64,000 nucleotides of DNA from Ceratodon purpureus (Eukaryota > Streptophyta > Bryopsida > Pseudoditrichales > Ditrichaceae), in assembly GCA_014871385.1 (NCBI GenBank), contig CM026431.1, positions 14,107,094 to 14,171,093 on the forward strand, read 5' to 3'. The position numbers and the translations under genes were made by a program. The stretch's first letter is position 1, and the number at the start of each line of letters is the position of its first letter. Positions 1-64,000 of this stretch are shown in pieces. Below the pieces are notes generated by a model, which ran no database searches, had not been told where the DNA came from, and saw only the letters and a program-made list of their open reading frames with translations.

Positions 1-792
1 AATGTAAGCCCGCGCCTAAAGAATGGGAATTCCAAGAAGTAGAAGACTTCCAACGATCCAAATTTCAAGGTCATGACTGCAACCTACATGAGAGAAGAAA
101 CAAAAAGAGTTTGAGAAGAAAAAGGAGGCTTGGACCATGGGGGCTCAAATTTCTTGGAAGAAGCTGGAGGAGAGACGGCTAGGAAAGAACCAACTCCTTC
201 TAAGTGTCATCAAGAATGCAAGGAAGTTGGAGGAGTTCCTCGAGGTGGATACTTTGCGCAAATGCACTCTAACTTACTTCTCCAAAGTTGAGAGCTCGCA
301 CGATTCTAATGACCTTGTTGACTTTGTGAGAAGAAATCCCCAAAATAACAAGAAAGCCACCAAAGCATTCCAATAGAGTTTTTTTAGTATGACACGTGGG
401 CCGTGGCAAAGGATTGAGTAGGTTAAAAAGGGTTTGGTGGCATCGTGCCAAAACTGTGAAGAACATGTAGGTGTAGACCTCTTCTCTTTCTTTAATTTTT
501 AACATTGTCTGCTTTTATGGTAAGAGCTTTACATATTCATCACTTCATGCACCAATTCGTTTTTTATATACGGTATCACTACGGGGGAGGAGAGGTGGAT
601 TGCAAGCCTTATTTGTATTTGAAGGCCAAGTTCTATGACACATGGAATGTGCCAAGAATGGATCGTGTGGAGGTTGCATGCGATGCATGTCGTGCAAAGC
701 ATGGCTTAAGCCGTGGTATCATGGTAAATAAAGAAGAAGGAAGTGAAGAAAACGAAGGTCAAGAAGATGTCTTTGAAGAATTAATGGAAAAA

Positions 793-839
<47 letters not shown>

Positions 840-1943
840 AAATAAAGATGAAGATGATGAAGAAGGACATGGAGGAGGTAGGCAAAGAAAGATAAGATTA
901 TACGCATTCGTCAAAGTTTTCGGTCCAAAATTGGATCCCACAATGGATGCGAATTTTTTATGCTCCTAGGCTCATGTGCTATTTCAATAGCTCTTCAAAA
1001 TGGGTATTGCAAAGAATAGGAATCTAAGGGCTTTGAAAACCAGAGATTTAATTGTTGTGCTCAAAACTATTTTGTGATGGGTATCGCCTGCAGTTCCTGT
1101 GATATTTCAAAACCTTCTCGTGATGGGTATTGCAAAACTGAAATTGGGCAAATGTAAGCCCGCGCCTAAAGAATGGGAATTCCAAGAAGTAGAAGACTTC
1201 CAACGATCCAAATTTCAAGGTCATGACTGCAACCTACATGAGAGAAGAAACAAAAAGAGTTTGAGAAGAAAAAGGAGGCTTGGACCATGGGGGCTCAAAT
1301 TTCTTGGAAGAAGCTGGAGGAGAGACGGCTAGGAAAGAACCAACTCCTTCTAAGTGTCATCAAGAATGCAAGGAAGTTGGAGGAGTTCCTCGAGGTGGAT
1401 ACTTTGCGCAAATGCACTCTAACTTACTTCTCCAAAGTTGAGAGCTCGCACAATTCTAATGACCTTGTTGACTTTGTGAGAAGAAATCCCCAAAATAACA
1501 AGAAAGCCACCAAAGCATTCCAATAGAGTTTTTTTAGTATGACACGTGGGCCGTGGCAAAGGATTGAGTAGGTTAAAAAGGGTTTGGTGGCATCGTGCCA
1601 AAACTGTGAAGAACATGTAGGTGTAGACCTCTTCTCTTTCTTTAATTTTTTAACATTGTCTGCTTTTATGGTAAGAGCTTTACATATTCATCACTTCATG
1701 CACCAATTCGTTTTTTATATACGGTATCACTACGGGGGAGGAGAGGTGGATTGCAAGCCTTATTTGTATTTGAAGGCCAAGTTCTATGACACATGGAATG
1801 TGCCAAGAATGGATCGTGTGGAGGTTGCATGCGATGCATGTCGTGCAAAGCATGGCTTAAGCCGTGGTATCATGGTAAATAAAGAAGAAGGAAGTGAAGA
1901 AAACGAAGGTCAAGAAGATGTCTTTGAAGAATTAATGGAAAAA

Positions 1944-1988
<45 letters not shown>

Positions 1989-3088
1989 AAATAAAGATGA
2001 AGATGATGAAGAAGGACATGGAGGAGGTAGGCAAAGAAAGATAAGATTATACGCATTCGTCAAAGTTTTCGGTCCAAAATTGGATCCCACAATGGATGCG
2101 AATTTTTTATGCTCCTAGGCTCATGTGCTATTTCAATAGCTCTTCAAAATGGGTATTGCAAAGAATAGGAATCTAAGGGCTTTGAAAACCAGAGATTTAA
2201 TTGTTGTGCTCAAAACTATTTTGTGATGGGTATCGCCTGCAGTTCCTGTGATATTTCAAAACCTTCTCGTGATGGGTATTGCAAAACTGAAATTGGGCAA
2301 ATGTAAGCCCGCGCCTAAAGAATGGGAATTCCAAGAAGTAGAAGACTTCCAACGATCCAAATTTCAAGGTCATGACTGCAACCTACATGAGAGAAGAAAC
2401 AAAAAGAGTTTGAGAAGAAAAAGGAGGCTTGGACCATGGGGGCTCAAATTTCTTGGAAGAAGCTGGAGGAGAGACGGCTAGGAAAGAACCAACTCCTTCT
2501 AAGTGTCATCAAGAATGCAAGGAAGTTGGAGGAGTTCCTCGAGGTGGATACTTTGCGCAAATGCACTCTAACTTACTTCTCCAAAGTTGAGAGCTCGCAC
2601 GATTCTAATGACCTTGTTGACTTTGTGAGAAGAAATCCCCAAAATAACAAGAAAGCCACCAAAGCATTCCAATAGAGTTTTTTTAGTATGACACGTGGGC
2701 CGTGGCAAAGGATTGAGTAGGTTAAAAAGGGTTTGGTGGCATCGTGCCAAAACTGTGAAGAACATGTAGGTGTAGACCTCTTCTCTTTCTTTAATTTTTT
2801 AACATTGTCTGCTTTTATGGTAAGAGCTTTACATATTCATCACTTCATGCACCAATTCGTTTTTTATATACGGTATCACTACGGGGGAGGAGAGGTGGAT
2901 TGCAAGCCTTATTTGTATTTGAAGGCCAAGTTCTATGACACATGGAATGTGCCAAGAATGGATCGTGTGGAGGTTGCATGCGATGCATGTCGTGCAAAGC
3001 ATGGCTTAAGCCGTGGTATCATGGTAAATAAAGAAGAAGGAAGTGAAGAAAACGAAGGTCAAGAAGAAGTCTTTGAAGAATTAATGGA

Positions 3089-3128
<40 letters not shown>

Positions 3129-3411
3129 AAATAAAGATGAAGATGATGAAGAAGGACATGGAGGAGGTAGGCAAAGAAAGATAAGATTATACGCATTCGT
3201 CAAAGTTTTCGGTCCAAAATTGGATCCCACAATGGATGCGAATTTTTTATGCTCCTAGGCTCATGTGCTATTTCAATAGCTCTTCAAAATGGGTATTGCA
3301 AAGAATAGGAATCTAAGGGCTTTGAAAACCAGAGATTTAATTGTTGTGCTCAAAACTATTTTGTGATGGGTATCGCCTGCAGTTCCTGTGATATTTCAAA
3401 ACCTTCTCGTG

Positions 3412-3621
3412 ATGGGTATTGCAAAACTGAAATTGGGCAAATGTAAGCCCGCGCCTAAAGAATGGGAATTCCAAGAAGTAGAAGACTTCCAACGATCCAA
3501 ATTTCAAGGTCATGACTGCAACCTACATGAGAGAAGAAACAAAAAGAGTTTGAGAAGAAAAAGGAGGCTTGGACCATGGGGGCTCAAATTTCTTGGAAGA
3601 AGCTGGAGGAGAGACGGCTAG
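3412..3621 (+). CDS. Hypothetical small basic ORF of the satellite (representative copy)
   Basis: This is the first of three ORFs repeated in every unit; the copy in the unit beginning near 3385 stands for all. From its first ATG it codes about 69 residues, rich in Lys and Arg, with the run RRNKKSLRRKRRLG in the second half. Its end overlaps the start of the next ORF in another frame. Two units (17767 and 22321) carry HKVEDF in place of QEVEDF. No domain is recognised. Conservation across units may only reflect recent amplification, so coding status is doubtful. Confidence 0.2.
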   Translation: MGIAKLKLGKCKPAPKEWEFQEVEDFQRSKFQGHDCNLHERRNKKSLRRKRRLGPWGLKFLGRSWRRDG

Positions 3622-3815
3622 GAAAGAACCAACTCCTTCTAAGTGTCATCAAGAATGCAAGGAAGTTGGAGGAGTTCCTCGAGGTGGATACTTTGCGCAA
3701 ATGCACTCTAACTTACTTCTCCAAAGTTGAGAGCTCGCACGATTCTAATGACCTTGTTGACTTTGTGAGAAGAAATCCCCAAAATAACAAGAAAGCCACC
3801 AAAGCATTCCAATAG
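3576..3815 (+). CDS. Hypothetical 79-aa ORF of the satellite (representative copy)
   Basis: This ORF starts at a real ATG in the context ACCATGG, close to the ideal eukaryotic start context, and codes 79 charged, probably helical residues. The length is the same in every unit. The only substitutions noted are KN/KY near residue 17 and HDSN/HNSN near residue 56. I see no signal peptide, membrane segment or known domain. The constant length is compatible with a real small protein, but equally with very recent copying. Transcription evidence would be needed to decide. Confidence 0.25.
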   Translation: MGAQISWKKLEERRLGKNQLLLSVIKNARKLEEFLEVDTLRKCTLTYFSKVESSHDSNDLVDFVRRNPQNNKKATKAFQ

Positions 3816-3956
3816 AGTTTTTTTAGTATGACACGTGGGCCGTGGCAAAGGATTGAGTAGGTTAAAAAGGGTTTGGTGGCATCGTGCCAAAACTGTGAAG
3901 AACATGTAGGTGTAGACCTCTTCTCTTTCTTTAATTTTTTAACATTGTCTGCTTTT

Positions 3957-4385
3957 ATGGTAAGAGCTTTACATATTCATCACTTCATGCACCAATTCGT
4001 TTTTTATATACGGTATCACTACGGGGGAGGAGAGGTGGATTGCAAGCCTTATTTGTATTTGAAGGCCAAGTTCTATGACACATGGAATGTGCCAAGAATG
4101 GATCGTGTGGAGGTTGCATGCGATGCATGTCGTGCAAAGCATGGCTTAAGCCGTGGTATCATGGTAAATAAAGAAGAAGGAAGTGAAGAAAACGAAGGTC
4201 AAGAAGACGTCTTTGAAGAATTAATGGAAAAACAAAAAAAAAAAAAAAAAAAAACAAATAAAGATGAAGATGATGAAGAAGGACATGGAGGAGGTAGGCA
4301 AAGAAAGATAAGATTATACGCATTCGTCAAAGTTTTCGGTCCAAAATTGGATCCCACAATGGATGCGAATTTTTTATGCTCCTAG
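3957..4385 (+). CDS. Hypothetical ORF with acidic and poly-lysine C-terminal region (representative copy)
   Basis: Counted from the first ATG, this copy codes about 142 residues. A Cys/His-containing middle section (VACDACRAKHG) is followed by an acidic segment (EEGSEENEG) and then a poly-Lys stretch encoded by the poly-A tract. In this unit the tract keeps the frame open into a second acidic stretch (KDEDDEE) and a stop at 4383-4385. In other units a different poly-A length shifts the frame, giving alternative tails or an immediate stop. I do not recognise the family. It could be a fragment of a once longer gene, because the last unit of the array carries a different, poly-A-free 3' end. Confidence 0.25.
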   Translation: MVRALHIHHFMHQFVFYIRYHYGGGEVDCKPYLYLKAKFYDTWNVPRMDRVEVACDACRAKHGLSRGIMVNKEEGSEENEGQEDVFEELMEKQKKKKKKTNKDEDDEEGHGGGRQRKIRLYAFVKVFGPKLDPTMDANFLCS

Positions 4386-5359
4386 GCTCATGTGCTATTT
4401 CAATAGCTCTTCAAAATGGGTATTGCAAAGAATAGGAATCTAAGGGCTTTGAAAACCAGAGATTTAATTGTTGTGCTCAAAACTATTTTGTGATGGGTAT
4501 CGCCTGCAGTTCCTGTGATATTTCAAAACCTTCTCGTGATGGGTATTGCAAAACTGAAATTGGGCAAATGTAAGCCCGCGCCTAAAGAATGGGAATTCCA
4601 AGAAGTAGAAGACTTCCAACGATCCAAATTTCAAGGTCATGACTGCAACCTACATGAGAGAAGAAACAAAAAGAGTTTGAGAAGAAAAAGGAGGCTTGGA
4701 CCATGGGGGCTCAAATTTCTTGGAAGAAGCTGGAGGAGAGACGGCTAGGAAAGAACCAACTCCTTCTAAGTGTCATCAAGAATGCAAGGAAGTTGGAGGA
4801 GTTCCTCGAGGTGGATACTTTGCGCAAATGCACTCTAACTTACTTCTCCAAAGTTGAGAGCTCGCACAATTCTAATGACCTTGTTGACTTTGTGAGAAGA
4901 AATCCCCAAAATAACAAGAAAGCCACCAAAGCATTCCAATAGAGTTTTTTTAGTATGACACGTGGGCCGTGGCAAAGGATTGAGTAGGTTAAAAAGGGTT
5001 TGGTGGCATCGTGCCAAAACTGTGAAGAACCTGTAGGTGTAGACCTCTTCTCTTTCTTTAATTTTTTAACATTGTCTGCTTTTATGGTAAGAGCTTTACA
5101 TATTCATCACTTCATGCACCAATTCGTTTTTTATATACGGTATCACTACGGGGGAGGAGAGGTGGATTGCAAGCCTTATTTGTATTTGAAGGCCAAGTTC
5201 TATGACACATGGAATGTGCCAAGAATGGATCGTGTGGAGGTTGCATGCGATGCATGTCGTGCAAAGCATGGCTTAAGCCGTGGTATCATGGTAAATAAAG
5301 AAGAAGGAAGTGAAGAAAACGAAGGTGAAGAAGAAGTCTTTGAAGAATTAATGGAAAAA

Positions 5360-5406
<47 letters not shown>

Positions 5407-5538
5407 AAGATGAAGATGATGAAGAAGGACATGGAGGAGGTAGGCAAAGAAAGATAAGATTATACGCATTCGTCAAAGTTTTCGGTCCAAAATTGGATCC
5501 CACAATGGATGCGAATTTTTTATGCTCCTAGGCTCATC

Positions 5539-5547
5539 TGCTATTTC
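5539..5547. repeat. Left copy of target-site duplication
   Basis: TGCTATTTC lies immediately before the inserted element. The identical 9 bp lies immediately after it at 16498-16506, and intact satellite units carry this sequence once (CATGTGCTATTTCAATAG). The duplication can be read as 8, 9 or 10 bp: a shared C/G at the element ends makes the border ambiguous, and base 5538 is C where the right flank and intact units have G. Confidence 0.9.
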
Positions 5548-5596
5548 GAGGGAAGTTACCATGCGTGCTGCGAGCGGCGAGCGGAGAGCGGCGAGC
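5548..5596 (+). repeat. Left terminal inverted repeat of the MULE
   Basis: It starts GAGGGA and contains ATGCGTGCT and CGAGCGGCGAGCGG; it matches the reverse complement of 16496-16448 without gaps. Most mismatches are in positions 7-13, next to the outermost six bases. Further imperfect GCGAGC blocks continue to about 5610. Confidence 0.9.
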
Positions 5597-6310
5597 ACAG
5601 AATGGCGAGCACAGAATTTACCTTGATCAAAATTTTCAATACTAATAATACCCCTATAACCGCGGGAAAATAGGGAAATATGGCATTTTTGTAGGTACTT
5701 TTTTAAGAAAAATGTGTGTAATTCCGTGGATTTCTGGGTTAAAATCACTTCAGTTTATTACGTTTCTATGAAAAGGTTTAAATTAGGGCTGATGTCTTGA
5801 TGACGTCATGCATATATTTTGTTAGATTTGTCATGGGTTTAGGCAAGATACAATGATCAGGCGTTGAGTTTTAGATCAAAAAAATAATTCTTTCATAGAA
5901 TTATGTAATTGCACAAAGGAAAAAACAAATTTCACAGAACATGAAGGAGGCAAGGTCTGAAAACTTCCTAGAATATTTCAAAGCTCGTGTACAATAATTT
6001 AATTGCTGAAACCAAGATATACCTTGTCAGAGTCCTTGTCTTCATCGAAGATTACTCCGTCTTCCTACGCAGCGAAACTTCTTCATTCGAGTGATACAAG
6101 TAAGAGATTCTCATCACGAAACAACAGTTGGGTTCCACAGAAGGAGGCGATTCTTTGTTTCTTGAGCTTGTTTCTAGGTGGCGTATTAGGATAGTGACAC
6201 AAGCCCCGGCATTCTGTGCTGTATGCGAAGGTAGCGTACGAGTTTGGGTAAGTAAATGTGCAAGCTTGCGTGGAACGTTTTAAGACAACAACAATTTAGT
6301 GTCTTGCGCG
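5597..6310. other. MULE subterminal region, no gene recognised
   Basis: This stretch holds extra GGCGAGCACAGAAT copies just inside the terminal repeat and a block (CCCCTATAACCGCGGG, about 5651) with an inverted counterpart near 16290. The rest is AT-rich. Open frames here are short and show no coding character that I can recognise. Confidence 0.6.
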
Positions 6311-6748
6311 ATGCAGAAGGTGCGTAATGCGGCGTCAAGGAGGACAAGAGTCGTTGTGGGTTTGGCCACCAAGGCACCGGCGAGTTATGAGGAGCTGCGG
6401 CCCTGGCTGGTGGAGGTGGAGCGGGCCAGGGAACGAGGCATGGACCTGCCGCCGTTTAGGCACATCGGACGCCTCCATGTTGGTGATGGTGAATGGCGGT
6501 GGACAGTGCTCTGTACCAATGAGCTTCTCCGTATCATAGACCAGTCCCTTATCCCGTATCCCTTGGCCTCCACCGCCGTTGAGAATCCAGTTGTTCAGCT
6601 GTCCGAAGTGATCATATCGGATGGCGAAAATTGCTGGTTTAGGGTACCGACAAGAGTTGGACTGTATATCCCCCGAAGGATTATTACTCTAACAAATAGG
6701 CAACTAGTGGGGTGTTTGAATGCGGTAAAGGACTCCAGAGGATTGTAG
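6311..6748 (+). CDS. Hypothetical 145-aa protein inside the MULE
   Basis: The ORF from the ATG at 6311 is GC-richer than its surroundings and codes about 145 residues with a basic N terminus (ASRRTRVVV). I do not recognise a family. Its C-terminal part (SDGENCWFRVP, then LYIPRR) loosely resembles VDGTRKTVKIP, then VHVPER, in the decayed minus-strand exon at 7168-7840, which may mean a shared module. It could be an intact element gene, an exon of a longer one, or captured host sequence. An alternative upstream start at GTG 6299 is less likely. Confidence 0.4.
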   Translation: MQKVRNAASRRTRVVVGLATKAPASYEELRPWLVEVERARERGMDLPPFRHIGRLHVGDGEWRWTVLCTNELLRIIDQSLIPYPLASTAVENPVVQLSEVIISDGENCWFRVPTRVGLYIPRRIITLTNRQLVGCLNAVKDSRGL

Positions 6749-7167
6749 AGGAAAGAACCTGTCTTTGTATGTTTAGCAAGGACAGATATTCTTGCCTGAC
6801 CTTGTGTCTGGGTTTCTTCGAAGAATAACACCTGAGCTTGGAATTATAAAAAAAGATTACTCTTTGTTATGTAAGTTTTTTTAGTTATGGGTCTCTTCTG
6901 AGAACAAATGATGTTTGTATTATGAAAACAAAAGATTAACATTTAAAGAAATTTCTAATAGTTATGGGAGTCTCAGAATAATAGATGAGATTGGTATCAT
7001 GGAAGAGGTTATCGACCTTTAAAGATTAATTAAAGTATTCATATTTACGAACTATTACTAAGAGTGTTTTGAGTATAATTTTAAAATGAGAGGAATCAAA
7101 ATAATATGAAATGGTCAACGTTTTTCGTTTAATTAATATATTAGAAAAGCCTCTAGCTCATAAAATT
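6749..7167. other. AT-rich spacer inside the MULE
   Basis: No open frame of note, repeat or RNA gene is seen. The sequence separates the plus-strand ORF from the 3' end of the minus-strand pseudogene. Confidence 0.6.
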
Positions 7168-7840
7168 TCAAAGTTCCGTATGCTGTAGTTTTGGACGCTT
7201 TGCTGGTTGATCTTCATCGTCAGGTTCTCTTGTCCGCTTCCGTATTGGAACCCAGTCAAATCGTTTTTCCCAAATTGATCCGGTTTGTCCACATCCAACT
7301 CGATACAGCCAAATCCCTTCATTATCTGCTTTCCATGCGCAATCTATACACTCGATAGGCATTGAAACGTGGTTTAGCAGAGGAGGTGTCGATATTTTAA
7401 TATCTCTACGATAAGCCATAGCCCCTAGGTCTTTAAAATAGCATATCCAAGTCGAACTCAGTAAATGTTCATTGGTGCGTCGATTTAAGGATATTCGAAA
7501 AAAAACGTTCCGGTACATGTACTCGAAGGCCTCTAGGAATTTTCACAGTTTTCCTTGTGCCATCTACAACTCCATATGTAAGCATTAATTCATCATCCAG
7601 ATCATTAAAAATAGACACCCTATACTCTGCCAGATGTTCGAGGTGGTCCTCGTCCTCCTTCCAATGCCCAAATAGCTTAAACTGATGTCTACCGCTAAAA
7701 GGATGGAACTGAGAAACATACAAACCATCTCGTTCAATATTCCATCGACACAAATATGTATCAGGGCTGGGACCTTGTTTACAGATAGGGCAGTGCCAAA
7801 GGGTGGGGGCCAGTGGTACCCGCATGAGCCTCGGGTTCAT
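7168..7840 (-). pseudogene. Frameshifted terminal exon of an element gene, Cys-containing
   Basis: Read on the minus strand, the frame opens with a CPIC...YLC cysteine pattern (HCPICKQGPSPDTYLC), continues to VHVPERFF, and then must change frame to continue with RISLNRRTNEHLL and a basic tail (KRTREPDDEDQPAKRPK). The break lies in a run of eight A at 7498-7505, a typical site of a one-base slip. It probably forms the 3' part of the gene whose earlier exons lie at 7993-9375, but the joining splice is not clear because a palindromic repeat sits between them. No family is recognised. Confidence 0.5.
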
Positions 7841-7879
7841 GCGGGCGAAGGAGCAGCAGAGACATTCTGCCCTTCTCTC

Positions 7880-7965
7880 GCATAAGCCAACCGCTCATAC
7901 AGCACAGACATTCTGCCCCTTAGCTCTGCCGTCAACGGCAGTGGTTTTGAGGGGCATTAAATTGA
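7880..7965. repeat. Isolated palindromic repeat with TGCCGTCAACGGCA core
   Basis: The core (CTGCCGTCAACGGCAG, about 7925-7940) is flanked by further complementary arms (TTCTGCCCCTTAG on one side, TTTTGAGGGGCA on the other). It belongs to the family amplified at 9.5-12.6 kb. It sits within what should be the 3' part of the minus-strand gene, so it may be a later insertion there. Confidence 0.7.
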
Positions 7966-7992
7966 ATCTTGAAAAGAAGTGAAATAACTTAC

Positions 7993-9375
7993 TTGAGCCT
8001 ACCAAGTGGCCTTATGGAGCCATGGAGGAAATACAACGTCGGCGAAGTTAGGCTTCGGAAACTTATACGCATCCCAAATCGCTAGAGAAGAGTTCCACCT
8101 CTGGAGCCACTTGATCATCATCGGCGTGGGCATTGCTGAAGTTGCCAACATCCAGAGCTTCTCCTGTTGCATCTCAGGCTTATCAAATTTTTCGTAATGT
8201 AGTTTTACCTCCTCCAGAAACGCCGCTGTGTGCTTTGGATCTGCAACCGGCAAATACTTCCTTAGCTCCCCAATAAGCTTGTCCTCCACTGCTTTAACTG
8301 CCTAGGCAACCCACTCCTCGGTAGAGCGCTCGGTCCATTGCTCAAGGTCTGGGTGTTTGATCTGAAATCTCTCCTGAGCAGCATGTGCGGCTTCTCCTAG
8401 CTCTTGCTAAATTCACACAAAATTGTGAAAGTTATTCAACACGATAATAAAACGGTATTCAATCAAAGGCATTGCCGCGGCTAAGGAGCGCATACCTGAT
8501 AAAGCACTGTGCATAAGGCTTCAACCGAGAGTGTGTACCAAGTCCTCTTCTTCCCGGTCTGTTTCTTCTTAGTTGCTTCCAGAACCGACTGCGGTACTAG
8601 ACCCTCAAAGTAAGAGATTGGCTAAGGAGCTATGTTTTGGACGCGGTACAGTTTGTGGACAAGATTAGTTGACACATGCGATTTCTGATTCCTCCTGAAC
8701 ATGTAGAAAATCCGGTTAATTAGCACTCTCTAAAAAAGAAGACAAATCATATCAAAGATTAAAAATCAAAGATCCCTCACCAGGTAACTTCGTGTAACGC
8801 GGTCAAGGCGGAGGGTACGTCCCCTCTCGGATCGAGAATTACACTTTCCATCCTGTAATGCCAATTGATATCTCCCGCATGATACTCCTCAATAATCGGC
8901 TTCCAGGCCTGCAACCTACGGTAACCATCCCATACCATGAACATCTTGTTCGAAAATATCAGGAAGTCCTCATCTTTGCGCAAGCTCTGCTCGAAGTCGT
9001 CATTAACCTCCCTCTATTCCTTGGACCAGGAGGCTTCGATAGCCGGGGTGACTTCTGAAGTATGCCCATGGTTGTCTTCAAGGGCAACATAAAAATATCC
9101 ATTACCCTCCATGTAACCATCCCTGACAAAATGGGCAGCAAGGTTGTTCACATCATTCTTCAGGAAAGGGCAAACCACCGGCAGTGACACCATACGACAA
9201 AGAGGTATGAAGAGTCGATCCTTTGGCTTTGGCTGCCACTTCAATTTCTTGAATTGAGATGCGGTGATCACTGATTCCTGGTTGACAAGATCATACAACT
9301 TCTGCTTGAGTCCTCGGTCCGATAAGCGAACTGCAACACGAGGTCCATTGAGGTAATCAGAACATCGTTAAGCCC
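7993..9375 (-). pseudogene. Decayed multi-exon element gene with ParB/sulfiredoxin-like DG(x)xR motif
   Basis: Three minus-strand exons can be traced: about 9375-8781, 8694-8496 and 8406-7993. All have GT-AG borders and matching phases (W is split between exons one and two; exon three starts on a codon). The reading frame survives except for four stops, all TAG: 9014-9016, 8622-8624, 8302-8304 and 7999-8001. The first exon contains VWDGYRRLQAW, which resembles the DGxHR motif of ParB/sulfiredoxin-fold proteins with Tyr for the His-preceding residue and Arg for His. The third exon contains WLQRWNSSLAIWDAYKFP. The gene probably came with the transposon. Preserved splice phases argue that it was functional until recently. 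The function and the ParB link are inferences. Confidence 0.6.
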
Positions 9376-9477
9376 AATTCATGCACAACCCAATCTCATG
9401 CCCGGAACATGCGCAATCCGATTGCAAAACAAATATCATCAGAAAAGGTATAGGTAGGCCCATTGCAATATTGAAAG

Positions 9478-10990
9478 CACTGCAAATGCAGTACCGTTAA
9501 CGGCACTCCTTTTGCAGTGCATTATTCATGGAAGTAAGTCACCTTCATCACCGAGCTTCTTGACAAGGCTCGGTCAAGAAGGTTTTGCTCTACCATTTAA
9601 AAGCCACAGCAAAAGCAATGCCGTTAACGACACTGCTTTTGCAATGCCTTCTAGATTGCACGGGGCCAACCTATACTGCAGAGACTGTTAACCGGAGATT
9701 CCTTATCTCCCCCTTCTTTTTACCTACCAGTTATTTTCCCTTTGTTAACTCTCGCAGTTTTACCCCTGTAACTTCAAAACAGTCATCCAGTAACTTGGAT
9801 GAACTCTGTCCAGCCGACTGGATGACCTCTATCCAGCCGACTGGATGAATACTGCTTGGTTTAAGAGGCAGGATTAGGGTTTTGAGTAATCATTCCAGAC
9901 TAGAGCAGTTAGAGTTAGAGGAGTCTGAGAGCCATTAGAGGCCGCTGTACCATGATTATGGGCTGTTTGACTCATTAATTGCAGTTTTGACTGTTTTCTT
10001 CACTTGTATTGTATGTTTCCAGCTTGTTATGAGGGTTTGGAGTACTTGGATGTGTTGGGTTTTCTAGGGTTTTGATGGGTTTATAGAGTTAGGGTTTGGT
10101 TGATAAATCCTCCCTCTATCAGAGACTTATGACAAATTCGGCGGTATAGGTTGGATCTCTCCAATAAAGAAAGCACAGCAAAAGTAGTGCCGTTAACAGC
10201 ACTGCCTTTGCGGGGCCTATAAGATGGCACAGAGTCACCTTCGTCACCGAAGCCTGGTAATGAAGGTGACTCTATGCAATCCAAAAGGCACTCCAAAAGC
10301 AGTGCCGTTAACGGCACTGCTTTTGCAGTGCCTTCTAGGTGCCACACAGCCTACCTTCATCACCAAGCTTCTTGATAAGGCACTGATGAAGGTGGGCTGT
10401 GAGCCATCTAAAAGACACTGCAAAAGCAGTGCCGTTAACGGCACTGCTTTTGCACTGCCTTCCAGATGGCATATAGTCTTCTTCATCACCAATCCTTGTC
10501 AAGAAGGTTGGTGACGAAGATCGGCTCCATGCCATTCTGAAGGCACTGAAAAAGCAGTGCCGTTAACGGCACTGCTTTTTCAATGCCTTCGGAATGGCAT
10601 AGAGCCCATCTTCGTCACCGACCTAGTCAAGAAGCTCGGAGATGAAGATGGGCTTCTGCCATCCGAAAGGCACTCCAAAAGCAGTGCCGTTAACGGCACT
10701 GCATTTTCAGTGCCTTTGGAATGGCATCGAGCCCATCTTCGTCACCGACCTTGTCAAGAAGCTCGGAGATGAAGATGGGCTTTTGCCATCCAAAAGGCAC
10801 TCCAAAAGCACTGCCGTTAACGGCACTGCTTTTTCAGTGCCTTCGGAATGGTTAAAGCCCATCTTCATCACCGACCTTGTCAAGAAGCTCAGAGATGAAG
10901 ATGGGCTTTTGCCATCCGAAAGGCACTCGAAAAGCAGTGCCGTTAACGGCACTGCTTTTTTAGTGCCTTCGGAATGGTCAAAGCCCATCT
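9478..10990. repeat. Palindrome array, ~126-bp period, core GTGCCGTTAACGGCAC
   Basis: GTTAAC centres lie at 9496, 9623, 10192, 10307, 10434, 10562, 10689, 10816 and 10942, so the later copies are 115-128 bp apart. Around each centre an arm of about 22 bp is nearly perfectly self-complementary (GCACTGCAAAAGCAGTGCC and its complement). The spacer between two centres is itself an inverted repeat: AGCCCATCTTCGTC...CCGA pairs with TCGG.GATGAAGATGGGCT around a TTGTCAAGAAGC loop. Each unit is therefore two hairpins end to end. Overlapping open frames on both strands translate to recurring SAVNGTAF and AVPLTALL peptides. These follow from the palindromes and are not taken as genes. Confidence 0.92.
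9650..10140. other. Unique spacer within the palindrome array
   Basis: About 490 bp separate the two left palindromes from the main cluster. A short direct repeat (CCAGCCGACTGGATGA, about 9809-9848) is present. No gene is recognised. Confidence 0.5.
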
Positions 10991-11022
10991 TCGTCTCCGA
11001 TCGTCGTCAAAAAGGGAGCGAA

Positions 11023-12610
11023 TCGGGAGGAAAATCATAGATGAGGGGAGGGTCAAAAGAGAGTGCCGTCAACGGCACTCCTTTTATGACCTCTCAAGAT
11101 TTGTCCAAAGTGCTCGAACTTCATACCTTGGACGGCCTTGACAGTTGATTACCAACAGCAAAAAAACCATTCTGCAGGGCGCAAAAACTGAACAGGAAGC
11201 GGTTTTGGGAGGAAAATCATGTATGAGGGGAGGGTCAAAAGGGAGTGCCGTCAACGGCACTCCTTTTATGACCTCTGAAGATTTGTCCAAAGTGCTCGAA
11301 CTTCATACCTTGGACGGCCTTGACAATTGATTACCAACAGCAGAAAAACCATTCTGCAGGGCGCAAAAACTGAACAGGGAGCGGTTTTGGGAGGAAAATC
11401 ATGTATGAGGGGAGGGTCAAAAGGGAGTGCCGTCAACGGCACTCCTTTTATGACCTCTGAAGATTTGTCCAAAGTGCTCGAACTTCATACCTTGGACGGC
11501 CTTGACAGTTGATTACCAACAGCAAAAAAACCATTCTGCAGGGCGCAAAAACTGAACAGGAAGCGGTTTTGGGAGGAAAATCATGTATAAGGGGAGGGTC
11601 AAAAGGGAGTGCCGTCAACGGCACTCCTTTTATGACCTCTGAAGATTAGTCCAAAGTGCTCGAACTTCATACCTTGGACGGCCTTGACAATTGATTACCA
11701 ACAGCAAAAAAACCATTCTGTAGGGCGCAAAAACTAAACAGGGAGCGGTTTTGGGAGGAAAATCATGTATGAGGGGAGGGTCAAAAGGGAGTGCCGTCAA
11801 CGGCACTCCTTTTATGACCTCTCAAGATTTGTCCAAAGTGCTCGAACTTCATACCTTGGACGGCCTTGACAGTTGATTACCAACAGCAAAAAAACCATTC
11901 TGCAGGGCGCAAAAACTGAACAGGAAGCGGTTTTGGGAGGAAAATCATGTATGAGGGGAGGGTCAAAAGGGAGTGCCGTCAACGGCACTCCTTTTATGAC
12001 CTCTCAAGATTTGTCCAAAGTGCTCGAACTTCATACCTTGGACGGCCTTGACAATTGATTACCAACAGCAAAAAAACCATTCTGCAGGGCGCAAAAGCTG
12101 AACAGGGAGCTTTTTTGGGAGGAAAATCATGTATGAAGGGAGGGTCAAAAGGGAGTGCCGTCAACGGCACTCCTTTTATGACCTCTCAAGATTTGTCCAA
12201 TGTGCTCAAACTTCATACCTTGGACGGCCTTGACAGTTGATTACCAACAGCAAAAAAACCATTCTGCAGGGCGCAAAAACTGAACAGGAAGCGGTTTTGG
12301 GAGGAAAATCATGTATGAGGGGAGGGTCAAAAGGGAGTGCCGTCAACGGCACTCCTTTTATGACCTCTCAAGATTTGTCAATGTGCTCGAACTTCATACC
12401 TTGGACGGCCTTGACAGTTGATTACCAACAGCAAAAAAACCATTCTGCAGGGCGCAAAAACTGAACAGGGAGCGGTTTTGGGAGGAAAATCATGTATGAG
12501 GGGAGGGTCAAAAGAGAGTGCCGTCAACGGCACTCCTTTTATGAACTCTCAAGATGTTTACAAAGTGCTCGAACTTCTTACCTTACACGACCTTGACAAC
12601 TAAAAACCAA
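11023..12610. repeat. 182-bp tandem repeat array, about 8.7 units, with palindromic core
   Basis: Units repeat head to tail with a 182-bp period. The core GTGCCGTCAACGGCAC begins at 11063, 11245, 11427, 11609, 11791, 11973, 12155, 12337 and 12518; one unit is 181 bp because of a one-base deletion near 12379. Each unit continues with TTTTATGACCTCT, a conserved GTGCTCGAACTTCATACC block, TTGATTACCAACAGC and GGGAGGAAAATCATG. Units differ by few substitutions, so amplification is recent. The core is the palindrome of the preceding 126-bp array with a CA instead of TA centre. The 61-aa open frames in each unit are by-products of the repeat. Confidence 0.95.
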
Positions 12611-12699
12611 GAGCACTACTTTTAAGAGTAGATCTGAGGGGAAACAGTGGTGCTTAAGGACTTGGAACTGAATCAAATATAGGATAATTTGAGCTTCAA

Positions 12700-13760
12700 A
12701 AATACCCATTATGCATCTGAAAAGGATGTACCGTTAAAGGCAGTTTCCCAAAAGTGTCTCTCTGATGCACAAAATACCTAAAACTTTCTTAAAATAGCCT
12801 TTATCAATCAATTATGGACTCTCAATTATTTTTTGATGACCTTCAGAGGTAGTGCCGTTCACGGTAGTACTTTTTTACTGCAATTTGAAGGACTTGAAGT
12901 ATCTAATTGAAGGTTTTCTTGACAATTTCTTCAGTCTTGATTAAGGGCTAAAAAAGAGTGTCGTTAACGGCTATACTTTTTGAGCCTTCTTTTGGTCATT
13001 TAATCTGTTAAAATGAATCTGCTGTGGAGGTTGTGTTGTCAATGGCACGTCTCAAGAAGTATCCTCTGCTGTTTCAAGGGGGTCGAGTTCAAATACCAAT
13101 AATGCCCCTTGGGACCACTGTTGTCAACAGCAGTAATTTCAAGGGGTCAAATTCAACATCCAAAAATGGCCCTTTGGATGACGAATGTGGTTTCAAGGGG
13201 TCGAAATCAAAATCCAAAAATGCCCTTTTGGACCACTGCCATTGACGCCAGTGGTTTTAAGAGGTCAAATTCAACATCCAGATGTTCATGTTTTGACTAC
13301 TACAATTGCCAGCGAAGGTCTTATTTACAATTTAACAATGTAAGATGAAACCTCATTTCTCTCAAACACCTCTTATAGGACCAAATAGGAATTTTTTTAC
13401 TTGAATGAGTTTCCAAATAAAAAATTTAGAGGACGAATATATTAATGAAACAACAATTTGCATTGTGCTAATCCAAAATTTAAGGGCTGTCCAGAAATAT
13501 TATAAATACGAGATTCATATAAATTACACAAACAAATTTTTAAATAGATGAATTCAAATAAAGTAGAAGAATAGAAGGATTTCGATTCACATTAAAGGAG
13601 ATTCAAAATTCACATGTCTCCTTTAGTCCCCTACCGGCAACAAGATTGGTCTGAATGGGGTTGCCTGTTTTTTAGAATAGAATTGTCTTTTGTGCTCACT
13701 GTGAAGTGTCTTGAATAGAGCATTAGACCACTGTCGTTAATGGCGGTGCTATGAGCACCA
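12700..13760. repeat. Scattered degenerate palindromic cores
   Basis: Diverged copies occur near 12730 (GTACCGTTAAAGGCAG), 12852 (GTGCCGTTCACGGTAG), 12961 (GTCGTTAACGGCTA), 13104 (CACTGTTGTCAACAGCAGT), 13237 (CACTGCCATTGACGCCAGTG) and 13727 (CACTGTCGTTAATGGCGGTG). Three copies around 13070-13290 sit in a looser ~65-75 bp repetition with TTTCAAGGGGTC and CAAAAATGCC. These look like older members of the same repeat family. No gene is recognised in this stretch. Confidence 0.7.
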
Positions 13761-14059
13761 ACTAGAAGACATTCGATGTGCGGTACACGCTTGTGAAATT
13801 GGATGCGCCACCATTGTGGTTTGCTGCATCGCATCACCTGGATCATCGCTGGCCTTTGAAGCTTGCTCCATTGCTGCAACCGCTGGACCTGTGTAAAATT
13901 CCCTCCTAGCTTCTATAATCTCTTGTCATCAGTTATAGGATTGCTCTGGATCATTATGTTCTAGATGATTTTGTGCTGCTGAAATTTGCAATGCATACCA
14001 AGGTGATAAATCTCTATTGCTGATTACGGTGAAAATGGAGCGGAATGTCTTCAATGCAG

Positions 14060-14420
14060 CGTTCACCGCAACTTTTTTGGTAACGAGGTAACCAGATAAC
14101 CTTCTTAGACCACGCCATTTTTCATAATTCTATGGTTTATTATTAGTTTGAAGCACTGTAAGATATTCTCTATTGATCAGTTTCTTTTTATCTTTATTGT
14201 AGAAAGCATGATCCAAGTAATTGGAGCAGTCTTTTCTCCGACTAATAGTGATTATTTATCTGTTGTGCAGCTGAATAGCTTTGAAGTGGAGCTCCCAGTT
14301 CCAACTCTAGCCTCACAAGAAGGAGGTTCGAAGACTTGTCGTGTTGTGTTCATCCGAGCTCCTTCGATTTTAGATGTTGGTCCTTCCGTGGATGTGCTGG
14401 CGGAATATCTCTTGGCACCC
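14060..14420 (+). pseudogene. PDX2: Captured PDX2 gene fragment (pyridoxal 5'-phosphate synthase glutaminase subunit)
   Basis: PDX2 is the glutaminase subunit that supplies ammonia to PDX1 in the cytosolic vitamin-B6 pathway. Two exons separated by an intron are visible. A 28-nt exon at 14060-14087 codes VHRNFFGNE and is bounded by CAG and GTAACC. A second begins at 14271 after TTGTGCAG and codes SFEVELPVPTLASQEGG, then VFIRAPSILDVGP and VLAEY. This order matches the middle of plant PDX2 (VHRNFFGSQ, SFEADI, SQEGG, FIRAP, LDVGP, VLADY). The glutaminase nucleophile region upstream and the catalytic His-Glu region downstream are absent, and similarity stops at about 14420, so it cannot be a working enzyme. 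The retained intron shows DNA-level capture, as in Pack-MULEs. Confidence 0.88.
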
Positions 14421-14593
14421 AGGCAGTCAGTCGATGTCCTAGATCACGTGCTTCTTTTCTTCGCCAATGGAGGGGATTCATGTCTGCGGTATGATTTTCC
14501 TAAACTGTGCTGCTCCCTTCAATTTTTTTAGATAAATCTAAATGACAAAACTTCTATCATTGAATCTAACTCCTTCCATTGTCTAAACTCCAG

Positions 14594-15640
14594 AAATTTA
14601 CGGAAGAAGAACTCACAAAAATGCCCACCTGTAATCTCGTCGAAACAATTCATAACAAGTGGCTCCAAGCTTCAGGAAACCACGGCAGTGACCTCTACGT
14701 TGCCACGGTGGACGATTTTGTTCAGCGATTTCTACAGGTTGTTAACTACTACCAGTTCCTCAAAGATGACGTAGGCGGAACACCTCCATCGAAGAAGGAA
14801 CTGAAGCTTAGGATGGCGGAACGTAGGGCCCAGAGAGCTGTTACAAAAAAGAAGTGTATTGAGAGAATTGTCAGGGGCGCAAACTGCACTGCTGTACCTA
14901 CCTACACCGGGGTTTGGACTAACATACGTAGGAACACATAGTTCTTCTTCTGCCCCGATGACATTGAGAGGTGCGTGAAAGGCACAAGGCGCAAGTGGAT
15001 AGCTAGATACTCAGTGGACCAAGAAATGCCTTGGATTCTAGAGGTCTGGCCAATGAAACAAGATACAAACCCCAAACTCATAGAAATCCTCGCCCATGAA
15101 GCAGTAGGGTTTCAACTTCCGCAGAAGAAGCCGGTCTCCATAGGACGCCTCTTCTCGTCTGCCCCGCCTCCTGCAAATCTCAGTTCGGTGCCTATTCCTG
15201 CAGATGCAAACCGCTACCCAGGCAAGAGAGACGGCAAGATGGTGAAGCAAACTGCCACTCACCCTAACCCGGCGCAGCGACTCTCCATGGACTCCTCCAA
15301 GTCCCTCACAGCTCGCCTCCGTTCCGTCACTATGATACCTCACCCGGGCCATGGTTGCATCATCGGGTTGGATTCGGGCATTGCTCCTAACATCACACAG
15401 TACAAGATCACCATCAACTCCTACCCTGGCTGCACTTGCCCTGCATTCAAGAAGACGATGACTAAGTTCCGAGGTAGGATTCAGTTTACGTACTATAAGC
15501 ACATCTATCACATCTTCTTGAAGGTCTGCAGCCGTGATCCCGAGACGGACCTTTTCATCCATGCGCCTACCTTTAGTTTCAACAAAATCAAGCTAGTCCT
15601 AGAGAGTGGAATCTTGACTCACCCCTTGGCCAAAAAATAG
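14594..15640 (+). pseudogene. Transposase-type protein with degenerate SWIM-like zinc finger, one in-frame stop
   Basis: A single frame follows a TCCAG acceptor at 14593 and stays open for about 349 codons except for a TAG at 14939-14941. The first part has a helical region (LVETIHNKWLQASG, then DLYVATVDDFVQRFL) of the kind found after the catalytic core in transposase-like plant proteins. Near the end, YPGCTCPAF followed by YYKHIYHIF matches the SWIM pattern CxC...CxH, except that the third ligand Cys is Tyr (YKH). SWIM fingers are typical of MULE transposase C termini. I see no DDE catalytic region upstream, where the PDX2 fragment lies instead. The stop and the lost ligand indicate a dead copy. 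Confidence 0.6.
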
Positions 15641-16447
15641 GCGGCAGGATACTTTGGACGACAGGCATTCACATAGTGGACGGTGGTTAATGGGGATGCT
15701 TAGTCATTGGTGATTGAATTTTTCCTTGTACTGAGTCAGCAATACAATTTTCGTATTACCTATTTCAATATAAAGGTTTTGTCATTCACATTTACTTCAT
15801 CAAGTAAGAATAGTATTAACTTTGGACAAAGGCCCTTTGTACATTGTCTCTCCTAAAAGTTGGACTGTACTAGTGCCATCAATACAAATTAATAGCCATT
15901 TTATTCTTTAAAGGTAAAAACTAAAATGGAAAAAAAAAAATACATAGAAAATGAATAAAGAATAATTAAGAAGAAAATGAACAAACTAATCAGAAGATAT
16001 ATTGGCAATACAAATTAGAGGATAGCATGGAGGAATAGAATGGAAAGACAGAGTAGGAATTGAGAAGATGGTTAGAATGGAAGAAGATAGAAAGGGAAAC
16101 AAATTCAAATAAATAAAACAATAAGTAATATGATGAATGCCATGTACATGATTGGAAGAGATGTAATAATATGAAGAAAATGACATAAAATTTTGAAATT
16201 TAATTTAAGAACATTACAAAATATAAGATTAGTACAGAAACGAAGAGGGAAGGTAGTACATTTTTATTATAAAAACTGTAGTTCAGTCCACGGTTATAGG
16301 GTAAGAAAAAATTACTAATTCTATAAATATTCTCAGAATATTCTCAGAATGTTCGAAGATTCTAAATTTATATTCGAATTTTAGTCAAAAAGTTACTTTT
16401 TTAAAGATTTTGGACCCAATTTTCGGCTCGCCGCTCTCCAAATCTCC
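15641..16447. other. AT-rich right subterminal region of the MULE
   Basis: No gene is recognised. A purine-rich stretch (15900-16150) gives a spurious minus-strand frame. A TTCTCAGAATATTCTCAGAAT direct repeat lies near 16330, and CCACGGTTATAGGGTAAG near 16288 is the inverted partner of the left subterminal block. Confidence 0.6.
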
Positions 16448-16496
16448 GCTCGCCGCTCACCGCTCGCCGCTCGTAGCACGCATACAAGTCTCCCTC
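16448..16496 (-). repeat. Right terminal inverted repeat of the MULE
   Basis: Read on the minus strand it starts GAGGGA and contains ATGCGTGCT, then CGAGCGGCGAGCGG, matching 5548-5596. The sequence inward (16425-16447) holds two more GCTCGCCGCTC-type blocks. Confidence 0.9.
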
Positions 16497-16497
16497 G

Positions 16498-16506
16498 TGC
16501 TATTTC
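16498..16506. repeat. Right copy of target-site duplication
   Basis: TGCTATTTC is identical to 5539-5547; from here the satellite unit interrupted at 5547 continues (CAATAGCTCTTC). Confidence 0.9.
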
Positions 16507-17464
16507 AATAGCTCTTCAAAATGGGTATTGCAAAGAATAGGAATCTAAGGGCTTTGAAAACCAGAGATTTAATTGTTGTGCTCAAAACTATTTTGTGATG
16601 GGTATCGCCTGCAGTTCCTGTGATATTTCAAAACCTTCTCGTGATGGGTATTGCAAAACTGAAATTGGGCAAATGTAAGCCCGCGCCTAAAGAATGGGAA
16701 TTCCAAGAAGTAGAAGACTTCCAACGATCCAAATTTCAAGGTCATGACTGCAACCTACATGAGAGAAGAAACAAAAAGAGTTTGAGAAGAAAAAGGAGGC
16801 TTGGACCATGGGGGCTCAAATTTCTTGGAAGAAGCTGGAGGAGAGACGGCTAGGAAAGTACCAACTCCTTCTAAGTGTCATCAAGAATGCAAGGAAGTTG
16901 GAGGAGTTCCTCGAGGTGGATACTTTGCGCAAATGCACTCTAACTTACTTCTCCAAAGTTGAGAGCTCGCACAATTCTAATGACCTTGTTGACTTTGTGA
17001 GAAGAAATCCCCAAAATAACAAGAAAGCCACCAAAGCATTCCAATAGAGTTTTTTTAGTATGACACGTGGGCCGTGGCAAAGGATTGAGTAGGTTAAAAA
17101 GGGTTTGGTGGCATCGTGCCAAAACTGTGAAGAACATGTAGGTGTAGACCTCTTCTCTTTCTTTAATTTTTTAACATTGTCTGCTTTTATGGTAAGAGCT
17201 TTACATATTCATCACTTCATGCACCAATTCGTTTTTTATATACGGTATCACTACGGGGGAGGAGAGGTGGATTGCAAGCCTTATTTGTATTTGAAGGCCA
17301 AGTTCTATGACACATGGAATGTGCCAAGAATGGATCGTGTGGAGGTTGCATGCGATGCATGTCGTGCAAAGCATGGCTTAAGCCGTGGTATCATGGTAAA
17401 TAAAGAAGAAGGAAGTGAAGAAAACGAAGGTGAAGAAGAAGTCTTTGAAGAATTAATGGAAAAA

Positions 17465-17507
<43 letters not shown>

Positions 17508-19739
17508 AAATAAAGATGAAGATGATGAAGAAGGACATGGAGGAGGTAGGCAAAGAAAGATAAGATTATACGCATTCGTCAAAGTTTTCGGTCCAAAATT
17601 GGATCCCACAATGGATGCGAATTTTTTATGCTCCTAGGCTCATGTGCTATTTCAATAGCTCTTCAAAATGGGTATTGCAAAGAATAGGAATCTAAGGGCT
17701 TTGAAAACCAGAGATTTAATTGTTGTGCTCAAAACTATTTTGTGATGGGTATCGCCTGCAGTTCCTGTGATATTTCAAAACCTTCTCGTGATGGGTATTG
17801 CAAAACTGAAATTGGGCAAATGTAAGCCCGCGCCTAAAGAATGGGAATTCCATAAAGTAGAAGACTTCCAACGATCCAAATTTCAAGGTCATGACTGCAA
17901 CCTACATGAGAGAAGAAACAAAAAGAGTTTGAGAAGAAAAAGGAGGCTTGGACCATGGGGGCTCAAATTTCTTGGAAGAAGCTGGAGGAGAGACGGCTAG
18001 GAAAGTACCAACTCCTTCTAAGTGTCATCAAGAATGCAAGGAAGTTGGAGGAGTTCCTCGAGGTGGATACTTTGCGCAAATGCACTCTAACTTACTTCTC
18101 CAAAGTTGAGAGCTCGCACAATTCTAATGACCTTGTTGACTTTGTGAGAAGAAATCCCCAAAATAACAAGAAAGCCACCAAAGCATTCCAATAGAGTTTT
18201 TTTAGTATGACACGTGGGCCGTGGCAAAGGATTGAGTAGGTTAAAAAGGGTTTGGTGGCATCGTGCCAAAACTGTGAAGAACATGTAGGTGTAGACCTCT
18301 TCTCTTTCTTTAATTTTTTAACATTGTCTGCTTTTATGGTAAGAGCTTTACATATTCATCACTTCATGCACCAATTCGTTTTTTATATACGGTATCACTA
18401 CGGGGGAGGAGAGGTGGATTGCAAGCCTTATTTGTATTTGAAGGCCAAGTTCTATGACACATGGAATGTGCCAAGAATGGATCGTGTGGAGGTTGCATGC
18501 GATGCATGTCGTGCAAAGCATGGCTTAAGCCGTGGTATCATGGTAAATAAAGAAGAAGGAAGTGAAGAAAACGAAGGTGAAGAAGAAGTCTTTGAAGAAT
18601 TAATGGAAAAACAAAAAAAAAAAAAAAAAAAAAAACAAATAAAGATGAAGATGATGAAGAAGGACATGGAGGAGGAGGCAAAGAAAGATAAGATTATACG
18701 CATTCGTCAAAGTTTTCGGTCCAAAATTGGATCCCACAATGGATGCGAATTTTTTATGCTCCTAGGCTCATGTGCTATTTCAATAGCTCTTCAAAATGGG
18801 TATTGCAAAGAATAGGAATCTAAGGGCTTTGAAAACCAGAGATTTAATTGTTGTGCTCAAAACTATTTTGTGATGGGTATCGCCTGCAGTTCCTGTGATA
18901 TTTCAAAACCTTCTCGTGATGGGTATTGCAAAACTGAAATTGGGCAAATGTAAGCCCGCGCCTAAAGAATGGGAATTCCAAGAAGTAGAAGACTTCCAAC
19001 GATCCAAATTTCAAGGTCATGACTGCAACCTACATGAGAGAAGAAACAAAAAGAGTTTGAGAAGAAAAAGGAGGCTTGGACCATGGGGGCTCAAATTTCT
19101 TGGAAGAAGCTGGAGGAGAGACGGCTAGGAAAGAACCAACTCCTTCTAAGTGTCATCAAGAATGCAAGGAAGTTGGAGGAGTTCCTCGAGGTGGATACTT
19201 TGCGCAAATGCACTCTAACTTACTTCTCCAAAGTTGAGAGCTCGCACAATTCTAATGACCTTGTTGACTTTGTGAGAAGAAATCCCCAAAATAACAAGAA
19301 AGCCACCAAAGCATTCCAATAGAGTTTTTTTAGTATGACACGTGGGCCGTGGCAAAGGATTGAGTAGGTTAAAAAGGGTTTGGTGGCATCGTGCCAAAAC
19401 TGTGAAGAACCTGTAGGTGTAGACCTCTTCTCTTTCTTTAATTTTTTAACATTGTCTGCTTTTATGGTAAGAGCTTTACATATTCATCACTTCATGCACC
19501 AATTCGTTTTTTATATACGGTATCACTACGGGGGAGGAGAGGTGGATTGCAAGCCTTATTTGTATTTGAAGGCCAAGTTCTATGACACATGGAATGTGCC
19601 AAGAATGGATCGTGTGGAGGTTGCATGCGATGCATGTCGTGCAAAGCATGGCTTAAGCCGTGGTATCATGGTAAATAAAGAAGAAGGAAGTGAAGAAAAC
19701 GAAGGTGAAGAAGATGTCTTTGAAGAATTAATGGAAAAA

Positions 19740-19784
<45 letters not shown>

Positions 19785-22019
19785 AAATAAAGATGAAGAT
19801 GATGAAGAAGGACATGGAGGAGGTAGGCAAAGAAAGATAAGATTATACGCATTCGTCAAAGTTTTCGGTCCAAAATTGGATCCCACAATGGATGCGAATT
19901 TTTTATGCTCCTAGGCTCATGTGCTATTTCAATAGCTCTTCAAAATGGGTATTGCAAAGAATAGGAATCTAAGGGCTTTGAAAACCAGAGATTTAATTGT
20001 TGTGCTCAAAACTATTTTGTGATGGGTATCGCCTGCAGTTCCTGTGATATTTCAAAACCTTCTCGTGATGGGTATTGCAAAACTGAAATTGGGCAAATGT
20101 AAGCCCGCGCCTAAAGAATGGGAATTCCAAGAAGTAGAAGACTTCCAACGATCCAAATTTCAAGGTCATGACTGCAACCTACATGAGAGAAGAAACAAAA
20201 AGAGTTTGAGAAGAAAAAGGAGGCTTGGACCATGGGGGCTCAAATTTCTTGGAAGAAGCTGGAGGAGAGACGGCTAGGAAAGTACCAACTCCTTCTAAGT
20301 GTCATCAAGAATGCAAGGAAGTTGGAGGAGTTCCTCGAGGTGGATACTTTGCGCAAATGCACTCTAACTTACTTCTCCAAAGTTGAGAGCTCGCACAATT
20401 CTAATGACCTTGTTGACTTTGTGAGAAGAAATCCCCAAAATAACAAGAAAGCCACCAAAGCATTCCAATAGAGTTTTTTTAGTATGACACGTGGGCCGTG
20501 GCAAAGGATTGAGTAGGTTAAAAAGGGTTTGGTGGCATCGTGCCAAAACTGTGAAGAACATGTAGGTGTAGACCTCTTCTCTTTCTTTAATTTTTTAACA
20601 TTGTCTGCTTTTATGGTAAGAGCTTTACATATTCATCACTTCATGCACCAATTCGTTTTTTATATACGGTATCACTACGGGGGAGGAGAGGTGGATTGCA
20701 AGCCTTATTTGTATTTGAAGGCCAAGTTCTATGACACATGGAATGTGCCAAGAATGGATCGTGTGGAGGTTGCATGCGATGCATGTCGTGCAAAGCATGG
20801 CTTAAGCCGTGGTATCATGGTAAATAAAGAAGAAGGAAGTGAAGAAAACGAAGGTCAAGAAGATGTCTTTGAAGAATTAATGGAAAAACAAAAAAAAAAA
20901 AAAAAAAAAAAAAAACAAATAAAGATGAAGATGATGAAGAAGGACATGGAGGAGGAGGCAAAGAAAGATAAGATTATACGCATTCGTCAAAGTTTTCGGT
21001 CCAAAATTGGATCCCACAATGGATGCGAATTTTTTATGCTCCTAGGCTCATGTGCTATTTCAATAGCTCTTCAAAATGGGTATTGCAAAGAATAGGAATC
21101 TAAGGGCTTTGAAAACCAGAGATTTAATTGTTGTGCTCAAAACTATTTTGTGATGGGTATCGCCTGCAGTTCCTGTGATATTTCAAAACCTTCTCGTGAT
21201 GGGTATTGCAAAACTGAAATTGGGCAAATGTAAGCCCGCGCCTAAAGAATGGGAATTCCAAGAAGTAGAAGACTTCCAACGATCCAAATTTCAAGGTCAT
21301 GACTGCAACCTACATGAGAGAAGAAACAAAAAGAGTTTGAGAAGAAAAAGGAGGCTTGGACCATGGGGGCTCAAATTTCTTGGAAGAAGCTGGAGGAGAG
21401 ACGGCTAGGAAAGAACCAACTCCTTCTAAGTGTCATCAAGAATGCAAGGAAGTTGGAGGAGTTCCTCGAGGTGGATACTTTGCGCAAATGCACTCTAACT
21501 TACTTCTCCAAAGTTGAGAGCTCGCACAATTCTAATGACCTTGTTGACTTTGTGAGAAGAAATCCCCAAAATAACAAGAAAGCCACCAAAGCATTCCAAT
21601 AGAGTTTTTTTAGTATGACACGTGGGCCGTGGCAAAGGATTGAGTAGGTTAAAAAGGGTTTGGTGGCATCGTGCCAAAACTGTGAAGAACATGTAGGTGT
21701 AGACCTCTTCTCTTTCTTTAATTTTTTAACATTGTCTGCTTTTATGGTAAGAGCTTTACATATTCATCACTTCATGCACCAATTCGTTTTTTATATACGG
21801 TATCACTACGGGGGAGGAGAGGTGGATTGCAAGCCTTATTTGTATTTGAAGGCCAAGTTCTATGACACATGGAATGTGCCAAGAATGGATCGTGTGGAGG
21901 TTGCATGCGATGCATGTCGTGCAAAGCATGGCTTAAGCCGTGGTATCATGGTAAATAAAGAAGAAGGAAGTGAAGAAAACGAAGGTGAAGAAGATGTCTT
22001 TGAAGAATTAATGGAAAAA

Positions 22020-22061
<42 letters not shown>

Positions 22062-23165
22062 AAATAAAGATGAAGATGATGAAGAAGGACATGGAGGAGG
22101 TAGGCAAAGAAAGATAAGATTATACGCATTCGTCAAAGTTTTCGGTCCAAAATTGGATCCCACAATGGATGCGAATTTTTTATGCTCCTAGGCTCATGTG
22201 CTATTTCAATAGCTCTTCAAAATGGGTATTGCAAAGAATAGGAATCTAAGGGCTTTGAAAACCAGAGATTTAATTGTTGTGCTCAAAACTATTTTGTGAT
22301 GGGTATCGCCTGCAGTTCCTGTGATATTTCAAAACCTTCTCGTGATGGGTATTGCAAAACTGAAATTGGGCAAATGTAAGCCCGCGCCTAAAGAATGGGA
22401 ATTCCATAAAGTAGAAGACTTCCAACGATCCAAATTTCAAGGTCATGACTGCAACCTACATGAGAGAAGAAACAAAAAGAGTTTGAGAAGAAAAAGGAGG
22501 CTTGGACCATGGGGGCTCAAATTTCTTGGAAGAAGCTGGAGGAGAGACGGCTAGGAAAGAACCAACTCCTTCTAAGTGTCATCAAGAATGCAAGGAAGTT
22601 GGAGGAGTTCCTCGAGGTGGATACTTTGCGCAAATGCACTCTAACTTACTTCTCCAAAGTTGAGAGCTCGCACAATTCTAATGACCTTGTTGACTTTGTG
22701 AGAAGAAATCCCCAAAATAACAAGAAAGCCACCAAAGCATTCCAATAGAGTTTTTTTAGTATGACACGTGGGCCGTGGCAAAGGATTGAGTAGGTTAAAA
22801 AGGGTTTGGTGGCATCGTGCCAAAACTGTGAAGAACATGTAGGTGTAGACCTCTTCTCTTTCTTTAATTTTTTAACATTGTCTGCTTTTATGGTAAGAGC
22901 TTTACATATTCATCACTTCATGCACCAATTCGTTTTTTATATACGGTATCACTACGGGGGAGGAGAGGTGGATTGCAAGCCTTATTTGTATTTGAAGGCC
23001 AAGTTCTATGACACATGGAATGTGCCAAGAATGGATCGTGTGGAGGTTGCATGCGATGCATGTCGTGCAAAGCATGGCTTAAGCCGTGGTATCATGGTAA
23101 ATAAAGAAGAAGGAAGTGAAGAAAACGAAGGTGAAGAAGATGTCTTTGAAGAATTAATGGAAAAA

Positions 23166-23203
<38 letters not shown>

Positions 23204-24307
23204 AAATAAAGATGAAGATGATGAAGAAGGACATGGAGGAGGTAGGCAAAGAAAGATAAGATTATACGCATTCGTCAAAGTTTTCGGTCCAAAATTGGAT
23301 CCCACAATGGATGCGAATTTTTTATGCTCCTAGGCTCATGTGCTATTTCAATAGCTCTTCAAAATGGGTATTGCAAAGAATAGGAATCTAAGGGCTTTGA
23401 AAACCAGAGATTTAATTGTTGTGCTCAAAACTATTTTGTGATGGGTATCGCCTGCAGTTCCTGTGATATTTCAAAACCTTCTCGTGATGGGTATTGCAAA
23501 ACTGAAATTGGGCAAATGTAAGCCCGCGCCTAAAGAATGGGAATTCCAAGAAGTAGAAGACTTCCAACGATCCAAATTTCAAGGTCATGACTGCAACCTA
23601 CATGAGAGAAGAAACAAAAAGAGTTTGAGAAGAAAAAGGAGGCTTGGACCATGGGGGCTCAAATTTCTTGGAAGAAGCTGGAGGAGAGACGGCTAGGAAA
23701 GAACCAACTCCTTCTAAGTGTCATCAAGAATGCAAGGAAGTTGGAGGAGTTCCTCGAGGTGGATACTTTGCGCAAATGCACTCTAACTTACTTCTCCAAA
23801 GTTGAGAGCTCGCACAATTCTAATGACCTTGTTGACTTTGTGAGAAGAAATCCCCAAAATAACAAGAAAGCCACCAAAGCATTCCAATAGAGTTTTTTTA
23901 GTATGACACGTGGGCCGTGGCAAAGGATTGAGTAGGTTAAAAAGGGTTTGGTGGCATCGTGCCAAAACTGTGAAGAACATGTAGGTGTAGACCTCTTCTC
24001 TTTCTTTAATTTTTTAACATTGTCTGCTTTTATGGTAAGAGCTTTACATATTCATCACTTCATGCACCAATTCGTTTTTTATATACGGTATCACTACGGG
24101 GGAGGAGAGGTGGATTGCAAGCCTTATTTGTATTTGAAGGCCAAGTTCTATGACACATGGAATGTGCCAAGAATGGATCGTGTGGAGGTTGCATGCGATG
24201 CATGTCGTGCAAAGCATGGCTTAAGCCGTGGTATCATGGTAAATAAAGAAGAAGGAAGTGAAGAAAACGAAGGTGAAGAAGAAGTCTTTGAAGAATTAAT
24301 GGAAAAA

Positions 24308-24350
<43 letters not shown>

Positions 24351-25454
24351 AAATAAAGATGAAGATGATGAAGAAGGACATGGAGGAGGTAGGCAAAGAA
24401 AGATAAGATTATACGCATTCGTCAAAGTTTTCGGTCCAAAATTGGATCCCACAATGGATGCGAATTTTTTATGCTCCTAGGCTCATGTGCTATTTCAATA
24501 GCTCTTCAAAATGGGTATTGCAAAGAATAGGAATCTAAGGGCTTTGAAAACCAGAGATTTAATTGTTGTGCTCAAAACTATTTTGTGATGGGTATCGCCT
24601 GCAGTTCCTGTGATATTTCAAAACCTTCTCGTGATGGGTATTGCAAAACTGAAATTGGGCAAATGTAAGCCCGCGCCTAAAGAATGGGAATTCCAAGAAG
24701 TAGAAGACTTCCAACGATCCAAATTTCAAGGTCATGACTGCAACCTACATGAGAGAAGAAACAAAAAGAGTTTGAGAAGAAAAAGGAGGCTTGGACCATG
24801 GGGGCTCAAATTTCTTGGAAGAAGCTGGAGGAGAGACGGCTAGGAAAGAACCAACTCCTTCTAAGTGTCATCAAGAATGCAAGGAAGTTGGAGGAGTTCC
24901 TCGAGGTGGATACTTTGCGCAAATGCACTCTAACTTACTTCTCCAAAGTTGAGAGCTCGCACAATTCTAATGACCTTGTTGACTTTGTGAGAAGAAATCC
25001 CCAAAATAACAAGAAAGCCACCAAAGCATTCCAATAGAGTTTTTTTAGTATGACACGTGGGCCGTGGCAAAGGATTGAGTAGGTTAAAAAGGGTTTGGTG
25101 GCATCGTGCCAAAACTGTGAAGAACATGTAGGTGTAGACCTCTTCTCTTTCTTTAATTTTTTAACATTGTCTGCTTTTATGGTAAGAGCTTTACATATTC
25201 ATCACTTCATGCACCAATTCGTTTTTTATATACGGTATCACTACGGGGGAGGAGAGGTGGATTGCAAGCCTTATTTGTATTTGAAGGCCAAGTTCTATGA
25301 CACATGGAATGTGCCAAGAATGGATCGTGTGGAGGTTGCATGCGATGCATGTCGTGCAAAGCATGGCTTAAGCCGTGGTATCATGGTAAATAAAGAAGAA
25401 GGAAGTGAAGAAAACGAAGGTGAAGAAGAAGTCTTTGAAGAATTAATGGAAAAA

Positions 25455-25494
<40 letters not shown>

Positions 25495-26598
25495 AAATAA
25501 AGATGAAGATGATGAAGAAGGACATGGAGGAGGTAGGCAAAGAAAGATAAGATTATACGCATTCGTCAAAGTTTTCGGTCCAAAATTGGATCCCACAATG
25601 GATGCGAATTTTTTATGCTCCTAGGCTCATGTGCTATTTCAATAGCTCTTCAAAATGGGTATTGCAAAGAATAGGAATCTAAGGGCTTTGAAAACCAGAG
25701 ATTTAATTGTTGTGCTCAAAACTATTTTGTGATGGGTATCGCCTGCAGTTCCTGTGATATTTCAAAACCTTCTCGTGATGGGTATTGCAAAACTGAAATT
25801 GGGCAAATGTAAGCCCGCGCCTAAAGAATGGGAATTCCAAGAAGTAGAAGACTTCCAACGATCCAAATTTCAAGGTCATGACTGCAACCTACATGAGAGA
25901 AGAAACAAAAAGAGTTTGAGAAGAAAAAGGAGGCTTGGACCATGGGGGCTCAAATTTCTTGGAAGAAGCTGGAGGAGAGACGGCTAGGAAAGAACCAACT
26001 CCTTCTAAGTGTCATCAAGAATGCAAGGAAGTTGGAGGAGTTCCTCGAGGTGGATACTTTGCGCAAATGCACTCTAACTTACTTCTCCAAAGTTGAGAGC
26101 TCGCACAATTCTAATGACCTTGTTGACTTTGTGAGAAGAAATCCCCAAAATAACAAGAAAGCCACCAAAGCATTCCAATAGAGTTTTTTTAGTATGACAC
26201 GTGGGCCGTGGCAAAGGATTGAGTAGGTTAAAAAGGGTTTGGTGGCATCGTGCCAAAACTGTGAAGAACATGTAGGTGTAGACCTCTTCTCTTTCTTTAA
26301 TTTTTTAACATTGTCTGCTTTTATGGTAAGAGCTTTACATATTCATCACTTCATGCACCAATTCGTTTTTTATATACGGTATCACTACGGGGGAGGAGAG
26401 GTGGATTGCAAGCCTTATTTGTATTTGAAGGCCAAGTTCTATGACACATGGAATGTGCCAAGAATGGATCGTGTGGAGGTTGCATGCGATGCATGTCGTG
26501 CAAAGCATGGCTTAAGCCGTGGTATCATGGTAAATAAAGAAGAAGGAAGTGAAGAAAACGAAGGTGAAGAAGAAGTCTTTGAAGAATTAATGGAAAAA

Positions 26599-26637
<39 letters not shown>

Positions 26638-27750
26638 AAATAAAGATGAAGATGATGAAGAAGGACATGGAGGAGGTAGGCAAAGAAAGATAAGATTATA
26701 CGCATTCGTCAAAGTTTTCGGTCCAAAATTGGATCCCACAATGGATGCGAATTTTTTATGCTCCTAGGCTCATGTGCTATTTCAATAGCTCTTCAAAATG
26801 GGTATTGCAAAGAATAGGAATCTAAGGGCTTTGAAAACCAGAGATTTAATTGTTGTGCTCAAAACTATTTTGTGATGGGTATCGCCTGCAGTTCCTGTGA
26901 TATTTCAAAACCTTCTCGTGATGGGTATTGCAAAACTGAAATTGGGCAAATGTAAGCCCGCGCCTAAAGAATGGGAATTCCAAGAAGTAGAAGACTTCCA
27001 ACGATCCAAATTTCAAGGTCATGACTGCAACCTACATGAGAGAAGAAACAAAAAGAGTTTGAGAAGAAAAAGGAGGCTTGGACCATGGGGGCTCAAATTT
27101 CTTGGAAGAAGCTGGAGGAGAGACGGCTAGGAAAGAACCAACTCCTTCTAAGTGTCATCAAGAATGCAAGGAAGTTGGAGGAGTTCCTCGAGGTGGATAC
27201 TTTGCGCAAATGCACTCTAACTTACTTCTCCAAAGTTGAGAGCTCGCACAATTCTAATGACCTTGTTGACTTTGTGAGAAGAAATCCCCAAAATAACAAG
27301 AAAGCCACCAAAGCATTCCAATAGAGTTTTTTTAGTATGACACGTGGGCCGTGGCAAAGGATTGAGTAGGTTAAAAAGGGTTTGGTGGCATCGTGCCAAA
27401 ACTGTGAAGAACATGTAGGTGTAGACCTCTTCTCTTTCTTTAATTTTTTAACATTGTCTGCTTTTATGGTAAGAGCTTTACATATTCATCACTTCATGCA
27501 CCAATTCGTTTTTTATATACGGTATCACTACGGGGGAGGAGAGGTGGATTGCAAGCCTTATTTGTATTTGAAGGCCAAGTTCTATGACACATGGAATGTG
27601 CCAAGAATGGATCGTGTGGAGGTTGCATGCGATGCATGTCGTGCAAAGCATGGCTTAAGCCGTGGTATCATGGTAAATAAAGAAGAAGGAAGTGAAGAAA
27701 ACGAAGGTGAAGAAGATGTCTTTGAAGAATTAATGGAAAAACAAAAAAAA

Positions 27751-27785
<35 letters not shown>

Positions 27786-28898
27786 AAATAAAGATGAAGA
27801 TGATGAAGAAGGACATGGAGGAGGTAGGCAAAGAAAGATAAGATTATACGCATTCGTCAAAGTTTTCGGTCCAAAATTGGATCCCACAATGGATGCGAAT
27901 TTTTTATGCTCCTAGGCTCATGTGCTATTTCAATAGCTCTTCAAAATGGGTATTGCAAAGAATAGGAATCTAAGGGCTTTGAAAACCAGAGATTTAATTG
28001 TTGTGCTCAAAACTATTTTGTGATGGGTATCGCCTGCAGTTCCTGTGATATTTCAAAACCTTCTCGTGATGGGTATTGCAAAACTGAAATTGGGCAAATG
28101 TAAGCCCGCGCCTAAAGAATGGGAATTCCAAGAAGTAGAAGACTTCCAACGATCCAAATTTCAAGGTCATGACTGCAACCTACATGAGAGAAGAAACAAA
28201 AAGAGTTTGAGAAGAAAAAGGAGGCTTGGACCATGGGGGCTCAAATTTCTTGGAAGAAGCTGGAGGAGAGACGGCTAGGAAAGAACCAACTCCTTCTAAG
28301 TGTCATCAAGAATGCAAGGAAGTTGGAGGAGTTCCTCGAGGTGGATACTTTGCGCAAATGCACTCTAACTTACTTCTCCAAAGTTGAGAGCTCGCACAAT
28401 TCTAATGACCTTGTTGACTTTGTGAGAAGAAATCCCCAAAATAACAAGAAAGCCACCAAAGCATTCCAATAGAGTTTTTTTAGTATGACACGTGGGCCGT
28501 GGCAAAGGATTGAGTAGGTTAAAAAGGGTTTGGTGGCATCGTGCCAAAACTGTGAAGAACATGTAGGTGTAGACCTCTTCTCTTTCTTTAATTTTTTAAC
28601 ATTGTCTGCTTTTATGGTAAGAGCTTTACATATTCATCACTTCATGCACCAATTCGTTTTTTATATACGGTATCACTACGGGGGAGGAGAGGTGGATTGC
28701 AAGCCTTATTTGTATTTGAAGGCCAAGTTCTATGACACATGGAATGTGCCAAGAATGGATCGTGTGGAGGTTGCATGCGATGCATGTCGTGCAAAGCATG
28801 GCTTAAGCCGTGGTATCATGGTAAATAAAGAAGAAGGAAGTGAAGAAAACGAAGGTGAAGAAGATGTCTTTGAAGAATTAATGGAAAAACAAAAAAAA

Positions 28899-28932
<34 letters not shown>

Positions 28933-30018
28933 AAATAAAGATGAAGATGATGAAGAAGGACATGGAGGAGGTAGGCAAAGAAAGATAAGATTATACGCAT
29001 TCGTCAAAGTTTTCGGTCCAAAATTGGATCCCACAATGGATGCGAATTTTTTATGCTCCTAGGCTCATGTGCTATTTCAATAGCTCTTCAAAATGGGTAT
29101 TGCAAAGAATAGGAATCTAAGGGCTTTGAAAACCAGAGATTTAATTGTTGTGCTCAAAACTATTTTGTGATGGGTATCGCCTGCAGTTCCTGTGATATTT
29201 CAAAACCTTCTCGTGATGGGTATTGCAAAACTGAAATTGGGCAAATGTAAGCCCGCGCCTAAAGAATGGGAATTCCAAGAAGTAGAAGACTTCCAACGAT
29301 CCAAATTTCAAGGTCATGACTGCAACCTACATGAGAGAAGAAACAAAAAGAGTTTGAGAAGAAAAAGGAGGCTTGGACCATGGGGGCTCAAATTTCTTGG
29401 AAGAAGCTGGAGGAGAGACGGCTAGGAAAGAACCAACTCCTTCTAAGTGTCATCAAGAATGCAAGGAAGTTGGAGGAGTTCCTCGAGGTGGATACTTTGC
29501 GCAAATGCACTCTAACTTACTTCTCCAAAGTTGAGAGCTCGCACAATTCTAATGACCTTGTTGACTTTGTGAGAAGAAATCCCCAAAATAACAAGAAAGC
29601 CACCAAAGCATTCCAATAGAGTTTTTTTAGTATGACACGTGGGCCGTGGCAAAGGATTGAGTAGGTTAAAAAGGGTTTGGTGGCATCGTGCCAAAACTGT
29701 GAAGAACATGTAGGTGTAGACCTCTTCTCTTTCTTTAATTTTTTAACATTGTCTGCTTTTATGGTAAGAGCTTTACATATTCATCACTTCATGCACCAAT
29801 TCGTTTTTTATATACGGTATCACTACGGGGGAGGAGAGGTGGATTGCAAGCCTTATTTGTATTTGAAGGCCAAGTTCTATGACACATGGAATGTGCCAAG
29901 AATGGATCGTGTGGAGGTTGCATGCGATGCATGTCGTGCAAAGCATGGCTTAAGCCGTGGTATCATGGTAAATAAAGAAGAAGGAAGTGAAGAAAACGAA
30001 GGTCAAGAAGATGTCTTT
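16498..30018. repeat. Right part of the ~1.14-kb satellite array (about 11.8 units)
   Basis: Unit landmarks recur at about 16617, 17764, 18892, 20041, 21172, 22318, 23460, 24607, 25751, 26894, 28042 and 29189 (periods 1128-1149). Marker variants show local copying: the units from 26897 and 28045 both have a C interrupting the poly-A tract after eight A; the units from 17767 and 20044 both have a short tract and a 3-bp deletion (GAGGAGGC for GAGGTAGGC); the unit from 18895 shares EEPVG with the one at 4515; 17767 and 22321 share HKVEDF; 16620, 17767 and 20044 share LGKYQ. The three units from 23463 to 26896 are alike except for poly-A length. This mosaic fits unequal crossover and gene conversion. 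Confidence 0.95.
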
Positions 30019-30135
30019 TAAGAAATCGAAGGTGAAGAAGAAGGATTTGTAGAAAACGACGGTGAAGAAGAAATCTTTGAAGAATTAATGGAAAAGAATG
30101 GAAATCAAAATTGCATAGTTAGGTTTGTAAGTTGA
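29761..30135 (+). pseudogene. Terminal divergent satellite unit with a distinct acidic 3' end
   Basis: The last unit follows the others up to GGTCAAGAAGATGTCTTT and then differs. A TAA at 30019-30021 ends the frame, yet the same frame continues afterwards as an acidic run (EIEGEEEGFVENDGEEE), repeats FEELMEK and ends at TGA 30133-30135, with no poly-A tract. AT-rich sequence resembling a plant 3' UTR follows. This may be the ancestral gene 3' end from which the internal units, with their poly-A tract, diverged. It is not evidence of a working gene. Confidence 0.4.
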
Positions 30136-30588
30136 TGTGTGATTGAATTTTGTAGTGTAAAAAAGTTGATTTCTTGTATAGATTAGTATATTTTTTATTT
30201 GTTCATAAAGGTTTCAAAGTTTTTAGTCTTTAAGAGAGCTCGAAGGAGAATATGGAGAGGATTTTTGTTGTGAAAATTATTAAGAAAAATTTGTGTTGCA
30301 ACAATTGTTCTCGTCGTGGTGGTCATGTCTTTTGGTTTATTTGTCTTATGTGACTAAGTAAAGAGAGATGAGCTTGATGTTTGAGTTGGAAACATGAAAG
30401 TTTGTTTGATAGGTTATATAGATTATATAGATGGCTATTGCAAAGGTTAATCTTAAAGCTATTGCAAAGTATATGTATATAAATCAGTCAGCATGTATTA
30501 AAAACAATATAAAAGCTCGATTTCTTTCAGATTGTATGTAAATTTTATTTCATTTTATTTTTATATAAACACCTTTCATTTCTTGATT

Positions 30589-30591
<3 letters not shown>

Positions 30592-30645
<54 letters not shown>
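30592..30645. repeat. (TA)n microsatellite
   Basis: An uninterrupted alternating TA tract of about 54 bp lies in AT-rich sequence after the satellite array. Confidence 0.95.
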
Positions 30646-30647
<2 letters not shown>

Positions 30648-33600
30648 AAGTAGTTGTTAATTTACTTTCTAGTTTACACACTACAAGTCACCATTTAGAA
30701 AAAGAATAATTCTGTTTTTAATTTTACTTAAATTTCATTGACACGACAATGAGGTACTTAGAAAGTGTTTTTATCCAAAGATTTTATAAAGGAAATTGGA
30801 AGCCGTAGGGGTCAGCATCGGCGTGGCCGTGATTGTCGTCAATTTACCTTTACTTGAAATTTCCTAAATATACATCTAAATATACATTTATTTATTTACT
30901 GCCAATAAACTTTAGATGTGGCAGCCAAATTCATCTAAAGAAAAGTTTATCTTAAAACTGACAATACAAGATCAAACAGAAAATAGTTTGAGTCTTTATA
31001 AAATCTTTTCCTCCCTTGAATGTTGGTGTAGTAAAGTAAGAAAAATCCAGAGGTGAAGGTTCAAGGACCTCACCTGTCCCCATAAACACAACCAAAATCA
31101 CAGTTTGGATTATGTTTGTAGACAAGGTGTCAACAGCCCTTTACAGCTTGTTATTGCAGTCACAAGAAAAATCAAATCCTACACCAAACATACAAATCAT
31201 AGGGAGTGATGAAAGAGTCTAATTGCAAACATAAATTAGAGGACCAGACTAGTAGTTCCACCAGACTCAGCCATGCTGCACTTTGCTTTAACTCCACACC
31301 ACCATATACCAAAACTTCACAAGCTCTAAAAATCTCTCACACACATGTAGCAAACTATAATTACTTTCAAAGCAGACAAGTAAACATATGCATATGGCAA
31401 AGAAACTCCTGTGGTTTTATATCCTCAAAGAAGTTTCTAGAGACTCACTTGTTTGTTATATAGACAAGAACATCCTCGCTAGTCCAATCATCTCTGACCC
31501 TTAGATGAAGGTTAACCTAGATCAAATGGTCATAAATTAGTGACTTGCTAGAGTAAAGCTCAAGCTTGTAGTAAGCTCCAAGTAAAGTAAGCTTCAAGTT
31601 TGGAGTAACTACCAGTAAGCCATGTATAAGGGAGGTGGGTGGGTTTCACTAATTTACCTTATTCAACATATCATGCCATAATAAAGTGACTATGTAATTG
31701 CTTGCAAAGTTTTACAAGTAATGTGCAAATTTATTTTGCAAGCCTACATAACTGAAGAGTGCAACTTATGTCTGAATCATTGTAATAAAAACCTTGTTTA
31801 GAAAATAAATTCTAAATTAAATATGGGTATAAGATCTTCCCAATATTTAAAATTTTAAAAAAATTTAAAAAAATTAAAAAAATAAAAAAAACATGTAATG
31901 CCTAGATATCAATACAATATGAGATTGTCAATTTATTGGTGAGTTTGAACATATTTGTTGATACACATCATTATTATTTTAGTGAGATCACCACTTCGAA
32001 ATCATAGCTATAACTTATAGTATTAAAATGTAAATGCAAATTTGATGTAATTTTGAACTGAATCATCACATTTTATTTAGGATTTTGAATTAAAAATCTA
32101 CATGTAGTTTATATAATTAAAGTAAATTTAATTTTGTACAAATAGAAACTAACAAGGATTCATGCATTTGTAGTGGCTGATACATATTAGAGTGAAGCTG
32201 AGTTAATAAATGTATGTTATTAATAAATAAAAATTTACATATTGTGATGCAATGCAGTAAGTTGTTTTTAAATGAACAATTTATAAATGCTCAAAATTAC
32301 TATTGTGGATGTAAAAATGACTCATTTACTCTTCAACTCTTTGATTTGATTTGCTTAGTTCTATTCACTATTGCACTAAAAATTCATTGCTAAATTATGT
32401 AGTATAAAAAATCACCAAAGACCAGTATAAAATACTTGAATGGTCCAATACATTATATTGATTTTGGTAACTTACAACTTATTTTGATCTATATGTAATT
32501 TGTAAAACTGTAATTCTAAGTGAAATAGAATTATATATTAATTACAAAATATAAAAAACAATGTACTATTAAGAAGAAGTAAAATCTACTTGAACGTGTT
32601 CTAAGTTTGTAATATCTTTACCCTTTTTGTCACCTCTAACTAATTCATTTTTGTACATATAAGCACAACTTGTGCGTAATGTACTATTTTTCTTGTACCA
32701 TAATACATTATATTAGCTTAAAAGACTAATATAAGTCAAGTCCGTGGCAACAGACTTGGACATGCCAGGAAGACTAGTAAGTATACTGCGGCAAATTCTC
32801 TTTCAACAATTAGTAGCCACAATCCGTCTCTACGGTCATTATTTTTGCAGCTCTATCTAGCCCCTCCGTTGTTGTTTTCGACAATCAGCTTGTGTGCACC
32901 CTGCAAGGCCCTCGCAATCAGTTGTATTACACCACCTTCGACGGATCGCAGTGTGGTCGCCTCTCAGCCACTCTGTGTAAGTTAGCAAGGCCTTTATTCA
33001 AGCTGTTCTGCGTCTATGGAGCCCCATAATCAACATTCAATCCTCGAAGTAGTAGTTGATGGTTTTCACTCTGCAATTTCTACATTGGATGGGTCACTAC
33101 TATTTGCAATCCTCATCTACTTACAGGTCAAAGTCTCGAATCTAGCAACTTAAGATGAAGCTCAGATTCTATTGCATCCTCAATTGCATACTTAATATTG
33201 TTGTCCTGAAGTCGATCCCTCTAGATACAGACTCTACATTTATATGAATCTTAAGCTACATTTATATGATTATTCTGCTGAAGGTTAATTCAAGTACCTT
33301 CATGTTCAGTGTATGACGGACTACACATGTCCATTGAATTGTGGTGCCCATGCTTTTCTCGACTCAGTTGTCGCTTGGTGAATCTGCTTGTATCTGTTGT
33401 AAGTATTCGAGTTAAGCTGAGATACACATGATCAGATTCTCAGATGTAACCCACGACATGCATGGATGAATATATCGACTGGATGACGATTGACGCTTCT
33501 GAGTCGTTTTAGAATGCAACATGCAAAGATTTTGGTTCAAAGCAGCGAACCCTTCTAAAACTCTCTCAAACTTGTGATTAACTCGTTCGAGAAACTCTTT

Positions 33601-36149
33601 GGAGCAAGTAAAATTGTGAGGAATATCGGGTTAAGTCTATGATGGTCACTCTATTTTCAACATGCTCTATGTGGTGTCAAATGCTCCATCATCAGCTCGG
33701 CAGAAAATTATTTGCCTTCCCAACCTTTCTCCGATGCCTACAGACACAGTTCCCAATAACGCACCCTCATAAGAACCATGTACATATAACTTCCAGATAT
33801 AACTTCCAGTGGACAAGACGACTGAAGCTTGGACACAAACTTCAAAAGGCTGCATCCTTGCGATGCAGCTAACCTAAGCCACAATGAGTTGAATATTCAG
33901 TGAATGGACCATTGGCAATTGTGCAATTACTCACGGCCTGAAGCTGCACTAGCATTTCGTTCATTGCGCTGCTCGAGCCTCTAGTTGCTCTTTGCTTCGC
34001 AGGCTGCCCATCTTTGTCCAGAGACATTGACGACTCGCCCTTGAGCAGTTTGCCCGAATATCCCTCGCTTTGTTAGTAGCACTCTTCGTTTCCGTCACTA
34101 TCGCTTCGTTTTCGTCACAACACATCGTAAAACTTTGGCTTTAAAGAAGTTCCCGGCCTGCAATGCTCGGGTTCCACAATAGATCTGTATCAGCAGCTTT
34201 AACCGATGTTGCAGAGAACAAGCGCCTCCAAAACACAGCAAAACTTGCAGAATCCTACAGTGAACGCTCCCACCTCCAGAAGTGAGGCACCCTCACAACA
34301 GCGCCACAACAACGCCAGGCACCCGGATCGACGTCACGGACGCTTAACCCAGCTCTTCCATTCGGAGGTCTGCAAGCATGTGTGGCGGGAGGTAGGCAGG
34401 CAGCCCGTGTAGTCCACGACCCTGGGGCTTTCCAGTTCTTGCCGTGGTCCGTGATGACTGGCCTCCGGAGCTAGCTTCAAGGAACAGTCTACGTAATTCA
34501 TGGAATGCGCAAAGTGTAGAGGCATGTCTTGGATTAAGCACATTCAATGACGTTTCAGGAATTTTACTGAGTAACGACATGAATTGTTTGCAGGTGCAAG
34601 ATGTGTCGCCTAGATTCTTACGATCCATGGTCACAACGTTAACGCTCTCATTTGGAATGGGCTGAAACCGTCACACAGAAGGGAGTGCCAAACTGGGAAT
34701 GTCATTCCTTACTAGTAGAATTGTGTTCGTAGAGTGAGATAAAATCTGTTTCAACTTTAGCAAATCTAATGTTTGAATCTCAACGTTCGAAGTTCAGTAC
34801 GATCCAGCTACATGGCATGATCCGACTTCATTTCAACTTTGACTTTAGATTATTGTTAAAAATCGGGCTGCTGTACTGAAAGTTTAGCTGCGATGAAATG
34901 CCTTCTTTTACAAATGGTACGTGAACGCAGAGAGTCAAAGATGTGGTCACGCACGTCATGCTTAATAACTGAAATACAGCACAGAGCAGGATGTCAACGT
35001 CAACAATGTGTACACAAGTGTGAGCGATTTGTATATTCTTGACTGGAATGGAACAGGTTGAAATTCACATTTACAAATCGATATCACGGTCATGCCATGC
35101 ACTGCCCCTCGATCTTGAACATGAAAGTCTTCACCGTTCATCGCACAGCACGGAATACTGATAGTAGTACAATTTAATACTTTATGCTTTACAAAGAGTC
35201 TGTCCGGTGAAGGAGCCAGCCGGAACGGACCAGCCCAAGCGGCCATCGATCACGATGAGGCAAATGAACCACACTCAATGCTAGAGAAGGGATCACGTTG
35301 GACTATTTAATAAATCATGTTGGAGCACTACTAGAAACCACACCAACTTACAGTGTCCAATTTGACCAAGATTTCTGGTCAAACAAGACACCTCCTCCAC
35401 TAGTGGACCAAATGATTCATGTTGTTGGATTGCTAGAGTACCTATCACATTGGACTATTCTATGAATCACAATGGAACAAATAAACCATGTATGAAATTA
35501 GAGTGCTTATCATGTTGGCACTCAAACCCTTTTTTTTCTTTAATATCTAAAGTCTCCAAATGACATCATCATTTACAAAATAAAAAACAAGCATGCCATG
35601 TTTAGGACTTTCAAGCTTTTATAGCTAAGTTGCTCAGCTACGTCCTTACGTCTTTAGGAGTGATGTCTCACGTAGTATATATTGTCATAAGATGTCTTGT
35701 CCTTTACTTTGTGATTGTAAGTCTCGTCACCATTTTGACTAAAACATTCAACATTGATTTTATTGATAGTCGTGCATAAAAAACATACTCTTCATTCATG
35801 ATGGCCTCCAAATGGATTATAAAATTCTTTTGCTTTGTTTGCACATGATGTTGCAAGGAGTTCTGCAACTACTTATTGAAACATAAAAGAAGATAGTACT
35901 CAATGGTATAAATTGCCAAGCTAGCATACAGTGAAATTGCATTATGGAACTGAGTAGGCTCCTTAGAGCTTAGCACGTAATAGCGTCATCATTCTCAGTA
36001 GAGAGAGAAATAGTGACTTGTTGTTCAAATTGAGTTCATGAGTACATTTCTTAAAAAGAAAGAGGTTGGAGATTCTCACGTATTGGGAACTCATCTAGGC
36101 GCTTCTTGCATGGTTTATTTTATAAGAGGCTAGGTACTTGGCATCATAT
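30646..36149. other. Intergenic region without a recognised gene
   Basis: From 30646 to about 32740 the sequence is AT-rich with only short open frames. From about 32740 to 34680 it is GC-richer with several overlapping short frames on both strands (for example 33639-33872, 34206-34412, and 34344-34634 on minus), none with a recognisable domain or start context. A frame near 32835-33030 without a start codon (VVVFDNQLVCTLQG) looks slightly coding-like. From 34960 to 35250 another short GC-richer patch occurs. I cannot support a gene here; a non-coding RNA or old gene remnant is possible. Confidence 0.5.
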
Positions 36150-36153
36150 CAAA

Positions 36154-36882
36154 GGGAGGAAGCATGGTAAAGTGGACCACAAAGTGCAATTTGTGATCAA
36201 TATGAAGTGTGCTGTTTTTCAAAGCTCAAAGCTGATTTTGAGCATTTTGGTGTGGTTTTTGAGCATTTTAGTCACTTTCTAGGGTGTCATAAGGTATCTC
36301 ACACGCATCTTTATAAAAAGAACATCCTGAATTGAAACTTAATTTGACCACTAGTTCTAAATCATGAAAATGAACTTTTCCAAAGTCTTGATTTCTTCAT
36401 TTGGTGGCCTCTATTGTCTTTAGAAGATGTTTTTTTCAATTTAAAAAACAATGTTCGGTGAAAAAAAACAAACAAAAAGTACCGCGGAAGTGACCCTCTC
36501 AAAAAACATCCTTGCGGTACTTTTGGAACCCTAAACCAATCAATGAGTATATGAATTGACTATTTTAGAATATCTCTTAAACATACTGAGGGCACCACTT
36601 AATCAAAAGTGATTTTTAGATAGTTTTTGATTCTTTTATAACCACTTTTTCAAATGACTGCATTCACTTTGCTTGGGTTTGAAGCCCTCATACAATAACT
36701 TTAAAGTGTCTACTTTGCACGAAACTTTTTGAAGTTGTAGAAAAACAAGTTGAGAATCCATATTAGGAAAAAAAATTGACTTCAATTACATCTTTCCATC
36801 ACTTTTGTACAATATTTGCAAAAGAGCTGAAATTGACAATGAGACGTCCACTTTCGTGGTCCACTTTACCATGCTTCCCCCC
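36154..36882. mobile_element. Non-autonomous inverted-repeat DNA element, ~0.73 kb
   Basis: The ends are inverted repeats of about 33 bp: GGAAGCATGGTAAAGTGG plus ACCAC(G)AAAGTG at 36154-36186 and its complement at 36850-36882. Both ends are flanked by CAAA (36150-36153 and 36883-36886), a possible 4-bp target duplication. The interior has no long open frame. I do not recognise the superfamily. The right end lies only 26 bp before the duplicated flank's neighbour gene start at 36912. Confidence 0.75.
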
Positions 36883-36911
36883 CAAAGTTTGAAAAGACTT
36901 CAAATCTTTGA

Positions 36912-39900
36912 ATGAACTCCACTATGACAACCGCAAATGGTGTTCTCGTTGCTCGGTTGCTTGCCTTTTCTCTTCTACTTTTTTTGCTTCCTTTGTTCAT
37001 AGATGTGGTGGCCCTCTCTGCACCTAGCTCTTCTCCAGTACGTCATTTTGAAAATCATTTTCAGGCCACTCCACATTGGAGAAGTATTGGCACTCAAGAA
37101 ATAATTTTGAAAAGAAGTATAACAAAGGACACGTTCCAACCATGGAGAGAAGCATATTTTGCCATGATGAGCCCTCTAGACAACAACCTTGTTGTAATCA
37201 ACACCCCTATAGCAGCAACGGAGGTGAATGCCCTTCTTGCTATCAGAAAGTCCATACACATTGATCCATTTGGAGCACTTACAAATTGGACCAAGGAAGA
37301 AAACTCCACTCACTGTAGCACATGGAAGGGTGTGCACTGTAATCAAATGGGACACGTTACAAGCATTGAGCTCTCTAATTTAAGGCTCAATGGCACCATC
37401 ACTTCCATGATTGGCAACATGATGCATTTGATGTATCTCAACATCAGTGGAAATATGCTATTTGGAAAAATTCCTTCAAAGCTGATGATGTGCAAACATT
37501 TGGTGGTTGTGGATTTGAGCGGAAATTTATTTAATGGTGAGTTCTTGCCAAGGCATCTCTATTTGTTTGTAAAACTGAATTGGATTAGTATTCGTCAAAG
37601 ATATGGATAAGCTGTAGATACTTAGTTTGATCTTAAATTGAAATTCAATTCTTGTCACTATGAGACGATTGTTAGGTCGTATTCCAAGCCAACTTGCATC
37701 TTTGAAGAACTTGCAAACACTTGATTTGTCCTTCAACAATTTAGAAGGTCCAATACCAACTCCAATGGGAGGCTTTACTTCGCTTATACAACTTGATCTT
37801 GGAGGCAATAATCTCACAGGTAATATTATGGCACTATATAACACTTGCAATTCAAAATTGTCAATTTTGTAAATATTAGTAATGTATACTAATCTCCTCA
37901 AAATGATGGTGTACACATATACTTATTATTTTAGATTTGGATGATTTGATTCAGTGGCAAATTTTGCAATAAGCCACTAACTTTTAGTTTTGTTATTTTG
38001 TATGAAATGAACTACTAACATCTTATCCATGTCTTTGATGAATGCAATTGTCTCATCTAATTAGGCCGTATTCCAAGCCAACTTGCTACTATGAAGAACT
38101 TGCAAATACTTGATTTATCCTTCAACAATTTAGAAGGTCCAATACCGACTCCAGTGGGAGGCTTTACTTCGCTTAAAGAACTTTATCTTGGAGGCAATAA
38201 TCTCATAGGTAATATTATGGCACTATATAACACTTGCAATTCAAAATTGTCAATTTTGTAAATATTAGTAATGTATGGTGATCTCTTCAAAATGTTGGTG
38301 TACTCATGTTTTTATTATTTCATATTTGAATGATTTGACCAAGTTGCAATTTTTGCAAGAAAGTACTAAACATCATAGTTGCCACTTTGTATGAAATGGA
38401 AAACAAACATCTCAACCATATCTTTGATGATTTCAATCCTCTCATCTTAATAGGACCCCGTTTTCCAAGCGAACTTGTTGCTTTGAAGAACTTGCAAACA
38501 CTTCATTTATCCGACATCAATTTAGAAGGTCCAATACCAACATATTTGGCACGCTGTACTTCACTTAAGCAACTCTTGCTTAAAAGCAATAATTTCATAG
38601 GTGAGGAAATATCATCGTATAACACTTGCAATTCAAAATTGACAATTTTATGAATGTTATTGATGTATGATGATTTATTCAAAATATTGATGTAATCATG
38701 TTTTTATTCTTTTAGACTTGGATGATTTGACTAGGTTGCAATTTTTCCAATAAAGTAGCAAACTTCAGTTTTGCCATTTTGCATGAAATGGATCCTTTTC
38801 ATCTTAACCATATCTTTAATGATTGCAATCATGTCATCTTTTTAGGTCGTATCCCAAGCCAACTTGCAGCTCTGAAGAACTTGCAAACACTTGATTTGTC
38901 TGATAATAATTTAGAAGGTCCAATACCAACTTGGTTAGGAAGCTTTACTTCTCTTGAACTTCTTTTTCTTGGAGGTAATAGTCTCACAGGTAAGATAATG
39001 TCACTATATAACACATACAATTCAAAATTGTCAATTTTGTAAATATTAGTAATGTATACTAATCTCCTCAAAATAATGGTGTACACATATACTTATTATT
39101 TTAGATTTGGATGATTTGACCAAGGTTGCAATTTTTCCAATAAGCCACTAACTTTTAGTTTTGTTATTTTGTATGAAATGAACCACTAACATCTTATCCA
39201 TATCTTTGATGAATGCAATTGTCTCATCTAATTAGGCCATATTCCAAGCCAACTTTCTACTATGAAGAACTTGCAAACACTTGATTTATCCTTCAACAAT
39301 TTAGAAGGTCCAATACCAACTCCAATGGGAGGCTTTACTTCGCTTATACAACTTGATCTTGGAGGCAATAATCTCACAGGTAATATTATGGCACTATATA
39401 ACACTTGCAATTCAAAATTGTCAATTTTGTAAATATTAGTAATGTATACTAATCTCCTCAAAATGATGGTGTACACATATACTTATTATTTTAGATTTGG
39501 ATGATTTGATTCAGTGGCAAATTTTGCAATAAGCCACTAACTTTTAGTTTTGTTATTTTGTATGAAATGAACTACTAACATCTTATCCATGTCTTTGATG
39601 AATGCAATTGTCTCATCTAATTAGGCCGTATTCCAAGCCAACTTGCTACTATGAAGAACTTGCAAATACTTGATTTATCCTTCAACAATTTAGAAGGTCC
39701 AATACCGACTCCAGTGGGAGGCTTTACTTCGCTTAAAGAACTTTATCTTGGAGGCAATAATCTCATAGGTAATATTATGGCACTATATAACACTTGCAAT
39801 TCAAAATTGTCAATTTTGTAAATATTAGTAATGTATGGTGATCTCTTCAAAATGTTGGTGTACTCATGTTTTTATTATTTCATATTTGAATGATTTGACC

Positions 39901-41836
39901 AAGTTGCAATTTTTGCAAGAAAGTACTAAACATCATAGTTGCCACTTTGCATGAAATGGAAAACAAACATCTCAACCATATCTTTGATGATTGCAATCCT
40001 CTCATCTTAATAGGACCCCGTTTTCCAAGCGAACTTGCTGCTTTGAAGAACTTGGAAGTCCTCGATTTATCCTTCAACAATTTAGAAGGTCTAATACCAA
40101 CTTGGTTAGGAAGCTTTACTTCACTTAAGCAACTTCTTCTTGGAGGCAATTATCTCACAGGTAAGAGAATGTCATATTTCAAGATCTCGATTTTGGCTTT
40201 GTTGAGATTTTAACTAATTCTTATGCATAGTGATGCAAGAATCTTAGAAATGAAAAAACTTTCTTATATCATGGTATGGAATATTTTATGTTTAGTCAAG
40301 ATTTGATCTAACCAATTATAGTGGACTTATATATCATCACTACTGTGAACCTTGTACATGTTCATGTACAAGGTGGGATCATTTTATTGATCATAGATTT
40401 TAGATTGATTCTTAACTTCAATCAAGCTTTGCTCTTTTGTTGTAGTATCTCACAGTTTGTCAAAGAATGGCATTTACGAATACTCTTCCAATTTTGACCT
40501 TCTACAATTTCAAATTTGTAGCTTTATAATTGTTTATCTAAATCTGATTCATAGAATGATCACAAAATCATATTTGTTTGTAGGTCATATTCCTACTGAA
40601 TTTGGATCTTTGGAGCAATTAGAAGTTCTTTATTTGGCGTCAAATAGTCTCTTTGGTTCAATTCCACCATCCCTACAAAATTGTTCATCTTTGTATACAC
40701 TATTTTTGAATAACAACAATCTTTCGGGCATTCTACCAAGTGGATTTGAAGACTTGACAAATTTCTGGCCAAGATTACAGTCTATCTCTATTTCAAACAA
40801 TAATTTGGAAGGAAATGTACCTCTTTCTTTTGCTAGCTTCAATTCTACAAGTCTTTATTTTATGGATTACAGCCGAAACAATTTTACTGGTGCATTACCT
40901 ATCGAAGTATATGCAAGCCACTTATCTAATCTACAAGTCCTTTCTATTTCATACAATCAACTTGAAGGTCCCATACCTTCATGGATTGGAGATTTGAAAA
41001 GATTACAAGTGTTGGATTTATCACACAATAAGCTTACGGGATCCATTCCTCAAAATTTTGGTAACTTAGATACATACAAAGTACAATCCTATAATGATTG
41101 GTTTATTGGAACAAAAGTCATTGATTCAACTATCAGTGATTGGGATATTGGAACAATAGGCATTGATTCACCTATCAGTATTGTGCTAACACCCAAAGGT
41201 CAAGACATGAGCGAGAAGTACTCATACATTCCTTTCACAACAACTTATATGGATTTGTCTTCAAATGGGTTGGAAGGAGAAATTCCAATTGGACTCACAG
41301 ATCTTGTTGGAATGCAATATTTGATTCTATCAAATAACAAATTGGAAGGAGGAATATCTAGGGCATTTCAATACTTCAAGGGATTAGAAACATTGGACTT
41401 GTCACAAAACAACCTCACTGGAGTGATTCCAACATCACTGCCGTTTACTCTTAGCACATTCAATGTCTCGTACAACAATTTGGATGGTATTATTCCCTTT
41501 GGAAACCAATTCAACACTTTTGACGTATCTTCCTATTTACCAGGGAATCCAAGATTATGTGGAGATGTCATAAAGAGGCCATGTGTTGCTGACAACAAGC
41601 AACCTATTCGTGATGCTACATGCAATGGATGTGAAATATTTGACTATGGTTCTTTACCGGCTTTTGGGATTGGATTAGTAAGTGGATTCTCAATTATGGT
41701 GGCCATATCGTTGATTTGGGCCCCTGCTTTTTACTTTGTGTTTGGAGGTGAGATAAGACGAATAGCAGAGGAGAAGCGCTATGCTATATCCAAGTTTCAG
41801 CCTCAACAATATGGCTTATTCAAGTATCCGACTTAG
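36912..41836 (+). CDS. LRR receptor-like protein (RLP), nine exons, 963 aa
   Basis: Proposed exons are 36912-37536, 37676-37819, 38065-38208, 38454-38600, 38846-38989, 39236-39379, 39625-39768, 40014-40160 and 40584-41836, all with GT-AG borders and all joining inside a Gly codon. The protein has a hydrophobic signal region (about 11-35), an unusual ~65-residue Ser/charged segment, an LRR N-terminal cap (about 104-143, with a Cys pair at 135/143), about 25 LRRs of the LxxLxxLxLSxNxLxGxIP type, a non-LRR island late in exon nine, a C-terminal cap (GNPRLCGD...RPC), one membrane helix (about 904-933) and a 30-residue tail without a kinase. Such proteins sit in the plasma membrane and sense ligands in immunity or development, usually with a co-receptor kinase; the ligand is unknown. 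The alternative of separate short genes is unlikely because phases match throughout. Confidence 0.85.
37676..40160 (+). repeat. Seven amplified two-LRR exon-intron modules (~390 bp each)
   Basis: Exon starts are 387-393 bp apart. Exons are 144 nt (48 residues, two LRRs) or 147 nt (fourth and eighth exons, with an extra codon in GPRFPSE). Introns of about 225-255 bp are also alike (GTAATATTATGGCACTATATAA at the donor, ATCTAATTAG-type acceptors). The block 37690-38480 is nearly identical to 39250-40040 at an exact 1560-bp offset, which marks a recent duplication of four modules. Confidence 0.9.
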
Positions 41837-41951
41837 AGTAAAACTTCTTTGGGTTATATGTTATATGCTATATCCAAGTTTCAGCCTCAAGAATATGGCT
41901 TATTCAAATATCCTTGAACTTAGATTGAAACTTCTTTGGATTACATGTTAT
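41781..41951. repeat. 84-bp tandem duplication over the RLP stop codon
   Basis: ATGCTATATCCAAGTTTCAG begins at 41781 and again at 41865. The second copy repeats the last coding residues (KFQPQ.YGLFKYP) and the sequence after the stop with a few changes. The duplicate lies in the 3' UTR. Confidence 0.85.
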
Positions 41952-42770
41952 AAGAGAGAACTTTAGAATGTAGATTTCTTTCCATATCAAGTCTGTCCTT
42001 TGACTTATCCCGAGGCATGTATTTTGGCACAAATATGAGATTGACATGAAAATCTGCATTGATTATAAATAAAATAATTGTGTCAACTTGACATCATTGA
42101 ATTGTTTATAACTTTTGCTTCAGGAGTATGATCGTCCCTAATTCTAGACAATTGTCATGAGATTTTGAATTACTTTTTTAGAACATAATTTTCACTAGGT
42201 TATTAGATTGTTTTATGCATCACATCTGACTACAATTTAGTATGGTAAAGGAAAATAAGCAAAGAGAATTTTGTTGTACTAGGCAGTATTGCTCCAGTAA
42301 GTATCTAGGCAATATTATCTAAAAAGTGTTTAGGCAGTATTATCCAATCGTTTTACTCCATTATTGATTGATTGCTATAAATTAAAATATTTTTAATATT
42401 ATAGAAAGGTTATAAAAATTTCAACATTGATTTAGATGTTCCTTTCAAATTTTAGGAATTAATTGGAAAATCGAGGGGAGGCTATTACTTATGGCCATCG
42501 CAAATTTCAGTCTTTAGTAAAATTTTATTTTTTTGATGCCAAAATTCCTTTCGGATGGATATAGACATGTTCAAGGACAAGGCATAACATCATGACCATA
42601 ATATATAAATATAAATGTAAAAAAATTGAAAAATACAAAACATCAAATGAAGGTTACAAAGACATTTTCAGTATATTTCAGAATTATGCAATTTTTATAC
42701 GTGAAATAAATATTTTTTAATATAATTCCATTAATTTCCAATAAAATTAAAACATTTATGATATAAAAAT

Positions 42771-42807
<37 letters not shown>

Positions 42808-43226
42808 AATGTATTTTTCATATATATATACATACATTAATTTATCATACGTATGCACTACACATGTTGGCAAAAACATTTGGACCTTTGTAATTTCAAT
42901 GCCATTGTGCCAACTCTTGATCATTATCAACCCATTAAGCTCACACCTACAATAATAATTATGGTACTATTATTCTATCTTTATAATAATAACTATATGG
43001 TTGATTGAGCCAGAAAATCCTAATTTTTAAAATCTAAAATATTCAAACAATATTTTGATTTTACATTTTGAATATCTAAAAACATAATAAATATTTGATA
43101 TTTGACAAAATACCTAAAAAAAATATAAATATTTGATCTAAAATGTTCATTCAATGAAAGGATATATTGAAAATAAGTTTTGAAATTTGTGTATTTTTAA
43201 TATTGATTAGAACTTTATATTATTTT
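41952..43226. other. AT-rich intergenic region with (TA)n hairpin
   Basis: No gene is recognised. At 42775-42830 a (TA)n tract is followed by a near-perfect palindrome (TATGAAAAATGTATTTTTCATA), able to form a hairpin. Confidence 0.6.
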
Positions 43227-43230
43227 TTAA

Positions 43231-44088
43231 CCCCTAAACGGCCAAAGTCCTAGAAATGAGCGTTTTTGGACTTTGGGCAGGTTCCTAAAAATTCAAATTT
43301 ACTTGAAATTTTTTGAAATTTTTTGTCGAAAAAGGTTTTTTCAAAAGGTTTATGAAGATATTTTTTTTATTTATTTTGGATGAAGTGAGGAAAAGTTATG
43401 CTCCTCTGAGCATTAAACGCCCTTCCATGGGTAGGCTCTCAGCCAATGTGAATGCAGCAATTTCTGCCCAAAACTGCACAAAACTACCCAAATCTACCCA
43501 AATCTGAGTAATCTGCCTAAAGACAGAACTTTGAAATTCCACCAAAAATCGAGATTTTATTTTTTTTCAAAATAAAAATTCCTATATGTAGAAGAGGCAC
43601 TAGAGCATGTTTCCACCGTTTGGATTTTCAATCCAAAAATGTTTCATATGCTATTTTTATTGTAAAAAAACGGCCTTTGTATGTGAATTTCTGCATACCC
43701 CTTGTAGGAATTGATGATTTTCTCAAGGTTGTACACCTTGCATGGGCATGAGATTTTGTGGACATGTACCTAAGTCACCTAGGAACAAGGGTCTAAAGAG
43801 GCGCGTTTCAAATCTACTCAAAAAAATGGTTTTTTTGGACTCCAAAATACTATTGTCCCCTTTTTGCAAGGTAAAAAAGCTTTTTTTTCAACTTTATATG
43901 TTACGATCTTTCAAATGGTAAGGATTGAGAATGTAAGATTTGGTAAGCATATAGACATAGTAGTCAGATACAAGATCTTACGGTTGGAAATACCAAAATT
44001 GGTTCCAATTTTGCACTATCTGGCTTGCTTTCAAAAAGGACTATTTGGAAAGCACTTTTGAGCAAAAACACCCTTGGCCGTTTAGGGG
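43231..44088 (+). mobile_element. TTAA-flanked non-autonomous element, piggyBac-like, copy 1
   Basis: Perfect inverted ends CCCCTAAACGGCCAA and TTGGCCGTTTAGGGG are each flanked by TTAA (43227-43230 and 44089-44092). TTAA duplication with ends starting CCC is the hallmark of piggyBac elements; some other superfamilies (Sola, Kolobok) can also use TTAA. The 858-bp interior has no transposase. Small open frames (43313-43507, 43864-44061) have no recognisable domain. A diverged second copy lies inverted at 52634-53473. Confidence 0.8.
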
Positions 44089-44092
44089 TTAA

Positions 44093-45317
44093 AAATTAAA
44101 AATTAAAATTTACATGACTTCATCCTTATGTATTGGTTTAATATTACTAAATTATGCAACTTGTGGCCTATTGGCCTCCACAAGGCATTGGCACATACAA
44201 AGACGCTATGCAATTGTTTTTAAAAGTCACTATAAATCCAAATAGTGTAAAAAAAATATGTCCATTTTTTGAGGGTATTTTTGCATCAACAAAGTTCTTA
44301 TCACTTCTAAAAATATTTATATAATAATAACACTATTGTAGTTCCAAAGATTTGTTCTAAATGGACTGTGAGGGGAAAATAAATGAATAAATAAATAAAT
44401 AGAACTGTGAAAAAATTTAAAATGTTGAAGTGGATTGTCTTTTGTAATATTTGCTACTTCAGATTTACTTTTAATGATTCTATACCACCAAAATAAAACT
44501 AAAAATCTATCTCTAAGAGAGAATCTTATTTTATCAAATTTGTATAATACAAATTTTTAATTTAGATTTTTGATTTATTTAGTCTAAAAATTTCTATAAT
44601 CAACAAAAATACATTGATGCGTTTTATATTTTATTTTTTTTGATGATATATAGAAGTAGATAAAAACTTCTACATACAAAGTTCTAAAGTATCTTTTCAT
44701 TTACTTTTTGATTTCAAAATTCACATTCAATAGATGTTAATTTTAACTTTATTTCAAATTTTAAAGAGACTTTTTAAGATTTTAAAAAAATAAATTTTAT
44801 ACATATTTATAACATACATTTAATAATTAAAGTATTCATTAAAAAATAATTCATAAATTGAGTAAAAGACACGTAGAAATTATTTGAAAATTTTCAAAAG
44901 ACTCATAAATAATTCAATGATTGTATGTTTTGAAAAGACACATAAATTAGATTTTATATAAGTTTCTTTATAGAATTGATGGATAGATAAACATGTCTTT
45001 TTTATAATATATATTATAATATTTACAATTAAAGTAGCTTTGAAGTATTAAAGATGTATTATATGTTTTTTAATTGTTGATCACTACCATTATTACTATA
45101 TGTATTTTTAATACCATAAATCATTGAATTTAAAAGATAATAGAATTGGATTTTTTAAATGAGATCAAAATCATATCAATATTTATACCGATTCAATTTT
45201 TGATGAATCTATAAAAATAAAAATAAAAATAAAACTTATATATCATAATAAAAGATATTTAAAAAATATCAATTTATAATTAGTAAAAAAACAAGCGTAG
45301 ATCATGGTGTAGATCAT

Positions 45318-45377
<60 letters not shown>

Positions 45378-48331
45378 GAATATAGCATTTTGAAAGGTGA
45401 ATCATTCAACTAATTGACAAAAAATAATTCTTGAACTTAGTTTGTTTTCCAACCTCATGAGTCACCACCATCTGAGCTAGCCATAATTTGTTTTGAAAAA
45501 AAGCATGAATTTGATGGATAAAATTCAATTCATAAGAATATTTTTACTTTTATAAGTATATTTGAAGATGAAAACTTAGAAACACTTTGCCTTTAGTGAT
45601 AAATCAACATTTCTTTAAGTAAGACTAATCTTGTTTTACTCTAAATATGTGTTTTCTTGAAGAGAGAGTTAAAAACCTATATAGATAACACTCTTAAGAT
45701 TCCCAGAATTCAAGGATCAAACATCTAGCCGGACTTTATAACCCCTTCATAAATGTACTTGTAGTCTTAGATAGTATGTGTTATTTTCTTAAGGATGTGT
45801 TTTAATAATTAGAATTTTAATTTAATGTAATTTTTTATTTTCATTCAATACCTTTTTTTGGTATTAAAAACGATGAAGGTGCAAAGAAGAATAAAAGTAT
45901 TAAAATTATTTTTAAAATACATTTTTCTATCTTTTCTCGTATTTACAAAATTAGAAACAAGAATAGATTCTAACGGAATGAAATGTAATAGTTATATTCT
46001 TTTATTGCAAAGGTAATTTTAAATAATTACGAATGTGGTATTCATCATATTTTGAATGAATATCAACTATGTGTTTTAGTTTAATTTTTTTTAACACCAA
46101 TTCTCTGAAGGTTTTCATGCATTATGTTATCTTTCACTGTAAGTTATAGTTTTTTTTCAAGTTTGGTTACCAATATTAACCTCAAGATTATACTAGATTG
46201 ATATATGCGAGCTTCAAAAACCTTTTTGCAAAAAAAATTAAGTTTGCAATGAAATATGTTTCATTTGTTCTAAAAAAAATTTAAAAAATAAAAAATTAAG
46301 TATTTCACTAGAATACCACTAGTACTAGTTTGTCGAGGATGATACACAGCGTGTGGGATGTGCTTCAAATCTAGGAAAATAACACCACCAACGATGAATT
46401 TCAAAGGATGAATATATGAGCTTGGAGAGAAATTAGACAACAGTGGCAACATAATTGTAAAGATTTCTTTTAGCTAAATTATGAAGATGAAAAAGTTATG
46501 AATCACTCTATTCTATAGCAGATGCCAAGATATACAAAGGAAGATGAAAAAAATCATTGCTTGACAAATGAATACAAAAATTTAAACAAATAAATAACAA
46601 ACTATAGATCCACCTCAAGATTACCTTAGAAACATAAAGTAAAGAATGAAAGATTTTACCACTAATACATAAAAGATTATAATGTGACTGAAGATATGAA
46701 AACAAAGTTAGAAAATTATGTAGAATTATTAGATAATATATAGGTGGTTGCTAAAAGACACTAATTGATTTTTTGATTTTAAATTTTTTTTTTTTCTTCA
46801 AAACTTTTAGGCTTCTAAGAGATTTCTTGTGAGGCATTCCTTGGTTAATTAAAGGGAATAACTCATTAATGAAATGTTCAAAAATGTATGATCTAAAAAA
46901 AGTTGTTATGTCTACATACAAAAAACATTGTTTAAAATGATCTATAGAAGTGAATTTAGTGCAAGGAACTAATTAAGCGTAGTAAAAAAATAAAAGATTA
47001 AGGAGATTTTTTAATTTTTTAATTTACTAAAGAACATTGATAAGTGTCTAGAAGAAAAGTGAATATTGATTTAGCTAATTGTTGGATTTAATAGAAATCC
47101 CAAAGAATGTTTCATTGTAAGTAATTGTTGGCAAAAATTGTGTGGTTTTTATTAGTCCACTGCAATAGTATAATTACTACATATATATACATGTAATACA
47201 CGTTACGAAAAAAATGTTTGGTTTTCTATAGAAGATTTTATAATGAAGAATGATTTTGTAGCTTTAATTTGATTGTCTGCATTCAAAAAATGATTGTACA
47301 TCTGTAACCAACATAGGAAAAGAAGCAAACCACTTTCTCTCTTTTATGAAGTTTGAGATGTACAAGTTCCTACAAGTTCTCCAGTTTTCCAATAATTTTT
47401 TACGAATTTATACTTTGTAATGAATTATACTTAAGTGAAACTTTTATTGTTTTATCTCAAAATTCCATTACCATTCAACAAAGGCACCCCTGACTTGAAC
47501 CACTAAATTAATTTCCAATCAAAATTAATTTCCAAATGTCATATTTTTGCAAGTCCTAGTCATATTACAGGGGAACTTTAAATAAATAAAAAGAAATTAT
47601 AAAATATGTTGTGAAAATTATGTGGTCATGTTATCAAGATTACATGCAATCTTGCATTGCAGCAAAGTACACTAAGGTTGCACTTGTGTCAAAAAAAACA
47701 CAACATAAATATAAAACTAAAAAACTAAAAATAAAATAAATCCCTTCAGCCACGGCAGGCCTATTTTGTATTGGTCAAATTCTCTTCTCTAGAATGTGCC
47801 CTACTACAAGGTTTAGGTTGCATTCTTTTCTTTTAAACCGGGGTACGGGTATTTAATACGGCAATAGCCTATGGTCTTTTCCAACCCTAATTCTACAAGG
47901 CTTCTCCACGTTTTTCGGATTTATCTTCCAATCATATGACTAGTCAATTAAGTTCCTTTTAACCTACAAATGGAGTAACTCAAAGTACCTCCTTGTTTAC
48001 ACTCTAGACTTCCGCTTTAAACATTGAACTCATTGCCTTTCAGTTCCAAAATAAAATAAATAAATAAACAAATTCTCTTGTCAAGAACAAATCACGTTTT
48101 TCAAGTGTACCAAAATATTTAAAAATAGCACCTTCCGATAACTTGATTGTTAGGTGGTAGTTCTTACGTGGTTAAAATTTAAGTTACTCGCCTTTCTCGG
48201 TTTTGCGGCGTTGTGTATTCTCTTTTTGCAATGAAATTATCACCATTCGACTTAAAAAAATAAAAATAAAAATAAAAAACATATCCAGATCGAATTCAGA
48301 TACAGTGCCGTGTTGCCGGTGAGCGTCCCAC
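44093..48331. other. AT-rich intergenic region
   Basis: A (TA)n tract lies at 45320-45375. The rest is AT-rich sequence with short, scattered open frames on both strands (for example 46270-46452 and 46508-46705 on minus) that show no domain. No RNA gene is recognised. The last 500 bp become GC-richer towards the element at 48335. Confidence 0.55.
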
Positions 48332-48334
48332 TCA

Positions 48335-50218
48335 GAGCATCTGCATCGCAAGCTCTTTTTGCCCCGCCAACCTCAAATCCGAGGAGTCGTTGGCGTTCAA
48401 GCTCCCCACCCGGCCACAGATGGACCCCGCCAACGCATAAATTCAGGGCGTCACACCCCTCTAAAGCCAATTTCCCTGGATAGTTGAGGGACCCCGCGGC
48501 CCGCCTTCCCTCCCCTCCAAAGCAACATCTTTGTAGTTCATTATGGCCGGAGGGTCAGCTTTTGAGTCAAAGATTATTTTTTAGCACAAATGTCAAGGCA
48601 GCCGGGATTTAAATAATCACAAACAAGGGATTTGGTCATGACGAATTAACAAAAACATAATTAAACTGTAATTTCAATAATGAAAATTCCAAGGTTTTGA
48701 GCAAAATATTTGAAGTACCTCAAAATCATTGAAAGTTTGAAAATTATAAAAGGAAGATCAAAAATCATAAATTGAAGATTAAAAATCATAAATGGAAGAT
48801 TAAAAATCATAAATGGAAAATTAAAAATCATAAATGGAAGATTAAAAATCATAAATGGAAGATTGAAAATCATAAATGGAAAGTCAAAGATCATATATAG
48901 AGATGAGGTACATAGACCAAAATCTCCTCTTTGAAGATCCAAAAATGAAAATTAAAGATCCAAAAATGAAAATTAAAGATTCAAAAATGAAAATTGAAGA
49001 TTCAAAAATGAAAATTGAAGATCCACAAATGAATTTATAAAATATATCTTCATGAAATATATATAAGTAAAATTAAGCCTTCAAATATATTCATAAAAAA
49101 ACATATCAATCTTCAAATATGTTTAAGTCTTCAAATATGTTCCATAAATAAGCCTCCTAATATCAAATATATTTCAAAGGTTTGATAAAAACACAAGTTA
49201 TCAAACTTTTGAGATATATTTGTAAAATATATTCATAAGGGGGAGAAAATTAATATATCATTAGAGATATATTTCTCTGAAATATAACAGAAGACAAGTG
49301 AGATAATATAATTTCAACTAGTCATGTGTCTTTATATACTATACTCAAGCAATAAAAATGGGAAAGATTTTTTTGAAAGTATAGTACATCTCATATTTAG
49401 AATTATCTTTTTTCAAGTAAACACAAATTCTTTCAAAAATAAATAAAAAATGAAGATTTGACTTCCAAAATAAAAATAAAAGATAATAAATACTACAGTC
49501 AAGCGATAAAAAATAGAAAATATGTTTTAAAAGTAAAACGCACCTTATATTTATAATTATCTTAAGTTCATGTGGACACAAATTGTTTAAAAATAATGAT
49601 AAGTGAAGATTAAATTTCAAAGCAAAATAAAAAGTTAAACAAATATCATAGTTTGAAGCTTAAATTTAGATTGTACTATGGATTATCTGATAAACTATCA
49701 ATTATCTAAATTCAAAAAAGAACAAGATAAAATTAATTTCAAATTTAGATTGTAGTGTACATATATATTTTTAAAATATACTATTGAAGAACAAAAAATA
49801 TAAAAGTATTCATAAATTTAGATTGTAGTATAGATTTTTAAAAACATACTATTAAAGTTCTAAATTAAAATAGAAGGATGATTTTTAAAATGCTAATTTA
49901 AGACTGTAATATAGTTGTTTTTAAATATACTATTGAAGTCCAAAGCCTCATGGTTCTACAAAGGAGTACCCTGAAAAAATGAATTAAGCTAAAAAATTTC
50001 ACCAAAGGTAGTCCGGGAAGAAAATAAGAAGAATGGTTCAAGTTTAATCAATGCCTTGTGATTTGTACCAAGGGAATAGACTTGGACAGTGTGCAACAAA
50101 CTGGATTTTAGAGTTTTGGGGTGGGGCACTCAACTCCCTCCCCTCCATCTACCCCTCCAACAGTCCCTCCATTATCCAGATCAAGGGGCTGTTTGGAGGG
50201 GATGCGGTGCAGATGCTC
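48335..50218. mobile_element. Non-autonomous element with GAGCATCTGCA termini, ~1.88 kb
   Basis: GAGCATCTGCATCGC at 48335-48349 is the inverted partner of GCGGTGCAGATGCTC at 50204-50218 (14 of 15 bp). Both are flanked by TCA (48332-48334 and 50219-50221), a possible 3-bp target duplication. The ends are GC-rich (about 200 bp on the left, 130 bp on the right) and the middle is AT-rich with 21-bp minisatellites. Termini of this type with 3-bp duplications are seen in PIF/Harbinger-like elements of plants, but the usual TTA/TAA target is not met. No transposase is visible. Confidence 0.6.
48735..49035. repeat. 21-bp minisatellite pair
   Basis: About eight imperfect 21-bp units (ATAAATGGAAGATTAAAAATC) run from 48735 to about 48895. 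A second run of about five (GATCCAAAAATGAAAATTAAA) spans about 48935-49035. Because 21 is a multiple of three, the complementary strand stays open as FMIFNLP repeats. I treat that as an artefact. Confidence 0.85.
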
Positions 50219-50221
50219 TCA

Positions 50222-52265
50222 GGCCCTGCATCGCTACAATAGAGCAGAGACGCCACTGTGAAACGCCCGCCGCTTTGCAAGGCCACGGCACGTGAGTCCG
50301 GAACCGCTCGCATTCATCGCGCTTGGATGCGAGCGCCTGTTGTACGCTGCGCCTGCTCTCCGATTCGGTGCCGCACTGCCGCTCAGCTGCCGTGTCAGAC
50401 CATTAACGGCTCTGACATCTGGGCGGATCGACAGTGGGACCAATATCTCCGTCAACTTCCTCGCAATAGTACGAGTCCATCGCGTCAGTCTCTGTGCAAT
50501 TGGGGGAATCCATGCGTTTCTATCTGCTTAGGGTGGTTGTCTTGTGTGCTTTTGGATTCCTGCAGCTCGGTGTGTAAGTTTTGGTGTAGGAATCAGGATT
50601 CCGGATGACTCTTTCTCATCATTTGATACAGTCGCCTCATTGGCAGGTGGGTTGTTTTCTCGATCTCCGTGGTAGGCAGTCAGCTTTTCGATCGCGGAGT
50701 TCAGAGTTTGGTATTAATAGATGGGTCATCGACTCATCGGGACCGGAGAAGGGACCCTGCGGTAGGAGATCTTGTGATCAGCGATGCTATTCTAGCCATG
50801 CAGGCGTGTGGCAACCATGCACTGGCCTTGCTGCCGCTATTTGGGTGGGTTGATATTCTAGTGATTTGAATGTTTCAAAATTCTCAGGAATGCCGCAGGA
50901 ATTTGAGCAGGTTGTTGATGAATTAACATGGTACTTGTGCAGTTACAGTTCTCGGTTTCTGTGAGAATGTGCTTCAGATGATTGTTGATGTAAATAGATA
51001 GGGTTCCATAAAGACCGACGAACACCATCTGTCAGGAAAAGCGAGAACTTGTACTCCGTTGAATGCTTCAAAACTCTTACTCTGTCAAACCTAATGTGTC
51101 TGTCTACCTTCTAGCAAGTTACACAAACTCCATGAATTAATTTATCGCATGTAACAGAAGGACAAATTATCTTCTTCGTTAAAGCCTCTTTTCACCTGGG
51201 CAGAAGCAAATATTCCACGTTATTGCCGTTTGCTACATATCCCGATCGATGTCTGAGGGGCATCTCTGAATGCACCCAAACACAATCAGATAACCCGTGG
51301 CCTAAATTGTGACAATGTCAACAGAGTGTCGATTTTGAATCTGGCCTCTCATTCTGCACTTAAACACATTGCAATGGCAGCAGCAGCTCCCGAAGCAGCT
51401 TTGTAGACGTGCATCTAATAAGGTAGCATCGACCAGCGGCATCTAGATGGCAGATGCTTGTCATCTTTTCGGGTACAGCCTGCAGGCAATGCCGGTGATG
51501 GTCAACTCCCTGCGATTGGCACCTTGGTTGATACTCCGGGCAACCCAGCTGCTTCGACGAAGTTTTGAGGCTGTAAACTCAATCTTTCTCCAGCGAAAGG
51601 GAAGAAACTGCCACGGGGAAAAAACAAAAGAAGTACGCCAGAGTACAACAATACTTGATCAAGGTCAGCCAGGATTGCAAATGGAGCCACATGGATGATT
51701 AATACATGCACAGTGGCACAACATGCTTTACAGCAAGCGAGAGTTTCTGTGAGCTTCCGGCATGCTTCGATGCAGCTTCAACCGAGTTCACGGAGTTGAG
51801 AATCAGGAGAAGACACGCAGGCTGTTAAGGTATCATGTCTTGAGAAGTGGACAGGATGCATCTCATCGACGTCGGATAATATTTTGTAGGCAGTCCTTAA
51901 TCCACCCACTATCCACCACCTCCGGAAATGTAGAGCTCTTAAGAAGACACCGTTCAAAACCACCACACTTCAATGTCTATGATGTAACAATTCATGCATC
52001 TAATGGCATGTCAAGTGACTGGGAAGAAGTAGGTGGTGGTTGATGGTATGATCATGAGTGGAAACTTGTACCACATGCCTTGGATATGAGGGAATCTATG
52101 GAACAATATTGGATTATGAAGGAATCTTTTCTTATTAAAATAAATAAATATGGTATTGAAAAATATCTTATATTAGTAAGAAATTATTAAAAAGAATGAT
52201 GATAACAAACATCTCGACAAGATGCTCATTTATAATTCCACCTCTTGGATTGATTGTTTTTGTTT
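50222..52265. other. GC-richer region without a recognised gene
   Basis: From 50222 to about 52000 composition is clearly less AT-rich than the flanks, and several short frames overlap (50258-50608, 50292-50531, 50605-50853, 51447-51698, 51762-52043 on plus; 50234-50455 on minus). None has a recognisable domain, and no consistent set of splice sites links them. It could be a transcribed non-coding region, UTR sequence or an old gene remnant. Confidence 0.45.
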
Positions 52266-52273
52266 TTGTTTTG

Positions 52274-52311
52274 TTTTTTTTTTTTTTTTTTTTTTTTTTT
52301 TCGCGTAAGTA
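52274..52311. repeat. Poly-T tract (38 T)
   Basis: An uninterrupted T run is preceded by TTTTTGTTTTG and followed by CGCG. It could be the complement of a retroposon poly-A tail, but no retroposon body is seen next to it. Confidence 0.9.
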
Positions 52312-52633
52312 GAATAGTACATTGATATTTACCTATTTCTGAGAACAATAGTCTTATTAGCTTGTTTTACGTCATGTAGATATCAATTAAATATAGTTGT
52401 CAAATAGATACTTTAGCCTCAAAGGTTGTTTACACTAAAATTTGTTTTAATGGCACAAATTTCCCTTAAAAGCCAAATCTCTACTTAAACATGTATTATA
52501 TTTTTATCATAAGTGAATTTTGATGTCGACTTCATATTCAATGTTGATTGTTTTAAAAATAAATAAATTATCATATAATTAATCTTTGAAGATTCATAAA
52601 TATATAGATTTTTGTGCAATAGATTCCTATTAA

Positions 52634-53473
52634 CCCCTAATTGACCAAGGATGTTTTTGCTCAAAACTGCCACCAAATAGTCCCTTTTGAAAGCAAGCTG
52701 GATAGTGCAAAATTGAAACCAATTTTGGTATTTTCAACCGTAAGATCTTATATCTGACTACTATGTCTATATGCCTACCAAATCTCACAATCTCATTCCT
52801 TACCATTTGAGAGATTATAACATTCAAAGTTGAAAAAAAAGTTTTTTTTACCCTGCAAAAAGAGGACAGCAGTATTTTGGGGTCCAAGAAAACCATTTTT
52901 TTGAGTAGATTTGGATGGCGTTTCTTTCGATTCTTGTTCCTAGGTGAGTTAGGTACATGCCCACAAAATCTCATACCCATTCAAGGTGTAGAACCTTGAG
53001 AAAATCATCAATTTCCACAAGGGGGTATGCTGAAATTCACATACGAAGGCCGTTTTTTTACGATAAAAATAGCATATGAAAAATTCTTGGATTAAAAATC
53101 CAAACGGTGGAAACATGCTCTAGTGGCTCTTCTACATATAGAAATTTTTATTTTTGGAAAAAACTGAAATCTCGATTTTTGGTGGAATTTCAAAGTTTTG
53201 TCTTTAGGCAGTTTTGGGCAGTTTTGGGCAGTTTCGGGCAGAAATTGCTGCATTCACAGTGGCTGAGAGCCTGCCCGTGGAAGGGCGTTTTATGCTCAGA
53301 GGAGCATAACTTTTGCTCACTTCATCCAAAAAAAATAAAAAAAATATCCCCATAAACCTTTTAAAAAAAACTTTTTCCACAAAAAAATTCAAAAAAATTC
53401 AAGTAAATTTGAATTTTTAGGAACCTGCCCAAATTTCAAAAACGCCCATTCTAGGACTTTGGTCAATTAGGGG
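52634..53473 (-). mobile_element. TTAA-flanked non-autonomous element, piggyBac-like, copy 2 (inverted)
   Basis: The 840-bp element has ends CCCCTAATTGACCAA and TTGGTCAATTAGGGG, flanked by TTAA at 52630-52633 and 53474-53477. On the minus strand it aligns along its length with the element at 43231-44088 (shared AAAGTCCTAG, GGGCAGGTTCC, GAGGAGCATAA complement, CGGTGGAAACATGCTCTAG complement), with many small differences. Small open frames (52630-52980 minus, 53107-53355 plus) show no domain. Confidence 0.8.
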
Positions 53474-53477
53474 TTAA

Positions 53478-56400
53478 GAGTAGTATAAAGTTTCATCTTA
53501 AATAGATGCAAACCACTTACACCAGGCCACTGGATAAACCAACTTTATGCTAGAGCACATATCCCTTTCATATCTTCTTATGCATAAATTGCCATATTCA
53601 TCAAATTGGCCAATCGTATTTATAGTAGCCACTACGTTAATTAAACAAAGAGAGAAAATTGACTAAAATCACACTATTTGAGCGATTATCAAAATTAACA
53701 TTGGTCAATTGATGAATATGGCGTTATAAGTAATTAATAACCTTCATCAAAGTGCGAAATCATATATTTCTATATACCATACATTGATAGTACATTCCTT
53801 TATAAATAAATCTAAAGAAAAAAAACGGAAATTTTAATGATAAAAAAAAGAGAAATTACTTTATGTGGAATTTGTCTATTTTAATCCATACAAGGTTATT
53901 TTTAGTATTTTCTGAAAAGACAAAAATTCAAAATATATTTTTTAGATGAACAAATATTTTTTTTATTTTTTATTTTTTTCAAAAAATAAATAAATATTCG
54001 TTCAAGGATGAACGAACCTGCATGATGATAGCGTTACAAAATCACCCTAACAACACAGTTCACTTGCAGCACACTAGGGCGAAGGATTTCTGCGGTACCC
54101 CTGTGCATAACCAAGAAGGAATTGGGGTCGGAGCAAAACCATTCGCAGGACGCAATATGTACAGTACAGAACTGCTAATCATGGAATACGATTGTTTCTT
54201 CTTCTCTGCGTGGAATTAACAGGCCCCAAAAACAAAGTTACAATGCATGCTACACTCAGATTAACCTCGCTTAAGTTGGGTGATGAAGATAGAAATGAGT
54301 TAGGTGGTCGCTTTTCGATCGTAATTACGTGTTTGGTAGGTGGAGACATGCCATCATCGGAATCTATCTATCAAGTGCACCATCAAACCACCAATGGAAT
54401 GAGGAATCTCAGTGCAAATTCTGGTGAAAAGTAGGCTTCACCAGAATCCCAGCCCATATTCAGTGGGCGACTCATGCTGCAGTGATTAGCAGGCCTCTTC
54501 GATTGAATTCGGTGGGAGATTTCTGTAGCACGAGGTTGTAATTAGTCGTAGAACGGTTTCTAGAGGTGAATGACACTCTCAACATTTGAAGATGGCCCAT
54601 GCTCCTAATTCTTCAAAAGTGATGTTGAACAAGCTCAAACCAATTTTGCATAAGTTTGGTATATTCTTGGCAATGATGGATTGATAACATGCCAAATGAG
54701 CGTTTTTTCACTATGCTTAAAATTGGTTTTTTCCATGATTTGCTTGATCATTCCAAGGTTTAAATTATCTAGAATAACCATGTTTGGATAGAGATTAGAA
54801 GTTTAAATGGTTTATATTTTGAACCTTGGGAAGTTATTCTCATTTGATATAACATAGTATGTACCATATATAAAGCCTAAATCCAAACCCTAAACCCTTG
54901 AAATTTATATATGTATATACCATGTTATATTAAATCTTGACATGGAAATTAATTAAGTGAAAGTGGCCTAGAAAGTAGCATTGTATGTATTCATAAATTG
55001 ATTTCTCTAAAGTATATCCAAATATAAGATTATTGTATATGTTTGAATGAAAAAATTACATGAGTGAAGTAAAAATTTGAAAAAAGGTGATGTAATAGGT
55101 GATGTAATAGGTGATGTAAAGGTTCATAATTTGGTCCTTAAAAAGGTCTAACTTTAACTTGTTCTTAACTCTTGTTTATGCTTATTAATTTTTTCTACAC
55201 TATATAAACACTTCTTTCATTAGTGATCTTTATATTAAAGGCATTTATATCATGTATTTGAGTAATGTTTTTGGAGACATTGTGCCTAGTACTATGACTT
55301 CAATCATTGATTCTTTTATCATGTAGGTATGTGGAATGGAGACTTATTTAGAAGCATTGAAAAGTATAAGTAGTTTTGTCTTTGCATTTGGTCCATTTCT
55401 TCCCGCCATGGATTGTTGTGCCAAATATCAACCTTGGACGGATGCATTTTTCTGGATTTGCCCGTTTTGAGATTCCCAAGAAATTTTCTTGGATTTTTTG
55501 CTTATATTGAAGCATGCAACCTCAAATATCAAGTAGAACTCCCGGATTTCAATATAAAAATAAATATATGTTTTATTCCACCTCTTTTTAAGGCTTCATG
55601 AGGTTGTCTAAGCCACAGTAAATGGTGATATATAGAAAGATTCTTTTGCTTCTGATTGTTTGAAGATTGTATTGCATTCAAATTATAGAATCCAATGAAA
55701 TCGATATAATCTTTAGTAAGATAGGTTGTCTAATCCTTTTAAGATAAACTGCACTTATCATATGGTCCATTATTAAATGATCTAAACTTTTCTATAAAAA
55801 TCTTTAATAGGCTTGCTCTTTTGTAGAAATTTTAGCACCTCCATAAAGGGATTTTTTTTCCTTGAACACCTTAAACCATCTTCTTTTATTACAAAATCTA
55901 AACTTTTGACATCTAATTTGTTTACACTGTATATATGATCTTTTTGTTATTAGTCAAATAACATCTTTAAAAAAAGAGGCTTTGACAAGCTGCCATGGTA
56001 TCTATTGTTGAAGCAAATCCATTTAGGAGTTATTAAGCGGTTGATAACAATGCAATATCAATAGAGGCATGTGATTTACAAATGACAATGACTATATGAT
56101 AGTCTTGAAGAACGTTGATCTACAGAACTTGGAAAAGAAGATGAACAATACAACCGCAATCAAACTAGTAAGAAAGACAAGCCATGCTAATGAGGCTTGG
56201 ATAGGGTTAAGTATTTAAAAGAAGTATTTTGGATTGTCAAGACGGGATTCAAGAGGTGGGCCAACGGCAACTTGAGGTCTATCAAGTAAAATTTGCCCTG
56301 CTGTTCATTTAGATAGCAACACTAAAAACTACCACTTTTGAAGCCTTCTACAATATAAATGATACAACCAATCAAATAAATAAATAAAAAATACATATAA

Positions 56401-56482
56401 TGGTTTAACAATTAAATAGAATTTTGATTGAAAGGGTTCAATGTTTTTGGAGTCGTTTTGAATTCTCTGTGAACTTTCAAAG
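53478..56482. other. AT-rich intergenic region
   Basis: No gene is recognised. A 13-bp motif GGTGATGTAATAG is repeated almost three times at 55086-55119. Short frames at 54022-54219, 54192-54434 and 55413-55601 have no recognisable domain. Confidence 0.5.
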
Positions 56483-57235
56483 GTCTAAAAACTAGAGTTC
56501 TAATAATTAATTCTAAAGGTGCTATCAATACCATGTGCAAGTGCATCAAAATCTAAATGGGAATCTTGTTGATTTGAACTTATCCGTGTTTATTTGGATC
56601 ATTCCTATGCTAACACTTGATATTCATAGTTATTGGTGAACCTAAGCTCAACAATTGTTCTTGCAGAGTTAATGGTGCTTATACCTTGGTACCTGAGAAT
56701 ATAAAAAATTGACTTCTTGCACTTGAAGGTTGATGGTTCATTTTTATTTATTTATTTATCTAATTTAATTTGGGTGACAAAGAGAAGATCAAAATACCAA
56801 TTTACCTCTCTTAATGTGACCGATGATCTCTTAAGTTATTTTAAATTTTCATTAATTTTTAAAGGTCTCAAAACTAAAATTCTAATAACTATATCTAAGA
56901 TGCTATCAATACCATGTACAAATACACCAAAATCCAAGTGGGAGCCTTGTTAATTTCAATTACTCCATGTTTATTTATTTTTATTTTTTTTAATTTTTTT
57001 TTGAAGACACGTAATTTATTAGATTCTCCATGTTTATTTGAGCCACTCCTGTACTACCACTTGCTACTCCCAATTATTGGTGAACCTTGCTCAAAATTGG
57101 TCCTGCGCGGTTACACAAAACCGACTTCCTGCAGTGGCAGGTTGATGGAATTTTTATATTGTTATTTATTGGTTTTATTTGATTTCGGTGACAGAAACAG
57201 GATTGAAATACAAACCCGCACCTCTCAATGACGCA
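56483..57235. repeat. Diverged tandem duplication, ~381-bp period
   Basis: The block starting GGTCTAAAAACTAGAGTTCT at 56483 recurs at about 56864 as GGTCTCAAAACTAAAATTCT. Shared landmarks include ATGCTATCAATACCATGT, TTATTGGTGAACC, GACTTCCTGCA/GACTTCTTGCA, GGTTGATGG and the ending ACCTCTCAATG/ACCTCTCTTAATG. Copies are well diverged and the second has an AT-rich insertion near 56980. Origin unknown; it may be part of an old transposon. Confidence 0.75.
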
Positions 57236-59500
57236 AGTCTTCATCCTCCAGTACCAGGGAGTCCTACATTCTCCTTCTGAATCCCTGATGAAAGAATTGA
57301 TTGCCATTGCAATAATCTCGCCACAGCCAGCAACAGAGGCAACAAAGCTTCACCATTACTGAAGGCAGGCTTAATTCGGTGGCAGCAAAGCATGATTGGT
57401 CTGGGATTATCTCCCTAAACTTCGGGGACCGCTCTTCGGGGACCTCAGCTCCTCCGCCTGATGAAAGATAAGCTCTCAAACGTATGCTTCTGTAAAGCAA
57501 ACCGGACCAATGACTGCCCGGAATGTGATTCTTGCGTAATCTGCCACTGGTTTGGAAACATTAACTGTAAGGAGCATTGTGTGGTTGTAAAGGGCAGGAA
57601 GGCCAATAAAATGCTCCTCCTCATTTAATGAGGTCTCATGGCATAGGATAATATGATGGATATGATAGGCGAGAGCTATAGCGCTCACTCTGTTCTTAGT
57701 TCTACACTAAATTTGGCTCTGCAGTTGTGAGAGCCTCTGACTCAGGCTGAGTGTATGTAGGAGGTATCTGCACCAACCTCTAAGTTTATACAACATATTC
57801 ATTGAGTTCTGAGTTCACCAAGGAACCAGATACACTTTTAAAGTTTCATTTATCCTTATGTAGTGGCCTGGGGTTCCACAGTACACCAGTCACATTTTTT
57901 GGCCAACTAACTTAGATTCCCTTCACCTCAATTAAGGTCGGAGAATGTGAATTATTGATTTGGGTTCCTAGAATACCCAAAGTTGCAAGTAGAAGGGTGG
58001 AAAAATTCTGGTCACTTAAGAGGACCGCCTTAATCAAGCACCCAAAGCTGCACTACAGTAGTCCATGTTGTGTGAATGACTCTTCCAGAAATAATCTACA
58101 TGATATTGTGCTGCAAGGAGTCCTTGTAAAGAACAATTTGAATTATTATGAAAATCTATGTGGAGCAAATATGGGTGTGTAAAGAAGGTGCAGTTTTTCA
58201 ATTCATTTGAGCATGAGCTGTTCCTTGTCAAGGTTCAGTGAATTTAGTTTCTATCATACGCCTGAAGGATGAGAGAGATCACTACTGTTTCTCTAGTTAT
58301 CCTCACGCTTGAACGAGCTTCAAACAGAATCAATTGATTCAATGGTCAATCGTATCTGTAAGTTGGATACGTACAGCAAGTTTTGTTTTTATGTTTGTAT
58401 ACAAAAACTATACAATGTACATGCATTCTTCCATCGAATTGGGCTTCAGACTGGAAGCACTGTTTGTATAAAGTGTAAATTTGCATGGAATGAATCTTCA
58501 TATGTGTCCAAAGAAGGACATAAAGAAAATCAAGTACATACACTGTACATGAATCTAGAAAGTGAAAGTATAGCTTCACATAATTTAAAAGCAATTTTCA
58601 CATGATCAAATGCGTATTGGATACAATGCAAATACCTTTTGAAATTCGCTAAACAGGACATAAGAATGGACATGAACTGATACATCCTAGGGTTCAGATT
58701 GAAAGTCACTGTTTAATCAAAGTGTGGTCAAAATGGAACAAAGGGATAAACGTTCATTTGATATCAGAAACTGAAACCATGCTTTGCAAAAAGTAAGTAA
58801 TCATATTTCACATGATTTGAAAAAGTATCATGTATTTTTTTTGTGTAAGTTGACTTGCATGAAAATCTACGTCACAGTCACATGCACAAAGTAAAATGAT
58901 TTATCAAAACAAAATTCAATAATTTGCATAGTAAAACCAGTGAAAGGAAAACACAGGACATGCAGTCCAATAACTTGATGGAGTACAGTGCCGAATGTCT
59001 ACAGGTTTACATTGTAGACTCAAACGACACGTCCTAGTATTGTTCATTGCAAAACCGAAGTACCGTATGTCACCATATTTGCCAAGCCTTGTATCAAAGA
59101 CATATTTGTTTGTTTTTTATTTATATTTTCAATTTTTCGAATCAGCAAAGACAAGTTTGAATAGCATGTATATCGAAGACTCAGAAGGTTATAGACCCAC
59201 TTCTCAAAACATTCCAGAATCGTCGTCTTCTCAGCACATATCCAAAATTCACATTCCTCAGCTCTAGAAAGAAGTCTGTCATAAAAAGCAATCAAGCCCA
59301 CTTGTACTTGAATTCTCAGTCATCACTGCAACTGTCCTCCAAACTCCCAGACCAGTCTCACATTGAATTACCTGAGCTCGGAGGCAGAGAAAATTTACCA
59401 CTCGACCGCAACTCACCTCGGATTCACATTACTGTTGGTTGGGAGTGATAGTTTCAACACCACGACGGTGAATTGAAGGCAGAATTCAACCCTTGAGACT
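57236..59500. other. Intergenic region upstream of NPH3
   Basis: Moderately AT-rich sequence with short overlapping frames (for example 57264-57500 minus, 58309-58605 plus, 58995-59267 plus) without recognisable domains. No tRNA or other RNA gene is recognised. Confidence 0.45.
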
Positions 59501-60155
59501 CCGACATTTTTACTGTCATTATAGAGTTTGAGTCGCATTGAAGGGAGTCTAGGAAATTATGACAAAGTTGTCGTCTTTCATCTCCGTTTGAAACTCCAGC
59601 TGGTGGGGCCTGTAGTGGCTCCGCAGGCTGGGAGGCTCATGATAAGGAGGGGCCAGGGAAGACGGATTTAGCAAAAGACGGCCCAGAAATATTTCACCGA
59701 TCATTGCAATCTCTGACCACTCTTGTCTCTCTTCTGCTCTGGGTACCTTTAGACACTCCTGGCACCACTGGACTAGAAGAAGCCCAGACCCTTACTCCCG
59801 TTTGGATAGTACTACTAGTAGATCCCGAAAGGTGACCGCCAATTCCAGTGGGCTGGTTCACTGGTCTCTCAAGTTCCTGTGGCCTCTCTCTAACCTGTGT
59901 CACTCAGTGAAACCTCCATTTCATGTTGCATTAGTAGTTTGGAATGTCATGGTAGTGGTTTGGAACGACAAGGAGATCATCAGGGTATGCTACCAGTGAA
60001 AGGTCCGGTGCGACTCAAGGAGTGTACTATTGAACGGAGCAGGAGCGCAAGAGAGATTCAAGCATCTCTGGTTGAGTGGGCACTAGAGGATATCAATATT
60101 ATCGATACAAGTGGGTGAATCATTCGCAGGTGTAGTGAACTTAGTATTATCCAGG
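59501..60155 (+). promoter_or_regulatory. Probable promoter / 5' leader of the NPH3 gene
   Basis: The 650 bp before the start codon are less AT-rich than the upstream intergenic DNA and contain pyrimidine-rich runs (TCTTGTCTCTCTTCTGCTCTG near 59723), common in plant leaders. No clear TATA box or transcription start can be placed. In-frame codons upstream of the chosen ATG reach 60111 without another ATG. Confidence 0.3.
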
Positions 60156-63100
60156 ATGTCGCCATGGTTGGGAGGGGGGGATTCGAAGCTGTCCAGTTTC
60201 AGCAAGCGGCGATGGAAGAACAGATCTTCTCTGCCGGACATGCATAGCCCGACCACAGTTCTGTCACCTCGTGACTCCTCCGAGTCCAGCTCCATCACTA
60301 GCTCTGACGAGCAGCATGTTAACCGGATTATTAACCACCTCGTCAACGGCGGAACTGTGAAAAATCGGGAAACTGAGGTCGAAGCGAGGTTGTCAGCTTG
60401 CTTCGAGCCTATCAACAGCAAAACATGGTACATTTCATCTGCCCTTGAGCTGTCTCCTCGTCGCTCACAGCAGAAACCAGCAGGTTCTCCCGCTGTGACT
60501 GCATTCTGGTAGTCTGGACAGTTCTAAGATTTGAAACTAGATGCTTATGACTTTTGTTTATTTTCTTCCCTCTTCAGGACCGTCACGACCGACAAGCCGA
60601 GTGATTTGCTTGTGGAAGTCAATGACATAAGCTTCCATCTCCACAAGGTATGCATTTCTCACCTTTTTTCATGAACCAAAACTCATCGTGACCACAATAA
60701 TATTATTAGAGCGTACTCTGCATCACTTCACCTTCTTGAGCGACAGTCGAGCTTCCTCTGTTTCATGGATATTTGGAAACGACTTCGAGGTTACGTTGTC
60801 AGCGTCTTAAAATTAGCGACGTGATATTCGAACACGAGATTCATTGCTGAGATCTTCAGTCTTGGGGAAGGAAAAAAAATGTAGCTGCCTTAGAAAGTTG
60901 GGTGTGGTGTACAGTGGCTACCGGGGCTTCGTGTTGACAGAAGCTTGCATGTCATTGTGAACAGCTTCCCATACTATCCCGAAGTGCGTTGCTGAGCCGT
61001 CTGGTGGCCAAGTTCTGCGACTCGGAGACGGCGTGCATCAACCTCGGGTCGGTTCCCGGCGGAGCGGATGCGTTTGCGCTCGCAGCGAAGTTCTGCTACG
61101 GCATCGACGTGGAGCTCACGCCGGCTAACGTCGCTGGTTTGCGCTGCGTCTCAGAGTATCTCGAGATGACTGAGAATCTGGAAGAAGGCAACGTGAGCAG
61201 CAAAGCGGAGGCGTACCTCAACTCTGTGGTACTAAATTCATGGAACGAGTCCATCGCCGTGCTCGCTACCTGCGAGCATCTCCTACCGTGGGCGGAAGAT
61301 CTCCATATCATTCAAAGGTGTAGCCAATCCATCGCGCGGAAAGCCTGCACGGATCCTCGCAACGTAAGATGGACAGCCCCGATGCCAAAGTTGAACAGTC
61401 CAGCTGTGAAGGTATGCTCTGCGAATCCAGGGGAGAATTGGTGGTACGAAGAAGTGTCATGTCTCACTCTCCACTGCTTCGAGAAGGTCACGACGGCCAT
61501 GGTGCAAAACTTAATGAACCCAATTCTCATCGGTGGCGCGTTGGAGCTTTACGCGAGGAAATGGCTGCCAGGAGTATTCAAAGTTTCCGAAGCGAACACG
61601 CCGAAAGCCTCGTCCCCAAGCTCGCCTTCAAGCCGAATCTACTCGCCCGCGCACACGGGCAATGCCTCCCCTGTTCACGAGTTCGCGGTGACGGCTGAGG
61701 AGACGGCGAGGTTGCACGAAGTCATAGTGGAGCAGAACAAGAATCGGTTCACTATCGAGAAGATCGTTACCTTGGTGCCGCAGCAGAAAGACACAGTCAG
61801 TAGCAACTTTCTTCTTCGGATGCTGCGCGCGGCCAACATGTTCAGCTGCTCGCCAGAGTGTCGTGCGGAGCTTGAGAAGAAGGCGGGGCAGCAGCTGGAT
61901 CAAGCCACTTTGAGCGACTTGCTCATTCCGTCGTTCTGCCATACTAGCGAGTATCTCTATGATGTCGACCTCGTGAGCCGGCTCTTGGATCATTTCATTG
62001 CACTCGTAAGCTTCGACCCCATAACTGGTTGCGTCAACCCTTGAATGTCATATCATATGCAACACATTCGGAAATAGTGAATGATCTAATTTTTAGCATG
62101 TGAGGATGAGTTTTGAGAATTTTGGGGGATAATGTGCTGTTACAGGAGCAAGGATTGGGAGGAGGGCTGAAGAACAAGTTTTTCAATAAGAGGATTTTCG
62201 GGTCTCTGTTCGTGGGAGGTGCATCGGCCGCCAAGCAAGCGCAGGCGCAGCCCAGTGCGAGGTCAAAGATCGTGGCGAAGCTTATGGATTCGTACCTCGC
62301 CGAAGTCGCGCGTGACATCCAATTGCCGTTGGCGAAATTTCAGTCTTTAGCCGAAGCCGTGCCAGTTACTTCAAGAGTGTCGGACGACGGGCTTTACAGA
62401 GCAATTGATACTTATCTTAAGGTTAGTTCATCGTCTACAACCCCTTAAAATCTGTCTTCTAGAACCGAGGAGTTGGGTTTTGCACCTATTTTGGCACAAC
62501 GTTGCACTGCATTGGAGCGTTGGTTGCTGATCGTGTGCTCTTGAACGTGTTACAGATACACCCAGGTTTGACTGAAATGGAGAAGAAGAAACTCTGCCGA
62601 ATCCTTGATAGCCAGCGCTTCTCCGTCGCGGCGTGCATGCATGCTGCTCAGAACGAACGCCTTCCCCTCCGCATCGTTGTCCAGGTCTTGTTCGGGGAGC
62701 AGCTGAAGCTGCGAGACGCCATTACAGGGATAAGCCAATCGATTCAGGAGGACCGCGCCATTGGCGACTCCGGCGGCCCATTGCGAAAACTACCCATGCG
62801 AGACGAATCTCCCGACTCATCAGCGAGCCAGCAAGCGATGCTGGAGACGACTAATCAAATGGAGATACGAGCACTGCAGCAGGAGCTTTCGACGATGAGA
62901 ATCAAGTACACGGAGTTGGAGAAGAGTCACTCAACCATGATGGAGATGGTACGCATTCCTATACCACCACATCTCTCTCACTGAAGTACCAGACTCCAAT
63001 GCAACATCTAGAGCTCTTCTCAATATCATTTGTAATGTTACCGACTTGTGAGCTAACCTGTTTTCTTCTACCAGGTGGAGAAATTGTCTAGACCCAGACG

Positions 63101-63251
63101 GAACTCGACTTCTTCATGGACGACGCCCTGGAAGAAAGCACCCAAGTATCCGGAAACACCAAGAAAAGAAGCCAATGATTCATCAAATTCCGGGAGATCA
63201 CGCACGAACAACGCCAGTGCTGCGCAAAGATGGCGGAACTCCATATCGTAG
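60156..63251 (+). CDS. NPH3: NPH3-type BTB/NPH3 phototropism protein, six exons, 769 aa
   Basis: Exons are 60156-60508, 60578-60647, 60965-62005, 62146-62421, 62556-62948 and 63075-63251, with GT-AG borders and a continuous frame. The protein acts at the plasma membrane with phototropin blue-light receptors, and family members serve as substrate adaptors of CUL3 ubiquitin ligases. Visible parts: a Ser-rich N-terminal extension of about 115 residues, a BTB domain (about 118-215: [27 protein letters not shown]), the NPH3 domain from WWYEEVSCL (about 300) to the signature [13 protein letters not shown] (about 608-620), a coiled coil (about 680-711) and the tail RWRNSIS. That tail matches Arabidopsis NPH3, where the antepenultimate Ser is the 14-3-3-binding phosphosite (here Ser767). 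It is thus NPH3 rather than a distant NRL member. The start is the first ATG of the frame; the N-terminal extension is longer than usual. Confidence 0.93.
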
Positions 63252-64000
63252 TTCCAACTTCCCCACGAGGTTGATGAATTCTTTTTAGGTCTGTTTATAT
63301 TGTACTTTGAGTTGAACACTTCATACTTAGCCTTAGGATTTGAGAATAGTTGGTTGCCATACCGACCACGCACACGATGCTTGCCCAGTCCCAGCAGCTG
63401 CTTGAAGTGGGATCATGGCAGTAACACGGAACGTAGAAATTTTTCTTCATCCCACTCGGAATGCAAAGTAGTCATCAATTCCGAGCGGAGTGAATGTCAT
63501 TGTGTACATACTTGTATTTTTATAGGCAGATGACGAAATGAGCATATTGCTCTGAGTCCACTTTTCAATTCACCATTTTTTTCCATTTGTCAAGGATATT
63601 TTTTCTTCCGCTCTGGTCCGTGTGGGTTTGCTGGGGCTAAGGGTTTTAGAGAGCTATGGTGACCTATGTGTTGATTGAATGATCTTTCATCTCTCCAACA
63701 GACGCAGACATAGTTCATTGCACGCCCTTTCGTGCTTGGACCTAATTTCCTGTTTGTCAAACATGATTATGTGTTCAACACAGTAGGCTGAGGACAAGTT
63801 TTTGCATCAAGGATTAATTGAGATTGAGAAATGCCGGAATGTTTGTCAGGAGATGAAAAGATGCTTGATTCAGGAAACATAGTTGCGACGTTCTGTTCCT
63901 TGTGGTTGGCAGGGTAGGAGCAGGCAGAATGGAGAGCAATGCTGCTACATCTTAGAGGGTATTAATCAAGACACCCACAACTTGAAGAAGTGCTGCTCCA
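63252..64000. other. NPH3 3' UTR and downstream sequence
   Basis: The sequence after the stop is T-rich in places (TTTTTATAGG, TTTTTTCCATTTG) and probably includes the 3' UTR; no canonical AATAAA is obvious close to the stop. No further gene is recognised before the window ends. Confidence 0.4.

Follow-up and report, generated by a model that had tools for sequence, protein, structure and literature searches.

Fragments of host PDX2 and DUF1365 genes within a moss transposon with Mutator-type ends

Introduction

In flowering plants, Pack-MULEs and other Pack-TYPE elements are well known to capture genes, according to the portions of the sources considered here (PMC13317346, PMC8903248, PMC9168764), and an excerpt of a further source shows gene capture by elements with terminal inverted repeats (TIRs) in animals (PMC8277862). 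For MULEs, the target site duplication is given as 7-12 bp, usually 9 bp, in the section drawn upon (PMC9168764). In a search of the literature, which covered mostly titles and the starts of abstracts and is not proof of absence, none of the titles listed was on such capture in a non-seed plant.

PDX2 is the glutaminase of vitamin B6 synthesis. In a preliminary description made from the letters of the sequence, two exons of its gene and the intron between them were proposed to lie inside a MULE, at 14,060-14,420 of a 64,000-nucleotide stretch of the genome of the moss Ceratodon purpureus (assembly GCA_014871385.1, contig CM026431.1, positions 14,107,094 to 14,171,093 of the forward strand). 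This whole stretch is referred to here as the window, and the genome searched is the window's own assembly (362.5 Mb, 151 contigs).

Identity and source of the PDX2 fragment

Homology to PDX2 in the window extends over ~14,037-14,464 and covers part of exon 4, intron 4 and most of exon 5 (Table 1), so that the location first proposed holds and its extent proves slightly too narrow. In a profile search, the spliced peptide (91-96 aa) matched PdxT/PDX2 models only, namely TIGR03800 (E 7.8e-8; 32.5 bits, the cut-off for the whole protein being 105.55; model positions 95-151 of 184), PRK13526 PdxT (3e-5) and Pfam SNO (5.1e-5; 23.7 bits, below the 27-bit cut-off). All eight of its PDB matches belong to this family (six PdxT, one yaaE and one 'predicted amidotransferase'; best 4.6e-6). 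Since the exon 5 peptide without exon 4 scores 17.8 bits, splicing adds support to the PDX2 identity. The sole match of the PDX2 peptide among prokaryote contigs (L001) was rejected as due to chance, its frame containing stops.

The sequences PGGE[ST], G[TV]CAG, FHPE and LALQG, which we take to be motifs from the rest of PDX2, the catalytic-cysteine and FHPE regions among them, were absent from all six frames of the window, and therefore no complete PDX2 gene is present here. Of the two outcomes that the preliminary description named as counting against it, a contiguous complete PDX2 gene and a match to PDX2 no better than to other glutaminases, neither was observed. Judged by these presumed motifs, the window piece lacks the catalytic residues and cannot be a glutaminase. 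The two exons and the intron originally described are present, with one correction to their boundary: the exon 4 piece carries an 8-bp duplication (14079-14094), the GT used for the exon end 'GNE' at 14,087 owes its origin to this duplication, and an AT at 14096 occupies the host donor position, the donor itself being lost.

Table 1. Coordinates of the features of the element, in positions of the window.
Feature	Position	Strand	Basis or remark
Whole mobile element, 10,949 bp (10.95 kb)	5548..16496	.	Tandem array resumes beyond the element; ends correspond in 17 copies
Left target site duplication, CTGCTATTTC	5538..5547	.	9/10 match to 16497-16506; the array elsewhere has GTGCTATTTC
Right target site duplication, GTGCTATTTC	16497..16506	.	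Match to the left duplication
Left terminal inverted repeat (GAGGGAAGTTACCATGCG...)	5548..5610	+	Local alignment with the right end
Right terminal inverted repeat (...CATACAAGTCTCCCTC)	16433..16496	-	Local alignment with the left end
DUF1365-family host gene fragment	13774..14036	+	76.6% identity to L059; by eye, exon end and intron sequence
PDX2 exon 4, 3' part	14037..14095	+	Copies aligned with the host gene
PDX2 intron 4, window reading	14088..14270	+	GT at 14088, AG at 14269-14270
PDX2 exon 5, 3' end truncated, frame open	14271..14464	+	Host comparison and PdxT models
Transposase gene, 3' part	14462..15637	+	Exon end, intron ~14489-14593 by GT/AG, last exon; in-frame TAG at 14939

The check suggested in the preliminary description, a comparison with the exon and intron of a parental gene in the same genome, yielded a PDX2 gene on the minus strand of contig C9 (13.756-13.758 Mb; L007), and a second host PDX2 gene lies on contig C12 (L008). 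Positions in the C9 gene are given below with the prefix P and refer to the reverse complement of L007, in which the ATG lies at P 4,644 and the stop codon near P 6,590 (by eye). Window positions 14,042-14,440 are 87% identical to the C9 gene at the DNA level, intron 4 included, and the C12 gene matches at 78% over 14,264-14,467 only. Between the window and the C9 gene, 12 of 156 compared sites differ in exon 5 (7.7%) and 18 of 174 in intron 4 (10.3%; 156 of 174 alike). As the identity to the C9 gene spans exon and intron sequence, the capture took place at the DNA level, and the introns kept in the copies exclude a retrocopy. In addition, 12 bp of exon 5 are missing from the C9 gene (near 5900 of the reverse complement) and present at the same place in the C12 gene and in the aligned element copies, which makes the capture older than that deletion in the host.

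Structure of the element and its copies

The element that encloses the fragment (Table 1) interrupts a tandem array of ~1.15-kb units. Both of its flanks carry TGCTATTTC (9/9, or 9/10 when the outer base is counted), and all 15 uninterrupted array junctions read GTGCTATTTCAAT at the insertion position. The TIR arms, of ~63 bp, are imperfect and give a local alignment score of 38, compared with a maximum of 16 in 200 shuffles; one of 2000 random window pairs reached this score (maximum 72). Typical MULEs have long TIRs, and the arms here are shorter.

The array itself occupies positions 1-5541 and 16501-30095 of the window, with units of 1,127-1,149 bp that show 0-5 substitutions from the majority among the 15 units compared. 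Many of these units contain an open reading frame (ORF) of ~150-190 aa as well as a long run of A, and the one ORF that was checked has no Pfam match. Inside the element, 9448-12598 holds palindromic repeats of 127 bp, densely packed around GCCGTTAACGGC cores, followed by a 182-bp tandem repeat in 8.7 copies; peptide strings like those of this segment turn up in translations of a separate repeat family (L058). At 8002-9367, ORF pieces of one protein without a Pfam match lie on the minus strand, opposite to the transposase piece. Elsewhere in the window, a 389-bp tandem repeat of 6.4 copies (37672-40164) within leucine-rich-repeat ORFs (36912-41836, by eye) suggests repeat expansion, and an ordinary plant gene of the NPH3 family is found at 60989-62044 (Pfam, 144.2 bits).

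A DNA search with 13,700-14,620 as query gave 51 matches, and, as 40 of 593 candidates were scored, the copy counts are lower bounds. At least 20 copies of the family occur in the genome: the window-type structure is found at no fewer than 11 places, with 96-100% identity, and nine other copies (L029-L037) differ from it. The remaining matches are two older relatives on contig C6 (B and C), the two host genes and flanking parts only. Relative A (C6:40,243,631-40,251,107) carries an earlier PDX2 part. An enrichment of the family on C6 was considered and rejected, seven of 20 copies on this contig being about what is expected from its 30.5% of the assembly. In a tree of the region from exon 4 to exon 5, the 21 element rows all fall on one side and the host genes on the other, a weakly supported split (70/68); L037, which is trimmed further and without exon 4, was dropped from this tree, and relative A does not have the region.

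Target duplications of 9-10 bp, each at a different site, flank all 17 copies in which both ends were read, ten of them identical over 10 bp, five with a 9/10 match and two identical over 9 bp; this count covers 17 of the 20 family copies, L021, L035 and L036 lying outside it. Among the older relatives, C has AGGAGAAGAG on either side, A has a target duplication with an 8/10 match (by eye), and the left end of B was looked for and not found. The duplications at different sites, together with the TIRs on the enclosing unit, argue for capture by a mobile element, and the proposal that host DNA with its intron had been taken up in this way is thereby upheld.

The transposase gene

Downstream of the PDX2 fragment, the element contains the 3' part of a transposase gene that matches 3439-3812 and 4239-5336 of a related locus (L064, at G000:C2:3182966) with 76-77% identity. 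PDX2 homology stops at 14,464 and transposase homology begins at 14,462, an overlap of ~3 bp, and the 3' border of PDX2 falls within a transposase exon. All 20 copies aligned have this same junction, across which the reading frames of PDX2 and transposase disagree in the window. In L064 the corresponding site is close to where a 737-aa ORF ends, and a 488-aa ORF follows. The aligned 3' part of the transposase is interrupted by a stop or frameshift in every one of the 20 copies, and 18 of these copies share the TAG at 14,939 (L035 and L036 are without it), which indicates that the family spread when it was already broken. A related transposase family, 79-81% identical, accounts for 137 of the 150 scored matches (from 2,399 candidates), mostly with open frames of ~500 aa; one of these 137 loci, L064, was read. 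With L064 and 136 similar places, this family looks recently active. It would be the natural helper for mobilisation.

MULE transposases are marked by a C-terminal SWIM zinc motif, CxCx(n)CxH, and by a D/D/E layout. By eye, a SWIM-like motif can be seen in L064 (CTC...YCKH), with Y instead of the third C in the window copy. In Pfam searches at E up to 10, no family matched the first L064 ORF (708 aa used), the second (488 aa used) or two pieces of the window, and the remaining pieces of the window, searched at E up to 1, gave only a sub-threshold match to DUF1392 (0.085; 6284-6745); no MULE or SWIM domain was seen in any of these. No PDB match was obtained with a transposase piece or L064, and a search of viral contigs with the transposase piece returned 13 stretches that fit a pattern, none of them a relative. 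Because Pfam misses the transposase even in the open-frame relative L064, the label 'MULE' rests on the ends, the target duplications, which in all 17 copies are within the MULE range, and motifs seen by eye. The original assignment of the element to this class is thus backed by TIRs and target duplications and not by a Pfam MULE transposase domain. Host fragments are found between TIRs, the parental genes lie elsewhere (PDX2 on C9, DUF1365 on C12) and introns were captured, and these features fit an element that works like a Pack-MULE with Mutator-type ends; it is called Mutator-type here from its ends and target duplications, the Pfam result being negative.

Stages of the capture

The sequence directly upstream of the PDX2 fragment is not PDX2 and derives from a second host gene. 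This DUF1365 gene (L059) is located at C12:9698503, and two of its frames match PF07103 with 29.1 and 40.1 bits (cut-off 25). DUF1365-like sequence (77-81%) is also present, without a PDX2 match, at the repeat-family loci L058, L060, L061, L062 and L063, and DUF1365 therefore probably preceded PDX2. L058 and L060-L063 belong to another repeat family, whose members are 94-98% identical to one another.

The longer copies preserve more of PDX2. All eight (L029-L036) contain the gene from P 4,749 in intron 1 to P 5,915 in exon 5, a span in which intron 1 is present in part and introns 2-4 are kept; L030 has an internal gap in it. At their 5' junction, the DUF1365 piece is followed by P 5476-5511 (35-36 bp, out of order) and then by P 4748/4749 onward, and an out-of-order junction is common to the eight long copies and to relatives A, B and C. 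Relative A shares the 35-36-bp piece of the long copies. In B and C, the out-of-order piece is longer, reaching from P 5,387 to 5,509-5,511 (123-125 bp), and PDX2 resumes at P 4,768 (B) or 4,749 (C) and runs with insertions to 6,865, past the stop codon. The window form, represented by 11 copies, fits a long form from which a deletion has removed exons 2-3 along with some of exon 4, and L037 is trimmed beyond the window form. A single capture with template switching is the reading favoured by the shared scrambled 5' junction. The 3' side of PDX2 has a different history in the main family, in A and in B/C, which requires more than one rearrangement.

Origin of the element and alternative explanations

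The host gene, the introns in the copies, the common junctions, the ends, the target duplications and the common stop are observed. The reading preferred here, with a probability of about 0.85, is that host DNA was taken up by a DNA transposon bearing Mutator-type ends and later trimmed, and that the element was amplified in trans, the window copy being one product. During gap repair or replication, a template switch of the element into an ancestral PDX2 gene, which today lies on C9, would have copied the stretch from intron 1 to past the stop codon as well as the out-of-order short piece of intron 3-exon 4, and the DUF1365 fragment was probably beside the capture site already. PDX2 would later have lost sequence by deletion, and the main family would have acquired a direct join between the 3' part of PDX2 and the transposase gene, the transposase part preceding the join not lying at that place. 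Transposase from elsewhere would then have carried these elements, their own transposase being broken, to at least 20 places, among them the tandem array in which the window copy lies. Template switching, this order of events and the role of the related family as the source of transposase in trans are inferred.

The DUF1365-PDX2 block could also have been assembled in a different element, for example a Helitron or a further repeat family, and have arrived as a nested insertion, as the DUF1365-like sequence in L058 and L060-L063 might suggest. This is improbable: the repeats listed for 12,600-16,500 include no inverted pair closely bracketing the block, its 3' PDX2 border with the short overlap lies inside a transposase exon, and B and C have different 3' sides. 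Far less credible still is an ordinary PDX2 pseudogene or segmental duplication beside transposon remnants; truncation and decay of the PDX2 fragment would be expected of it, but the same PDX2-transposase junction in 20/20 copies and target duplications at corresponding ends in 17/17 speak against it.

A role of the PDX2 part for host or element, in which small RNAs or antisense transcripts from ~20 copies would tune host PDX2, seems doubtful, if slightly less so than the nested insertion. The window fragment has 32 21-mers in common with the host gene, three long copies in which they were counted have 100-136, with longest exact runs of 37-46 bases, and captured sequences are presented as siRNA reservoirs in maize in the part of the source at hand (PMC13317346). 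Against this, exon 5 is almost as far from the host sequence as intron 4 is, and the window compared with the host gives dN 0.065 and dS 0.126, on few sites. Moreover, among the 20 copies exon 5 contains a stop in L026 and L035, L023 has an 8-bp gap, L034 has a 1-bp deletion in exon 4, and the exon 4 T run is shortened in all three long copies inspected. The ratio of dN to dS between the C9 and C12 host genes is 0.40, and pooled pN/pS within 17 copies is 0.56. These values and the near-equal divergence of exon 5 and intron, all on few sites, suggest that the PDX2 piece of the window most likely evolves nearly neutrally, as a passenger of the transposon.

Comparison with known systems

Beyond capture and spread as such, we lean towards a fuller account, held less firmly, of a bryophyte Mutator-type family in which two host genes were captured serially at one internal site by template switching, PDX2 was fused to the element's own transposase gene and the product was amplified in trans. 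If this is true, gene shuffling of the Pack-MULE kind would be general to land-plant elements of this type and not confined to seed plants. A single moss genome holds both host genes, the capture stages (long, trimmed and with the out-of-order junction) and the related transposase family, and the order and mechanism of capture thereby become testable outside flowering plants.

Like the Pack-MULEs of rice, maize and other flowering plants, the element has TIRs, 9-10-bp target duplications, multiple copies and no intact transposase among those seen, and it carries host gene pieces with introns, here from two genes. Pack-MULEs are usually 2-3 kb long according to the passages available (PMC9168764), whereas the window element measures 10.9 kb and keeps transposase remnants; furthermore, they are known from flowering plants, while this element comes from a moss and its transposase is unrecognised by Pfam. 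The animal Pack-TIRs likewise include TIR elements that capture exon and intron sequence, some of them multicopy, and template switching with microhomology is proposed for them in the extract considered (PMC8277862); in comparison, the present element is from a plant, has Mutator-type ends and shows a fusion to its own transposase gene. The Abermu MULEs of barley, as portrayed in the section cited, are similarly large (8.2 kb), with 5'-GGG...CCC-3' ends, mostly 9-bp target duplications and high copy number (PMC9168764). Abermu seems, from the same section, to be autonomous and to have an extra ORF of unknown origin, whereas the window element has a broken transposase and captured genes of established identity. 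This kind of element is thus already known, and the interest of the moss family lies in its host lineage and in the capture stages that it has preserved.
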